Part shown: piece by piece, positions 1 to 33,135 of the stretch
Layout of the letters: every line of letters begins with the position of its first letter
Position numbering within the stretch: position 1 is the first letter of the stretch
From: a virus
Length of the DNA: 33,135 nt
Reading direction: 5' to 3' (one strand)
IMG/VR virus record: IMGVR_UViG_3300032213_001197
Coordinates: 1 to 33,135 of that record
Position numbers and translations under genes: made by a program
Notes under the pieces: generated by a model
What the model saw: only the letters and a program-made list of their open reading frames with translations
Told to the model about the DNA's origin: nothing
The model's database searches: none

Positions 1-2082
1 CTCTGTAGTAAGGAAGTTTGTGTCAACACCTTGAAGTTGTAGAGCATCACGAATTGCTTCGCCTGGAACATTTGCTACAAACTCTTCGCCATCATCAGTT
101 GTTAGTTTGATTGCGCCATATCCAGGTGCTTCACCTTCTGGCTCTAATGCACGACGAAATTCTTTGAGAAGTTCTTCTTGAGAAACATTCTGCGCCAAGA
201 AAACTGGATTATCGCTAAAGCCCACTGGAAGACTTGGGTCTCCGTCTTCTTCAGTTATCTCGCGCCAGTTTTGGAAAGGTGCAGGGTCTAATTTGTTATA
301 GCCCTCGGGGATTTGGTCGTTAGCAATGTCCCAGTTTTTAGGAAGATGAGGTGTGTGGTCTCTGCTTTCCATAAAACGAGCCAATTCGTTCTCTGTAAGA
401 CCGTTTAGTAATGCAGGAAGAGGAGTTGTATCTACTTTCTCTTCTTCAAACTTTGGTTCTTCAGCAGCAGGAGCAACATCTGGGCTTCCCTCTTTAGTTA
501 CACGTTCAAAAGACTCTGCAACATCTGGTTGCTCCCCAGTAACTGTCTCTGGACCTTTACGAGCATCTAGAAGTGCCTTTTCGTTATCGTTAGAGCCAAG
601 ACCTTTGTCGTAAATCTTTGCTAACTCTAAGTCAGCATCTTCTCCTGCTTCATCAAGTGCTTTGTAGAGTGCTTCTGCTGGAACAAACTCTTCACCACGA
701 TTAAAATTCAATACTCCATAACCAAAAGCATTCTCGTTATCATCCTGAGGAAGAACTGCTTGCTCTAGAGCCTGAATCAAATCTCTTTCATCAAACATCT
801 GCGCTATTTCAGCAGGGTCATCTGTAAAGTTAGGGCTATCTTCTTCTTGACGGCCCTGCACATCGTAATCAGCGCCCTGAGCAATCTTGTAAGCACCTTC
901 TGGATAGTTGAAAGCAAACTTAGATTCTTTTTCTTTAGGTAGTTGTGCCTTTGGCTTTGCTAATTCTTCTTCTTTACCTCTAAGAGCGTCTTGAAGGTCT
1001 GCCCAGTTATCAAAACCATCAATCCTGTCTCCTTCTGCTGTTTCTAAAATAAGTTTTCTCTTCTTAGTTTCACTATTTGAAACTACAAAAACATTGAAGG
1101 CTCCGTCTGCATATTTTTGAACAGATTCGCCATCTGAAAATTCATTCTCTAGTTTATCCATATCACTTTCAGATGGTTCTACCTTCTCCCAGCCTTCAGG
1201 AGAGTTTGTGTATTGAATATCTGATTCATTAATAACGTCACCTAGTTGAGAAGTAGGGACATCAATAGGCGCTGGGCTATAACCATCTGGTGTTGGCAGA
1301 ACTGCCTTAATAAACTCACCCTTAGAGCCAGGAACTTGTGCGATACGACCATCTGGAAGTTCAATCTGAACTAAATCACCTAAACCATCAGCAACTGTTC
1401 TTCCAATAAGACTAAATACTTGACTTCCTCGTCTAACTAAAGCACGAAGTCCTCCACCTTGGAAAGCAAACTTTCCTTCTCGGTCACGACGCTGTAATTG
1501 AGCACGAGCAGAACGAGCAGCAGATGAGTTTCCATCACCAAAGGCTGCTAGCAGTGCTTCTGTTGGAATCATTCCTTGAGGCAGTGCTGACAGGACTGAA
1601 GTGTAATAAGTGTGCTCTACAGAACCTACTTCTGAGGAGAAGGCAGAAGAAAGAATAGTTTTTGCACGTTCATCTGTAATTCTTGGGTCATCAGCAAACC
1701 AACGAGACCTAGCATTTCTTACTGCTGATGCTGTTAATGAGTGTTCTCTAGTTGAGCGAGGATGCGAAGTTGGCAAAAGGTCTGTGTTGCTAAGTGTAAG
1801 AGAACTATTTTTATTGCTCTGAGCAAGAGTGATGTAAGAAGATAGTTCCTTTAGAGCCATATGCTCTCTAAGAGAGAAAGGTAGGTTCTTTGTTTTTTGT
1901 AAAGAACGTAATACAACTGTAAAAGCAGAACGCTTAGTTACTCTACGAGATACAGAAGTGTTTTGATTTACTTCTTCAAGAATATCTACAACAGCGTCAC
2001 GCAGGCGTAGCGCTTGTTTTGTGGAGTTAGCACGACGGCCTTGTTCAGCAATAGCAAAACTCAAACGGCGAACTCTACTCAT
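1..2082 (-). CDS. Putative virion-associated protein downstream of the portal (C-terminus beyond the left edge)
   Basis: This open frame of 694 codons starts at ATG 2082 inside the end of the DUF5824 gene (8-nt overlap) and is still open at base 1. Residues 1-165 are helical and basic and contain a stretch (SNTDLLPTSHPRSTRE) that resembles the DNDLLPSNHARST motif of the neighbouring DUF5824 protein. Acidic sequence follows, with two imperfect repeats of about 90 residues (roughly 392-480 and 590-685), each carrying a GYG turn and an EEFV...EAL segment. Its place directly after the portal and head-associated genes suggests a structural or head-assembly role, but I recognise no enzymatic motif. 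The reading frame is certain and the function is inference. Confidence 0.8.
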   Translation of the reverse strand, partial: MSRVRRLSFAIAEQGRRANSTKQALRLRDAVVDILEEVNQNTSVSRRVTKRSAFTVVLRSLQKTKNLPFSLREHMALKELSSYITLAQSNKNSSLTLSNTDLLPTSHPRSTREHSLTASAVRNARSRWFADDPRITDERAKTILSSAFSSEVGSVEHTYYTSVLSALPQGMIPTEALLAAFGDGNSSAARSARAQLQRRDREGKFAFQGGGLRALVRRGSQVFSLIGRTVADGLGDLVQIELPDGRIAQVPGSKGEFIKAVLPTPDGYSPAPIDVPTSQLGDVINESDIQYTNSPEGWEKVEPSESDMDKLENEFSDGESVQKYADGAFNVFVVSNSETKKRKLILETAEGDRIDGFDNWADLQDALRGKEEELAKPKAQLPKEKESKFAFNYPEGAYKIAQGADYDVQGRQEEDSPNFTDDPAEIAQMFDERDLIQALEQAVLPQDDNENAFGYGVLNFNRGEEFVPAEALYKALDEAGEDADLELAKIYDKGLGSNDNEKALLDARKGPETVTGEQPDVAESFERVTKEGSPDVAPAAEEPKFEEEKVDTTPLPALLNGLTENELARFMESRDHTPHLPKNWDIANDQIPEGYNKLDPAPFQNWREITEEDGDPSLPVGFSDNPVFLAQNVSQEELLKEFRRALEPEGEAPGYGAIKLTTDDGEEFVANVPGEAIRDALQLQGVDTNFLTTE

Positions 2083-3211
2083 TGTCATCTCCCTCTTCCT
2101 CTAAATCTGGAAGTAAATCAGCATCTAAACTTTCATAACCTAACGAGGCTAATAGTGATGCCCTCTTGAAAGGGTCTTCCCCATTTCTTACTGCACGAAG
2201 CCAAGAGGCGCGAATAGCGTGCTCTGCTTCATAACCAAAGCCTGAATATTCTGCCATAGCAATGATTGCATCTTCTGGGTATTGGTAATCTTCTCTGTCC
2301 CCAAGAACGATTTCAAGTTCTTTGTTTACAGAATATTCTTGTAACTCTTCTTCTGTAGGACCAAAGTCTTTTTTAATAACTCCATCTGGAAGAACTGCGA
2401 ATCGGCAAACCCCTAGTGGTTCTACTGGTAGAGAAATAATCTTGCATTGGTCTCCGCCAGCATACAAAACACAGTTGCCGCAGTGGACACCAATCTCTTG
2501 GTCTTTGTTTTCAGCAGCAGGCGTATACCCAGCCCAGATGCCGCTTTCGTCTTCATTAAACTTTCCATACTTCTGAGAAATTTCTATAAGCGCTTGCGCT
2601 AGTTCTTGTTCTTCTGGGACTAAACCAGCGGCGGTAATAGATGCGCTCTTTTTTGTAGAGCGAGCGTGGTTTGATGGAAGCAAATCATTGTCTGCTTTGT
2701 AAGCAGAATTAGTTGGCCTTCCAGACTTAACTAATTTGAGAAAAGCATTTACACGACCCATTGCCCATTGGTTTCGATTCATTCCAGGACGATGAGAAAC
2801 AGAGTAAGCACCGGCACCACGGCGATAAACTGCTTTAAGTTTTCCTAGAGTAACTTTCTTAGAAGATTTTTCGTTGTGAGTTTTTACTTTTTCCTTCAAA
2901 GACTTTTCTACAGCAGCAGAGAATTTTACAGAGCGAGAAGCCTTTCCTGTTGCAGCAGAGCCCTTTGCGTTTTTAGATGAACCCTTTACTCTATCTTTTT
3001 TAGGAGCAGGAGTTTGAGAAATTGTTCTCTTTTTCTTTGATGCAAATTCTGAATCATCTGAAGCGTTAACTGGAACACAGTTAGGAACCATCTTTCCGTT
3101 TTTGCCTTTTTTCATACCTACTTGCTTGTATCCGTCCCAGCAAGGACTGTCGCCAGCAGCAGTCATTGAACCTTCTTCAATAAGGTCAATAGTTGTTTCG
3201 TTCTCAGACAT
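2075..3211 (-). CDS. DUF5824-domain phage protein with Cys cluster, head-gene neighbourhood
   Basis: The 378-residue protein starts with an acidic segment and a CWDGY...VPNCVP element (residues 24-47) often seen at the N-terminus of phage head-morphogenesis proteins. A Lys/Ser-rich linker follows, then a DUF5824-like block (about 95-185) with the signature RPGMNRNQWAMGRVNAFL. Residues around 240-285 hold four cysteines in a C-x2-C...C...C pattern that recalls small HiPIP-like or zinc modules, and the C-terminus is acidic. Its ATG overlaps the portal stop by one base (TAATG), so the two are translationally coupled. A head-assembly or scaffold role is inferred from position only. Confidence 0.75.
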   Translation of the reverse strand: MSENETTIDLIEEGSMTAAGDSPCWDGYKQVGMKKGKNGKMVPNCVPVNASDDSEFASKKKRTISQTPAPKKDRVKGSSKNAKGSAATGKASRSVKFSAAVEKSLKEKVKTHNEKSSKKVTLGKLKAVYRRGAGAYSVSHRPGMNRNQWAMGRVNAFLKLVKSGRPTNSAYKADNDLLPSNHARSTKKSASITAAGLVPEEQELAQALIEISQKYGKFNEDESGIWAGYTPAAENKDQEIGVHCGNCVLYAGGDQCKIISLPVEPLGVCRFAVLPDGVIKKDFGPTEEELQEYSVNKELEIVLGDREDYQYPEDAIIAMAEYSGFGYEAEHAIRASWLRAVRNGEDPFKRASLLASLGYESLDADLLPDLEEEGDDNE

Positions 3212-4974
3212 TACTGCTCTTGCCCTTCTGCCGGTGGCGCTTCTGCCGGTGGCGTTGCGGCTACACCCATTGCTGCATCTCTAATCATCTGGTCTTGTTC
3301 AGGAGTTAGTCCTGTCTGAGATGCCGCTACTGCTTGCTCTCTAACTTCATTCATAACTTCTGGAGCAAAGGTTGCTAAGAATGTTTCAGTGAGTTCTGGA
3401 GTAATGACTCCCTTTTCATAAAGCATTCGTAAAGCAAATTCGTTTGGAGTAGGTGCATCTGCATCTGAGAAGCCGTGAGCACGACGCCACGCTGCTTGAC
3501 TAACAACGCCTCTGTCATATCCAGAGTCTGCATCCATAGCACGGTCATTGCGTGTAGAAACTTGTGAAGGGTCATACCAAACAACAATCTTCTCAACTTC
3601 GGCAGGGCTGTATCCCTGCGCTACTAGATACGGACGAAGATAAACAATTGTTAGTGCATCAGCAATAAGTAGCATCAACGGTTCAATGTGAGCCTTATAT
3701 AGGGACTCATCAATCTGAAGCGCATTGGAATACTTAACATTCGCAAGACCTGTAACAACATCCTTTGGAACATCTAGTCCCTGCAAGATACGTTCTAGAA
3801 CACGGTCAGCACGTTGAACTAGTGTTGCGTCAAAAGAACGCTCGAACTTAAATTGCTTAATTTTTTCGCCAAGTTCGGCAGGACCGCGAATAATAAGTGG
3901 AACAACTGCTGATGCTGACTCCTCATCACGAATAGGAGTCGTCATAGCATCAATGAGTTGCTCTTCAAATTCATCTTCTGCCTCTTCAGCAACAAACTGA
4001 GGATTCAGTTCGTTATCTGTATCGTATGGATAGTCTGGGTCGCCACCTGATGCAACTGACAAACCATCTGGTAAATAAAGTGCGCCAGCGTTTAGGCGAG
4101 AGCGTGCTGTTGCACGGAAAGTTCTGTTAAGAAGAAGTAGTTCGGCACAGAGGTCAAGCAAACCACGAAGTGATGAATCTGCTTCATCTGAGTAACGAGG
4201 ATGTGAACGCCAGATACGACCAACAAACGCACCGTTCGTTAGTTTTTTAACTCCAACAGCATTTTGTGCGCCGTATTGTTCACGACGAGAAATAACGTTG
4301 TATCCACCGCGAGCATCTGTTGTAACTTCATCAATAGAACGAATGTCCCAAGACTCTGGAAGTCCAGTTCCCCTTAGTTCTGGCATTTGAACTAAATAAC
4401 ATTCTCCAGCAACTGAAAGATTTAGAGCAGCATCACGAAGAAGCCCTGCTTGTCCGCCATATGCAGAATCTAAACGAGCGAGTGCTCGTTCTGCTGCTGC
4501 TGCGAGTTTAGGGTCAATCGTTGAGGAATCTCTTACAGATGCAGGAGAGTCTGAAGGATTATCAATGACTGCTGCATAAATACGAATACGAGAAACAACT
4601 GATGCAACTAAATTAAAAGCGTATTTGATTTCACCAATTGCGTCGTAGTATTCCCAAGCCTCTGCTTGCCAAGCCGATGATGCTGCAGAACGCCGATTTC
4701 TAAACTGTTCAAACTCCCCTTTGTCATTTATTTTTAGTTGAACTGCTGCTGCTGTTAATGTTCTTGGGGTTGAATATGATACAGACTGAGCAGGGTTAGA
4801 AATAAATACTGATGCTGGTCCAGTTACTTTTGGAGTTGTATATAAAACTTGAGTTGAACGACTGCTTCTGCGTCGTGAATTCTTTTTGGATTTAGGAGTA
4901 TCTTTTTGTTTTGCTGGTTGCGCTGGCTTTTCTGGTCGCGCTGGTTGTTCTTCGCCGCGTTGGAAAACGCTCAT
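3211..4974 (-). CDS. Portal protein
   Basis: This 587-residue protein has the hallmarks of actinophage portal proteins, which form the dodecameric ring through which DNA enters the capsid: an N-terminal WEYYDAIGEIKYAFNLV segment, a long middle alpha/beta region and a basic helical region (FKFERSFDATLVQRADRVLERILQGLDVP), with an Ala/Pro/Glu tail. The frame could open at 4998, but AAGGAG lies 7-8 nt before ATG 4974, so translation most likely begins there (MSVFQRG). The first 50 residues are a low-complexity Lys/Ser/Pro arm. It follows the DUF1360 gene and is coupled to the DUF5824 gene. No large terminase precedes it in this window. Confidence 0.85.
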   Translation of the reverse strand: MSVFQRGEEQPARPEKPAQPAKQKDTPKSKKNSRRRSSRSTQVLYTTPKVTGPASVFISNPAQSVSYSTPRTLTAAAVQLKINDKGEFEQFRNRRSAASSAWQAEAWEYYDAIGEIKYAFNLVASVVSRIRIYAAVIDNPSDSPASVRDSSTIDPKLAAAAERALARLDSAYGGQAGLLRDAALNLSVAGECYLVQMPELRGTGLPESWDIRSIDEVTTDARGGYNVISRREQYGAQNAVGVKKLTNGAFVGRIWRSHPRYSDEADSSLRGLLDLCAELLLLNRTFRATARSRLNAGALYLPDGLSVASGGDPDYPYDTDNELNPQFVAEEAEDEFEEQLIDAMTTPIRDEESASAVVPLIIRGPAELGEKIKQFKFERSFDATLVQRADRVLERILQGLDVPKDVVTGLANVKYSNALQIDESLYKAHIEPLMLLIADALTIVYLRPYLVAQGYSPAEVEKIVVWYDPSQVSTRNDRAMDADSGYDRGVVSQAAWRRAHGFSDADAPTPNEFALRMLYEKGVITPELTETFLATFAPEVMNEVREQAVAASQTGLTPEQDQMIRDAAMGVAATPPAEAPPAEGQEQ

Positions 4975-5008
4975 AGACTTACTCCTTGTCTTTTTCACGG
5001 AATACGAA

Positions 5009-5308
5009 TCAATCTCTATCTTCGTATGCGGCTAAAAGGCCCGCCACGGCTGATAGTCCTAAGACTATACAAATGTAGAGGGTTACCTTAGGCATAATAA
5101 TACTTGATAGAACGACTATTGATGCTGTCCAAACGCTCATACACCACATACAAGTGAATAGATATCCAAGGCCACCTCTCTCTGGCTTAAACTTTTTCCA
5201 GATTAGATTTCTGACCGGAGAAAAGAGTTCATCTCGTGTCAAGAAACGAGCAAGGCGATATGTAGCCAATGCCCCAATAAGAAAGCCGAAAAAATCAGTT
5301 ATTTTCAT
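5009..5308 (-). CDS. DUF1360 family small membrane protein
   Basis: The 99-residue protein carries the DUF1360 signature: a short N-terminal hydrophobic helix ending in ATYRLARFLTRDELFSPVR, a central YLFTCMWCMSVW motif and two C-terminal hydrophobic helices (about 57-92). Members are small integral membrane proteins common in actinophages and Gram-positive bacteria, and their role is unknown. The start overlaps the preceding gene by 14 nt, so expression is probably coupled to the portal operon. Confidence 0.75.
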   Translation of the reverse strand: MKITDFFGFLIGALATYRLARFLTRDELFSPVRNLIWKKFKPERGGLGYLFTCMWCMSVWTASIVVLSSIIMPKVTLYICIVLGLSAVAGLLAAYEDRD

Positions 5309-5660
5309 CAGTAGCCATAATAATGCTTCCGTATGGATACCAGGACCTTAGACGCGACCCGCAGCCACAATTCTCATCTTTTCTAAAAACTATATTTTTA
5401 TCCCCAACTGTCAGAACTCTGTGGAGTTTGCCCTCTTTATTGTAGGAAAGTATTTTTTCTTGGAAAACAAGCCTAGGACCTTCGGGAGAGTCAACGGCGA
5501 TGAGAATAGTTTCATCAACTACTACCACCCGCGCCTTATCCACTCTTCGAGTTCCCTCAGGGGCGTCTCCGCCTGTAGGTAGAAACAACTCTAAAGAGCC
5601 CGTAAACCCCTCAGGGGCCAAAGCCGCTCTTGCTGGAAAAATGTCTGCATGAACTCTCAC
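5295..5660 (-). CDS. Conserved-looking hypothetical protein with C-terminal CGCGSRLRSWYPYG motif
   Basis: This 121-residue protein starts with GTG, sharing GTGA with the stop of the gene before it. The body is predicted beta-rich (VVVVDETILIAVDSPEG, LVFQEKILSYN). Near the C-terminus is a distinctive CGCG-SRLRSWYPYG element that could bind a metal or form a disulfide. I do not recognise the family. Its fixed place between the double-HTH gene and the portal suggests a conserved member of the head operon. Confidence 0.7.
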   Translation of the reverse strand: MRVHADIFPARAALAPEGFTGSLELFLPTGGDAPEGTRRVDKARVVVVDETILIAVDSPEGPRLVFQEKILSYNKEGKLHRVLTVGDKNIVFRKDENCGCGSRLRSWYPYGSIIMATDENN

Positions 5661-6004
5661 TCAAACTCCTTATACTCGGTCGGGATATAAAAGTTTTCCC
5701 AGCCAAGATATTGTTTTGCCATAGCAATTGGAACTAGGAGAGGTTTCTCTCTAGTTGCTTTCCCTCCGAACAGAACTTCATCAATCTCCTCATAACTTCT
5801 AGCAACCTGGCAATACATCCACGACTCAATGGTTTGTAGAATTTCTAGAGGAAAAGCAATGGGGTATACAGATTTATCGGAGGTAAGAGTTTCTAGTGGT
5901 CTTGCGTTAGGTCGTGCCTTTTCTTTTTTAGGGTTAGACCATATAGCAATAACCATTTCATTTTCTGAATACGTTCCTGAAGATGTCTTGTAGGTTCTAG
6001 CCAT
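5657..6004 (-). CDS. Hypothetical protein, 115 aa
   Basis: The protein has no transmembrane segment or signal peptide. It looks mixed alpha/beta, with a helical centre (LEILQTIESWMYCQVARSYEEIDEVLF) and a charged N-terminus. It overlaps the double-HTH gene upstream by 8 nt and the next gene by a GTGA, so it is part of one translationally coupled leftward operon. The family is not recognised. Confidence 0.7.
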   Translation of the reverse strand: MARTYKTSSGTYSENEMVIAIWSNPKKEKARPNARPLETLTSDKSVYPIAFPLEILQTIESWMYCQVARSYEEIDEVLFGGKATREKPLLVPIAMAKQYLGWENFYIPTEYKEFE

Positions 6005-6497
6005 TTGATAGGCGCCTTGCTATTGCTCTATAGGTAACTCCTGCTGCCTCAGCGATATCTGCTGCTGGAATACCTCTGTTATATAACATACGAGCAAGGT
6101 GCGTAAACTCTTGATTAGCGATGGCTAGCGGGCTATCTGGAGCCGTTTTAGCCCTATACCTGTTGGCTAGACCTGCTAACTCTTTCAGGCGCGGCTTTAG
6201 GTCTGCTGGAACACTCGGAGATATAGAGCGTAGTCGAGGAGTATTGAGCAGAGGCGCTGTAGAGGTCAAAGACTTAGGTGGAGTTGGTGGTAGAGGTCTT
6301 CTCTGTTCTTGAGTAGCAGCGTTTTGAACCCAGAAGTGAACTGTTGATTTAGGTTTCTTGGGTTCTAGGGAGTTAGCCATAATCCCCAAAGACCAGCCTG
6401 ATTCCCAGAGGGCTTTCAGACGTCCGTGAAGTAAGTCCGTTGGGAGTGAAGAAAGAAATCTCACCTCATCTGCTGGGAGTTTTATCTTCTTCTTCAT
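5997..6497 (-). CDS. Double helix-turn-helix DNA-binding protein (paralogue of the protein at 9474-10139)
   Basis: This 166-residue protein is the first gene of the leftward structural operon. It has an N-terminal HTH-like segment (about 17-55, ending STVHFWVQN), a Pro/Thr-rich linker and a C-terminal HTH (about 128-163, IPAADIAEAAGVTYRAIARRL). The C-terminal half aligns by eye with that of the 221-aa protein at 9474-10139 (LKEL...YRAK... against LKEL...AQKVRSS..., both ending in an HTH), so the two are paralogues. No Shine-Dalgarno sequence precedes ATG 6497. A TAAGAT hexamer ends 6 nt upstream, compatible with a leaderless mRNA but with a poor -35. A role in regulating the divergent region next to it is inference. 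Confidence 0.72.
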   Translation of the reverse strand: MKKKIKLPADEVRFLSSLPTDLLHGRLKALWESGWSLGIMANSLEPKKPKSTVHFWVQNAATQEQRRPLPPTPPKSLTSTAPLLNTPRLRSISPSVPADLKPRLKELAGLANRYRAKTAPDSPLAIANQEFTHLARMLYNRGIPAADIAEAAGVTYRAIARRLSNG

Positions 6498-6940
6498 ATG
6501 CTTATCTTACAGTAAATAATAAACCCGTACATAGTTCTAAACAGTGTTTCTATTGGACGAAGGAGAAGAAAATATGAATGTTTCCAAAAAATGCTTTTGG
6601 CCTGTGAGTCGGAAGTAGTAGTATTTAGCCCTCGACCAAATCGTTTCCAAAGTATTTTTTATGAACTATAAACAATTTGTTTTTGTTTGGTTTCTTCTGG
6701 AAAAAGGCACTTGTTTTTTATTTTTATTTATTTCTCTGGGAACCTTCCTACCTTTTGTTATGTGAATAGTCAAAGTTGAGCCAAGGCGACTCAAGTTTAT
6801 GACTTGACAATAATTTTTTATTTTATTCTTGTTTTTTATTTTACTTTTTAGTTATTTATAAAGTTTTGTTTAGAAAAAATGTTTGACTTGTCTATGATGT
6901 TTTATTTATAAACTATAAATCTTTACTAGAGAGTCAAGGT

Positions 6941-7050
6941 GCTACTGACTAGTAGCCTCTGACTACTAACACTCTTATTACTCGCTAGTAGGTCTAGTGC
7001 TACTGACTAGTAGCCTAGAGGGTGGGGGTCTTGCTACTGACTAGTAGCCT
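6941..7050. repeat. Three copies of GCTACTGACTAGTAGCCT, candidate operator array
   Basis: Identical 18-bp copies start at 6941, 6999 and 7033 (offsets 58 and 34 bp). Each contains an inverted repeat, GCTACT-GACT-AGTAGC, as expected for a dimeric DNA-binding protein. Partial relatives (CTGACTACTAAC at 6959, CGCTAGTAGG at 6983) lie between them. The array sits just before the rightward promoters and is flanked by two paralogous HTH genes, so it is a natural operator candidate. Confidence 0.7.
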
Positions 7051-7061
7051 ACCTACTTACC

Positions 7062-7090
7062 TTGACAAAGGCTCTAGCCTATGTGAGATA
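7062..7090 (+). promoter_or_regulatory. Possible upstream rightward promoter
   Basis: TTGACA (7062-7067) is followed after 17 bp by GAGATA, preceded by TGT as in extended -10 elements. It is weaker than the promoter 57 bp downstream. Confidence 0.35.
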
Positions 7091-7118
7091 ACTAACAGGG
7101 GGTAGGCGTGTCTATGAC

Positions 7119-7146
7119 TTGACAAGGCTTACAGGTAGTGTAGTCT
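7119..7146 (+). promoter_or_regulatory. Sigma-A-like promoter of the first rightward cassette
   Basis: TTGACA at 7119-7124, a 16-bp spacer and TAGTCT at 7141-7146. The predicted start of transcription (about 7153) lies just before a conserved leader hairpin. Confidence 0.7.
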
Positions 7147-7154
7147 TATCTCAT

Positions 7155-7171
7155 AAGCACAGGGAGTGCTT
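7155..7171 (+). promoter_or_regulatory. Conserved 5'-leader hairpin, copy 1
   Basis: AAGCAC-AGGGA-GTGCTT forms a 6-bp stem with a 5-nt loop within a few bases of the predicted 5' end. The same element, in the context CTCATARGCAC...GTGCTTA, precedes the next two rightward genes. Confidence 0.65.
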
Positions 7172-7193
7172 AGGAATACGAAAGGGAAAACAA

Positions 7194-7415
7194 ATGGCAC
7201 AACACGGAGTAAGTATCACAACAGAAGGACACCACTATAACTTCGTAGTAGATACAACCCCTCAGGTTAGGGAACTACTACTAGGCACTACCGCACCTAT
7301 TAGTGAGGTAATTGTTATGGAGGAAGGCTACGGCAAGGAAGCCCGTATGCTAACCGCCGAGGAAATCTTGGCTATTGTCCTCAACCACCCTAAACAGGCA
7401 TTATCTCTAGCCTAA
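7194..7415 (+). CDS. Small hypothetical protein, 73 aa
   Basis: The start chosen is ATG 7194, which follows a purine-rich AAAGGGAAAACAA. The upstream TTG of the same frame lies in the promoter. The protein (MAQHGVSITTEGHHYNFVV...) looks like a compact beta-then-helix fold ending in LTAEEILAIVLNHPKQ. It has its own promoter, 5' hairpin and intrinsic terminator, so it is a monocistronic and probably strongly expressed cassette. The family is not recognised. Confidence 0.75.
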   Translation: MAQHGVSITTEGHHYNFVVDTTPQVRELLLGTTAPISEVIVMEEGYGKEARMLTAEEILAIVLNHPKQALSLA

Positions 7416-7429
7416 TAAACTAGGCAAGG

Positions 7430-7453
7430 AAGCCCCCGCAAGGGGGCTTTTTT
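7430..7453 (+). terminator. Intrinsic terminator after the first rightward gene
   Basis: AAGCCCCC-GCAA-GGGGGCTT is followed by a run of six T, a classic hairpin plus U-tract. Confidence 0.88.
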
Positions 7454-7489
7454 GTTGCCTAAATCACAGACACGCAGGGGTAAATAGAC

Positions 7490-7518
7490 TTGACACGCTT
7501 ACCCCCATAGCCTAGTCT
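7490..7518 (+). promoter_or_regulatory. Sigma-A-like promoter of the second rightward cassette
   Basis: TTGACA 7490-7495, 17-bp spacer, TAGTCT 7513-7518. The sequence after the -10 (TATCTCATAAGCAC) is nearly identical to that of the first cassette. Confidence 0.75.
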
Positions 7519-7526
7519 TATCTCAT

Positions 7527-7543
7527 AAGCACAAGGGGTGCTT
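7527..7543 (+). promoter_or_regulatory. Conserved 5'-leader hairpin, copy 2
   Basis: AAGCAC-AAGGG-GTGCTT has the same stem as copy 1 with a different loop. Confidence 0.65.
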
Positions 7544-7560
7544 ACAAAGGGGGCAACACA

Positions 7561-7728
7561 ATGGAAGGTCTAACACTAGACACAGGGTTCTCAACAATGG
7601 GAATGACTTTTGACGGAGATGAACCCGCAAAACTAAAAGTAAATAAGAAGGCTCGCTATTGCGAGTGTGGCACTAAACTCTCAATGTATAACCTAGAGAG
7701 TGCTTGCTACCGCCACCAAACAAACTAA
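7561..7728 (+). CDS. Small Cys-containing protein, 55 aa
   Basis: ATG 7561 follows AAAGGGGGCAACACA, a strong ribosome-binding site. The C-terminal half (ARYCECGTKLSMYNLESACYRHQ) has a CxC...CxxxH arrangement typical of tiny zinc-binding proteins of actinophages. It is expressed from its own promoter and bounded by a terminator. Function unknown. Confidence 0.75.
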   Translation: MEGLTLDTGFSTMGMTFDGDEPAKLKVNKKARYCECGTKLSMYNLESACYRHQTN

Positions 7729-7739
7729 GACTTACAGAG

Positions 7740-7763
7740 AAGCCCCCCGCAAGGGGGGTTTTT
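7740..7763 (+). terminator. Intrinsic terminator after the 55-aa gene
   Basis: GCCCCCC-GCAA-GGGGGGT is followed by TTTTT, similar in build to the terminator of the first cassette. Confidence 0.85.
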
Positions 7764-7780
7764 CTTTTGCCCGAGTAGAG

Positions 7781-7797
7781 TAGTAAAAAGTAAAAAA
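7781..7797 (+). repeat. Dispersed motif TAGYAAAAAGTAAAAA, rightward copy
   Basis: TAGTAAAAAGTAAAAAAC lies in the non-coding gap. It is on the + strand here, in the only rightward-transcribed block, whereas nearly all other copies are on the - strand. AAATTGTTTATAG follows about 30 bp later, as in the spacer units on the right side. Confidence 0.6.
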
Positions 7798-7908
7798 CTA
7801 ACGAAGCGAGGACATAGAAACAAAAATTGTTTATAGTGAGCAAAGCCGGCACCCGAGTATTTTCTTGACACGGCAAAGAAAAGTGATAGACAACACACCC
7901 CCCTAGAC

Positions 7909-7937
7909 TTGACAAGCGTGTAGGACTATTATAGTAT
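7909..7937 (+). promoter_or_regulatory. Sigma-A-like promoter of the third rightward cassette
   Basis: TTGACA 7909-7914, 17-bp spacer, TAGTAT 7932-7937. A second possible TTGACA (7865-7870) with TAGACA lies upstream. Confidence 0.75.
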
Positions 7938-7945
7938 TTACTCAT

Positions 7946-7962
7946 AGGCACGAAGAGTGCTT
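7946..7962 (+). promoter_or_regulatory. Conserved 5'-leader hairpin, copy 3
   Basis: AGGCAC-GAAGA-GTGCTT. Relative to copies 1 and 2 an A:U pair becomes a G:U pair, so the stem is kept while loop and stem sequence vary, which supports pairing in RNA. Confidence 0.65.
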
Positions 7963-7979
7963 ACAGAAAAGGAAAGAAA

Positions 7980-8132
7980 ATGCGAGGACTACCTGATAGC
8001 GCAGTAGTGGGAACCTATAAGAGGCTTGCCCGCAAACCCCGCCGTAGTCATAAAGACGAACAGTATTACCAAGATGTAGCAGACATTATGAACGGCTGGA
8101 TTTACAAACTAACTAGTTTCTTCAGACGATAA
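7980..8132 (+). CDS. Small protein, 50 aa (paralogue of the protein at 15209-15385)
   Basis: ATG 7980 follows AAAGGAAAGAAA. The protein starts MRGLPDSAVVGTYKR and ends YYQDVADIMNGWIYKLTSFFRR. The 58-aa leftward gene at 15209-15385 has the same two blocks (RGLPDSVV...VKR and YYQDVSDIMNAW), so these are paralogues expressed on opposite strands. Both are basic and helical with no transmembrane segment. Function unknown. Confidence 0.8.
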   Translation: MRGLPDSAVVGTYKRLARKPRRSHKDEQYYQDVADIMNGWIYKLTSFFRR

Positions 8133-8139
8133 CCGCAAC

Positions 8140-8168
8140 TTGACAAAAGAGAAAGTAGCAGAGATACT
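8140..8168 (+). promoter_or_regulatory. Promoter giving a leaderless mRNA
   Basis: TTGACA 8140-8145, 17-bp spacer, GATACT 8163-8168. Six bases after the -10 is ATG 8175, the expected +1 position, so the mRNA would begin with the start codon. Confidence 0.65.
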
Positions 8169-8174
8169 ATGCCT

Positions 8175-9398
8175 ATGAAACCAACAGACGCACTAGACAT
8201 ACTTTCAGACTTCAAGGCACGGAGTAAAGACCGCCTATGGCAAGGTGTAGTTAGACAAAACATTGCTATCAGTAATGGCGGTAAGTTTGTTGCTGGTAAT
8301 TTAGTAAATGTCATAGACCAAAAAACAAAAGAACGAGCACAAAAACAAGAAGATGCAACAATAGAAAGTCTTGCCCGTATAGGTCTATCAGCAGAGTGTT
8401 TCTTTATCAAAGACGAAATGACAGACCTAGTGTTGTTCGCTTCTCAAAAACTAGATGATACAGATTTGCTTGACACAGAACTAGCACCCGCAGATAGAGG
8501 ATTTGCTTACTTCGAAAAACCTATTCCGCTTACAGATGTTAGAGGCAGAACTATGCTGATAAACATAATTACTTGGGAAAAAGGATTAGACAAAAATGGA
8601 ATTGCGGGAGTTTCTTTTTCTTGCTGGAATGACACCGCAAGAACCCCCGATGAGTTTGCTTTAGAAATTATAGATGAAACTAAAGGGGATAAAGATTACG
8701 AAGGTTTCTTACGGAAATTAGGTCGCTTCCATTGGACGCTAAGCACTTCCGCAACTAATGGAACTATTGTGGGAACTAAACAACTAGAACTATCAGAAGA
8801 ACAACTAGAAGAAATACGAAGAAGCACCTACAAAAATAGTTATGGCGTTATGAACGCAGAAAAATTTGAAGGAACACTAGATGTTGTTCAAAAGATAGCA
8901 AAAATGACACCCTTTGAAAGAAGCGCACTATCTATGGACGAGGGCACAAACTTGCAGAACAAAATGGGGTATGAACTACTCTCTGATGAAGAGTGGGAGG
9001 ACTACAAACAACGAATAATAACAAGTCCAACAAACATAACCCGCATACTTCACGCTTACTGGCTACTTATGTCGCAGACGATTGTCGAGAAAGCAAAAGA
9101 AACTGGCGATAGAACACAACGCAGACGATTGGAAAGAGAGAGTGTTCCTACCGAGGTTGTTGTTATTCAATTCCGCAAGCGCAAGTATTACAACGAAAAG
9201 GGCGAAGAGACCGAAGACAGTAAGAAAATAGATTGGTCGCACAGGTGGTTAGTCGGTGGTCATTGGCGTTGGCAACCATACAAAGACCCCGTAAGTGGTG
9301 GCGAAATCAAAAAGCGTATTTGGATTAGCCCGTATGTAAAAGGTCCGGAAGATAAACCGCTAGTGATGAAGGACAGGGTTTATGTGCTGGCTAAGTAG
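8175..9398 (+). CDS. Conserved actinobacterial/phage protein, 407 aa, function unknown
   Basis: This is the largest rightward gene. The frame also has ATG 8169, but that codon overlaps the -10 spacing, so the leaderless start at 8175 (MKPTDALDIL) is preferred. The N-terminal two thirds is mixed alpha/beta. The last 60 residues (WSHRWLVGGHWRWQPY..., KKRIWISPYVKGPEDKPLV) match a Trp-rich C-terminal motif that I recall from uncharacterised proteins of actinobacterial genomes, plasmids and phages. No catalytic motif is evident. It starts a group with the double-HTH and zinc-ribbon genes, so a regulatory or replication role is possible but unsupported. Confidence 0.8.
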   Translation: MKPTDALDILSDFKARSKDRLWQGVVRQNIAISNGGKFVAGNLVNVIDQKTKERAQKQEDATIESLARIGLSAECFFIKDEMTDLVLFASQKLDDTDLLDTELAPADRGFAYFEKPIPLTDVRGRTMLINIITWEKGLDKNGIAGVSFSCWNDTARTPDEFALEIIDETKGDKDYEGFLRKLGRFHWTLSTSATNGTIVGTKQLELSEEQLEEIRRSTYKNSYGVMNAEKFEGTLDVVQKIAKMTPFERSALSMDEGTNLQNKMGYELLSDEEWEDYKQRIITSPTNITRILHAYWLLMSQTIVEKAKETGDRTQRRRLERESVPTEVVVIQFRKRKYYNEKGEETEDSKKIDWSHRWLVGGHWRWQPYKDPVSGGEIKKRIWISPYVKGPEDKPLVMKDRVYVLAK

Positions 9399-9422
9399 GA
9401 AAAAGCAAAAGGCATAAAGGAT

Positions 9423-9451
9423 TTGACAAGCAAGAGATTACTATGTAGTAT
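9423..9451 (+). promoter_or_regulatory. Sigma-A-like promoter of the rightward double-HTH gene
   Basis: TTGACA 9423-9428, 17-bp spacer, TAGTAT 9446-9451. The leader is about 16 nt and includes GAAAGGAA. Confidence 0.75.
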
Positions 9452-9473
9452 TCTCCTAAACGAAAGGAAATAA

Positions 9474-10139
9474 ATGACGAAGAGAAACTTCAGGACAAAT
9501 CCTGAACAGATGAGAAAGGCGCACTCTGCCCGCGAGGTAAATAGATACCCGCGAGTAAAGGCGATTAGTCCTGCTCTAAGCGGAACTATAAACAAACTTG
9601 GGCAGACATTACCGCAAGAGGTTGTTGATGCTTTCGCAGATTGTACATACGAGGAACGCTCGAACTACATACACGAACTAATTGACAAGGGCTGGACACA
9701 AGCAAGCATTGGTAGAGCGTGTGGGCTTTCAAGAGAAAGCATTAGACAAATCTCTAACGCAACTAAGCACAACACTCAAACGAACTATCCTCTGCCCGAA
9801 CCTCCACGCTATCCAATAGCGCAGAAGGTTGTCTATACAGAACCACCCGCAGAGATGTTGGAACGACTAAAAGAACTTCAACCCTATGCTCAGAAGGTTA
9901 GGTCTTCCTCTCCTAAGTTTCGTGCCGAGGCTGAGGAATACACTTACTTACTAAACGAGGCAACTAAACTGGGAACTACTGTTTATCGTCTTGGTAAGTT
10001 ATTGGGTATAACTCCTTCCGCAATTCAATTTAGATTGGTAAGGTATGGCTATCGCGCAAGCGAGGGAGAAAGTCGCTCTTACACAAAGATTGTAGAAAAG
10101 AACAAACTCAACAAGACAGAAGAAATGGTAAATGGCTAA
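9474..10139 (+). CDS. Double helix-turn-helix DNA-binding protein, 221 aa
   Basis: ATG 9474 follows GAAAGGAAATAA. Two HTH segments are visible: about 65-95 (IHELIDKGWTQASIGRACGL, then SRESIRQIS) and about 160-195 (KLGTTVYRLGKLLGITPSAI). A Pro-rich linker separates them. It is a longer paralogue of the protein at 5997-6497, which lies across the divergent region and is transcribed the other way. It overlaps the zinc-ribbon gene by 8 nt. A repressor or activator of the repeats at 6941-7050 is a reasonable inference. Confidence 0.75.
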   Translation: MTKRNFRTNPEQMRKAHSAREVNRYPRVKAISPALSGTINKLGQTLPQEVVDAFADCTYEERSNYIHELIDKGWTQASIGRACGLSRESIRQISNATKHNTQTNYPLPEPPRYPIAQKVVYTEPPAEMLERLKELQPYAQKVRSSSPKFRAEAEEYTYLLNEATKLGTTVYRLGKLLGITPSAIQFRLVRYGYRASEGESRSYTKIVEKNKLNKTEEMVNG

Positions 10140-10497
10140 AGCAAAACCTTGTCCTAAATGTGGTAAATGGTATAACCCGCGCTTCTCTGGAACAGAAGAG
10201 ATGTGCGGGTTCTGCTTCATAAAAGAAAAAATAAGCGAACCAAAAGAAGAACTAGATGATAAGCAAAAAGTAAAAATTGAAACAGAACAGCCGGCGATAG
10301 CAACAAAACCACGAACAACTTCACGACCTGTAACTAAAAATGCAGTGATTGGAGATGAAGAATTTCTAGGAACTTGTAGTAAATGTGGATTACAGGTTGT
10401 AGGTTCTGAGATTTATCACTCTGAACTGGGCTGGATTTTCTCTTGGACTCATCAAAACGCTGACCGCACAAGAGCAAGTCTATGTTTGATTGCTTGA
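10132..10497 (+). CDS. Double zinc-ribbon protein, 121 aa
   Basis: Two Cys4-type zinc sites flank an acidic/Lys linker. The N-terminal one is CPKCGKWY...MCGFC (residues 7-27). The C-terminal one begins GTCSKCGLQVVGSEIYH and has a later Cys near the end. The start overlaps the double-HTH gene by 8 nt, so the two are co-translated. A nucleic-acid or protein-binding role is likely. No enzyme motif is visible. Confidence 0.75.
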   Translation: MAKAKPCPKCGKWYNPRFSGTEEMCGFCFIKEKISEPKEELDDKQKVKIETEQPAIATKPRTTSRPVTKNAVIGDEEFLGTCSKCGLQVVGSEIYHSELGWIFSWTHQNADRTRASLCLIA

Positions 10498-10507
10498 CAA
10501 AGTAAGA

Positions 10508-10535
10508 AAGCCCCTCTAGTATTCTAGGGGGGCTT
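10508..10535. terminator. Shared terminator between convergent genes
   Basis: AAGCCCCTCTAG-TATT-CTAGGGGGGCTT forms a long hairpin between the end of the rightward operon and the end of the leftward holin-like gene. Short T or A runs on either side allow it to work in both directions. Confidence 0.8.
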
Positions 10536-10548
10536 CCTTATTGGACTA

Positions 10549-10848
10549 CTAGTTTGCTGATTTCTTTCTATCAACTAACGAAAACGCTTCGTTGATTTCT
10601 GTTGTTGTAAGTTTTCCGTCCGCAAGGTAAGCACGAGATAGTGCCTCCATTACAGTAGCAACTCCCAAACCACCCGCAAGGGCGATGGACTTCCATACCT
10701 CAATCCCAAACAAAGAACCTGCTCCGACTACTGATAGCCCTGACGCAGCGAAAGTAGCAATAACTCTCCCGACAAGCATCTTCGCTTTTTCAACGAATCT
10801 GTCATCACGAGACTTTTCTACCGCAACTGCATTGTTTGCTTTTGCCAT
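10549..10848 (-). CDS. Holin-like small membrane protein, 99 aa
   Basis: The frame opens at 10863, but AAGGA lies 8 nt before ATG 10848 (MAKANNAV...), so that start is preferred. The protein has a basic N-terminus, a hydrophobic Ala/Gly-rich stretch (about 32-48, VIATFAASGLSVVGAGSLF), a second one (about 54-70, SIALAGGLGVATVMEAL) and a charged tail. This resembles r1t-type phage holins, which form membrane holes to release lysins. It is the last leftward gene of the lysis block, separated from the peptidoglycan-binding gene by a terminator. Confidence 0.65.
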   Translation of the reverse strand: MAKANNAVAVEKSRDDRFVEKAKMLVGRVIATFAASGLSVVGAGSLFGIEVWKSIALAGGLGVATVMEALSRAYLADGKLTTTEINEAFSLVDRKKSAN

Positions 10849-10876
10849 GTGTTGTCCTTCCATAACCTACACGGGC

Positions 10877-10924
10877 GTAAAAAAACGCCCCGGCTAGTCA
10901 AGTTTATTTGACAGCCGAGGCGTT
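10877..10924 (-). terminator. Strong intrinsic terminator after the peptidoglycan-binding gene
   Basis: On the - strand AACGCCTCGGCT pairs with AGCCGGGGCGTT around an inner GTCAA/TTGAC stem, followed by a run of T. This is one of the longest hairpins in the window. Confidence 0.85.
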
Positions 10925-10938
10925 GATTTGTTCCTAAA

Positions 10939-11415
10939 CTAAATTACATTAACAGATGTTCCTTCAAAAAGTCTGCCAATAGTATCCGCACAGTTAACCT
11001 TGCACTCTTCTACCGCACAGCCACAGAACTCGGCGAGCGCAATTTTGGTTCCTGCACTTAGCCAACCTCTCTGGTCTGAGCCCGCATCTTCATGTCCGAG
11101 AGCGACAAGTCGTTCTTGAACTAATGCAACTGAGCGAGAGTTTCTGCTTCCTGCTTCAAAAACTAGAGACGACAACAGAACAACTTCATCATCTGCATAG
11201 TCATCTACAGCCGGTGACTTAGACTTTTTACTTTTTGCTACTGGCTCTTCTGCAACTTCTTCTGCAACAGCCGGCTCAACAGCAACAACTTCTGGTTCTA
11301 CGGGCTCAACCGCATAGGACTCAACGACAATTTGTTCCTCGAAGGCGGGTTCGACTGGTACTGCTACCGGCTCGGCCTCGTAGGAGTAACTTGATAATTC
11401 TTCTTCATAACTCAT
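10939..11415 (-). CDS. Acidic-repeat protein with C-terminal peptidoglycan-binding-like domain
   Basis: The first 75 residues are a low-complexity Val/Glu/Pro/Ala arm with repeated VEP steps. A KSKKSKSP linker follows; its DNA contains an exact copy of the dispersed TAGCAAAAAGTAAAAA motif (11224-11240). Residues 85-135 (SVALVQERLVALGHED...GTKIALAEF) look like the three-helix PG_binding_1 fold, ending in a Cys-rich tail (CGCAVEECKVNC). It starts 2 nt after the lysozyme gene, so the two probably act together on the cell wall. Confidence 0.68.
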   Translation of the reverse strand: MSYEEELSSYSYEAEPVAVPVEPAFEEQIVVESYAVEPVEPEVVAVEPAVAEEVAEEPVAKSKKSKSPAVDDYADDEVVLLSSLVFEAGSRNSRSVALVQERLVALGHEDAGSDQRGWLSAGTKIALAEFCGCAVEECKVNCADTIGRLFEGTSVNVI

Positions 11416-11417
11416 TA

Positions 11418-12020
11418 TTAGAACCCTTCTGGAAACTTGTTATACCACTGCATAAATCTTATCTCATCTTTGTTGGTGTAAGGAGCCTGCACCTTCCAAG
11501 CAGTCCAATCCTCACCACCATTACTCATGTGATAAGCAATCTCGGCGTTAATTACCGCATCAAAGAGGTCTTTGTTGGTATCTAGGTCATACTTGTCTCG
11601 ACGAGTTACGCCAAGCCCACCAATCATATTGATTTGAAAGATGCCGTATGAGGAGTCACCTGTTCGTGAATTGCCATTGAAGGCAAGCGGGCGACCATTG
11701 CTTTCTTTCTTAACTACAGCCCATGCTGTTTTCAGGGCTTTACCTTCAAACCCAACTGCCGAAAGTAACTGTGCTAATTCGACATCTGTGAATGGAGTCT
11801 TCTGCACGGAGAACTTCTTTAATTGGAGTTCTGCGATTTTTGCTTTTTGCTTTTCTATCTCTGCTTCTATCTTGGAGATGCTTTGTTTTTCATCTTCCTT
11901 GACTATGGCAATTTCCTCAACCCAAGATGCTTGGGCGTAGGCCGTAAAGACCGACAAGAAAACTACCGACAGAACAACGCTAGCGATTTTATCGAAGGCT
12001 GTGCCTGTTGGTTTCTTCAT
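11418..12020 (-). CDS. Secreted lysozyme/transglycosylase-like endolysin, 200 aa
   Basis: The N-terminus is a Sec-type signal (residues 11-31, hydrophobic IASVVLSVVFLSVFTAYAQA with an AQA cleavage site). A coiled-coil linker (about 40-70) follows, then an SLT/lysozyme-like domain (80-185). The motif AWAVVKKESNGRP places the likely catalytic Glu at 106, and SSYGIFQIN is the typical second motif. It should cleave the glycan strands of peptidoglycan after export, and the signal peptide means it may not depend on the holin. The start has AAAGGAAC upstream. It heads the lysis operon. Confidence 0.78.
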   Translation of the reverse strand: MKKPTGTAFDKIASVVLSVVFLSVFTAYAQASWVEEIAIVKEDEKQSISKIEAEIEKQKAKIAELQLKKFSVQKTPFTDVELAQLLSAVGFEGKALKTAWAVVKKESNGRPLAFNGNSRTGDSSYGIFQINMIGGLGVTRRDKYDLDTNKDLFDAVINAEIAYHMSNGGEDWTAWKVQAPYTNKDEIRFMQWYNKFPEGF

Positions 12021-12203
12021 TGATTGTTCCTTTGTTCGGGGACAGGGACAGGTGCTTTCTTAGCCACCTCGGCGTCTATAAAAGCCCGCCTAGTTCCCCC
12101 CGCTGTGGGGAGATTGGTTGGTTTACAACCTTTCAAGTTCGTGCGACCAACTATAGTCGCTTTGTCGTTGGGATAACAGTATCACAGAATTGTCAGGGAA
12201 GTA

Positions 12204-12224
12204 GCGTTTTTGGGGGAAAAACGC
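12204..12224 (-). promoter_or_regulatory. Hairpin in the leader of the lysis operon
   Basis: GCGTTTTT-GGGGG-AAAAACGC is a perfect 8-bp inverted repeat between the DUF6011 gene and the lysozyme gene. It has no U-tract, so it is not a standard terminator. Smaller inverted repeats (GGTTG...CAACC near 12115-12130) lie closer to the lysozyme start, so the 226-nt gap may be a structured leader. No ORF is visible in the gap. Confidence 0.45.
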
Positions 12225-12246
12225 CACCTCCCTTGTGTGGGATAGA

Positions 12247-12711
12247 TTACTTTCCAAACGCCTTTCGGCAGATTGGCCCTAGCCCCAACTCACGACTTAC
12301 CTCATCAGTAAGTTCAGCCCCGCATTTAGCACAGCAGGAGTAGTGAACCGCAAACAACTTCGCATACTTGTATGGGTCTTCTAGCAAAACACGCACGAAC
12401 ATAAGCGTATCTTCGGCGTGTGGCTTGATGCGAGTGAACCCTCCGTATGAACCAACTAGACGGCGAAGGTAGGCTGTCTTCTTGAACTCACGGGTTTCAA
12501 CGAAAACATAATCATTATCAACAGGTTGAACCATAAAATCACCCATAAGTTCAGATGTAGGTATGGCGTATTTAGATTTAGGCAACTTAGAAAGTGCCCC
12601 ATAAAGTTCCTTCCAATCCACTTGATTGGCAGGAATAACCGCAGGTGCGTGAACCGCAGGTGCGGGAGCAGGGTTCTCACCGAAGAGAACCATTTGTGAT
12701 GCTGTGGTCAT
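12247..12711 (-). CDS. DUF6011-type zinc-finger protein, 154 aa
   Basis: An Ala/Pro-rich N-terminus precedes an alpha/beta central region, and the C-terminus (CCAKCGAELTDEVSRELGLG then PICRKAF) carries the DUF6011 pattern of CxxCGxxLTDxxS...GxGPxCR. DUF6011 modules occur next to nucleic-acid enzymes in phages and are presumed zinc-binding. GAAAGGGGG lies before ATG 12711. It has its own promoter. Confidence 0.72.
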   Translation of the reverse strand: MTTASQMVLFGENPAPAPAVHAPAVIPANQVDWKELYGALSKLPKSKYAIPTSELMGDFMVQPVDNDYVFVETREFKKTAYLRRLVGSYGGFTRIKPHAEDTLMFVRVLLEDPYKYAKLFAVHYSCCAKCGAELTDEVSRELGLGPICRKAFGK

Positions 12712-12733
12712 TTTGACCCCCTTTCAAAAACAA

Positions 12734-12762
12734 ACAATACTACAAGCCAAGATAAAAGTCAA
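12734..12762 (-). promoter_or_regulatory. Promoter of the DUF6011 gene
   Basis: On the - strand, TTGACT (12762-12757), 17-bp spacer, TATTGT (12739-12734). Confidence 0.65.
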
Positions 12763-12776
12763 GACGACACACCAAA

Positions 12777-12810
12777 CAAAACCCCTACCCGAGGAAGGTG
12801 GGTAGAGGTT
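12777..12810 (-). terminator. Terminator of the 12.8-14.6 kb operon
   Basis: On the - strand AACCTCTACCC-ACCTTCCTC-GGGTAGGGGTT forms an 11-bp stem (one G:U pair), followed by TTG. Confidence 0.75.
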
Positions 12811-12837
12811 CTGTTATGGAGTTCCCTTGACCTTTGT

Positions 12838-12990
12838 CTACTTCTCCCTAGAGGCTAGCAATGCGCTTGCCACCGAAGAGAGTCCCAGAGCCAAAGTCCA
12901 AGTCATATTATTTTGCCACGCCGAAACAAAAGACGCAAGCCCCAACACAACAGTAACTACTGCTGTCCAAACTACATTCATGTTATTCAT
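12838..12990 (-). CDS. 50-aa membrane protein with two predicted helices
   Basis: ATG 12990 overlaps the stop of the HTH gene (ATGAATAA). The sequence has two hydrophobic stretches, VVWTAVVTVVLGLASFVSAW and TWTLALGLSSVASALLAS, joined by QNNM, with a short charged tail. This hairpin topology suits a small holin or antiholin, and the gene lies just upstream of the lysis block, but size and position are the only support. It is the last gene of its operon. Confidence 0.68.
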   Translation of the reverse strand: MNNMNVVWTAVVTVVLGLASFVSAWQNNMTWTLALGLSSVASALLASREK

Positions 12991-13210
12991 TAGCCTTCTT
13001 CTTTCTTTTGGGGGAGGTTCTTCCTTTTACACGAGCGGAGGGGTCTCTTACAACCACACCTTTACTACGAATTGCTTTGCGAGCGCATCGGTAGGAAACT
13101 TTTAGTTCGCTAGCCACGCTTTCTATTGACAAACCTTCTTGATACATTTTTGCAGCGTCTTCAGCAATCTTTTTACTTTTTGTTATTCCCGGCAGGGAGG
13201 CTCTTGTCAT
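12983..13210 (-). CDS. Small helix-turn-helix protein, 75 aa
   Basis: Residues 17-52 (AEDAAKMYQEGLSIESVASE, LKVSYRCARKAIRSKG) form a clear resolvase/sigma-70 region 4-like HTH, followed by a very basic tail. The ATG follows the preceding stop with no gap (TAAATG). It is probably a DNA-binding regulator; the target is unknown. Confidence 0.75.
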   Translation of the reverse strand: MTRASLPGITKSKKIAEDAAKMYQEGLSIESVASELKVSYRCARKAIRSKGVVVRDPSARVKGRTSPKRKKKANE

Positions 13211-13690
13211 TTACACTTTCTCTTCTTCGTATGGTCGTTGAACCGCATTTTGAATGACAGCAGGGTCTAGCCCTTTACTTTTCAACCACTCAATGGTTTC
13301 AGGGTCTTGTGCTTCGTTGTGAACATGGCGTCCTTCGTTCCAAGTAAAGAAAGAAGTTGTGCCTTCAGGTAGAACCCAAAGGTGATACTGGTTAGAAGTA
13401 TCAACAAGTTGGCTTTCAGGCGGGAAGATTTCTACTGCTTCTCTTTCAGCACCCGCAAGTTCGTTCTTGATGCGCTGGAAGTGTCGCCAATCCCTGACAG
13501 CCTTTCTTTCGTTGTGTCGAATAGAAAGATGTAATCCACTCTTCTCACCAAGTTCGGGCTCTAAAACTGTCTTGACAACTGTATAGAACTTATTTCTATA
13601 GATAGTTTGGTTTGGTTCGAGAGTTATTTGGTTTGAATTGACTACCGCAATAGCCTCTTCAAACTTATCCCAAGTAGGTTTAGCCGACAA
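13211..13690 (-). CDS. DUF7694-like conserved phage protein, 159 aa
   Basis: The core (LHLSIRHNERKAVRDWRHFQ, RIKNELAGAEREAVEIFPPE, then LVDTSNQYHLW) matches a conserved phage domain that I know as DUF7694, of unknown role. The start is TTG 13690, immediately after the stop of the 54-aa gene (TAGTTG), which points to translational coupling. The Trp and His residues of the core are the most conserved part in relatives. Confidence 0.7.
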   Translation of the reverse strand: MSAKPTWDKFEEAIAVVNSNQITLEPNQTIYRNKFYTVVKTVLEPELGEKSGLHLSIRHNERKAVRDWRHFQRIKNELAGAEREAVEIFPPESQLVDTSNQYHLWVLPEGTTSFFTWNEGRHVHNEAQDPETIEWLKSKGLDPAVIQNAVQRPYEEEKV

Positions 13691-13855
13691 CTACTTGACC
13701 CACTTCTTGTATAAACGATAGCCAATGTATCCAAGAAGAACAGCAATCAAGGCTGGAGTATAAACAGAGATGCTAAAGAAGTTTGAGGAAACCTCAATCC
13801 ACTCGAACTGACATTGAAACCCGCACTCGGGGTCTAGTTGTGTTATTTCTTCCAT
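13691..13855 (-). CDS. 54-aa single-pass membrane protein
   Basis: MEEITQLDPECGFQCQ begins an acidic N-terminus with two Cys. A single hydrophobic helix (about 30-48, VYTPALIAVLLGYIGYRLY) and a KKWVK tail follow, predicting N-out/C-in topology. The start is preceded by AGGAAAAAGTAAAA, the ribosome-binding version of the dispersed A-rich motif. It belongs to the eight-gene operon. Confidence 0.72.
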   Translation of the reverse strand: MEEITQLDPECGFQCQFEWIEVSSNFFSISVYTPALIAVLLGYIGYRLYKKWVK

Positions 13856-13876
13856 TTTTACTTTTTCCTATTTCTC

Positions 13877-14038
13877 TTAGTTTTTGATTGAGTTGTAGTG
13901 AAGTTCAGCCAGTTCTTTGCGAAGTTCTAAGTTCTCCCGCATCAAATTTCTGTGTGCTTGTATGGAGACTACCATTACAAAGCACGAACCCGCAAGGGCG
14001 ATAATAAGTCCTATCATTGTTCCAGTATCTAAAAACAT
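13877..14038 (-). CDS. 53-aa membrane-anchored coiled-coil protein
   Basis: An N-terminal hydrophobic helix (about 8-27, MIGLIIALAGSCFVMVVSIQ) is followed by a heptad-like helix (NLMRENLELRKELAEL). The architecture recalls small inner-membrane lysis accessory proteins, but no family is recognised. ATG overlaps the previous stop by one base (TAATG). Confidence 0.72.
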   Translation of the reverse strand: MFLDTGTMIGLIIALAGSCFVMVVSIQAHRNLMRENLELRKELAELHYNSIKN

Positions 14039-14214
14039 TAGGCGTTTACCTCTTCTCGTTTGATGCTTTCTTCTACCGCACGCTTGATAGTGATGTAAGC
14101 ATTACCGCATGGATAGCAGAATCTTTCTGTGAAAGGCATCTCCCGCATAAAGGCATCTACGCCTGAATAAATAATCTGAGTGTTTTCACAATGAGGTGTT
14201 TGACATTTAGCCAT
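14038..14214 (-). CDS. 58-aa zinc-finger-like protein
   Basis: Four cysteines in two pairs (CQTPHCENT near the start, FCYPCG at 32-37) suggest one zinc site. The C-terminal helix is charged (TIKRAVEESIKREEV). The start follows AAAAAGTAA, sharing TAAATG with the preceding gene. Confidence 0.72.
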   Translation of the reverse strand: MAKCQTPHCENTQIIYSGVDAFMREMPFTERFCYPCGNAYITIKRAVEESIKREEVNA

Positions 14215-14403
14215 TTACTTTTTCCTTTCAGGTAGTGGGAGGTTTCTCATGAAATCTCTCCGTGCTTCTTTTGTTGGTAGTGCTTCTCTTTCAGCCATTT
14301 GCTCGTCTGTCATAAAGGCAAACTTCAATAAAAACTCTGTAAACTCTTCTTTAGTCAAAGAAGTTTTCGCAAGTAGGTCTTCACCCTTTTTAGTTATCCT
14401 CAT
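14215..14403 (-). CDS. Hypothetical protein, 62 aa
   Basis: The frame could open at TTG 14424, but ATG 14403 overlaps the stop of the upstream membrane protein as ATGA, so that start is preferred (MRITKKGEDLLAKTSL...). The protein is helical and charged, with no Cys or membrane segment. Family not recognised. Confidence 0.68.
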   Translation of the reverse strand: MRITKKGEDLLAKTSLTKEEFTEFLLKFAFMTDEQMAEREALPTKEARRDFMRNLPLPERKK

Positions 14404-14558
14404 GGGTATAACAAATCTAGGCAAAATTGGTTCATCTGCTCTGTTGGCACTTTACACATTTCAGGTGTAGTAGCGTCAAGAGCCCAAACAATAAGTGCGA
14501 TAAAGACAATGCCTACCGCAAGTCTGCGTCTTTTGTATTTTGCTTCTGTTCTAATCAT
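14400..14558 (-). CDS. 52-aa single-pass membrane protein
   Basis: A basic N-terminus (MIRTEAKYKRRR) precedes one hydrophobic helix (LAVGIVFIALIVWALDA) and a soluble tail with two Cys, predicting N-in/C-out. AAGGGAAAAGACAAA precedes the ATG. It is the first gene of the eight-gene operon, 45 bp downstream of its promoter. Confidence 0.7.
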   Translation of the reverse strand: MIRTEAKYKRRRLAVGIVFIALIVWALDATTPEMCKVPTEQMNQFCLDLLYP

Positions 14559-14602
14559 TTTGTCTTTTCCCTTTCTTATTGACTTCCCTAGCCAATAATC
14601 TT

Positions 14603-14631
14603 ATTGTAGCAACTTCCCTGACATTTATCAA
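14603..14631 (-). promoter_or_regulatory. Promoter of the 12.8-14.6 kb operon, with overlapping direct repeats
   Basis: On the - strand TTGATA (14631-14626), 17-bp spacer, TACAAT (14608-14603). The repeat GTCAGGGAAGTT occurs twice, at 14611-14622 and 14631-14642, in the spacer and just upstream of the -35, with a partial third copy (CTAGGGAAGTC) at 14581-14591. A protein bound there would control access to the promoter. Confidence 0.68.
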
Positions 14632-14656
14632 CTTCCCTGACTTTCGGCGTGTCGTC

Positions 14657-15175
14657 TCACTCCGCTTTAGGAAGTGAGAGCAACCACGCTACGAAACGAG
14701 GATTACATAGAGCGTTAGGGCTTCTTTGCTTTCTAATCAGGTCAATCGCTTCTTGGGCTGAATAACCTTCTTTGATTAGGACTAGAGCCATAATCAGCCC
14801 TGACCTGTTCCAACCTGCTTGGCAACGAATAAGAACCTTCTTACCCGCCTTCCAATCTTCGTGGGCAACCCGCACCGCTTGGTAAATCTGCTTGAAGTCA
14901 ATGTCTTTCATGTCTCCGTCATAGAACGAATAACGAAACTCTTTGACTAGCCAATCCGTAGGTTGAGCCCACGCATAGGCTGTAATTACTGTGTCAAAGT
15001 CTGACTTAGTAATGAACGCACCCTCATTTTCAGCCCGTGTGTCAAATACTGTGTCAAAGTCGTCTGTTCCACCCTGCCATAAGTTAGGAAGAACCTCTGA
15101 CCATAAATCTTTATCTAGCACCAATCCATAATCGGGTCGGGCTAGGTTTTCATCTACAATTACATTTGTATCCAT
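14657..15175 (-). CDS. Dual-specificity/tyrosine phosphatase-like protein, 172 aa
   Basis: The C-x5-R signature VLIRCQAGWNRSG (Cys118, Arg124) identifies the phosphate-binding loop of the DSP/PTP superfamily, with SG following as in active enzymes. Asp86 or Asp88 in FYDGDMKD is the likely general acid. The helix after the P-loop (LIMALVLIKEGYSAQEAIDL) is typical. The His normally before the Cys is Arg here. AAAGGAG precedes ATG 15175. Related genes occur in actinophages, but targets are unknown. It may act on host phosphoproteins or nucleotides. Confidence 0.82.
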   Translation of the reverse strand: MDTNVIVDENLARPDYGLVLDKDLWSEVLPNLWQGGTDDFDTVFDTRAENEGAFITKSDFDTVITAYAWAQPTDWLVKEFRYSFYDGDMKDIDFKQIYQAVRVAHEDWKAGKKVLIRCQAGWNRSGLIMALVLIKEGYSAQEAIDLIRKQRSPNALCNPRFVAWLLSLPKAE

Positions 15176-15196
15176 TTTTCTTCTCCTTTCGGGGGA

Positions 15197-15225
15197 AGTG
15201 TATAAGTTTTACTTCTTTTTGTCAA
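15197..15225 (-). promoter_or_regulatory. Promoter of the phosphatase gene
   Basis: On the - strand TTGACA (15225-15220), 17-bp spacer, TACACT (15202-15197). The -35 lies inside the last codons (FDKKK) of the upstream gene. Confidence 0.65.
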
Positions 15226-15385
15226 ATAACCTAATAATTTGAGCAACTCTGCGAGCCACCCAAGCGTTCATAATGTCTGAGACATCTTGATAATACTTCT
15301 CTTCTTTCATACTACGCCCTTTACTTTTACGAGAAGCACGCTTTACTGCCGTATAGACCACGCTATCTGGCAATCCTCTTGGCAT
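15209..15385 (-). CDS. 58-aa small basic protein (paralogue of the protein at 7980-8132)
   Basis: MPRGLPDSVV...VKRASRKSKG is followed by EKYYQDVSDIMNAWVARRVA and a LFDKKK tail. Both blocks match the rightward 50-aa protein. AAAGGGAAAAAGAA precedes the ATG. The 3' end carries the next promoter. Helical, cytosolic, unknown function. Confidence 0.78.
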   Translation of the reverse strand: MPRGLPDSVVYTAVKRASRKSKGRSMKEEKYYQDVSDIMNAWVARRVAQIIRLFDKKK

Positions 15386-15418
15386 TTCTTTTTCCCTTTC
15401 TTTCTAGTTGTTATCCGT

Positions 15419-15447
15419 ATTATAGCCCACCCTAGCGTAAAAGTCAA
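15419..15447 (-). promoter_or_regulatory. Consensus-quality promoter of the 58-aa gene
   Basis: On the - strand TTGACT (15447-15442), 17-bp spacer, TATAAT (15424-15419). The -10 is perfect. Confidence 0.8.
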
Positions 15448-15459
15448 ATCAAGAAGAAG

Positions 15460-15529
15460 AAGTTGTTTATGCTCTGTCCTCCTTGGTACGCATCAACGAA
15501 CTTTGCGCATAGTTTTTTACTTTTTGCTA
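15460..15529 (-). repeat. Non-coding spacer with A-type repeat and dispersed motif
   Basis: AAGTTGTTTATGC (15460-15472) lies 40 bp from TTTTTTACTTTTTGCTA (15513-15529, i.e. TAGCAAAAAGTAAAAAA on the - strand). The gap 15448-15585 holds no supported gene. Confidence 0.6.
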
Positions 15530-15585
15530 TGTACGCTGTCGGTGCTGGACTTCAAGATAACTTTTGCATCTCCACCAAAAAATAG

Positions 15586-15612
15586 AAAAAGGTTCGGGGG
15601 GGAACCCGAACC
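15586..15612 (-). terminator. Terminator after the DUF3846 gene
   Basis: On the - strand GGTTCGGG-TTCCCC-CCCGAACC is followed by TTTTTC. Confidence 0.85.
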
Positions 15613-15630
15613 CTTCTCTTTGAGGAAATC

Positions 15631-16020
15631 TTAGCGGAGATACTCTCCGAACCGACCCCCTAGTAAGTATGCAGTCGGGATTACTTTCTTGTCGTATCCC
15701 AACCAATGAGCGACTTGTTCGTCAGTAAGACCTAAAGTCTCACCTTCTTCGTCCGCACCCCCCGTAATAATTACATTACCGAGAATAGGATTACCCGCGT
15801 TGAAAGTTTCTGAATAGATAGCCGAAGCAATCATATTTAGTTCTAGACCTTCGGCGATGCCATTTTCATTACACCACAAGTCCGCGTCTCCTAAACCAAC
15901 ACACTCAATCATTCCACCCACCGAATTGCTAAGTAGTTTGTAAGAGTTTCCAATCTCAAACTCCACAACGGACTTAGTGCCTTCAGTAGTAATGATTACT
16001 GCCTTTTGTTTTTTACCCAA
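15631..16020 (-). CDS. DUF3846 protein, 129 aa
   Basis: The family pattern is clear: SYKLLSNSVGGMIECVGL, then LWCNENG, LELNMIASAIYSETF and GNVIITGGADEEGETLGLTD. DUF3846 proteins are small, of unknown function and widespread in actinobacteria and their phages. GAGGGGG lies 8 nt before TTG 16020, so that start (MGKKQKAV) is better than the longer in-frame opening at 16059, which lies at the transcription start. Confidence 0.8.
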   Translation of the reverse strand: MGKKQKAVIITTEGTKSVVEFEIGNSYKLLSNSVGGMIECVGLGDADLWCNENGIAEGLELNMIASAIYSETFNAGNPILGNVIITGGADEEGETLGLTDEQVAHWLGYDKKVIPTAYLLGGRFGEYLR

Positions 16021-16049
16021 TTTAATCACCCCCTCGTTGTTGTTGCGTA

Positions 16050-16078
16050 AGTATAACACTTTGTATAAAGAAAGTCAA
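16050..16078 (-). promoter_or_regulatory. Promoter of the DUF3846 gene
   Basis: On the - strand TTGACT (16078-16073), 17-bp spacer, TATACT (16055-16050). Confidence 0.78.
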
Positions 16079-16160
16079 ATCTATTTAGAAAAATTATTGA
16101 GGGTTCTTACTTACGACATTGGGCGAGGACTCCCTCAAACTGCCCCTGTTTCGGTAGGAA

Positions 16161-16400
16161 TTATGCTACGAGGATTACTTCGTATCCTCTTGTAATCTTG
16201 GACTGAACCTTGTCGTTGGCGTATGCCTTAGCAAGGAATGGATAAGCAAAACTTTTTACTTGCTTTGCTTGTGCTGAAACATCTTCAGCCTTACCCCATA
16301 GGGTAATAACTTTGTTATCTTCTACGATAACCTGATAAATCTTCTTGAGACCGGCATTTCCGCGTTCTCCGTCAGACTTCTTGACGAGTATCCACTTCAT
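16161..16400 (-). CDS. Small protein with WGR-like pattern, 79 aa
   Basis: GAAAGGGGAAAAA precedes ATG 16400 (MKWILVKKSDGERGN...), so the longer frame to 16439 is not used. YQVIVEDNKVITLWGKAE, then SFAYPFLAKAYANDKVQSKI and GYEV follow the order of a WGR domain (aromatic, WG[RK], Ala-rich helix, K...GY), a nucleic-acid-associated fold. The match is weak and by eye only. It has its own promoter and terminator. Confidence 0.7.
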   Translation of the reverse strand: MKWILVKKSDGERGNAGLKKIYQVIVEDNKVITLWGKAEDVSAQAKQVKSFAYPFLAKAYANDKVQSKITRGYEVILVA

Positions 16401-16429
16401 TTTTTCCCCTTTCTGAAGGTGATAAGAGT

Positions 16430-16458
16430 AGTGTAGCACTTTTGTTTTGTCTTGTCAA
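16430..16458 (-). promoter_or_regulatory. Promoter of the WGR-like gene
   Basis: On the - strand TTGACA (16458-16453), 17-bp spacer, TACACT (16435-16430). Confidence 0.72.
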
Positions 16459-16483
16459 ATCTATTTAGTTTTATTCTTTGAGA

Positions 16484-16508
16484 GAAGCCCCGCACTTGGC
16501 GAGGCTTC
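16484..16508 (-). terminator. Hairpin terminator after the 26-aa gene
   Basis: GAAGCCTCGC-CAAGT-GCGGGGCTTC on the - strand forms a 10-bp stem with one G:U pair. The following T-run is short (TCTCAAAG). Confidence 0.65.
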
Positions 16509-16522
16509 CCCCTTCTAAAGAA

Positions 16523-16603
16523 TTAGTTGTATAACTCTTTAGGGTTTGCTGGCTGATACCAGTTATCTCCGGAGAGATAATCTTCAAACTGCTCTTCGTT
16601 CAT
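16523..16603 (-). CDS. 26-aa microprotein with its own promoter and terminator
   Basis: MNEEQFEDYLSGDNWYQPAN, then PKELYN. AAAGGGGGC lies 4 nt before the ATG, a promoter lies 27 bp upstream and a hairpin lies just after the stop. The peptide is acidic and Tyr/Trp-containing. The complete set of expression signals is the main argument that it is real. Confidence 0.65.
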   Translation of the reverse strand: MNEEQFEDYLSGDNWYQPANPKELYN

Positions 16604-16629
16604 AAGAGCCCCCTTTCTTTGTAATACCG

Positions 16630-16657
16630 AGTCTACCAGTTTTTGTAGGGAAGTCAA
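16630..16657 (-). promoter_or_regulatory. Promoter of the 26-aa microprotein
   Basis: On the - strand TTGACT (16657-16652), 16-bp spacer, TAGACT (16635-16630). Confidence 0.6.
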
Positions 16658-16678
16658 GTCGTGTCGGACTATTTCTTT

Positions 16679-16807
16679 CCCCCCCCCCCCTACTCCTTAT
16701 GACGAACGAGGGTGGCAAATCTCAATGCACTAGCGATTATGGTCAATAAGTTGTTTGGAAGTTGCCCGCAGCCGGCTGCCGACTACTGCATTTTTTACTT
16801 TTTGCTA
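16679..16807. repeat. Non-coding spacer: C12 tract, A-type repeat and dispersed motif
   Basis: A run of 12 C (16679-16690) is followed by GGTCAATAAGTTGTTTGGAA and GTTGC (16741-16765) and by TTTTTTACTTTTTGCTA (16791-16807). The first repeat recurs almost unchanged at 18328-18351. Between them is a GC-rich GCAGCCGGCTGC palindrome. No gene is supported here. Confidence 0.6.
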
Positions 16808-16828
16808 TGTCACTTAAATCCAGTACAA

Positions 16829-16856
16829 AGAAAAACCCCCGCATCTCTGCGAGGGC
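16829..16856 (-). terminator. Terminator after the 73-aa zinc protein gene
   Basis: On the - strand CCCTCGC-AGAGAT-GCGGGGG is followed by TTTTTC. Confidence 0.82.
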
Positions 16857-16871
16857 TTCTCCCAATTCTGT

Positions 16872-17093
16872 TTAGTTCTTCACGAGAACCGCAGGGTCAA
16901 ACCCTTTGGCGCACTCACGGCCTACTGGCCAGAACCCCTGTGAGATTCTTCCCCCGTCAGCATCGCTGGCTGGGTGTAGAACCGAACCCGAAGTAGATAG
17001 ATGAACCAACCATGCGTTGTTTCCTACCTTGCGTCCGCATTGGCAACACGCATCATCATTGAGACCATTTACAAAATCTCCGAAAGAAATCAT
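16872..17093 (-). CDS. Small zinc-binding-like protein, 73 aa
   Basis: CCQCGRKVGNNAWLVHLSTS near the N-terminus and GGRISQGFWPVGRECAKGF near the C-terminus give a CxxC...H...C pattern reminiscent of DUF6011-like modules. AGGAAGGGGGTGA precedes ATG 17093. It is monocistronic between its own promoter and terminator. Confidence 0.72.
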   Translation of the reverse strand: MISFGDFVNGLNDDACCQCGRKVGNNAWLVHLSTSGSVLHPASDADGGRISQGFWPVGRECAKGFDPAVLVKN

Positions 17094-17126
17094 TTACTTC
17101 ACCCCCTTCCTTTCCTTGATAGTCTA

Positions 17127-17155
17127 ATCATACTACATCTATAAATAAAAGTCAA
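17127..17155 (-). promoter_or_regulatory. Promoter of the 73-aa zinc protein gene
   Basis: On the - strand TTGACT (17155-17150), 17-bp spacer, TATGAT (17132-17127). Confidence 0.68.
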
Positions 17156-17407
17156 GTCAAGTTGTTTGGAAGTCGCCAGTTACTCACAAATAAAAAATGA
17201 GATGTATCTCACAGGCAAAATGTCCGTTTTGTCTTCACATTTAATTCGTCAGGGTTTTTGGCAAATCAGACTAGTTAAGTTGTTTGGAAGTTGCAGGGCC
17301 CCGGCTTTCCAGGGAGGCGTGCATTAGCAAAAAGTAAAATTACAACGACAGCGCCGGCAAGAACGGGAAGTTGTTTGCAAGGTGCCGGATGGTAATAACC
17401 GGTAGAA
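17156..17407. other. Non-coding spacer with three A-type repeats and an inverted copy of the dispersed motif
   Basis: AAGTTGTTTGGAAGTYGC occurs at 17159-17176 and 17277-17294, and AAGTTGTTTGCAAGGTGC at 17368-17385. TAGCAAAAAGTAAAA lies at 17325-17339 on the + strand, the one clear copy opposed to local transcription. It is followed after about 30 bp by the third repeat, as in the right-hand units. No gene with a ribosome-binding site is visible. Confidence 0.6.
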
Positions 17408-17436
17408 TAAAAAAACCCCGCCATTTCTGACGGGGC
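17408..17436 (-). terminator. Terminator after the 61-aa gene
   Basis: On the - strand GCCCCGTCAGAAATGGCGGGG is a C4G/CG4 hairpin followed by seven or eight T. Confidence 0.82.
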
Positions 17437-17450
17437 TTTCTTAATAAGTC

Positions 17451-17636
17451 TTAGGCTTCTGCCCTTAGACAACGCATCTCTTCTTCTGCGACATCAACCG
17501 CATGGAGGAAGTTTTCGGGATGCATCACATAGCCGGCAAGGTAAGCGTATTTACCTTCATACTTTCCGTGCCAGAGTTGATAGTGGTTTTCAATACGATA
17601 CAAACGATACTCGCCATGCTTTTTCATAGCCCTCAT
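17451..17636 (-). CDS. Hypothetical protein, 61 aa
   Basis: MRAMKKHGEYRLYRIENHYQ begins a Tyr-rich beta-like half, and a helical acidic C-terminus (FLHAVDVAEEEMRCLRAEA) follows. ATG 17636 directly follows the previous stop (TAAATG). An internal ATG at residue 4 is an alternative start. Family not recognised. Confidence 0.68.
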   Translation of the reverse strand: MRAMKKHGEYRLYRIENHYQLWHGKYEGKYAYLAGYVMHPENFLHAVDVAEEEMRCLRAEA

Positions 17637-17870
17637 TTATCTATCCAATCTCAAGATACGGACAAGTTCGCTAGCAGTTATTTCCCAACCCGCATCTGTC
17701 TTTACGGCAGTAGCAGGGTGAGGCACTATGTCGGCAGGTAATACGACTACCGCATCATAGTCTTCCTCTTGATAGAGTTCCCAAGCCTTTATGGCAGGTT
17801 CCGCATAGTCAAGTGGTAGTGGTGGATAAAAGTTTCCTCGCAAGTGATAACTCATCGAGATAGTGTTCAT
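17637..17870 (-). CDS. Hypothetical protein, 77 aa
   Basis: ATG 17870 overlaps the stop of the preceding zinc-finger gene (TAATG) and has GCGAGG upstream. The in-frame TTG at 17885 is less likely. The core (YAEPAIKAWELYQEEDYDAV) looks helix-then-strand. Family not recognised. Confidence 0.68.
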   Translation of the reverse strand: MNTISMSYHLRGNFYPPLPLDYAEPAIKAWELYQEEDYDAVVVLPADIVPHPATAVKTDAGWEITASELVRILRLDR

Positions 17871-17998
17871 TACTTTGCCTCGCAATCGTGTCCATACCCG
17901 AGTTCATCGGGTGTAAGTGCTTTCTCGCACTCACCGCAAATAGGAACAACCTTGCCACTCGCATAGAGTGCTAGGTGCTTTAGAATCATGTCTGACAT
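17870..17998 (-). CDS. 42-aa zinc-finger-like protein
   Basis: The C-terminal half has CGECEKALTPDELGYGHDCE, a CxxC...HxC site. GAAAGGGG precedes ATG 17998. It is the first gene of a three-gene unit ending at the terminator at 17.4 kb. Confidence 0.7.
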   Translation of the reverse strand: MSDMILKHLALYASGKVVPICGECEKALTPDELGYGHDCEAK

Positions 17999-18024
17999 AC
18001 ATACCCCTTTCTAGGTTTGTTTCT

Positions 18025-18156
18025 TTATTCTACACTGTTTTTTGAAGAAGTCAAGTCCATTAGGTAATCCATTTGATTACAAGTAAGGCAGATGTCTAGA
18101 GTCTCATCGTATTCCCACTCCGCACCGCACCAGTTACATTTAGTTGTCTTTAGCAT
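18025..18156 (-). CDS. 43-aa zinc-ribbon protein with structured leader
   Basis: CNWCGAEWEYDETLDICLTC forms a compact Cys4 ribbon. AAAGGGGGAAAA precedes ATG 18156. The last 10 codons overlap the promoter of the next gene. The mRNA has an unusual, highly structured 95-nt leader (18157-18253). Confidence 0.72.
   Translation of the reverse strand: MLKTTKCNWCGAEWEYDETLDICLTCNQMDYLMDLTSSKNSVE
18027..18054 (-). promoter_or_regulatory. Promoter of the 17.45-18.0 kb unit, inside the preceding gene
   Basis: On the - strand TTGACT (18054-18049), 16-bp spacer, TAGAAT (18032-18027). It lies within the 3' end of the 43-aa gene. Confidence 0.65.
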
Positions 18157-18253
18157 TTTTCCCCCTTTATTAGGTTCAGTAGGGGAGTCGTATTGTTTCC
18201 GACCCCCTAGGTTTCAGGTCGTTCAGGTGACCAGCGACTTCCCCCCTACTGAA
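18157..18253 (-). promoter_or_regulatory. Structured 5' leader, candidate RNA switch
   Basis: Read on the - strand, TTCAGTAGGGG pairs with CCCCTACTGAA and, after a 3-nt bulge (GGA), AGTCG pairs with CGACT, giving a 16-bp closing stem that encloses almost the whole leader. Inside, one GACC can pair either with an upstream GGTC or, as CGACC, with a downstream GGTCG, so two hairpins exclude each other. ACCTGAA is repeated twice in the loop region. The predicted transcription start lies at the base of the stem. No known riboswitch class was recognised. Confidence 0.6.
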
Positions 18254-18260
18254 TAACCGA

Positions 18261-18289
18261 ACAATAACACTTATCCGAAAGAAAGTCAA
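18261..18289 (-). promoter_or_regulatory. Promoter of the structured-leader transcript
   Basis: On the - strand TTGACT (18289-18284), 17-bp spacer, TATTGT (18266-18261), followed by TCGGTT as in several other promoters here. Confidence 0.72.
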
Positions 18290-18327
18290 ATCCAAATCAG
18301 CGTGTCTTGTCCAAATAGGAGGGCAGA

Positions 18328-18393
18328 GGTCAATAAGTTATTTGGAAGTGTGACCAGTGGTTAATCAAGTTAATGATTTTTTACTTTTTGCTA
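18328..18393 (-). repeat. A-type repeat plus dispersed motif overlapping a stop codon
   Basis: GGTCAATAAGTTATTTGGAA (from 18328) is a near copy of the sequence at 16741. TTTTTTACTTTTTGCTA (18377-18393) includes the TAG stop of the Ntn-hydrolase gene. Confidence 0.62.
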
Positions 18394-18963
18394 TGAGCCG
18401 AAGTGTTGAACGCTCACATAAATTGGAGGACTTGTGCTTGGGTCAAGCCTAGATGCAATAGTTATTGCTTGTCGTACTAAGGTTTTTGCTGTTGCCAGAG
18501 TTCTTTTTCTAGTTTCTAGAGTAGCAAGTAAAGCCCCCTGTGCATAACTACTTCCAGAACCAATAGTGTAAACGCCAGACTCATCTCTACCCCAAGCGTA
18601 GTCCTCGCCTATTTCATAGACAGTCCCGTTGATAACTACCAACAACTGACTATCGTGTTCCCCGTCTTTTGAGTAGGAAGCGTCCTCAAAGCATTTTTTG
18701 AGTTCAGGAATAAAGACCGCAGTCATAAACTTATCTAGCCTTGCCCCATAAGCGGTTGCCGAACAGACCGGTGGCTTGAAGACATACGCCAATAGGTTGA
18801 TAGCACGGAGGTCGCCAGCACAACCTATTAAGTAATTTCCGTTCTTAAATACCTTGCCGTTGTCTTTTGGGAGCGTATAAATCTTGCTGTTGTCTTCAGT
18901 CACTCTACTGTCGTAACCAACAACAGCCCATGCCTCGCCCTGAACGGCTGCAATAGTAGTCAC
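18391..18963 (-). CDS. Proteasome-like Ntn hydrolase, 190 aa
   Basis: The protein starts M-TTIAAVQGEAWAVVGYDSRVTE. After Met removal Thr would be residue 1, Asp (GYDSR) residue 17 and Lys (GKVF) about 36, matching the Thr1/Asp17/Lys33 catalytic set of proteasome beta and HslV subunits. LIGCAGD and IGSGSSYAQGAL match the conserved AGD and GSG elements of the fold. The start is GTG 18963 with GGGAG 8 nt upstream. The family comprises N-terminal-threonine peptidases. Whether this one is a peptidase, a ring subunit or a decoy is unknown. The stop codon lies within a dispersed motif. Confidence 0.75.
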   Translation of the reverse strand: MTTIAAVQGEAWAVVGYDSRVTEDNSKIYTLPKDNGKVFKNGNYLIGCAGDLRAINLLAYVFKPPVCSATAYGARLDKFMTAVFIPELKKCFEDASYSKDGEHDSQLLVVINGTVYEIGEDYAWGRDESGVYTIGSGSSYAQGALLATLETRKRTLATAKTLVRQAITIASRLDPSTSPPIYVSVQHFGS

Positions 18964-18980
18964 GCTTTTACTCCCGTTCG

Positions 18981-18997
18981 TTTTTTACTTTTTGCTA
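18981..18997 (-). repeat. Dispersed motif at a stop codon
   Basis: TTTTTTACTTTTTGCTA; read leftward it is TAGCAAAAAGTAAAAAA, and the TAG is the stop of the 81-aa gene. Confidence 0.65.
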
Positions 18998-19240
18998 AGA
19001 CTCGAAGCCGTCCCACAAATCTTTACGGAGTTGTTCATACCTGTCGCCATGATGCCCGTTGTATTTGTTTGAGATGTCTTCGTCCCTTAGAAGATAGTCT
19101 AGCGAAAGAACGGCAACGCAATCGGGCTCATCAAACATAATAACCAGTTTCGTATCCCCGTCCTCGGGGTTATCTACAATGGCGCAGATAAAAGGTAAGC
19201 CACCCCCGTTCGGGTGGTAGTCCTTAGCCACTATCTTCAT
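18995..19240 (-). CDS. Hypothetical protein, 81 aa
   Basis: MKIVAKDYHPNGGGLPFICA starts a beta-rich protein with a DUF-like compact look (LVIMFDEPDCVAVLSLDYLL) and an acidic C-terminus. ATG 19240 was chosen over GTG 19249 because the latter has no spaced ribosome-binding site, although the site for ATG is also weak (GAGAAG). Family not recognised. Confidence 0.65.
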   Translation of the reverse strand: MKIVAKDYHPNGGGLPFICAIVDNPEDGDTKLVIMFDEPDCVAVLSLDYLLRDEDISNKYNGHHGDRYEQLRKDLWDGFES

Positions 19241-19299
19241 GCTTCTCACGCCTAAAGGTTAGCGGGGGTTGCCGAAGGTGATTTGCTTCTAAAACACTA

Positions 19300-19396
19300 A
19301 TGCCCCCGAGATTGGAGTTTCGGGGGCATAGCGGAGCGCAGAAGGGAAAGGGTATTCCTTGCGCTCTATGTCGCCGTCAGAAAGGGGGGAGACGGC
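19300..19396 (-). promoter_or_regulatory. Three consecutive hairpins between genes
   Basis: GCCGTC/GACGGC (19373-19396), AGCGCA/TGCGCT (19335-19365) and a perfect ATGCCCCCGA/TCGGGGGCAT (19300-19329) fill the gap between the 118-aa gene and the 81-aa gene. The last resembles a terminator without a good U-tract. The others are unexplained. Confidence 0.55.
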
Positions 19397-19404
19397 AACA
19401 CTAC

Positions 19405-19761
19405 TTATAGTTTATCAAGTATTTCTAGAGGCACAATGACATCTGCTGAAATTACCTGTCCGACAGAGTTCGTTCTAGCGAACCTGCCTTTCGGGTTATC
19501 AAACCTAACAGTTACCTTTGTTCTACGAATACCAACCACCGAGCCTACTTCGCCTCGGAGGTATTTAGTTCCGCATCTTTCATTTATGGTAATTCTATCT
19601 CCCACAACGAAATCATCTATTTTTACTTTTTCCTTTAGAAGTTCTTTTCGTTCTTGGACAACCCTACTTAGTTCGGATAAGTTTTTATCTAACTCACCTC
19701 GTTCTATCTTGTCGCAGAAAGATACAAATAAATCTAAATTACTCGTCATTGTCATTGTCAT
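19405..19761 (-). CDS. Protein with SH3/KOW-like beta domain, 118 aa
   Basis: A helical N-terminal half (DKNLSELSRVVQERKELLKE) precedes a beta-barrel-like segment (FVVGDRITINERCGTKYLRG, EVGSVVGIRRTKVTVRFDNP) of the kind seen in KOW/SH3 modules. GGGGAGG lies before ATG 19761. ATGs at 19755 and 19749 are alternatives within an ATGACA repeat. It overlaps the upstream gene by 23 nt. Confidence 0.7.
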   Translation of the reverse strand: MTMTMTSNLDLFVSFCDKIERGELDKNLSELSRVVQERKELLKEKVKIDDFVVGDRITINERCGTKYLRGEVGSVVGIRRTKVTVRFDNPKGRFARTNSVGQVISADVIVPLEILDKL

Positions 19762-19981
19762 CAAGTTCCTCCCCTGCCTCATCAACAACCCCAATGCTGT
19801 TGGAAACGGAGGCAACATCAAAGCCATAGTATTCTTTTACAAATACAGACGCCACACGAATACTAAAGTCGTGTTCGCTCTCGTCTTCGTTGCGTAAGTT
19901 GTTGTCAAGAACGACAGTAGTCATCAAAGTAAAGTAATCTCCAACAAACATTACTGTTCTTGAAAGAGTTATCTCGTCCAT
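19739..19981 (-). CDS. Hypothetical protein, 80 aa
   Basis: A beta-rich body (RTVMFVGDYFTLMTTVVLDN) ends in an acidic tail with DDNDND. The ATG overlaps the previous stop by one base. Family not recognised. Confidence 0.7.
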   Translation of the reverse strand: MDEITLSRTVMFVGDYFTLMTTVVLDNNLRNEDESEHDFSIRVASVFVKEYYGFDVASVSNSIGVVDEAGEELDDNDNDE

Positions 19982-20211
19982 TAGAAGTCCATACTTTCTA
20001 CAAACTTACTAAACTTTAAGTCAAGTTCGTCAGAAGTTTTGCCTTCAGGCATAGGATAAAACTTTCCCTCGCCTTGATAGGAGTAATCCCAAGTGCCTAA
20101 GGACTCGTTCCAAATAGTTCCGTCAGGAAACCGCACTTCTTCGCTATCAACATCATGCGACCAAGTTTTGGTTTCGTCATCATACTTTACGATAAAGTGG
20201 TGTTCAGCCAT
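19981..20211 (-). CDS. Hypothetical acidic protein, 76 aa
   Basis: The sequence is Trp/Tyr/Asp-rich (MAEHHFIVKYDDETKTWSHD), with no Cys or membrane helix. The ATG overlaps the preceding stop by one base, so it is coupled to the 90-aa gene. Confidence 0.7.
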   Translation of the reverse strand: MAEHHFIVKYDDETKTWSHDVDSEEVRFPDGTIWNESLGTWDYSYQGEGKFYPMPEGKTSDELDLKFSKFVESMDF

Positions 20212-20483
20212 TATCGTTCCTCGTCCGTGGCTTGCTCAATGTGTTGAGCGAGTGCTTCGGGGTCTGCCCCAGCACTAACAAGAACCTTGCGCCATAGGTT
20301 CATAGCACCATACTTCTTGTCCATCATAAAAAATAACTTATCCATAGAAGTATCTTTTTTGTTCTGCCACTTCTCAATGTCATCATCAAACATTGTTATC
20401 AACAATGCCAATGACATTGTTAGCAGACTAACTTCTTCTTCAGATACCTCTACCTGTAATACATTTGTTTCATTGTCAGCCAT
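20211..20483 (-). CDS. Hypothetical helical protein, 90 aa
   Basis: GAAAGGGGGTC precedes ATG 20483. The protein is mostly helical (EEEVSLLTMSLALLITMFDD) with a C-terminal LVSAGADPEALAQHIEQA. It is the first gene of a four-gene coupled operon (20.5 down to 19.4 kb). Confidence 0.72.
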   Translation of the reverse strand: MADNETNVLQVEVSEEEVSLLTMSLALLITMFDDDIEKWQNKKDTSMDKLFFMMDKKYGAMNLWRKVLVSAGADPEALAQHIEQATDEER

Positions 20484-20511
20484 TTGCTGACCCCCTTTCT
20501 TTCTAAACCGA

Positions 20512-20540
20512 ACAATACACTATCTGACTCTAAAAGTCAA
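20512..20540 (-). promoter_or_regulatory. Promoter of the 19.4-20.5 kb operon
   Basis: On the - strand TTGACT (20540-20535), 17-bp spacer, TATTGT (20517-20512) followed by TCGGTTTAG. The TGA in the -35 is the stop codon of the upstream gene. Confidence 0.75.
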
Positions 20541-20911
20541 ATCTCTTCTTCATCTTCTTCCTCTTGCGTGTCGCCACCAAACATTTCAGAGATAGGCATG
20601 AAGTCCAACATCTCTAGTTGTTCGTTGAAACACTCTACTTGGCACTCTTTACAGAATTGGTTTTTCTTGAACTGCTGAGCAACTCTTAGACTATAAAACC
20701 TTTCAAGGCTTGCCTCTATGGCTTCTTTTTCTCCTGAGGTGAGAAGGTCAGGGTTTTCTTTTCCCTTTTGACACATAGGTATCCACATAGTGTCTTCTGT
20801 AATTTTTATTTCATCTTCGGGATTATCTTCGGGTGTCCATACAGGTTCGTATTGGTGAAGCCCTGTCTCCAGTATCTTTGAGACTTTTCTAAAATTAAGT
20901 GGTTCTGACAT
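20537..20911 (-). CDS. Hypothetical protein with Cys motif and acidic tail, 124 aa
   Basis: CKECQVEC (about residues 88-95) is a possible metal site, followed by a tail of Glu/Asp. GAAGGGGCGGT precedes ATG 20911. The stop codon lies within the next promoter. Family not recognised. Confidence 0.7.
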   Translation of the reverse strand: MSEPLNFRKVSKILETGLHQYEPVWTPEDNPEDEIKITEDTMWIPMCQKGKENPDLLTSGEKEAIEASLERFYSLRVAQQFKKNQFCKECQVECFNEQLEMLDFMPISEMFGGDTQEEEDEEEI

Positions 20912-20927
20912 ACCGCCCCTTCGTTTG

Positions 20928-20943
20928 TTTTTACTTTTTGCTA
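20928..20943 (-). repeat. Dispersed motif in a leader
   Basis: TTTTTACTTTTTGCTA (TAGCAAAAAGTAAAAA leftward) lies 17 bp before the start of the 124-aa gene. Confidence 0.62.
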
Positions 20944-20960
20944 TACAACTTTTTTGTAAA

Positions 20961-20992
20961 GAAACCCCCCACCCTTCCGGGTGAGGGGCTTC
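20961..20992 (-). terminator. Terminator after the 168-aa gene
   Basis: On the - strand CCCCTCACCC-GGAA-GGGTGGGGGG is followed by TTTC. Confidence 0.75.
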
Positions 20993-21000
20993 TATAACAA

Positions 21001-21507
21001 TTACTTTACTAGGTTCGCTAGGAAAGTTGTTAGGGCTATCTCCAACTCGGGAGAGAGTTCCGCATCATTTTTCATCTGTGGAGTCTTCATCACAGGTGAA
21101 ACTTTGGTGCTGGTGTAGTCAGCGAATAGGGATACAAGGTGTGGGTTCGCTTTCAAGAGTTCTTCCTTGTCTAAGGACTCACGATTTTGTGTTCCAATAA
21201 CAACTACTGGAACTCCTGCGATAGTGCCTTCTTTGGCGATACCGACCCAAGATGAGCCGATTTTTACATAACCAAGCAGAGCGTAAAGTTCTGCCTGTGT
21301 CTTTTCGTAGTTTGCCTCTAGGCGTGATTTAGCAGTTTTGATAGCCTGAAACTTCTTTAGAAGTTTCTTGGCGTCTGCCCCACTTGTTGCGTTAGCATCA
21401 AGTGCTATGGAGATTGTTTCTCCGAGTTCAACCGAAAGAGTTTCCTTAGTCTTTTTGACTAGGGCTACTTCCTCGCTATTGAACTGTATGTCATCTTGAT
21501 TTGACAT
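21001..21507 (-). CDS. Hypothetical coiled-coil protein, 168 aa
   Basis: Residues 15-75 are helical with Lys/Ala heptads. A globular part (KIGSSWVGIAKEGTIAGVPV and following) and a helical C-terminus come after. AAAGGA precedes ATG 21507. It lies alone between a promoter and a terminator. I do not recognise the family; an accessory role in DNA or protein handling is possible but unsupported. Confidence 0.72.
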   Translation of the reverse strand: MSNQDDIQFNSEEVALVKKTKETLSVELGETISIALDANATSGADAKKLLKKFQAIKTAKSRLEANYEKTQAELYALLGYVKIGSSWVGIAKEGTIAGVPVVVIGTQNRESLDKEELLKANPHLVSLFADYTSTKVSPVMKTPQMKNDAELSPELEIALTTFLANLVK

Positions 21508-21584
21508 AGCGTCCTTTCGTCATTTCTGAGAGAGAAACCTTTTCACTCTCTAAGTAGTTGAACCTTGTTCATCTACTAAACCGA

Positions 21585-21613
21585 ACAATACACTAGTGCC
21601 CTCAGGGAGTCAA
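21585..21613 (-). promoter_or_regulatory. Promoter of the 168-aa gene
   Basis: On the - strand TTGACT (21613-21608), 17-bp spacer, TATTGT (21590-21585), followed by TCGGTTTAG. The leader contains an AGAGAG/CTCTCT hairpin. Confidence 0.74.
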
Positions 21614-21654
21614 ATCCAAACCAACACTTGCCTATGTGTTTTGTATCACATAGC

Positions 21655-21819
21655 CTAGTCCTCGGCAACCTCTACCTCTATCTCGGTGGCACGAGCAAGG
21701 TCGTGTCCATACTCGTTCTCCAGCCAATCTCGGGCAAGGGCTTCAGCACCCCTTTGGGTTTCCGAACTTACCTCTGTCCCGAAGTGTGAGATGAAGGTTG
21801 CTTTCCAAGTTTTATTCAT
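21655..21819 (-). CDS. Hypothetical protein, 54 aa
   Basis: ATG 21819 overlaps the stop of the 82-aa gene (ATGAATAA) and has AAGGAG and GGAG upstream; the TTG at 21840 is not needed. MNKTWKATFISHFGTEVSSE begins a small alpha/beta protein with an acidic end. Confidence 0.68.
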   Translation of the reverse strand: MNKTWKATFISHFGTEVSSETQRGAEALARDWLENEYGHDLARATEIEVEVAED

Positions 21820-22060
21820 CTCCAACAACTCCTTGCGCAATCTCTACGAAATCTTCGGCAGCCGAACTTTGGAAGTGCCACTCCCCGTCCTCATACTTAT
21901 CTACAACTAATGACCATTGAGTTTCAGATAGAACAAATCTATCTTTCTCGCCCCAGCCAGAGGCGTAGCCTTCTACTGTTTCTTTATCCCAGTAAGCAAC
22001 AATCAGTTCCGTATCAGGTGTGTATGCCTGTAATTGCTCAATTAAATCTTTTACTCTCAT
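21812..22060 (-). CDS. 82-aa protein (paralogue of the protein at 29058-29312)
   Basis: MRVKDLIEQLQAYTPDTELI, then AYWDKETVEGYA and LSETQWSLVVDKYE, aligns along its length with MKARDLVNQLQKYDPDEEVI, VWYKDTF and LTDEAWSKVVKEME at 29 kb. The LxxQLQxYxPDxE pattern is known from small phage proteins of unknown function. It starts immediately after the previous stop. Confidence 0.75.
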   Translation of the reverse strand: MRVKDLIEQLQAYTPDTELIVAYWDKETVEGYASGWGEKDRFVLSETQWSLVVDKYEDGEWHFQSSAAEDFVEIAQGVVGDE

Positions 22061-22309
22061 TTATTTCACCTCAAAAGCGGAGTCTATTAGTTTTGCGAAA
22101 TCAGCAGGGGTCATTGGAGAAGTTGGGTAAAGTTCATCAAAGGTCTTAATGAGTGTTGCCACGGAGTGATACGACCCTGTGTCCGAGTATCTTTTTGCTA
22201 GTCTTTTTAGTTTCTCATTGTTTTCGCAAAGACTCTTAATAGACAACAACTCCGTTTCATTAAAGTCTCTTAGGCAGTTAAATCTTTTTAGTAACTCGTA
22301 TGCTTCCAT
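22061..22309 (-). CDS. Hypothetical helical protein, 82 aa
   Basis: The start MEAYELLKRFN at 22309 follows GCAAAAAGTAAAA, the dispersed motif in the ribosome-binding position. The longer frame to 22438 overlaps the upstream gene antiparallel to its reading and is rejected. The protein is all-helical (ELLSIKSLCENNEKLKRLAK). Family not recognised. Confidence 0.68.
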   Translation of the reverse strand: MEAYELLKRFNCLRDFNETELLSIKSLCENNEKLKRLAKRYSDTGSYHSVATLIKTFDELYPTSPMTPADFAKLIDSAFEVK

Positions 22310-22335
22310 TTTTACTTTTTGCTTCCTCTCTCGGT

Positions 22336-22515
22336 TTATGCCACTAACAAACGAACATTGTTTGCTAGTTGCTTTCTTGCTATCGGTTCGTGGTCGTAAG
22401 CCATGCCTTCGTCCCAGCCACAAATTGGTGCTTGCCATTTATCAAGCCACAACCCGTGAGTGTCCCGTTCTATTTGCCACCCACAACTCTTGCAGGTATC
22501 CATGCCGTTTGCCAT
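22336..22515 (-). CDS. 59-aa zinc-ribbon-like protein
   Basis: MANGMDTCKSCGWQIERDTH has a CxxC pair. A second Cys (PICGWDEG) and His residues could complete a metal site. TAGGAG lies before ATG 22515, which overlaps the upstream stop (TAATG). Confidence 0.7.
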   Translation of the reverse strand: MANGMDTCKSCGWQIERDTHGLWLDKWQAPICGWDEGMAYDHEPIARKQLANNVRLLVA

Positions 22516-22934
22516 TACTTTTCTCCTAACATAATCATTTCGCTTGCCCGTCTGTCTTTTACATAAGTCTCTGCGTAAGCAATAGCATCTCGTATCTCGT
22601 GCGATACGCAATCAAGATGCTCGCCATAACAGTAAAGGTCAAACCAAGAATTGCTCGCCCAATCAAGAAGTCCTTGTTCGTTTGCCAATCGCACCGCATC
22701 ATCTGTATCCAAGCCAGCATCTACAAAGTCTGAAGCGTCATACAGACTACGAACAACTTGTCCTTGTGGTGAGTCAAGTAGATTTACTTTCGTTTCGCCG
22801 TCACAGAAAATCTCAACGGCAAAGCCTTCATAAGAAACTGTTGCCAATAATCCAAAGCCCGTATAGAAAATAGCGTCCTGTTGTTTTGGGTCGGGCGCAA
22901 CGCCTGACCTGTAATCCACTTTTACTTCAGACAT
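22515..22934 (-). CDS. Hypothetical protein, 139 aa
   Basis: The start MSEVKVDYRSG at 22934 follows AAAGGAAAAAGTAAA. The frame extends to 22955, but the longer start lacks a site. The protein is mixed alpha/beta, with FGLLATVSYEGFAVEIFCDG and a helical C-terminus. It begins the coupled gene set running to 21.65 kb. Family not recognised. Confidence 0.72.
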   Translation of the reverse strand: MSEVKVDYRSGVAPDPKQQDAIFYTGFGLLATVSYEGFAVEIFCDGETKVNLLDSPQGQVVRSLYDASDFVDAGLDTDDAVRLANEQGLLDWASNSWFDLYCYGEHLDCVSHEIRDAIAYAETYVKDRRASEMIMLGEK

Positions 22935-22965
22935 TTTACTTTTTCCTTTCGTCATTTTGTTTGTT

Positions 22966-23059
22966 AGGTGTGTCGGTTCGGTTCTGTGGTGAGAGATTGT
23001 AGAGAGAGATTGTTTGTGTTTGGAAGGACACCCTCAGCCCTACACCCGAACCGACACCT
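22966..23059 (-). promoter_or_regulatory. Large inverted repeat in the gap below the VWA gene
   Basis: On the - strand AGGTGTCGGTTCGG pairs with CCGAACCGACACACCT (14 bp, a 2-nt bulge), enclosing about 65 nt that includes GAGAGATTGT twice (read on +). It lacks a U-tract, so it is an attenuator, a leader structure or a processing site rather than a simple terminator. Confidence 0.6.
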
Positions 23060-23068
23060 GTTAGAACA

Positions 23069-24865
23069 TTAGGCAACTGCCCTTTGTCCAACTTTGTTTA
23101 GGACTCGCATAGCAGACATACCGATAATTTCGGAAGCCTCTGCTGGATTACTTATGTCTCTAACAACTTCTGCGTATCCTTGCCCGAGTCTGTTAGCAGT
23201 ATGTCCATTGTCAAAGGGAAGCCACAGAATTGCTACTCCTGCTTTTTCACACTTCTTTACAATTTCCATACACGACTTTGTTTCATCAGATGTGTATTCT
23301 CCGTCAGAAACAATAACTAGAAGTCTTGCCCCATTTCCGTAGAGCAACCCTAGAGTTCCGTCTAGTGCCTTGAACGCTTTAGTGAACTTCTCAGTTCCGT
23401 CCTGAGCAGTAAAGACATTTACCTGAGGCAACTTCTGTCCAACACTTAGTGTTGGGAATACATCATTTCCGTAATAGACCATAGCGCACTTACCTTGAAT
23501 ACGATTTACTGCCTCAGACATAACCCACGCAGTAGTAGCCATAGGGTTCATAGCAGAGCCCATTGACCCTGAAATGTCCACCATAACTCCAACTGTAAGT
23601 GTTGGTTCGTCTGTGTGCTTGCGAACAGTTTTGCGGAAAGGATTTTCGTTTTTCATAACTCCCATTGAACGAAGTGCCTTGTTCTGCATAATTGCTTTAG
23701 TGCGAAGTCTGCCCGGAGGAGTAGGACTAGCAATCTCTTTTACATCTCTCTCACGATACTTCGCTTTTTCAAGCAACTGACTAATACGAACAGAGGCAGA
23801 ACGCTCTAAGGAGTTAGGCTCTCTTTGTTCAACAAGTCTGCTATTGGTTTTGCCAACACCTACACCTGTTGATTTGTCAAAGACTTTGTTCGCAACTTCT
23901 TTGTTCTCTGCTTGCTCTTGTGCTTCTGAGGCTTTTGTTTGTGCCTCATCTTTCCAATCCTCTAATTGTTCTTGGTCGGCAAGTTCACCGAAGTTAGACA
24001 TCTCTATGTTTTCCGCAATCTCTTTTAGAGTTTCCATAATTGCGTCAGCCAATTCTTTAGGCATAGGGATACCGCCCTTACCGCCCTCAGGATTTTCATT
24101 AGGAGTCTCGCCTCTTTCTTTACCAATCTTGCGAGCCAACTCAGCCCAATCTTTTGCTATTGGATAAAGTTCTGTTGCGTCTGAGTGCTTGTCGTGGCGT
24201 TGTGCCATGCGTGCTAACTCACGGAAAGCATTTAGGTTGTCCTCACCTATTTGGCTTTTTACCCACTCATCTATTTCGGCAACTTCTCTTATAGAAAGAA
24301 TACCTGCTTCAACTCGGGCGTGAACAAGACCTATGAGATTTGTAATTGCTATTGTTGGTTGCTCATTTGTAAAGGCTTCTTTAGCATCTCCAATAGCAAG
24401 TTCCATAGCGCAAGAGCGAAGGAAAGGCTTAGCCTTACTATCTCTTAGCAATCCTTGATACTCAATGCGACCTTCCTCTAACAACATCAAGGCTTCATAC
24501 TCATCACGCTTTAGTTCTTTGTATGCGTCAGGCATAGACCATTGTGAGAAGCGAGCGTGGAAGGCTTCGTGCATAATCGCACCTGTTGCCATTGGAAACT
24601 CGTATTGTGTTTTGCGAAGTGTTATGTCGCCTATGTTGTCAGGAGTAATTCCATTTCCGAAAGCAACTTCAACATTTACTTCTACTTCCGCAGTTTGCGG
24701 GTTGTAGCAAGCGGGGGCAGAACCACCCGCACCGGGACCTACATACGCAACAAGGTCGTCTCTGTGAGACCACTTGTTCGCTAGGTATCCAACATCTCTA
24801 CCAACTTTGAGCCACTCAACTGGCGTTGCTTGCGCTCTAGTTTCACCACTTTTTATGTGAGCCAT
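23069..24865 (-). CDS. Metallopeptidase-like protein with C-terminal VWA domain, 598 aa (MoxR partner)
   Basis: The N-terminal third has HEAFH (residues 99-103), an HExxH zinc motif, and EEGRIE (130-135) that could supply a third ligand. A charged helical linker (about 200-380) follows, then a VWA domain with an intact MIDAS motif DISGSMGS (Asp430, Ser432, Ser434) and further acidic loops (VSDGEYTSDE). This CobT-like layout is the usual partner of a MoxR/CobS-type AAA+ ATPase, and that ATPase is encoded immediately upstream. Such pairs remodel or insert metals into target complexes. GGGAG precedes ATG 24865. The phage role is unknown. Confidence 0.85.
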   Translation of the reverse strand: MAHIKSGETRAQATPVEWLKVGRDVGYLANKWSHRDDLVAYVGPGAGGSAPACYNPQTAEVEVNVEVAFGNGITPDNIGDITLRKTQYEFPMATGAIMHEAFHARFSQWSMPDAYKELKRDEYEALMLLEEGRIEYQGLLRDSKAKPFLRSCAMELAIGDAKEAFTNEQPTIAITNLIGLVHARVEAGILSIREVAEIDEWVKSQIGEDNLNAFRELARMAQRHDKHSDATELYPIAKDWAELARKIGKERGETPNENPEGGKGGIPMPKELADAIMETLKEIAENIEMSNFGELADQEQLEDWKDEAQTKASEAQEQAENKEVANKVFDKSTGVGVGKTNSRLVEQREPNSLERSASVRISQLLEKAKYRERDVKEIASPTPPGRLRTKAIMQNKALRSMGVMKNENPFRKTVRKHTDEPTLTVGVMVDISGSMGSAMNPMATTAWVMSEAVNRIQGKCAMVYYGNDVFPTLSVGQKLPQVNVFTAQDGTEKFTKAFKALDGTLGLLYGNGARLLVIVSDGEYTSDETKSCMEIVKKCEKAGVAILWLPFDNGHTANRLGQGYAEVVRDISNPAEASEIIGMSAMRVLNKVGQRAVA

Positions 24866-24910
24866 TTGCTCATCTCCCTTTTCTATTAGGCTTCCAATCC
24901 CAATACCTGA

Positions 24911-24939
24911 ATAATAACTGTTCGTTCTCTTATTGTCAA
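24911..24939 (-). promoter_or_regulatory. Promoter of the VWA gene
   Basis: On the - strand TTGACA (24939-24934), 17-bp spacer, TATTAT (24916-24911). It allows the VWA gene to be made apart from the ATPase. Confidence 0.75.
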
Positions 24940-24949
24940 ATCGTGTCTA

Positions 24950-24975
24950 GGGGGTGGGTGAACGCTCCCACCCCC
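24950..24975 (-). terminator. GC-rich hairpin between ATPase and VWA genes
   Basis: GGGGGTGGG-8-CCCACCCCC is a perfect 9-bp stem right after the ATPase gene, without a clear U-tract. It may attenuate read-through. Confidence 0.6.
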
Positions 24976-25003
24976 CGACCAGCCCTGCCTATCTAAGGGG
25001 GTC

Positions 25004-26062
25004 TTAGATTTTGGCAGGTTTCACTTCCTCACCGAACGCCCTTGAAAGGACATCTGCGATAGTTGCTCTATCGCTTTCAGGTGAGGACGAGATTAGGTTT
25101 GCGAGAGCAAACGCAGTTCCGAAAGTTGTTGCTATGTCTCGGAAGGCAAGCAACTCACGCATTTGTGGAGACCAACTAATTTGGTTATCCAGTTGCTTAC
25201 GATAAAGATTTTGTGCCGAAGTGATTAGCAAACTTGGAACACCCAACTTCTTTGCGAGTGCGTAGTCAGTAGTCATTTCAACTTGTAGAGTGAAGCGAGA
25301 AGTCAATGCCTCAGAGATACGAACTCCGGGGGCATTAGGGTTGGTAGCACTCACCACAAAGAAATCAGGGTGAGCCTTGATAACTCCACGCTCGGGATTA
25401 GCAGATACAACTAACTCTCTGCGTCCGTCCATTGTTCCGTAAAGTATTGCGAGAACCTTTGGGTCAATCAAACCAATTTCGTCAATGAAATAGACCCAAC
25501 CATTTTCCATACACTTTATTAAATCTCCGTCAATCCACTCAAAGTTTCCACTTGGAGTTTGGACATAAGAGCCAATTAGGTCAGAGACTTCAATGTCTCC
25601 GTGTCCTACGAGTGTTCGCATTTCCTCACCGAAGGTTGCTTCAACGAGAGCAGTTTTACCTGTACCTGGCGCACCATAGAACATTGGGAACATAGGTGAA
25701 CCTACACCTGTAATAACTGATTGCTTTGTGGCTTCTTTAGCATTACGCAAAGCCATAACATCTTGATGCTCTCCCCAAGAGCGAGCATAGTAAATAGCAC
25801 CATTAGGTCTTAGATAACTGTCCACTCCAATAATTGCTTCTACTTGTGGCAGTTCCATTTTCAACCTTGACTTTCGTGGCGCACGCTCTGAACCAACTGC
25901 TCGCTCAACATAGCGACCAGCAGGTAGAACTTGTGAACTAAGTGCGACAGTAGCCTTTTCATTTATCCCCTGTGTAGCAACTAGTTCAATAATTTCCCAT
26001 AGCGTTGGAGATGAGTTAGGAGTAATCACTCCATACTTATCTTTTGCTTTTATTGCGTCCAT
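25004..26062 (-). CDS. MoxR-type AAA+ ATPase, 352 aa
   Basis: Walker A GAPGTGKTA (130-138), Walker B VYFIDEIGLI (190-199), sensor-1 SATNPN (238-243) and a SRF arginine (258) place this in the MoxR/CobS/RavA group, which works with VWA proteins as ATP-driven chaperones. The N-terminal 110 residues are an extra region. LVGHGDIEVSDLIGSY resembles the insert region of the family. It follows the 152-aa gene by 21 bp, and AAGGGGG precedes ATG 26062. Confidence 0.9.
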   Translation of the reverse strand: MDAIKAKDKYGVITPNSSPTLWEIIELVATQGINEKATVALSSQVLPAGRYVERAVGSERAPRKSRLKMELPQVEAIIGVDSYLRPNGAIYYARSWGEHQDVMALRNAKEATKQSVITGVGSPMFPMFYGAPGTGKTALVEATFGEEMRTLVGHGDIEVSDLIGSYVQTPSGNFEWIDGDLIKCMENGWVYFIDEIGLIDPKVLAILYGTMDGRRELVVSANPERGVIKAHPDFFVVSATNPNAPGVRISEALTSRFTLQVEMTTDYALAKKLGVPSLLITSAQNLYRKQLDNQISWSPQMRELLAFRDIATTFGTAFALANLISSSPESDRATIADVLSRAFGEEVKPAKI

Positions 26063-26083
26063 TGTAGTTTATTCCCCCTTTTC

Positions 26084-26542
26084 TTATACTAACTCTGCGG
26101 GAAATCCGAGTGATTTCCTAGAGATGTTTATACGATAAAGAACCTTGTTAGGTGTGTTTCCCTTCGCTATGTCGTCAGCATCAAAGCGAGAGATTTCTGT
26201 AAGGATTGGCTTTTGACGGATTTTCCAACCATGCTTAATTAGTTCATCAAACATAGCGAGCCCATACCTCATGCGTTGTTCTGTGAACTCTGAAACACTT
26301 TCCTCAGGGATTTGACGACCTTCGTCTAACAAACCCTTTACAGACTCATGTCGTAGAGTGGTGGTGCGCCATTGTTTCTTTGGCGATACAGGAGTTATGA
26401 CTCTCCTATGTAAAGCCATAGGAACTAGGTTTCCCGAGTTGCTATAACAATCAGGAGTAATAAGCATTTGCATAGTCTCACCGACATTTTCAAACTCGGC
26501 ATAGACCGCAACCCCCTGAACCTTCTTTTCTTTTTCTAGCAT
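26084..26542 (-). CDS. Protein of the MoxR operon, 152 aa, function unknown
   Basis: AAAGGAAAACAA precedes ATG 26542. The protein is mixed, with a beta N-terminal part and a helical C-terminal part (MRYGLAMFDELIKHGWKIRQ). No motif is recognised. Its place at the head of the ATPase operon suggests a substrate adaptor or target of the AAA+/VWA pair, which is inference. Confidence 0.72.
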   Translation of the reverse strand: MLEKEKKVQGVAVYAEFENVGETMQMLITPDCYSNSGNLVPMALHRRVITPVSPKKQWRTTTLRHESVKGLLDEGRQIPEESVSEFTEQRMRYGLAMFDELIKHGWKIRQKPILTEISRFDADDIAKGNTPNKVLYRINISRKSLGFPAELV

Positions 26543-26602
26543 TTGTTTTCCTTTCGTGTGTAAGTGCTAGGCGTTCATTTCTTATTCAGTTGTATAAAGC
26601 GA

Positions 26603-26632
26603 ACTTTACACTACGGGGTTCAATTCTGTCAA
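26603..26632 (-). promoter_or_regulatory. Promoter of the MoxR operon
   Basis: On the - strand TTGACA (26632-26627), 18-bp spacer, TAAAGT (26608-26603), then TCGC as after other promoters here. The -35 lies in a possible 12-codon ORF (MKMDLTELNPVV). Confidence 0.5.
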
Positions 26633-26681
26633 GTCCATTTTCATAGATGTTTCTAGGTTTTTCCCCCCTAGTGTTCGTATC

Positions 26682-26963
26682 TTACTCTTTTTCCATAGCC
26701 TTGTCAAATTGAGCGTCAAGGTCGTTGTTCTCTACTGCCTCACGCAGTTCTGCCTTTTGTCGCTCGTCAGCCCGAGCAAGGGCTAGAGCAAGGGTAGCCC
26801 TCTCCGCATCTCCGACCTCATCTATGGCTTGCCAATCTGCCTCAGACCAGTTTTCACAATCAACAACAACCATGCCATCTGCGACCCCATAGTTTCCATC
26901 AAGGGCAAAGTAGTGGTGATTTTTGTCAGGTGTCATTTCCTCTTGGCTTAGTAGTTCACTCAT
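26682..26963 (-). CDS. Hypothetical protein, 93 aa
   Basis: ATG 26963 is joined to TAGCAAAAAGTAAA, the dispersed motif in the ribosome-binding position. A beta N-terminal half (HHYFALDGNYGVADGMVVVD) is followed by an acidic helix rich in Ala/Glu (ATLALALARADERQKAELRE). Family not recognised. Confidence 0.7.
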   Translation of the reverse strand: MSELLSQEEMTPDKNHHYFALDGNYGVADGMVVVDCENWSEADWQAIDEVGDAERATLALALARADERQKAELREAVENNDLDAQFDKAMEKE

Positions 26964-26983
26964 TTTACTTTTTGCTACCTCTC

Positions 26984-27133
26984 TTAGTTTATCTCGTAGT
27001 TGTTACAGATTTCTTGAACAGCATCATTGAGAGTGTTTGACAACAAACTTATTTCGTTGTCAGATAGATGAGCAACCATTTCATCTGTGATTTGTGATTG
27101 CCACACAACACCTTTTATAGATAGGAAACTCAT
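26984..27133 (-). CDS. Hypothetical protein, 49 aa
   Basis: MSFLSIKGVVWQSQITDEMV begins a small helical acidic protein with one Cys. The ATG overlaps the stop of the Api92-like gene as ATGA, which supports translation by coupling. Confidence 0.65.
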   Translation of the reverse strand: MSFLSIKGVVWQSQITDEMVAHLSDNEISLLSNTLNDAVQEICNNYEIN

Positions 27134-27804
27134 TTCAGCACCTTCATTTCATTATCAAGGAATAGTTCTATTACTACTGTTTTATCAGGACAATCGCTAT
27201 ACCACTCGTCTTCATCTTCTTCTCTTTGACATACGCAGTTATCTACTTCATCTCTATCTGCATAATCTTTATGTGAGTTAGGTATGTCGTATTCACGAAT
27301 AATGCTAGAGCCTTCTTCTGTCCAAAGGATTTCTCCACCCCAGCCTTGTTCTTCTTCATACTCCAAAGTTATTTCTAGTTTTGGATACTGTAAAGAAAGT
27401 TCTTCAATAGCAGGAAGCGGAGGCGACCACGCAGTATTGAAACGATAACGAAGAACTGTTGCGTGTTCTTCTTCTAGTGAAGTATCAGAGTATTTTTCTG
27501 AGTCTGCTACTGCTATGTCCCACTTAGTTCCCCACTTAGTGTTATTGAAGTTATACCAGTTGTATTCAGTTTCGCCCTGCTTCTCCCCATTGGCGTAGCC
27601 ATGAGTTCCGAAGTATTCATCTAACTTATCGTCAGGTGGCGCAATAATGTTCCAGAAAGAAATTATTGGATTTGAGTAATTAGTAACTTCTTCATCTCTA
27701 TCTGCATACCGCTTTTGGATAGGCTTACCGAGTTGCGCTTTTACTTTTGCAATCTCTTCTTCTGAACCTTCTATGGTCAGATTGTTATAGACCCAGTTTG
27801 GCAT
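27130..27804 (-). CDS. Api92-like ferredoxin-fold protein, 224 aa
   Basis: MPNWVYNNLTIEGSEEEIAK, then FWNIIAPP, NTKWGTKWD, RFNTAWSPPLPAIEELS and YPKLEITLEYEE follow the pattern of Api92-like (DUF1281-related) proteins found in phages and mobile elements. The fold is a ferredoxin-like alpha/beta sandwich with no known enzymatic activity. The C-terminus adds two Cys (CVCQREEDED). AAAGGAG precedes ATG 27804. It has its own promoter. Confidence 0.78.
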   Translation of the reverse strand: MPNWVYNNLTIEGSEEEIAKVKAQLGKPIQKRYADRDEEVTNYSNPIISFWNIIAPPDDKLDEYFGTHGYANGEKQGETEYNWYNFNNTKWGTKWDIAVADSEKYSDTSLEEEHATVLRYRFNTAWSPPLPAIEELSLQYPKLEITLEYEEEQGWGGEILWTEEGSSIIREYDIPNSHKDYADRDEVDNCVCQREEDEDEWYSDCPDKTVVIELFLDNEMKVLK

Positions 27805-27831
27805 CTTGTCTCCTTTCTAAAGACAAAGCGA

Positions 27832-27860
27832 ACGATACACGCTAGTTATTTTTTTGTCAA
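27832..27860 (-). promoter_or_regulatory. Promoter of the Api92-like gene
   Basis: On the - strand TTGACA (27860-27855), 17-bp spacer, TATCGT (27837-27832), followed by TCGCTTTG. The -35 is in the last codons of the preceding gene. Confidence 0.74.
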
Positions 27861-28109
27861 GTGCTTAGTGGTGCGAAACTCGGGAAGCGTGTAGTCAGGA
27901 AGTCCAAACATAAATCCTCCACCATTACCTTCTTCATCTTGCGAGAGGACAAGTTCAACAAGTTCTCCATTTGCGAGTCTTGCTACGAACATTGGAAACC
28001 CACGACCTCCAAAGTCATCAGAGTCAGTTCCCTTGAACCTAAGGATTGTTGCGCCTTCAAGTTGTTTGTAGTATCCCAAGTTCCAGCGTTCTTGTGTTGA
28101 GTCTTTCAT
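27846..28109 (-). CDS. Hypothetical protein, 87 aa
   Basis: ATG 28109 follows GGAGTAAAAAGTAAAA, a form of the dispersed motif that also contains the TAA stop of the previous gene. The sequence FVARLANGELVELVLSQDEE, then GNGGGFMFGL looks like a small conserved phage family, but I cannot name it. Cytosolic, beta-rich. Confidence 0.72.
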   Translation of the reverse strand: MKDSTQERWNLGYYKQLEGATILRFKGTDSDDFGGRGFPMFVARLANGELVELVLSQDEEGNGGGFMFGLPDYTLPEFRTTKHLTKK

Positions 28110-28118
28110 TTTTACTTT

Positions 28119-28268
28119 TTACTCCTGTTCCTCTAGGGCACGGCGTTTGTTCTCCAAACGAGTGCGGTTGCGCTTAGTCCTCTTGTCAGCAAACACCTGT
28201 GCTTTTTGGTTCAGCACAAAGCGACCTCGCAAGCGAAGCAAGCCGTCAAGTGGGTTTTTCTTTTTCAT
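28119..28268 (-). CDS. 49-aa very basic protein, leaderless mRNA
   Basis: MKKKNPLDGLLRLRGRFVLN continues into an Arg/Lys-rich helix (DKRTKRNRTRLENKRR). The -10 TATACT ends 6 nt before ATG 28268, so transcription is predicted to begin at the A of the start codon, and no ribosome-binding site exists. A nucleic-acid-binding role is plausible from charge alone. Confidence 0.72.
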   Translation of the reverse strand: MKKKNPLDGLLRLRGRFVLNQKAQVFADKRTKRNRTRLENKRRALEEQE

Positions 28269-28274
28269 AAGCGC

Positions 28275-28303
28275 AGTATAGGGCAAGCCGTTCTTTTTGT
28301 CAA
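28275..28303 (-). promoter_or_regulatory. Promoter giving a leaderless mRNA
   Basis: On the - strand TTGACA (28303-28298), 17-bp spacer, TATACT (28280-28275), then GCGCTT and ATG. Confidence 0.78.
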
Positions 28304-28557
28304 GGTCTCCTGCACTTGCAGCATTTCCTCCTGCACTAAATCTATAAACAATTTAGGCACGCCGTTGTCAAGTTCCTGGCCACCGTATCATGCCGCCAAC
28401 TACCAACAACTTATGCACCATCACCCGTGCCGCCACGAAGATTTTTACTTTTTGCTAATTAGCACAGTTACCTGGCCGCCGTCACACTTCACAACAACTT
28501 GCCGTTCTCTACACCCGTGCCGTCAACCTCCCTTGCGCTCGCCGAAGTTTTGGACAA
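28304..28557. other. Non-coding spacer with two tandem modular units
   Basis: Modules CCTGGCCRCCGT, CAACAACTT and CACCCGTGCCG occur in this order from about 28374 and again from about 28470, about 100 bp apart. The dispersed motif (28442-28457) lies between the two units. A further ATAAACAATTT is at 28340. No gene with start signals is supported on either strand. Confidence 0.55.
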
Positions 28558-28589
28558 ACAAAAAACGACTTGCCATAAGGCAAGCCGTT
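28558..28589 (-). terminator. Terminator after the 134-aa gene
   Basis: On the - strand AACGGCTTGCC-TTAT-GGCAAGTCGTT (one G:U pair) is followed by TTTTTG. Confidence 0.84.
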
Positions 28590-28608
28590 CTTCGTATCTT
28601 AGAAAGGA

Positions 28609-29013
28609 TTATGCGGTTTCTTCAAGCCGTGTTCTGGTTTTCCAACCATCACCTGAAATGTGTATTCGGAACACATCTTCAAAGGCTTTCGCTACCTCAT
28701 TAGAGATGTCGGTATATGTTTCATCACTCTCTCTAAAGAGTGAACCCGCTTTAGGGATTGACGGAATATCCGAGTCCTCCGTGTAATCACCTAAAACTAA
28801 AACTCTGTCGCCTTTCCAGCGACCCGAGATTGCGGTTGCGGGGAAATCCCCACCACCTCGCGCCGGACTTGTCATCATCAAGATATACATAGCATCTGCC
28901 AATGTTCCCTCGAAGTTGCCCGTGTGCTCATACTGCTTGAGCCCTAGACCCAAGCCGTGTGGTTCGACTTTTTCTTTCTTATCAACATTTACTAAAATGT
29001 GATATTGCCCCAT
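28609..29013 (-). CDS. Conserved phage/actinobacterial protein, 134 aa
   Basis: MGQYHILVNVDKKEKVEPHG, GLGLKQYE, RGGGDFPA and GRWKGDRVLVLGDYTE resemble an uncharacterised family (MGQYx...VN...RGGGD...GRW..D...GDY) that I recall from actinobacteria and their phages. No catalytic assignment is known to me. AAAGGGC precedes ATG 29013. It has its own promoter and terminator. Confidence 0.76.
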   Translation of the reverse strand: MGQYHILVNVDKKEKVEPHGLGLGLKQYEHTGNFEGTLADAMYILMMTSPARGGGDFPATAISGRWKGDRVLVLGDYTEDSDIPSIPKAGSLFRESDETYTDISNEVAKAFEDVFRIHISGDGWKTRTRLEETA

Positions 29014-29043
29014 GTGGGTTGCCCTTTCTGTTAGGTTATGCGT

Positions 29044-29072
29044 ATTGTATAACTAAATTACTCGTTTGTCAA
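29044..29072 (-). promoter_or_regulatory. Promoter of the 134-aa gene
   Basis: On the - strand TTGACA (29072-29067), 17-bp spacer, TACAAT (29049-29044). The -35 is in the last codons of the upstream gene. Confidence 0.75.
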
Positions 29073-29312
29073 ATCTAATGATTCAGCGTGTTGGCTTACC
29101 GATTCTGAAATCATATTTGAGATGGCCTCATCATTAGAGTCCAGCCCCCCGTGTTCTTCCATCTCTTTGACTACCTTAGACCACGCCTCATCTGTAAGGG
29201 CGACCTCATCAGTTGGTTCATAGTCGAAAGTATCTTTATACCAAACCAAAGCAATAACTTCTTCATCAGGGTCATACTTCTGTAATTGGTTTACTAAATC
29301 CCTTGCTTTCAT
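29058..29312 (-). CDS. 84-aa protein (paralogue of the protein at 21812-22060)
   Basis: MKARDLVNQLQKYDPDEEVI is the shared N-terminal block, and the C-terminal helix (NDEAISNMISESVSQHAESL) is more acidic than in the paralogue. The ATG overlaps the preceding stop (ATGA). Function unknown. Confidence 0.75.
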   Translation of the reverse strand: MKARDLVNQLQKYDPDEEVIALVWYKDTFDYEPTDEVALTDEAWSKVVKEMEEHGGLDSNDEAISNMISESVSQHAESLDLTNE

Positions 29313-29599
29313 TTAGTCCACCCTTGTTCTATTAGACTTTCAAATCCAGCGTTAGGGTCTACGGGGTTTGTATTGACCGCCTGAATAAATCTAAGTCCGC
29401 AAGAGTCTTCATACCACTCTTGTAGGGTGGCAAACATTTCTTCAGGTGTTGCTTGCTCTTTTGTAATTAGCGGGTCGTATTCATAGCCTCGCATTAGTTC
29501 AACCTGCTCGTCGTCCATTAGGACATAAATCTTGTGGCAGGTATCCCACGCAATAGCCTTAGCATCAACTACTCGCTCTTTGACTAAATCGAAACTCAT
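29309..29599 (-). CDS. Hypothetical protein, 96 aa
   Basis: WDTCHKIYVLMDDEQVELMR, then WYEDSCGLRFIQAV looks like a conserved small phage family without known function; two Cys and a His are in the core. ATG 29599 overlaps the zinc-ribbon stop (TAATG). Confidence 0.72.
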   Translation of the reverse strand: MSFDLVKERVVDAKAIAWDTCHKIYVLMDDEQVELMRGYEYDPLITKEQATPEEMFATLQEWYEDSCGLRFIQAVNTNPVDPNAGFESLIEQGWTK

Positions 29600-29775
29600 T
29601 ACGCCACCACCAATCTTTGACCTAGGCCAAGGCCTAGTTGTCCGGTGGTATATGTGTTAAAACACATATCGCATAAATTGGCCCAAGGGCCCATTACTGT
29701 CTTTGCGTCATACAAGGCTGTATCACCGCAAGTATCGCATTTAGGTAAAGAAGTTACTTTGACTTCTTGATTCAT
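29599..29775 (-). CDS. 58-aa zinc-ribbon protein
   Basis: CDTCGDTALYDAKTVMGPWA then NLCDMC gives a Cys4 ribbon. A Gly/Leu-rich tail (TTGQLGLGLGQRL) follows. AAAGGAG precedes ATG 29775. It is the first gene of a three-gene coupled unit. Confidence 0.74.
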   Translation of the reverse strand: MNQEVKVTSLPKCDTCGDTALYDAKTVMGPWANLCDMCFNTYTTGQLGLGLGQRLVVA

Positions 29776-29804
29776 AGTTCATCTCCTTTCTAGAGATAAA
29801 CCGA

Positions 29805-29833
29805 ATACTACACCGACTAAATTTTTTTGTCAA
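29805..29833 (-). promoter_or_regulatory. Promoter of the 29.1-29.8 kb unit
   Basis: On the - strand TTGACA (29833-29828), 17-bp spacer, TAGTAT (29810-29805), then TCGGTTTA. The -35 is coded within VDKK at the end of the 40-aa gene. Confidence 0.76.
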
Positions 29834-29939
29834 CTCCTACAAGAAGTTTTTTCTTTTTCTTTTCTCGTCTGCTGTCGGAGGCTACTGCCATCGCAAATAC
29901 AAGTCGCCATAGCAATTTGTTCATAGTTGGTTTCTTCAT
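29817..29939 (-). CDS. Hypothetical basic peptide, 40 aa
   Basis: MKKPTMNKLLWRLVFAMAVA is followed by SDSRREKKKKKLLVGVDKKI. A short amphipathic or membrane-facing helix precedes a Lys-rich tail. The ATG overlaps the previous stop (ATGA). The 3' end doubles as the next -35, so part of the sequence may be kept for that reason. Confidence 0.58.
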   Translation of the reverse strand: MKKPTMNKLLWRLVFAMAVASDSRREKKKKKLLVGVDKKI

Positions 29940-30118
29940 GGGTGCTCTCGTCTTTCTCGTCGTTTGCGTCTTGCTGTTTTTACTTTTTGCACGAGTCTTA
30001 CGGTTGCGAATACTGGCGCTAAAAAGATTCGGTCCATCACCTCGGCCCTATATTCGTACTCGTCTACCGTGTCCTCTTGAAAGAGTTGGTCGTATGCTAG
30101 TTGTGTTCGTCTGCTCAT
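29936..30118 (-). CDS. 60-aa basic protein, predicted leaderless mRNA
   Basis: MSRRTQLAYDQLFQEDTVDE begins the protein, which ends in a strongly basic KTARRKRRERREHP. No ribosome-binding site precedes ATG 30118. A promoter places the transcription start on the ATG. The open frame continues upstream to GTG 30238 (100 codons), which would remove the leaderless logic and reads through the promoter, so the short form is preferred. The DNA includes an in-frame copy of the dispersed motif (29977-29990). Confidence 0.65.
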   Translation of the reverse strand: MSRRTQLAYDQLFQEDTVDEYEYRAEVMDRIFLAPVFATVRLVQKVKTARRKRRERREHP

Positions 30119-30125
30119 ACGGTTG

Positions 30126-30154
30126 ACTATAGACCCAGTTGCGTCTGGTGTCAA
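30126..30154 (-). promoter_or_regulatory. Promoter giving a leaderless mRNA
   Basis: On the - strand TTGACA (30154-30149), 17-bp spacer, TATAGT (30131-30126), 7 nt, then ATG 30118. Confidence 0.75.
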
Positions 30155-30271
30155 CACCAATACATTAATGTCAGCGGTTAACTTATTTATATATCCTATG
30201 CGCAGGCCGGCATTTTTTGAACATCGAATTTTATGCACGCGTTGTTTGCGGTTAAAATTGTTTGTAGTTGA

Positions 30272-30292
30272 CTTTGCGGCGGAGCCGCAAAG
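30272..30292 (-). promoter_or_regulatory. Perfect hairpin at a predicted transcript 5' end
   Basis: CTTTGCGGC-TCC-GCCGCAAAG on the - strand begins a few bases after the -10 of the promoter at 30296-30324. Confidence 0.55.
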
Positions 30293-30295
30293 CGG

Positions 30296-30324
30296 AGTCT
30301 AATGGTAGATTGCCGTCAAGTCAA
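30296..30324 (-). promoter_or_regulatory. Promoter of an unassigned leftward transcript
   Basis: On the - strand TTGACT (30324-30319), 17-bp spacer, TAGACT (30301-30296). Downstream there is only a hairpin, a 13-codon ORF and then the leaderless promoter of the 60-aa gene. Confidence 0.58.
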
Positions 30325-30430
30325 TTCGACACGCTCACCGTTCAGTGCAATCCCTGGCCGCTGTCGGTTACTGACAACTATAAATAACTTTCCAATGCTC
30401 ACGCCGGCATCCCAAGTTTTTTACTTTTTG

Positions 30431-30514
30431 CTAATGCGGTGGAGGAGGTGGCGGTTCTGGCGGAGGAGGGCCTCGCCTGGTAGCGACATCTAAACAACTT
30501 GCGGTTCTCACCAT
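30431..30514 (-). CDS. Possible 27-aa proline-rich peptide
   Basis: MVRTASCLDVATRRG is followed by PPPPEPPPPPPH and a TAG that is the first three bases of a dispersed motif, as in two confirmed genes at 18.4 and 19.0 kb. GGAG lies 6 nt before ATG 30514. Length and composition make chance occurrence possible. Confidence 0.35.
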   Translation of the reverse strand: MVRTASCLDVATRRGPPPPEPPPPPPH

Positions 30515-30530
30515 CTGGAACTCCAGCGGT

Positions 30531-30551
30531 TAATAACGCGACGCGTTATTA
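30531..30551. repeat. Perfect 10-bp inverted repeat
   Basis: TAATAACGCG-A-CGCGTTATTA lies about 20 bp upstream of the possible 27-aa gene. It could be a protein-binding palindrome; there is no U-tract. Confidence 0.55.
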
Positions 30552-31189
30552 GCGCAGGCCGTTATCAAATTTACCTATTGAAGACTTAAGGTACATTTTG
30601 AAATGTCACGGGTGACACGGGTGACGTTTCTGAAGACCTGGCAAACCGAGGTTGGTGCAACTATCAACAACTCACGGTTCTTCAGCAGCGAACGGTCTTC
30701 AGGCTGGCCGCCGTTACACATCCAAATAACTTCTACGGTTTTTGTCCCCCCCGTGGAGAGAAACTGTTTTTTACTTTTTGCTGTTCTTCGCGGTTTGCTG
30801 TTGAACTAGAAACAACTTCTTACCATCAGGGCTGAAGCCCGTTAGGCGCTCGCCGTCTTACGCATACTTAGTTAGGTGTAAGGGTGTACGGTTACTACCA
30901 TACAGTGACGTTCAACTGCAAGTGACTATGAACAACCGTTCACTACTGGTCAGTCGGTTCGACAGCGGTTGCTCCATAGGACATCACACCTTGTTCCTTT
31001 GTGGCAGCGCAATATGGGCAGCGGTTATACGCTCCTTGTTCCCACGCCGTTCCACACCAGAAGCAATCAGTTAGCACTGTTTCTAATTCCATTAGCGGTT
31101 ACTTCCTTTTCCTTTATATGGACAGGCCGGGGTTTTTACTTTTTACTACCGTTGGCACGCCGTTATTCGATTTGACAAATGTTAGTTTA

Positions 31190-31372
31190 TTAACTAGACT
31201 GTGCATCAGCACCGTCTAGTAAATAAACCTTTATGCTAGAAACAAGAGCGGTTGCTTCATTAGCGCGAGCCGTTGCTCGTATATGCGCTTGCCGGTCTGT
31301 GCAAAAGGTTATGTCCTCTACGCAGCGGTTAGCGTGCTCGGCTGCTGCGGTTAGTAAATTGTCTATAGTCAC
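31190..31372 (-). CDS. Hypothetical protein, 60 aa
   Basis: The start is GTG 31372, overlapping the terminase-like stop as GTGA. The protein (MTIDNLLTAAAEHANRCVED...) is helical with two Cys. It is co-translated with the putative small terminase; a partner role is inference. Confidence 0.65.
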   Translation of the reverse strand: MTIDNLLTAAAEHANRCVEDITFCTDRQAHIRATARANEATALVSSIKVYLLDGADAQSS

Positions 31373-32274
31373 TCTGGCCTGGCCGTTTCTTCGGTTTCAG
31401 TAGTTGAAAGTTCAACTAACGGTTCTGCATCAATAATGTTTGTATCTGGGGAGGCCGCTTGTATTTGTCCCAAGGCGGCGTTCCGTAACGCCTCAAGCCG
31501 TTGAGCAATAATCTCGTGCGGTTGTAGACCTATGTTCTCTACCTCCACCGTCAACTCCACCCCTCCACGCACGCCGGCGCGGTCAAGGATTTCTGTGGAG
31601 GCTTTCAGTCTTACTGGTTCTGATTGGGCATCCATCATAAGTTCTTCAAGAACCTCGACAGCGTAAGGTGCACTCTGAACAATTTTTGCACGTGCCCGTT
31701 CGATGTCCCCGCCTGGCTTCCGTGAATACTTCAGATGGTAGCGACAAGCACCGTCATCCTTCAGACGCCCGCTTGTCCACATTAGACAACGGATACCGTC
31801 TGACTTGACAATCTTACATCTATGTGGTAGACCTTTCGGTTGACGCTTGGCGGAAACCTCGCCGTTCTCTTGTTCCTTGAGGTAAGCACGGGTTGAGGCG
31901 ATTACCCAAGGAGGGGTCATCTTGCAAGCCGTTGCATCAATTATCAAGTCCAGGCCGGTCAAGAAGTCTGAATTGTTATTAGTTGGGTCCGTTAGCAGCG
32001 GACGCCGTTCAGAGAAGTTAACAAGTCTGCGCTCGCGGAGTTGTTCTTTAGAGCGTGCCGATATAAGACCCGTTGAATGTCCGATTTGGTCGTAGACATA
32101 ATCCCAAGTAAGTCCTGCGTCTCTGAGGATTTGACGGTTCTCAAAAGTATCTTCGCAGACCCCACGGTCATACTCAACAATCCCGAACTCGGTTAGGTCG
32201 GGCCTAAGGTCAAGGGGAGTTGATATATCGGGGAGGCCGGCTTCTTCTGGCTCATCCATCTCTAATTCATTCAT
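31369..32274 (-). CDS. Putative terminase small subunit with Cys module, 301 aa
   Basis: The C-terminal third (RARAKIVQSAPYAVEVLEEL, MMDAQSEPVRLKASTEILDR, AGVRGG) resembles the helical part of phage small terminases and related packaging proteins. The middle HRCKIVKSDGIRCLMWTSGR, then CRYHLKY matches the RC...G..C...CRYH module fused to such proteins in actinophages. The N-terminus is acidic with a helical region. Small terminases bind the packaging site and recruit the large subunit. No large terminase is visible nearby, so the call stays tentative. ATG 32274 follows GCAAAAAGTAAAA. Confidence 0.6.
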   Translation of the reverse strand: MNELEMDEPEEAGLPDISTPLDLRPDLTEFGIVEYDRGVCEDTFENRQILRDAGLTWDYVYDQIGHSTGLISARSKEQLRERRLVNFSERRPLLTDPTNNNSDFLTGLDLIIDATACKMTPPWVIASTRAYLKEQENGEVSAKRQPKGLPHRCKIVKSDGIRCLMWTSGRLKDDGACRYHLKYSRKPGGDIERARAKIVQSAPYAVEVLEELMMDAQSEPVRLKASTEILDRAGVRGGVELTVEVENIGLQPHEIIAQRLEALRNAALGQIQAASPDTNIIDAEPLVELSTTETEETARPE

Positions 32275-32297
32275 TTTTACTTTTTGCTTTCCAAAAA

Positions 32298-32354
32298 GGT
32301 TTGCCCCCTGCAGATAATTATTTTATTATATTTTTTACTGCAGGGGGACAAACC
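32298..32354 (-). promoter_or_regulatory. Long hairpin with an all-AT loop
   Basis: GGTTTGTCCCCCTGCAG pairs with CTGCAGGGGGCAAACC (16 bp, one bulged T), leaving a 24-nt loop made only of A and T. It lies between the second holin-like gene and the terminase-like gene. It is too long-looped for a usual terminator. Confidence 0.62.
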
Positions 32355-32369
32355 AATTTTATTTAGGTC

Positions 32370-32660
32370 TTACTTTTTCTTAGCGGTCTTCTTCGGTGCT
32401 TTGGCGGCGGTCTCTAGTTTCTTAGATACCTCTTTCGCTGCGGCTTCTGCGACACGCCCGAATGCTGGGTCCTTCTTGTTTACGAATCGCAATGCGACTG
32501 GAACAAGGGAAGCCCATAGGGAGTTAGCAACCAACAACCACTCTGACTGACCGAAGTCCAGAGGACTTCCGATACCACTTGTTGACATAACAATAGTGAT
32601 AGCGCCGATAGCCTGCCCAAGCAAGTTCCGAACGTAGGACTCAATGAGTGCCTTATTCAT
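32370..32660 (-). CDS. Holin-like membrane protein, 96 aa
   Basis: Two hydrophobic stretches (about 11-29, NLLGQAIGAITIVMSTSGI, and 42-60, LLVANSLWASLVPVALRFV) precede a Lys/Ala-rich C-terminal tail (KKLETAAKAPKKTAKKK), the layout of small actinophage holin-type proteins. GGAAGAG precedes ATG 32660. It lies far from the lysozyme genes, so it may be a second holin or a membrane-anchored packaging accessory. Confidence 0.62.
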   Translation of the reverse strand: MNKALIESYVRNLLGQAIGAITIVMSTSGIGSPLDFGQSEWLLVANSLWASLVPVALRFVNKKDPAFGRVAEAAAKEVSKKLETAAKAPKKTAKKK

Positions 32661-32678
32661 CTTTTTCTCTCTTCCGCG

Positions 32679-32707
32679 TATCTATAATGGAAGGTGATAC
32701 GCTTCAA
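32679..32707 (-). promoter_or_regulatory. Possible promoter of the second holin-like gene
   Basis: On the - strand TTGAAG (32707-32702), 17-bp spacer, TAGATA (32684-32679). The inverted repeat CGTATC/GATACG (32677-32701) overlaps the -10. The rest of the 32708-32887 gap is AT-rich without a supported gene. Confidence 0.48.
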
Positions 32708-32887
32708 TAACAGACATTAGCAGATACAATGCCAAAAGTTTTTGTAAAAACGCTGAGAGATAGTTACCTTTTACTTAACAAGAAATAGTTTTAGGCGTGG
32801 AAATCAGCATAAAATAATTGATTATTCTATGATAGAAGTTGTTAAAAAAAGTTGTAGCAAAGTGCTTTTGGAATTACTTTTTGAGCC

Positions 32888-32998
32888 CTAAATATCGTCG
32901 TAGCAGATACCGCAGACCCACCAAGCGAAGACTTCAATAGCCTCTGACTCTGGCACAGGTTCCTCGCAACGGGAACATTTTATTGTATCTTCACTCAT
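32888..32998 (-). CDS. 36-aa zinc-ribbon microprotein
   Basis: CSRCEEPVPESEAIEVFAWW then VCGIC gives a CxxC...CxxC site in almost the whole protein. The ATG overlaps the stop of the upstream gene (ATGAGTGA). Confidence 0.66.
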   Translation of the reverse strand: MSEDTIKCSRCEEPVPESEAIEVFAWWVCGICYDDI

Positions 32999-33135
32999 CG
33001 GTTTTGCGTTCTACTTCAAACGGTCTTTTGAAATCTCTATAATCGTTTTCAGATAAAGGTTTGTGGTTTTCTTCTCTCAACATATCAATAACTCTTCGCA
33101 TACCAAGGGTGTAAAGGGTTTTGTCTTCTTCTCCC
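32991..33135 (-). CDS. C-terminal part of a hypothetical protein (starts beyond the right edge)
   Basis: The frame is open at the right edge and ends at TGA 32993-32991. The visible 47 residues (KTLYTLGMRRVIDMLREENH and following) are charged and helical. It is coupled to the zinc microprotein by overlap. Nothing more can be said from the fragment. Confidence 0.6.
   Translation of the reverse strand, partial: GEEDKTLYTLGMRRVIDMLREENHKPLSENDYRDFKRPFEVERKTDE

Follow-up and report, generated by a model that had tools for sequence, protein, structure and literature searches.

The window, the whole stretch of DNA analyzed here, is a 33,135-base viral fragment from IMG/VR that carries a gene for a proteasome-like protein. 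The question raised by this locus is whether the protein is an intact enzyme and, if so, how it would work with neither a second proteasome subunit nor an unfoldase encoded beside it.

The gene, its active site, and its predicted fold

The peptidase ORF is located at exactly 18391–18963 on the minus strand and encodes a 190-amino acid proteasome-like N-terminal-threonine (Ntn) hydrolase (N-terminus V/MTTIAAVQGEAWAVVGYDSRV...). Its GTG is the sole start codon after the preceding in-frame stop, as is likewise the case in relatives, and a Shine-Dalgarno-like GGGAG stretch (18971–18975, minus strand) lies 7 nt upstream. Methionine aminopeptidase is expected, from its specificity, to remove a methionine that precedes threonine. 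Because the protein reads M-T-T-I-A-A-V from its only start, there is no propeptide, and a free threonine would be exposed upon removal of the methionine.

With the methionine counted as residue 1, the active-site set consists of T2, D18, K37, the oxyanion glycine G47, the GSG element (G135-S136-G137), and D174; the AGD element is A49-G50-D51. The original prediction, made with numbers that count from the threonine, had listed the Thr after Met, the Asp, the Lys, and the AGD and GSG elements as kept, and each is found in place. It had further tied the assignment to conservation of T2 and D18 among homologues. In an alignment of 98 proteins, position 2 is Thr in all but two, which have Ser; D18 is kept in 97, K37 in 98, G47 in 96, and D174 in 87. 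These counts arise partly by construction, as patterns like MTT[IVL] or KDNGKVFK had been used to fetch loci. G135 and G137 are kept in all 98, and position 136 is always S, T, or C; the background for these values is a median column identity of 0.57. The active-site residues are also kept in 23 divergent phage rows, and so are they in those phages and plasmids that came from pattern-free tblastn searches and thus escape this bias. With the set conserved in nearly all relatives, catalysis appears plausible, as had been proposed. The relatives comprise 52 IMG/VR loci at 48–94% identity and 34 phage records, and a second scan brought at least 571 confirmed peptidase stretches. The gene is under purifying selection, with a dN/dS of ~0.09 across the clade where computable.

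Family profiles place the protein among proteasome homologues. PHROG 1040 ('peptidase HslV family') matches its whole length (E = 1.1e-25, residues 1–183), and Pfam PF00227 (Proteasome) scores 23.8 bits, above its cut-off of 22.4. A profile built from the peptidase alignment matches HslV (E = 1e-15) and BPH (E = 2e-12) chains in the PDB. The proteasome-like fold that had been forecast is also predicted by AlphaFold2 (pLDDT 79, pTM 0.78; input of 15 window-clade sequences), with residues 21–34 unreliable (pLDDT <50). In VIA-align, the model superimposes over 158–169 residues on BPH (5ovs, 5ovt, and 5ovu; Z 17.1), Anbu (Z 16.5), and HslV (Z 16.4), and 20S β subunits score about 16 (15.6–15.8 for Mycobacterium PrcB chains); rows within 1 Z are to be taken as tied. 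The best E value in Foldseek is 3e-10, and the best viral structural match is an uncultured Caudovirales 'HslV' (A0A6J7XBU4, 36% identity). Both helices H1 and H2 are predicted (residues 52–61 and 73–94), and the chain stops after the last core strand. The protein thus combines a predicted proteasome fold with a conserved N-terminal Thr/Ser nucleophile, equivalents of Asp17 and Lys33, and an oxyanion Gly. PHROG 1040, PF00227, the predicted model, residue conservation, and dN/dS together confirm that the ORF encodes an intact proteasome-fold Ntn hydrolase.

Relationship to known proteasome homologues and phages

The protein is a member of PHROG 1040 and one of the 'group I' proteasome homologues, a phage family described in 2021. 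Fuchs, Alva, and Lupas then reported the phage homologues AAH, PPH, and CPH, identified neither a genomic context nor a function nor an AAA+ partner for them, and did not find AAH in actinobacterial phages (PMC8665760). The window protein resembles these group I members in having a compact subunit with no propeptide and no C-terminal S12/H5, in occurring in phages, and in having no known AAA+ partner (PMC8665760). PPH has about 140 residues and lacks helix H2 (PMC8665760), whereas the window protein has 190 residues and possesses H2; this length and the two predicted helices rule out membership in PPH.

BPH, the best structural match, is similar in having no known unfoldase and a loop of like length and acidity. 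From AGD to GSG, the window protein spans 87 residues, E. coli HslV 77, and the BPH segment 90; residues 92–106 of the window protein carry a net charge of −4. In BPH, the loop at this position is long and acidic, a feature that has been linked with the lack of an unfoldase (PMC8665760). Sequence identity to BPH is 16–19%, and BPH is bacterial, whereas the window protein is from a phage and is known here from its sequence and a monomer model. HslV shares the fold, the Thr1/Asp17/Lys33-type site, and the MTTI start, but differs in its shorter loop and in its partner HslU, which is absent from the phages. An HslV equivalog is rejected, as TIGR03692 gives 28 bits against a cut-off of 157.75 and no HslU/ClpX-type gene occurs in 24 phage records. 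Identity with PrcB is ruled out by the lack of a match to TIGR03690 at E ≤ 1 and of a propeptide (MTTI start, no upstream start codon).

The window phage is a freshwater actinobacterial phage related to Actinomycetia phage DSL-LC01. The portals of the two phages are 71% identical, and DSL-LC01 is predicted to infect Actinomycetia (PMC10611076); with a Microbacterium phage, portal identity is about 61%. DSL-LC01 has the same gene order (AAA+, VWA, peptidase, portal), and its peptidase (WJZ48484.1, 46.9% identity) has the active-site set and MTTI start in common with the window protein, as do the other PHROG 1040 members A0A6J7XBU4, gp135 of Microbacterium phage Pumpernickel, and those of the Arthrobacter phages Pitbull and Hum25. 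In the DSL-LC01 clade, the peptidase has a longer insertion and C-terminal tail than in the window clade, and its gene is often followed by a WhiB gene; the extra gene for an 81–84-amino acid protein found upstream in the window clade is absent. In a rough tree with long branches and unsettled bootstrap values, the window clade groups with ct2KA10, Pumpernickel, Pitbull/Hum25, and DSL-LC01 (support 96/98). Another group unites Moorella, Geobacillus, and enterobacterial phages with the plasmid homologues from rhizobia and Streptomyces, through which bacterial AAH was sampled. Phages infecting E. coli, Salmonella, and Vibrio also carry members of the family. In other phages, the neighbors of the peptidase are unrelated, being nucleotide-metabolism or other non-head genes.

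A pattern scan, restrictive by nature, of 84,980 bacterial and archaeal genomes returned a single window-clade member, itself phage-like, a result that is no more than suggestive. This member (L067; peptidase and WhiB-like gene, 6380–7009 and 7657–8085) is on a phage-like contig binned into a Gammaproteobacteria MAG, probably by a binning error. For Moorella phage MTATph1 (WPA89675.1; L062, 3941–4456), the match extends upstream of the annotated start to query residue 1, where the N-terminal nucleophile region would lie; the annotated start therefore seems to be too far downstream.

Phage proteasome homologues are thus known already. The present locus adds that an abundant freshwater actinophage clade carries an intact, strongly selected copy, and relatives in the cultured actinophages Pumpernickel, Pitbull, and Hum25 make its function open to genetic testing in laboratory hosts.

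The motor question and the likely mode of action

The original prediction had noted that neither an α subunit nor an HslU-type ATPase adjoins the peptidase, and indeed no second proteasome-family gene or α subunit was found in the window. Among phage records, some of which may be fragments, the hslU profile TIGR00390 matched in 0/24 (positive in 14/14 known genomes as control) and Pup was found in 0/12. The nearest AAA+ gene is, as had been stated, that of a MoxR-like ATPase (25004–26062, minus strand; AAA_5, PF07728, E = 2.8e-17), about 6 kb upstream of the peptidase. Beside it is a gene for a VWA/CoxE-like protein (23069–24865, minus strand; weak match to PF05762, E = 0.0014, below cut-off), an order also seen in DSL-LC01. 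AAA_5 is above cut-off in 18/24 of these possibly fragmentary records, and has no match in those of Pitbull (41 kb) and D'Alembert (92 kb). Because both of these phages carry the peptidase, the MoxR-like ATPase is not required as its motor, though it is kept in most of the lineage; it is probably a lineage neighbor only. A host ATPase could still serve the peptidase, even though the phage has no ATPase gene for it.

The peptidase gene is 13 kb from the portal gene, among small accessory genes, in keeping with the phage accessory region to which it had been assigned. A role as prohead protease is unsupported by this location and by that of its relatives among non-head genes. The accessory genes include one for a dual-specificity protein phosphatase (14657–15175, minus strand; PF00782, E = 1.6e-11).

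We favor, with a probability of about 0.58, an active, self-compartmentalizing N-terminal-threonine peptidase of group I, on the HslV/BPH side, that has no ATPase of its own. By analogy, its likeliest mechanism would resemble that thought for BPH, with self-assembly and no dedicated ATPase. Host methionine aminopeptidase would cleave the methionine and free Thr1. The hydroxyl of this threonine would then cleave peptide bonds, with K37 and D18 as its activating residues and G47 as the oxyanion-hole glycine. Subunits would self-assemble into a ring or double ring, a possibility also raised in the original prediction. Such a ring would operate independently of ATP and of a dedicated AAA+ unfoldase and may, in the course of infection, take in polypeptides of host or phage that are unfolded or exposed.

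The alternative that survives best, itself unlikely, is an HslV-like mode of action, in which the peptidase would dock on an AAA+ protein, either a host unfoldase such as HslU or ClpX or the MoxR-like ATPase of the phage, and would use ATP to degrade folded substrates. HslV chains are indeed the best sequence-profile matches in the PDB, and the MoxR-like gene is at a distance of about 6 kb and recurs in most records. Against this stand the lack of an HslU/ClpX-like gene in all 24 phage records, the missing AAA_5 match in Pitbull and D'Alembert, and a loop following H2 that is longer than in HslV. No AAA+ protein was found to co-occur with these homologues in the earlier survey either (PMC8665760).

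Proteolysis is not the sole possible chemistry, because connectase, a monomeric and specific ligase, has the same fold and nucleophile (PMC8665760). The phage protein might accordingly be a specific processing enzyme or a connectase-like peptide ligase that acts on a single protein or a small number of proteins from phage or host, possibly with help from the 81–84-amino acid neighbor, the product of a single family tightly linked upstream. We hold this to be improbable. Connectase has a helical insertion between strands 3 and 4, where the model predicts no helix, though its residues 21–34 are of low confidence, and the neighbor is missing from about 40% of peptidase copies and from DSL-LC01.

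Many Actinobacteria possess a proteasome, and the original prediction had suggested that the phage protein could mix with it. Co-assembly or interference with the host 20S proteasome (PrcA/PrcB) draws on the fold shared with PrcB, but is disfavored to the point of being very improbable. The peptidase lies on the HslV/BPH side, has no TIGR03690 match at E ≤ 1 and no propeptide, and its family profile is matched by PrcB weakly and over residues 2–52. Moreover, E. coli, Salmonella, and Vibrio, whose phages carry the same family, have HslVU and lack a 20S proteasome. Literature on a host proteasome in freshwater actinobacteria yielded nothing useful. Least probable of all is a catalytically dead or degenerate relic, for which nothing speaks beyond the lack of a known function and against which stand the retention of every catalytic residue and the low dN/dS across the clade.

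The small upstream protein and other features of the window

Directly upstream of the peptidase gene is a gene (18995–19249, minus strand) for a small protein of 84 amino acids from its GTG or 81 from an internal ATG at 19240. It is the new lead from this locus, providing a linked protein family as a concrete candidate partner for the peptidase. A relative of the small gene accompanies 59 of 102 distinct peptidase copies and is within 60 bp upstream in 50 of those. Conversely, scans with the small protein alone found the peptidase on 16/16 loci, and scans with its alignment found it on 79/80 loci, 66 of them with the two genes within 100 bp. A 116.7-kb record (L233) has the small protein and no peptidase, and the DSL-LC01 clade has the peptidase and no small protein; the pairing is obligate in neither direction.

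A control neighbor (15631–16059) was accompanied by the peptidase on 10/11 loci, but on either side and 0.6–4 kb away; a second control bait (19405–19827) found two loci only. Because the first control co-occurs as well, co-occurrence is largely a matter of synteny within the lineage, and linkage is rejected as proof of the small protein's function. What stands out is solely the adjacency, in that the small gene, unlike the control, keeps its place directly upstream. The small protein matched nothing in Pfam or PHROG. Its model (pLDDT 88.9) has four strands and two helices, and gave no PDB match at E ≤ 0.001, with the best Z of 4.8 (Pur-alpha) being below the usual noise level. We regard the small protein as a linked neighbor and a possible partner. 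A two-gene phage proteolysis module, in which a motor-free proteasome-like ring is combined with this protein as adaptor, assembly factor, or inhibitor and removes or recycles particular host or phage proteins in infection, is a speculative and doubtful extension of the self-assembling, ATPase-free peptidase favored above.

The second gene upstream of the peptidase (19405–19827, minus strand) looks by eye, from upstream ORFs of four loci (L045, L121, L122, and L054), like a homologue of the gene that immediately precedes the peptidase gene in the DSL-LC01 clade; its product may be KOW/SH3-like. On the other side, just downstream of the peptidase gene, is a Sigma-70-like site (TTGACT-17-TATTGT, 18261–18289, minus strand), a consensus match only. 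The transcription unit may therefore end with the peptidase gene. Intergenic repeats of this site at 18261–18289, 20512–20540, and 21585–21613 (minus strand) resemble a host-type promoter. No tRNA or Rfam match was found in the window.

For the ORF at 22061–22438 (minus strand), the true start is likely an ATG near 22309 (MEAYELL...), which is reached by the A-rich repeated motif, and not the listed upstream start. Short, near-identical direct repeats occur at 6939–7050 and 7136–7963, beside a coding-strand switch. The motif TAGCAAAAAGTAAAAAA has 23 sites in the window at ≤3 mismatches, as compared to 0.5 expected, mostly on the coding strand (e.g., 18377–18393, 18981–18997, 16791–16807, 26961–26977, 28108–28124, and 32273–32289). 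Sites often lead into an ATG start codon or come after a stop codon. The core of the motif also occurs 11–15 times per 20 kb in five other loci (L018, L001, L006, L008, and L120) and hardly at all in other clades.

Follow-up and report, generated by a model that had tools for sequence, protein, structure and literature searches.

The MoxR-type AAA+ ATPase and the HExxH/VWA protein encoded in the window (the whole stretch of viral DNA analysed, 33,135 nt long) are supported as a conserved pair, and in closely related viruses they are accompanied by a third gene for a 152-aa protein (P152). Pairs of this kind in phages are already known; what is new is the conserved third gene and the location of the trio among promoters and small genes, apart from the head-tail genes. 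The trio is proposed, with moderate confidence, to be a NorQD-like remodelling machine that carries a zincin-like target domain and has P152 as a dedicated ATPase accessory, its target being likelier a host complex or a non-virion phage complex than a part of the virion.

The trio and its invariant residues

The ORF list places P152, the ATPase, and the HExxH/VWA protein on the minus strand of the window, with gaps of 21 nt between the P152 and ATPase genes and 138 nt between the ATPase and VWA genes. The window is a fragment: virus record G000 comprises 33,135 bases, while its nearest relative, with a 99% identical ATPase, is a 122.9-kb contig. A phage nucleotide search with window positions 1-20000 gave no match. 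The features referred to below are as follows.

26603..26632, minus: promoter-like site before P152, TTGACA-18-TAAAGT (consensus match 10/12)
26084..26542, minus: P152, third gene, 152 aa, small alpha/beta protein without known family (ORF; predicted fold pLDDT 90.7)
25004..26062, minus: MoxR-type AAA+ ATPase, 352 aa (AAA_5 E 2.8e-17; top PDB profile matches Midasin and NorQ/CbbQ)
25652..25675, minus: Walker A region, ATPase residues 130-137 (G130, G135, K136, and T137 in 54/54 relatives)
25478..25483, minus: Walker B D194-E195 of the ATPase (kept in 54/54 relatives)
24949..24976, minus: strong hairpin, rich in G+C, lying after the ATPase gene and ahead of the promoter (24912-25003: folding energy -31.6 kcal/mol, z -2.2)
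24939-24911, minus: promoter-like site before the VWA gene, TTGACA-17-TATTAT (sigma-70 consensus match 11/12)
23069..24865, minus: HExxH plus VWA protein, 598 aa, with an N-terminal helical domain, a long helical linker, and a C-terminal VWA domain (ORF; model pLDDT 84.2)
24557..24571, minus: HEAFH, residues 99-103, zincin-like motif (H99, E100, and H103 in 57/57 relatives)
24461..24478, minus: EEGRIE, residues 130-135, candidate third metal ligand (E130, E131, R133, and E135 in 57/57)
23564..23578, minus: MIDAS DISGS, residues 430-434 (D430, S432, and S434 in 57/57; T491 in 56/57; D521 in 57/57)

The sequence-only reading had described an intact MoxR ATPase, a partner with both HEAFH and an intact MIDAS, and an unrecognised 152-aa protein, and all three descriptions were confirmed. 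In addition to AAA_5 (Pfam), the ATPase matches phrog_16448 of PHROGs (E 3.9e-48), and the profile search of solved structures led to Midasin (E 7.3e-68) and NorQ (E 1.7e-13). Relatives were taken as the best 80 of 279 for the ATPase and the best 80 of 245 for the VWA protein. The MoxR residue set is invariant in 54/54 ATPase relatives, comprising Walker A and B together with the residues that we take to be the sensor 1 Asn and the Arg finger; the C-terminal tail residue I352 is likewise invariant. In the partner, both HExxH and the MIDAS are kept in close relatives; T491 of the MIDAS is not conserved in either the Gordonia phages or Pumpernickel.

The VWA protein of the window matches VWA_CoxE at E 0.0014, below the curated cut-off; at E<=0.01, 40 of the 57 family members hit this model, the lowest value being 1.1e-6. 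CobT_C was not matched by the window protein at E<=1 and is absent from the five families matched by its 57 relatives (E<=0.01). Fold comparison of the VWA part of the predicted model led to the Rea1/MDN1 MIDAS (Z 17.5, rmsd 2.9 over 196 aligned residues) and, with Foldseek, to NorD in NorQD (E 6.2e-7); VWA domains fill the match list of this fold search, whose matches cover the VWA part only and barely probe the N-terminal HExxH part, so that the lack of a peptidase in the list carries no weight. Distant phage HExxH-VWA proteins can be aligned with the N-terminal domain at a probability of 85.9. To judge by its motifs, this domain may bind metal and act as a protease, with EExRxE as a candidate metal ligand.

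P152 has no match in Pfam or NCBIfam and weak ones in PHROGs (E 0.26) and PADLOC (E 0.017). Its invariant residues include Y14, R47, W58, E116, D121, and R137. Its model has weak fold matches to a WGR_MMR-like phage protein (prob 0.85, E 0.095) and the PARP2 WGR domain (Z 4.3, rmsd 3.3, 76 aligned); the WGR profile has no match at P152 in G001, G006, W01, and W06, and the assignment of P152 as a WGR protein is doubtful on these weak fold hints. In BFVD, where none of the matches reaches E 0.001, the model aligns with two phage proteins named "AAA domain containing", A0A6J7WN45 (441 aa; prob 0.98, E 0.06, TM 0.40) and A0A6J5LA07 (455 aa; prob 0.84, E 0.2, TM 0.39), a pattern that would be compatible with an accessory domain in fused form. 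No earlier work on P152 was found in the accessible part of the literature on phage MoxR/VWA, CobS/CobT, and WGR proteins.

Distribution of the pair and of P152

The order P152-ATPase-VWA is kept in 163/163 IMG/VR loci with enough flank, and the VWA gene adjoins the ATPase gene in 165/165 viral loci with room downstream, counts in which loci L002-L179 overlap and several contigs enter two or more times. Of 171 viral loci in total, three (L146, L148, and L175) begin just before the VWA gene and lack the ATPase, and five of the 168 with an ATPase have <700 nt upstream. Some 30-43 kb separate the VWA gene from the ATPase gene in five jumbo phages of Microbacterium, where a P152 homologue still adjoins the ATPase. 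Because P152 stays beside the ATPase when the VWA gene moves, it is tied to the ATPase, which is all that the evidence says of its role; the earlier idea that it may be an adaptor is plausible.

The Gordonia phages Forza and Phendrix keep the pair, and P152 is not recognisable in them by profile search. GMA2 also keeps the pair; its single weak match to the P152 profile (E 0.005, 13 bits) is distant from the pair and is taken as chance. The genes between ATPase and VWA in these phages (Forza gp118, Phendrix gp102, and GMA2 Orf46) are not supported as P152 homologues (hhalign probability 0.6 percent), nor are the extended N-terminal parts of the Gordonia ATPases recognisable as P152 fusions (0.2 percent). 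By eye, a P/D/I/NTP spacing in the intervening genes looks P152-like, without further support.

The partner profile matches 3/396 actinobacterial genomes, the centre included in the count. P152 is not recognisable in the rare actinobacterial chromosomes that have the pair. No copy of it was found in the whole assemblies G019, G020, and G021, or around the cellular pairs in G300, G044, and G020, where only ORFs with GC3 >0.85 were searched; the latter negative is weak, since this filter also dropped some true pair genes. All three genes also occur on L180, a contig of the Aquiluna MAG that most likely derives from a phage and was binned together with the host. Among distant MoxR genes on at least 18 contigs, the neighbouring ORF has HExxH and DxSxS in 12, the MIDAS only in two, and neither in one, while three contigs end too soon; P152 is absent from all of those listed. 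The expectation that the three genes always travel together thus stands for the usable viral loci and fails for the Gordonia phages and actinobacterial assemblies, so that P152 is clade-specific and not core.

Promoters and genomic setting

The three genes had been read as one operon with an internal promoter. The promoter stands by its consensus match; the single operon is better put as a P152-ATPase unit plus a VWA gene under its own promoter. The 5-kb stretch as a whole has five promoter-like sites against a shuffle mean of 6.8, i.e. not above shuffles, so the case for the VWA promoter rests on its position and its recurrence in relatives, where a score of >=10/12 is reached in 48 of the 84 distinct gaps between ATPase and VWA genes (mean 9.47 vs 7.92 in mononucleotide shuffles).

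Promoter-like sites on the trio strand cluster round the trio in G001 (17/23), G002 (19/23), and G003 (21/32), more weakly in G010 and G007, and not in DSL-LC01. The structural span has few on this strand (two in G001 and three in G003); in G007 and G002 the span wraps round the contig ends, which makes counts there meaningless. The trio of DSL-LC01 sits among small genes, separate from a set of head-tail genes that has its own annotated capsid maturation proteases, and in Microbacterium phages the ATPase gene is near rIIA/rIIB-like and nucleotide genes. Such a location, rich in promoters and small genes and remote from the head-tail genes, favours early, host-directed action. The accessible part of the DSL-LC01 paper contains no mention that we found of cobalamin, AAA, or HslV (PMC10611076).

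Proposed mechanism, rival explanations and meaning

In NorQD, according to the accessible parts of the sources, a VWA finger enters the pore and the MIDAS binds the target (PMC13036017, PMC9976466). From the gene set, invariant motifs, VWA-part fold, synteny, and promoter setting computed here, we infer a comparable course for the phage trio. The ATPase would form a MoxR hexamer on whose ring the VWA domain would dock, inserting a finger into the pore and gripping an acidic group of the target through the metal of its MIDAS. A second arm, facing the target, would be the N-terminal HExxH domain, whose HExxH plus EExRxE site would bind metal and probably cut or clamp the target, and ATP hydrolysis would pull the target between the two arms. 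P152 would be an ATPase accessory, most simply a target adaptor or a ring regulator. In close relatives, the trio would be read from host-type promoters in a small-gene, host-takeover region, which makes a host complex or a non-virion phage complex the more likely target. Points against this reading are the weaker promoter clustering in G010 and G007 and its absence in DSL-LC01, the loss of T491 conservation in Gordonia phages and Pumpernickel, and the virion links of ATV p618 and the DC4 ATPase. A narrower version, in which P152 is a dedicated substrate adaptor and the pair is an early ATP-driven extract-and-cleave takeover device acting on one specific actinobacterial host complex, distinct from virion assembly, is unlikely.

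Virion assembly, with the pair as chaperone and maturation protease for structural proteins and P152 as scaffold or structural client, is doubtful, though the likeliest of the rivals. In the accessible text of Iyer et al. (2021), who described phage pairs of MoxR and metallopeptidase-vWA proteins, this role was proposed for the pair of group 2.2 jumbo phages (PMC7824862); ATV p618 is reported, in the part of the source available, to be a virion component binding the VWA protein p892 (PMC4124505), and, as far as the available text tells, a virion preparation of Staphylococcus phage DC4 yielded one peptide of the AAA ATPase that is encoded beside a metallopeptidase gene (PMC10638138). The DSL-LC01 layout with its separate maturation proteases, the scarcity of host-type promoter-like sites in the structural spans of G001 and G003, and the rIIA/rIIB-like and nucleotide neighbours in Microbacterium phages argue against it. 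Metal or cofactor insertion in the manner of a chelatase or NorQD, e.g. for the nearby B12-dependent ribonucleotide reductase, is improbable. NorQD and CobST are metal inserters of the MoxR/VWA type, DSL-LC01 encodes a class II (B12-type) ribonucleotide reductase (PF21995, E 5.5e-12), a homologue of which is found to this side of the trio in the five other contigs mapped, and its VWA gene is annotated as cobalamin biosynthesis; however, CobT_C is matched by ICP2 gp41 and not by the VWA protein, and CobN is not annotated in DSL-LC01.

A compact MoxR-vWA ternary conflict system directed at competing phages or at host defences, in which P152 would be the third component, is quite improbable. The ternary systems described in the accessible part of PMC7159879 have the same chaperone pair plus a third protein, but no VMAP appears in the 25 of 29 families listed for 66 relatives, P152 of the window being without a Pfam match; PADLOC gives no strong match for the three window proteins, and the cellular copies of the pair share no common neighbours in the ORF sets compared. 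Very improbable is a MoxR ring that feeds the nearby HslV-like peptidase (window 18391-18963) by docking through its conserved C-terminal tail. The invariance of I352, the HslV-like gene in 16/17 large relatives as well as DSL-LC01 and Pumpernickel, and the absence of an AAA_2 unfoldase from 22/22 records would suit it, but Cece, Zooman, A3Wally, and Big4 have P152 and the ATPase with no HslV seen, and Gordonia phages have the tail and lack HslV.

The proposed remodelling machine has several known counterparts. NorQ/NorD and CbbQ/CbbO are likewise a MoxR ATPase and a VWA partner with an N-terminal domain and linker, whereas the phage N-terminal domain carries HExxH, a third gene is present, and a nitric oxide reductase or rubisco is probably not the target. 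Vibrio phage ICP2 gp42/gp41, CobS/CobT-like, is also a phage AAA ATPase (23% identity) beside a VWA protein, but the latter is of the CobT_C family, the gene order is reversed, and P152 is absent. E. coli yehI/yehL/yehP may be a parallel to the phage trio. By its description in the accessible text, the group 2.2 jumbo phage pair ASV44729/ASV44728 similarly joins a MoxR ATPase to a vWA protein with an N-terminal metallopeptidase-like domain, while the clade of the window has a conserved third gene and occurs in actinophage relatives (PMC7824862). ATV p618/p892 is also a viral MoxR ATPase working with a VWA protein; it differs in belonging to an archaeal virus, in being a virion component, and, as far as the text of PMC7824862 goes, in lacking a peptidase domain.

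Phage MoxR/VWA pairs are widespread and often labelled as cobalamin or porphyrin biosynthesis genes, and the accessible literature on such pairs shows no target for one from a bacteriophage. One extra, strictly conserved small protein, P152, could serve as a handle on the target of the pair, and the promoter setting allows the proposed role in virion assembly to be tested in a clade that has isolates, namely the Microbacterium phages Cece, Zooman, A3Wally, Big4, and Pumpernickel.

A conserved three-gene module

The window is a virus record of 33,135 bases, and the three ORFs proposed by the sequence-only reading are all present where it placed them, on the minus strand and in the order P152, ATPase and HExxH/VWA protein:

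26084-26542, minus strand: P152, the 152-aa product of the third gene
25004-26062, minus strand: MoxR-type ATPase, an AAA_5 protein of 352 aa
23069-24865, minus strand: HExxH/VWA partner protein, 598 aa

The closest relative is a 122.9-kb contig with an ATPase 99% identical, while the closest named genome bearing the trio is DSL-LC01, an uncultured freshwater Actinomycetia phage of 129 kb. Among overlapping IMG/VR loci taken from the best 80 of 279 ATPase relatives and the best 80 of 245 VWA relatives, the ATPase was found in 168 of 171, P152 in all 163 ATPase loci with at least 700 nt upstream (85 distinct ATPase sequences), and the VWA gene in all 165 with room downstream. P152 lies upstream of the ATPase gene at a median spacing of 18 nt, and between the ATPase and VWA genes the median gap is 126.5 nt (88 distinct). 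The three-gene module is real and conserved.

P152 is tied to the ATPase, since in the Microbacterium phages Pumpernickel, Cece, Zooman, A3Wally and Big4 its homologue (15.9 to 37.5 bits with a profile that excluded these phages) directly precedes the ATPase gene, while the VWA gene is separated from it by 30-43 kb. The gene preceding P152 in Pumpernickel (L020 2845-3228) and Cece (L185 1965-2348) also scores weakly against the P152 profile (11.8 and 13.5 bits) and is a possible P152 paralogue. The expectation that the third gene travels with the pair held at all 163 usable viral loci, but not everywhere: P152 was not found in ICP2, in the Gordonia phages Forza and Phendrix, or in a trio of bacterial assemblies that carry the pair. 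GMA2 gave a single weak and distant match; L274 and L275, contigs obtained with Gordonia-type queries, carry the complete trio.

Conserved residues and predicted structures

Across all 54 non-redundant relatives compared, the ATPase shows no change in its Walker A and B residues, at N241, R248 or R256, or at the C-terminal I352. Its conserved PAKI-type tail (25004-25021, minus strand), with A350 and I352 invariant in the same set, may serve for docking. H99, E100, H103, E130, E131, R133, E135, D430, S432, S434 and D521 of the partner are invariant in 57 of 57 relatives, and T491 in 56. HExxH, E131, R133, E135, DxSxS and D521 are also retained in a 12-sequence set including Gordonia and Microbacterium phages, in which T491 is lost from the Gordonia phages and Pumpernickel. 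Conservation of the HExxH and MIDAS residues, on which the sequence-only reading depended, thus holds in these relatives.

P152 is predicted to be a small alpha/beta protein (pLDDT 90.7), with no PDB or BFVD match at E 0.001 or better. The partner model (pLDDT 84.2) places HExxH in a helical N-terminal domain, which a long helical linker joins to a VWA domain. The VWA domain resembles that of Rea1/MDN1 (196 aligned at Z 17.5 and rmsd 2.9) and also that of NorD, which Foldseek matched at E 6.2e-7 and VIA at Z 14.7, the latter with an rmsd as high as 11 to 12.

Promoter-like sites and genomic setting

The internal promoter suggested before the VWA gene corresponds to a TTGACA-17-TATTAT site, and TTGACA-18-TAAAGT lies upstream of P152; counted overall, promoter-like sites are for most of these sequences no more frequent than in shuffled versions. 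In the relatives G001, G002 and G003 they cluster on the trio strand, no more than 12 kb from the ATPase (17/23, 19/23 and 21/32; p below 1e-7), less strongly in G010 (7/17) and G007 (10/23), and this clustering is absent from DSL-LC01 (0/1). The DSL-LC01 trio, apart from the head-tail genes, lies within a run of small genes with a B12-type ribonucleotide reductase on one side and terminase on the other. Because of the clustering and small-gene setting, the trio in close relatives is read, short of proof, as expressed early and directed at the host. The DSL-LC01 reductase (L230 9396-11456) is B12-dependent (class II), and five other large contigs have homologues placed likewise relative to the trio, on that same side.

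The window also encodes an HslV-like Ntn peptidase (18391-18963, minus strand; phrog_1040, E 1.1e-25). The peptidase gene is retained by DSL-LC01, Pumpernickel and 16 of the 17 large relatives, and G001, G003, G010, G012 and G013 each have two copies; no AAA_2/HslU-type unfoldase was found in the 22 records searched. A dual-specificity phosphatase lies at 14657-15175 (minus strand; DSPc, E 1.6e-11), and a small ORF at about 16161-16439 (minus strand) is the counterpart of WGR-like matches in G001 (82754-82921, E 7.7e-4, under the cut-off) and DSL-LC01 (43428-43601, above it).

Proposed function of the trio

The trio most likely works, by analogy with the NorQD system as described in PMC13036017 and PMC9976466, as a MoxR ring acting on a target through a VWA finger. 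Motion of the ring would pass to the finger, MIDAS and the partner N-terminal domain would grip the target, and P152, acting at the ATPase, would provide specificity or control. Given its HExxH/EExRxE site, this N-terminal arm may in addition bind a metal and perhaps cut. A serious rival is a role of the pair in virion assembly, for which there are the ATV p618/p892 precedent (PMC4124505) and the detection of one peptide in phage DC4 (PMC10638138).

In cells the pair is rare, occurring in three of 396 actinobacterial genomes (the centre genome counted in), and also in Actinospica and a Solirubrobacterales MAG; in the MAG it adjoins an SNF2-type helicase (L183 2876-5470) resembling DpdE/DrmD defence helicases. 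This distribution agrees with Iyer et al. (2021; PMC7824862), who reported previously unrecognised pairs of this kind in group 2.2 jumbo phages. The core pair is of an already known kind, and the form bearing P152 is new.
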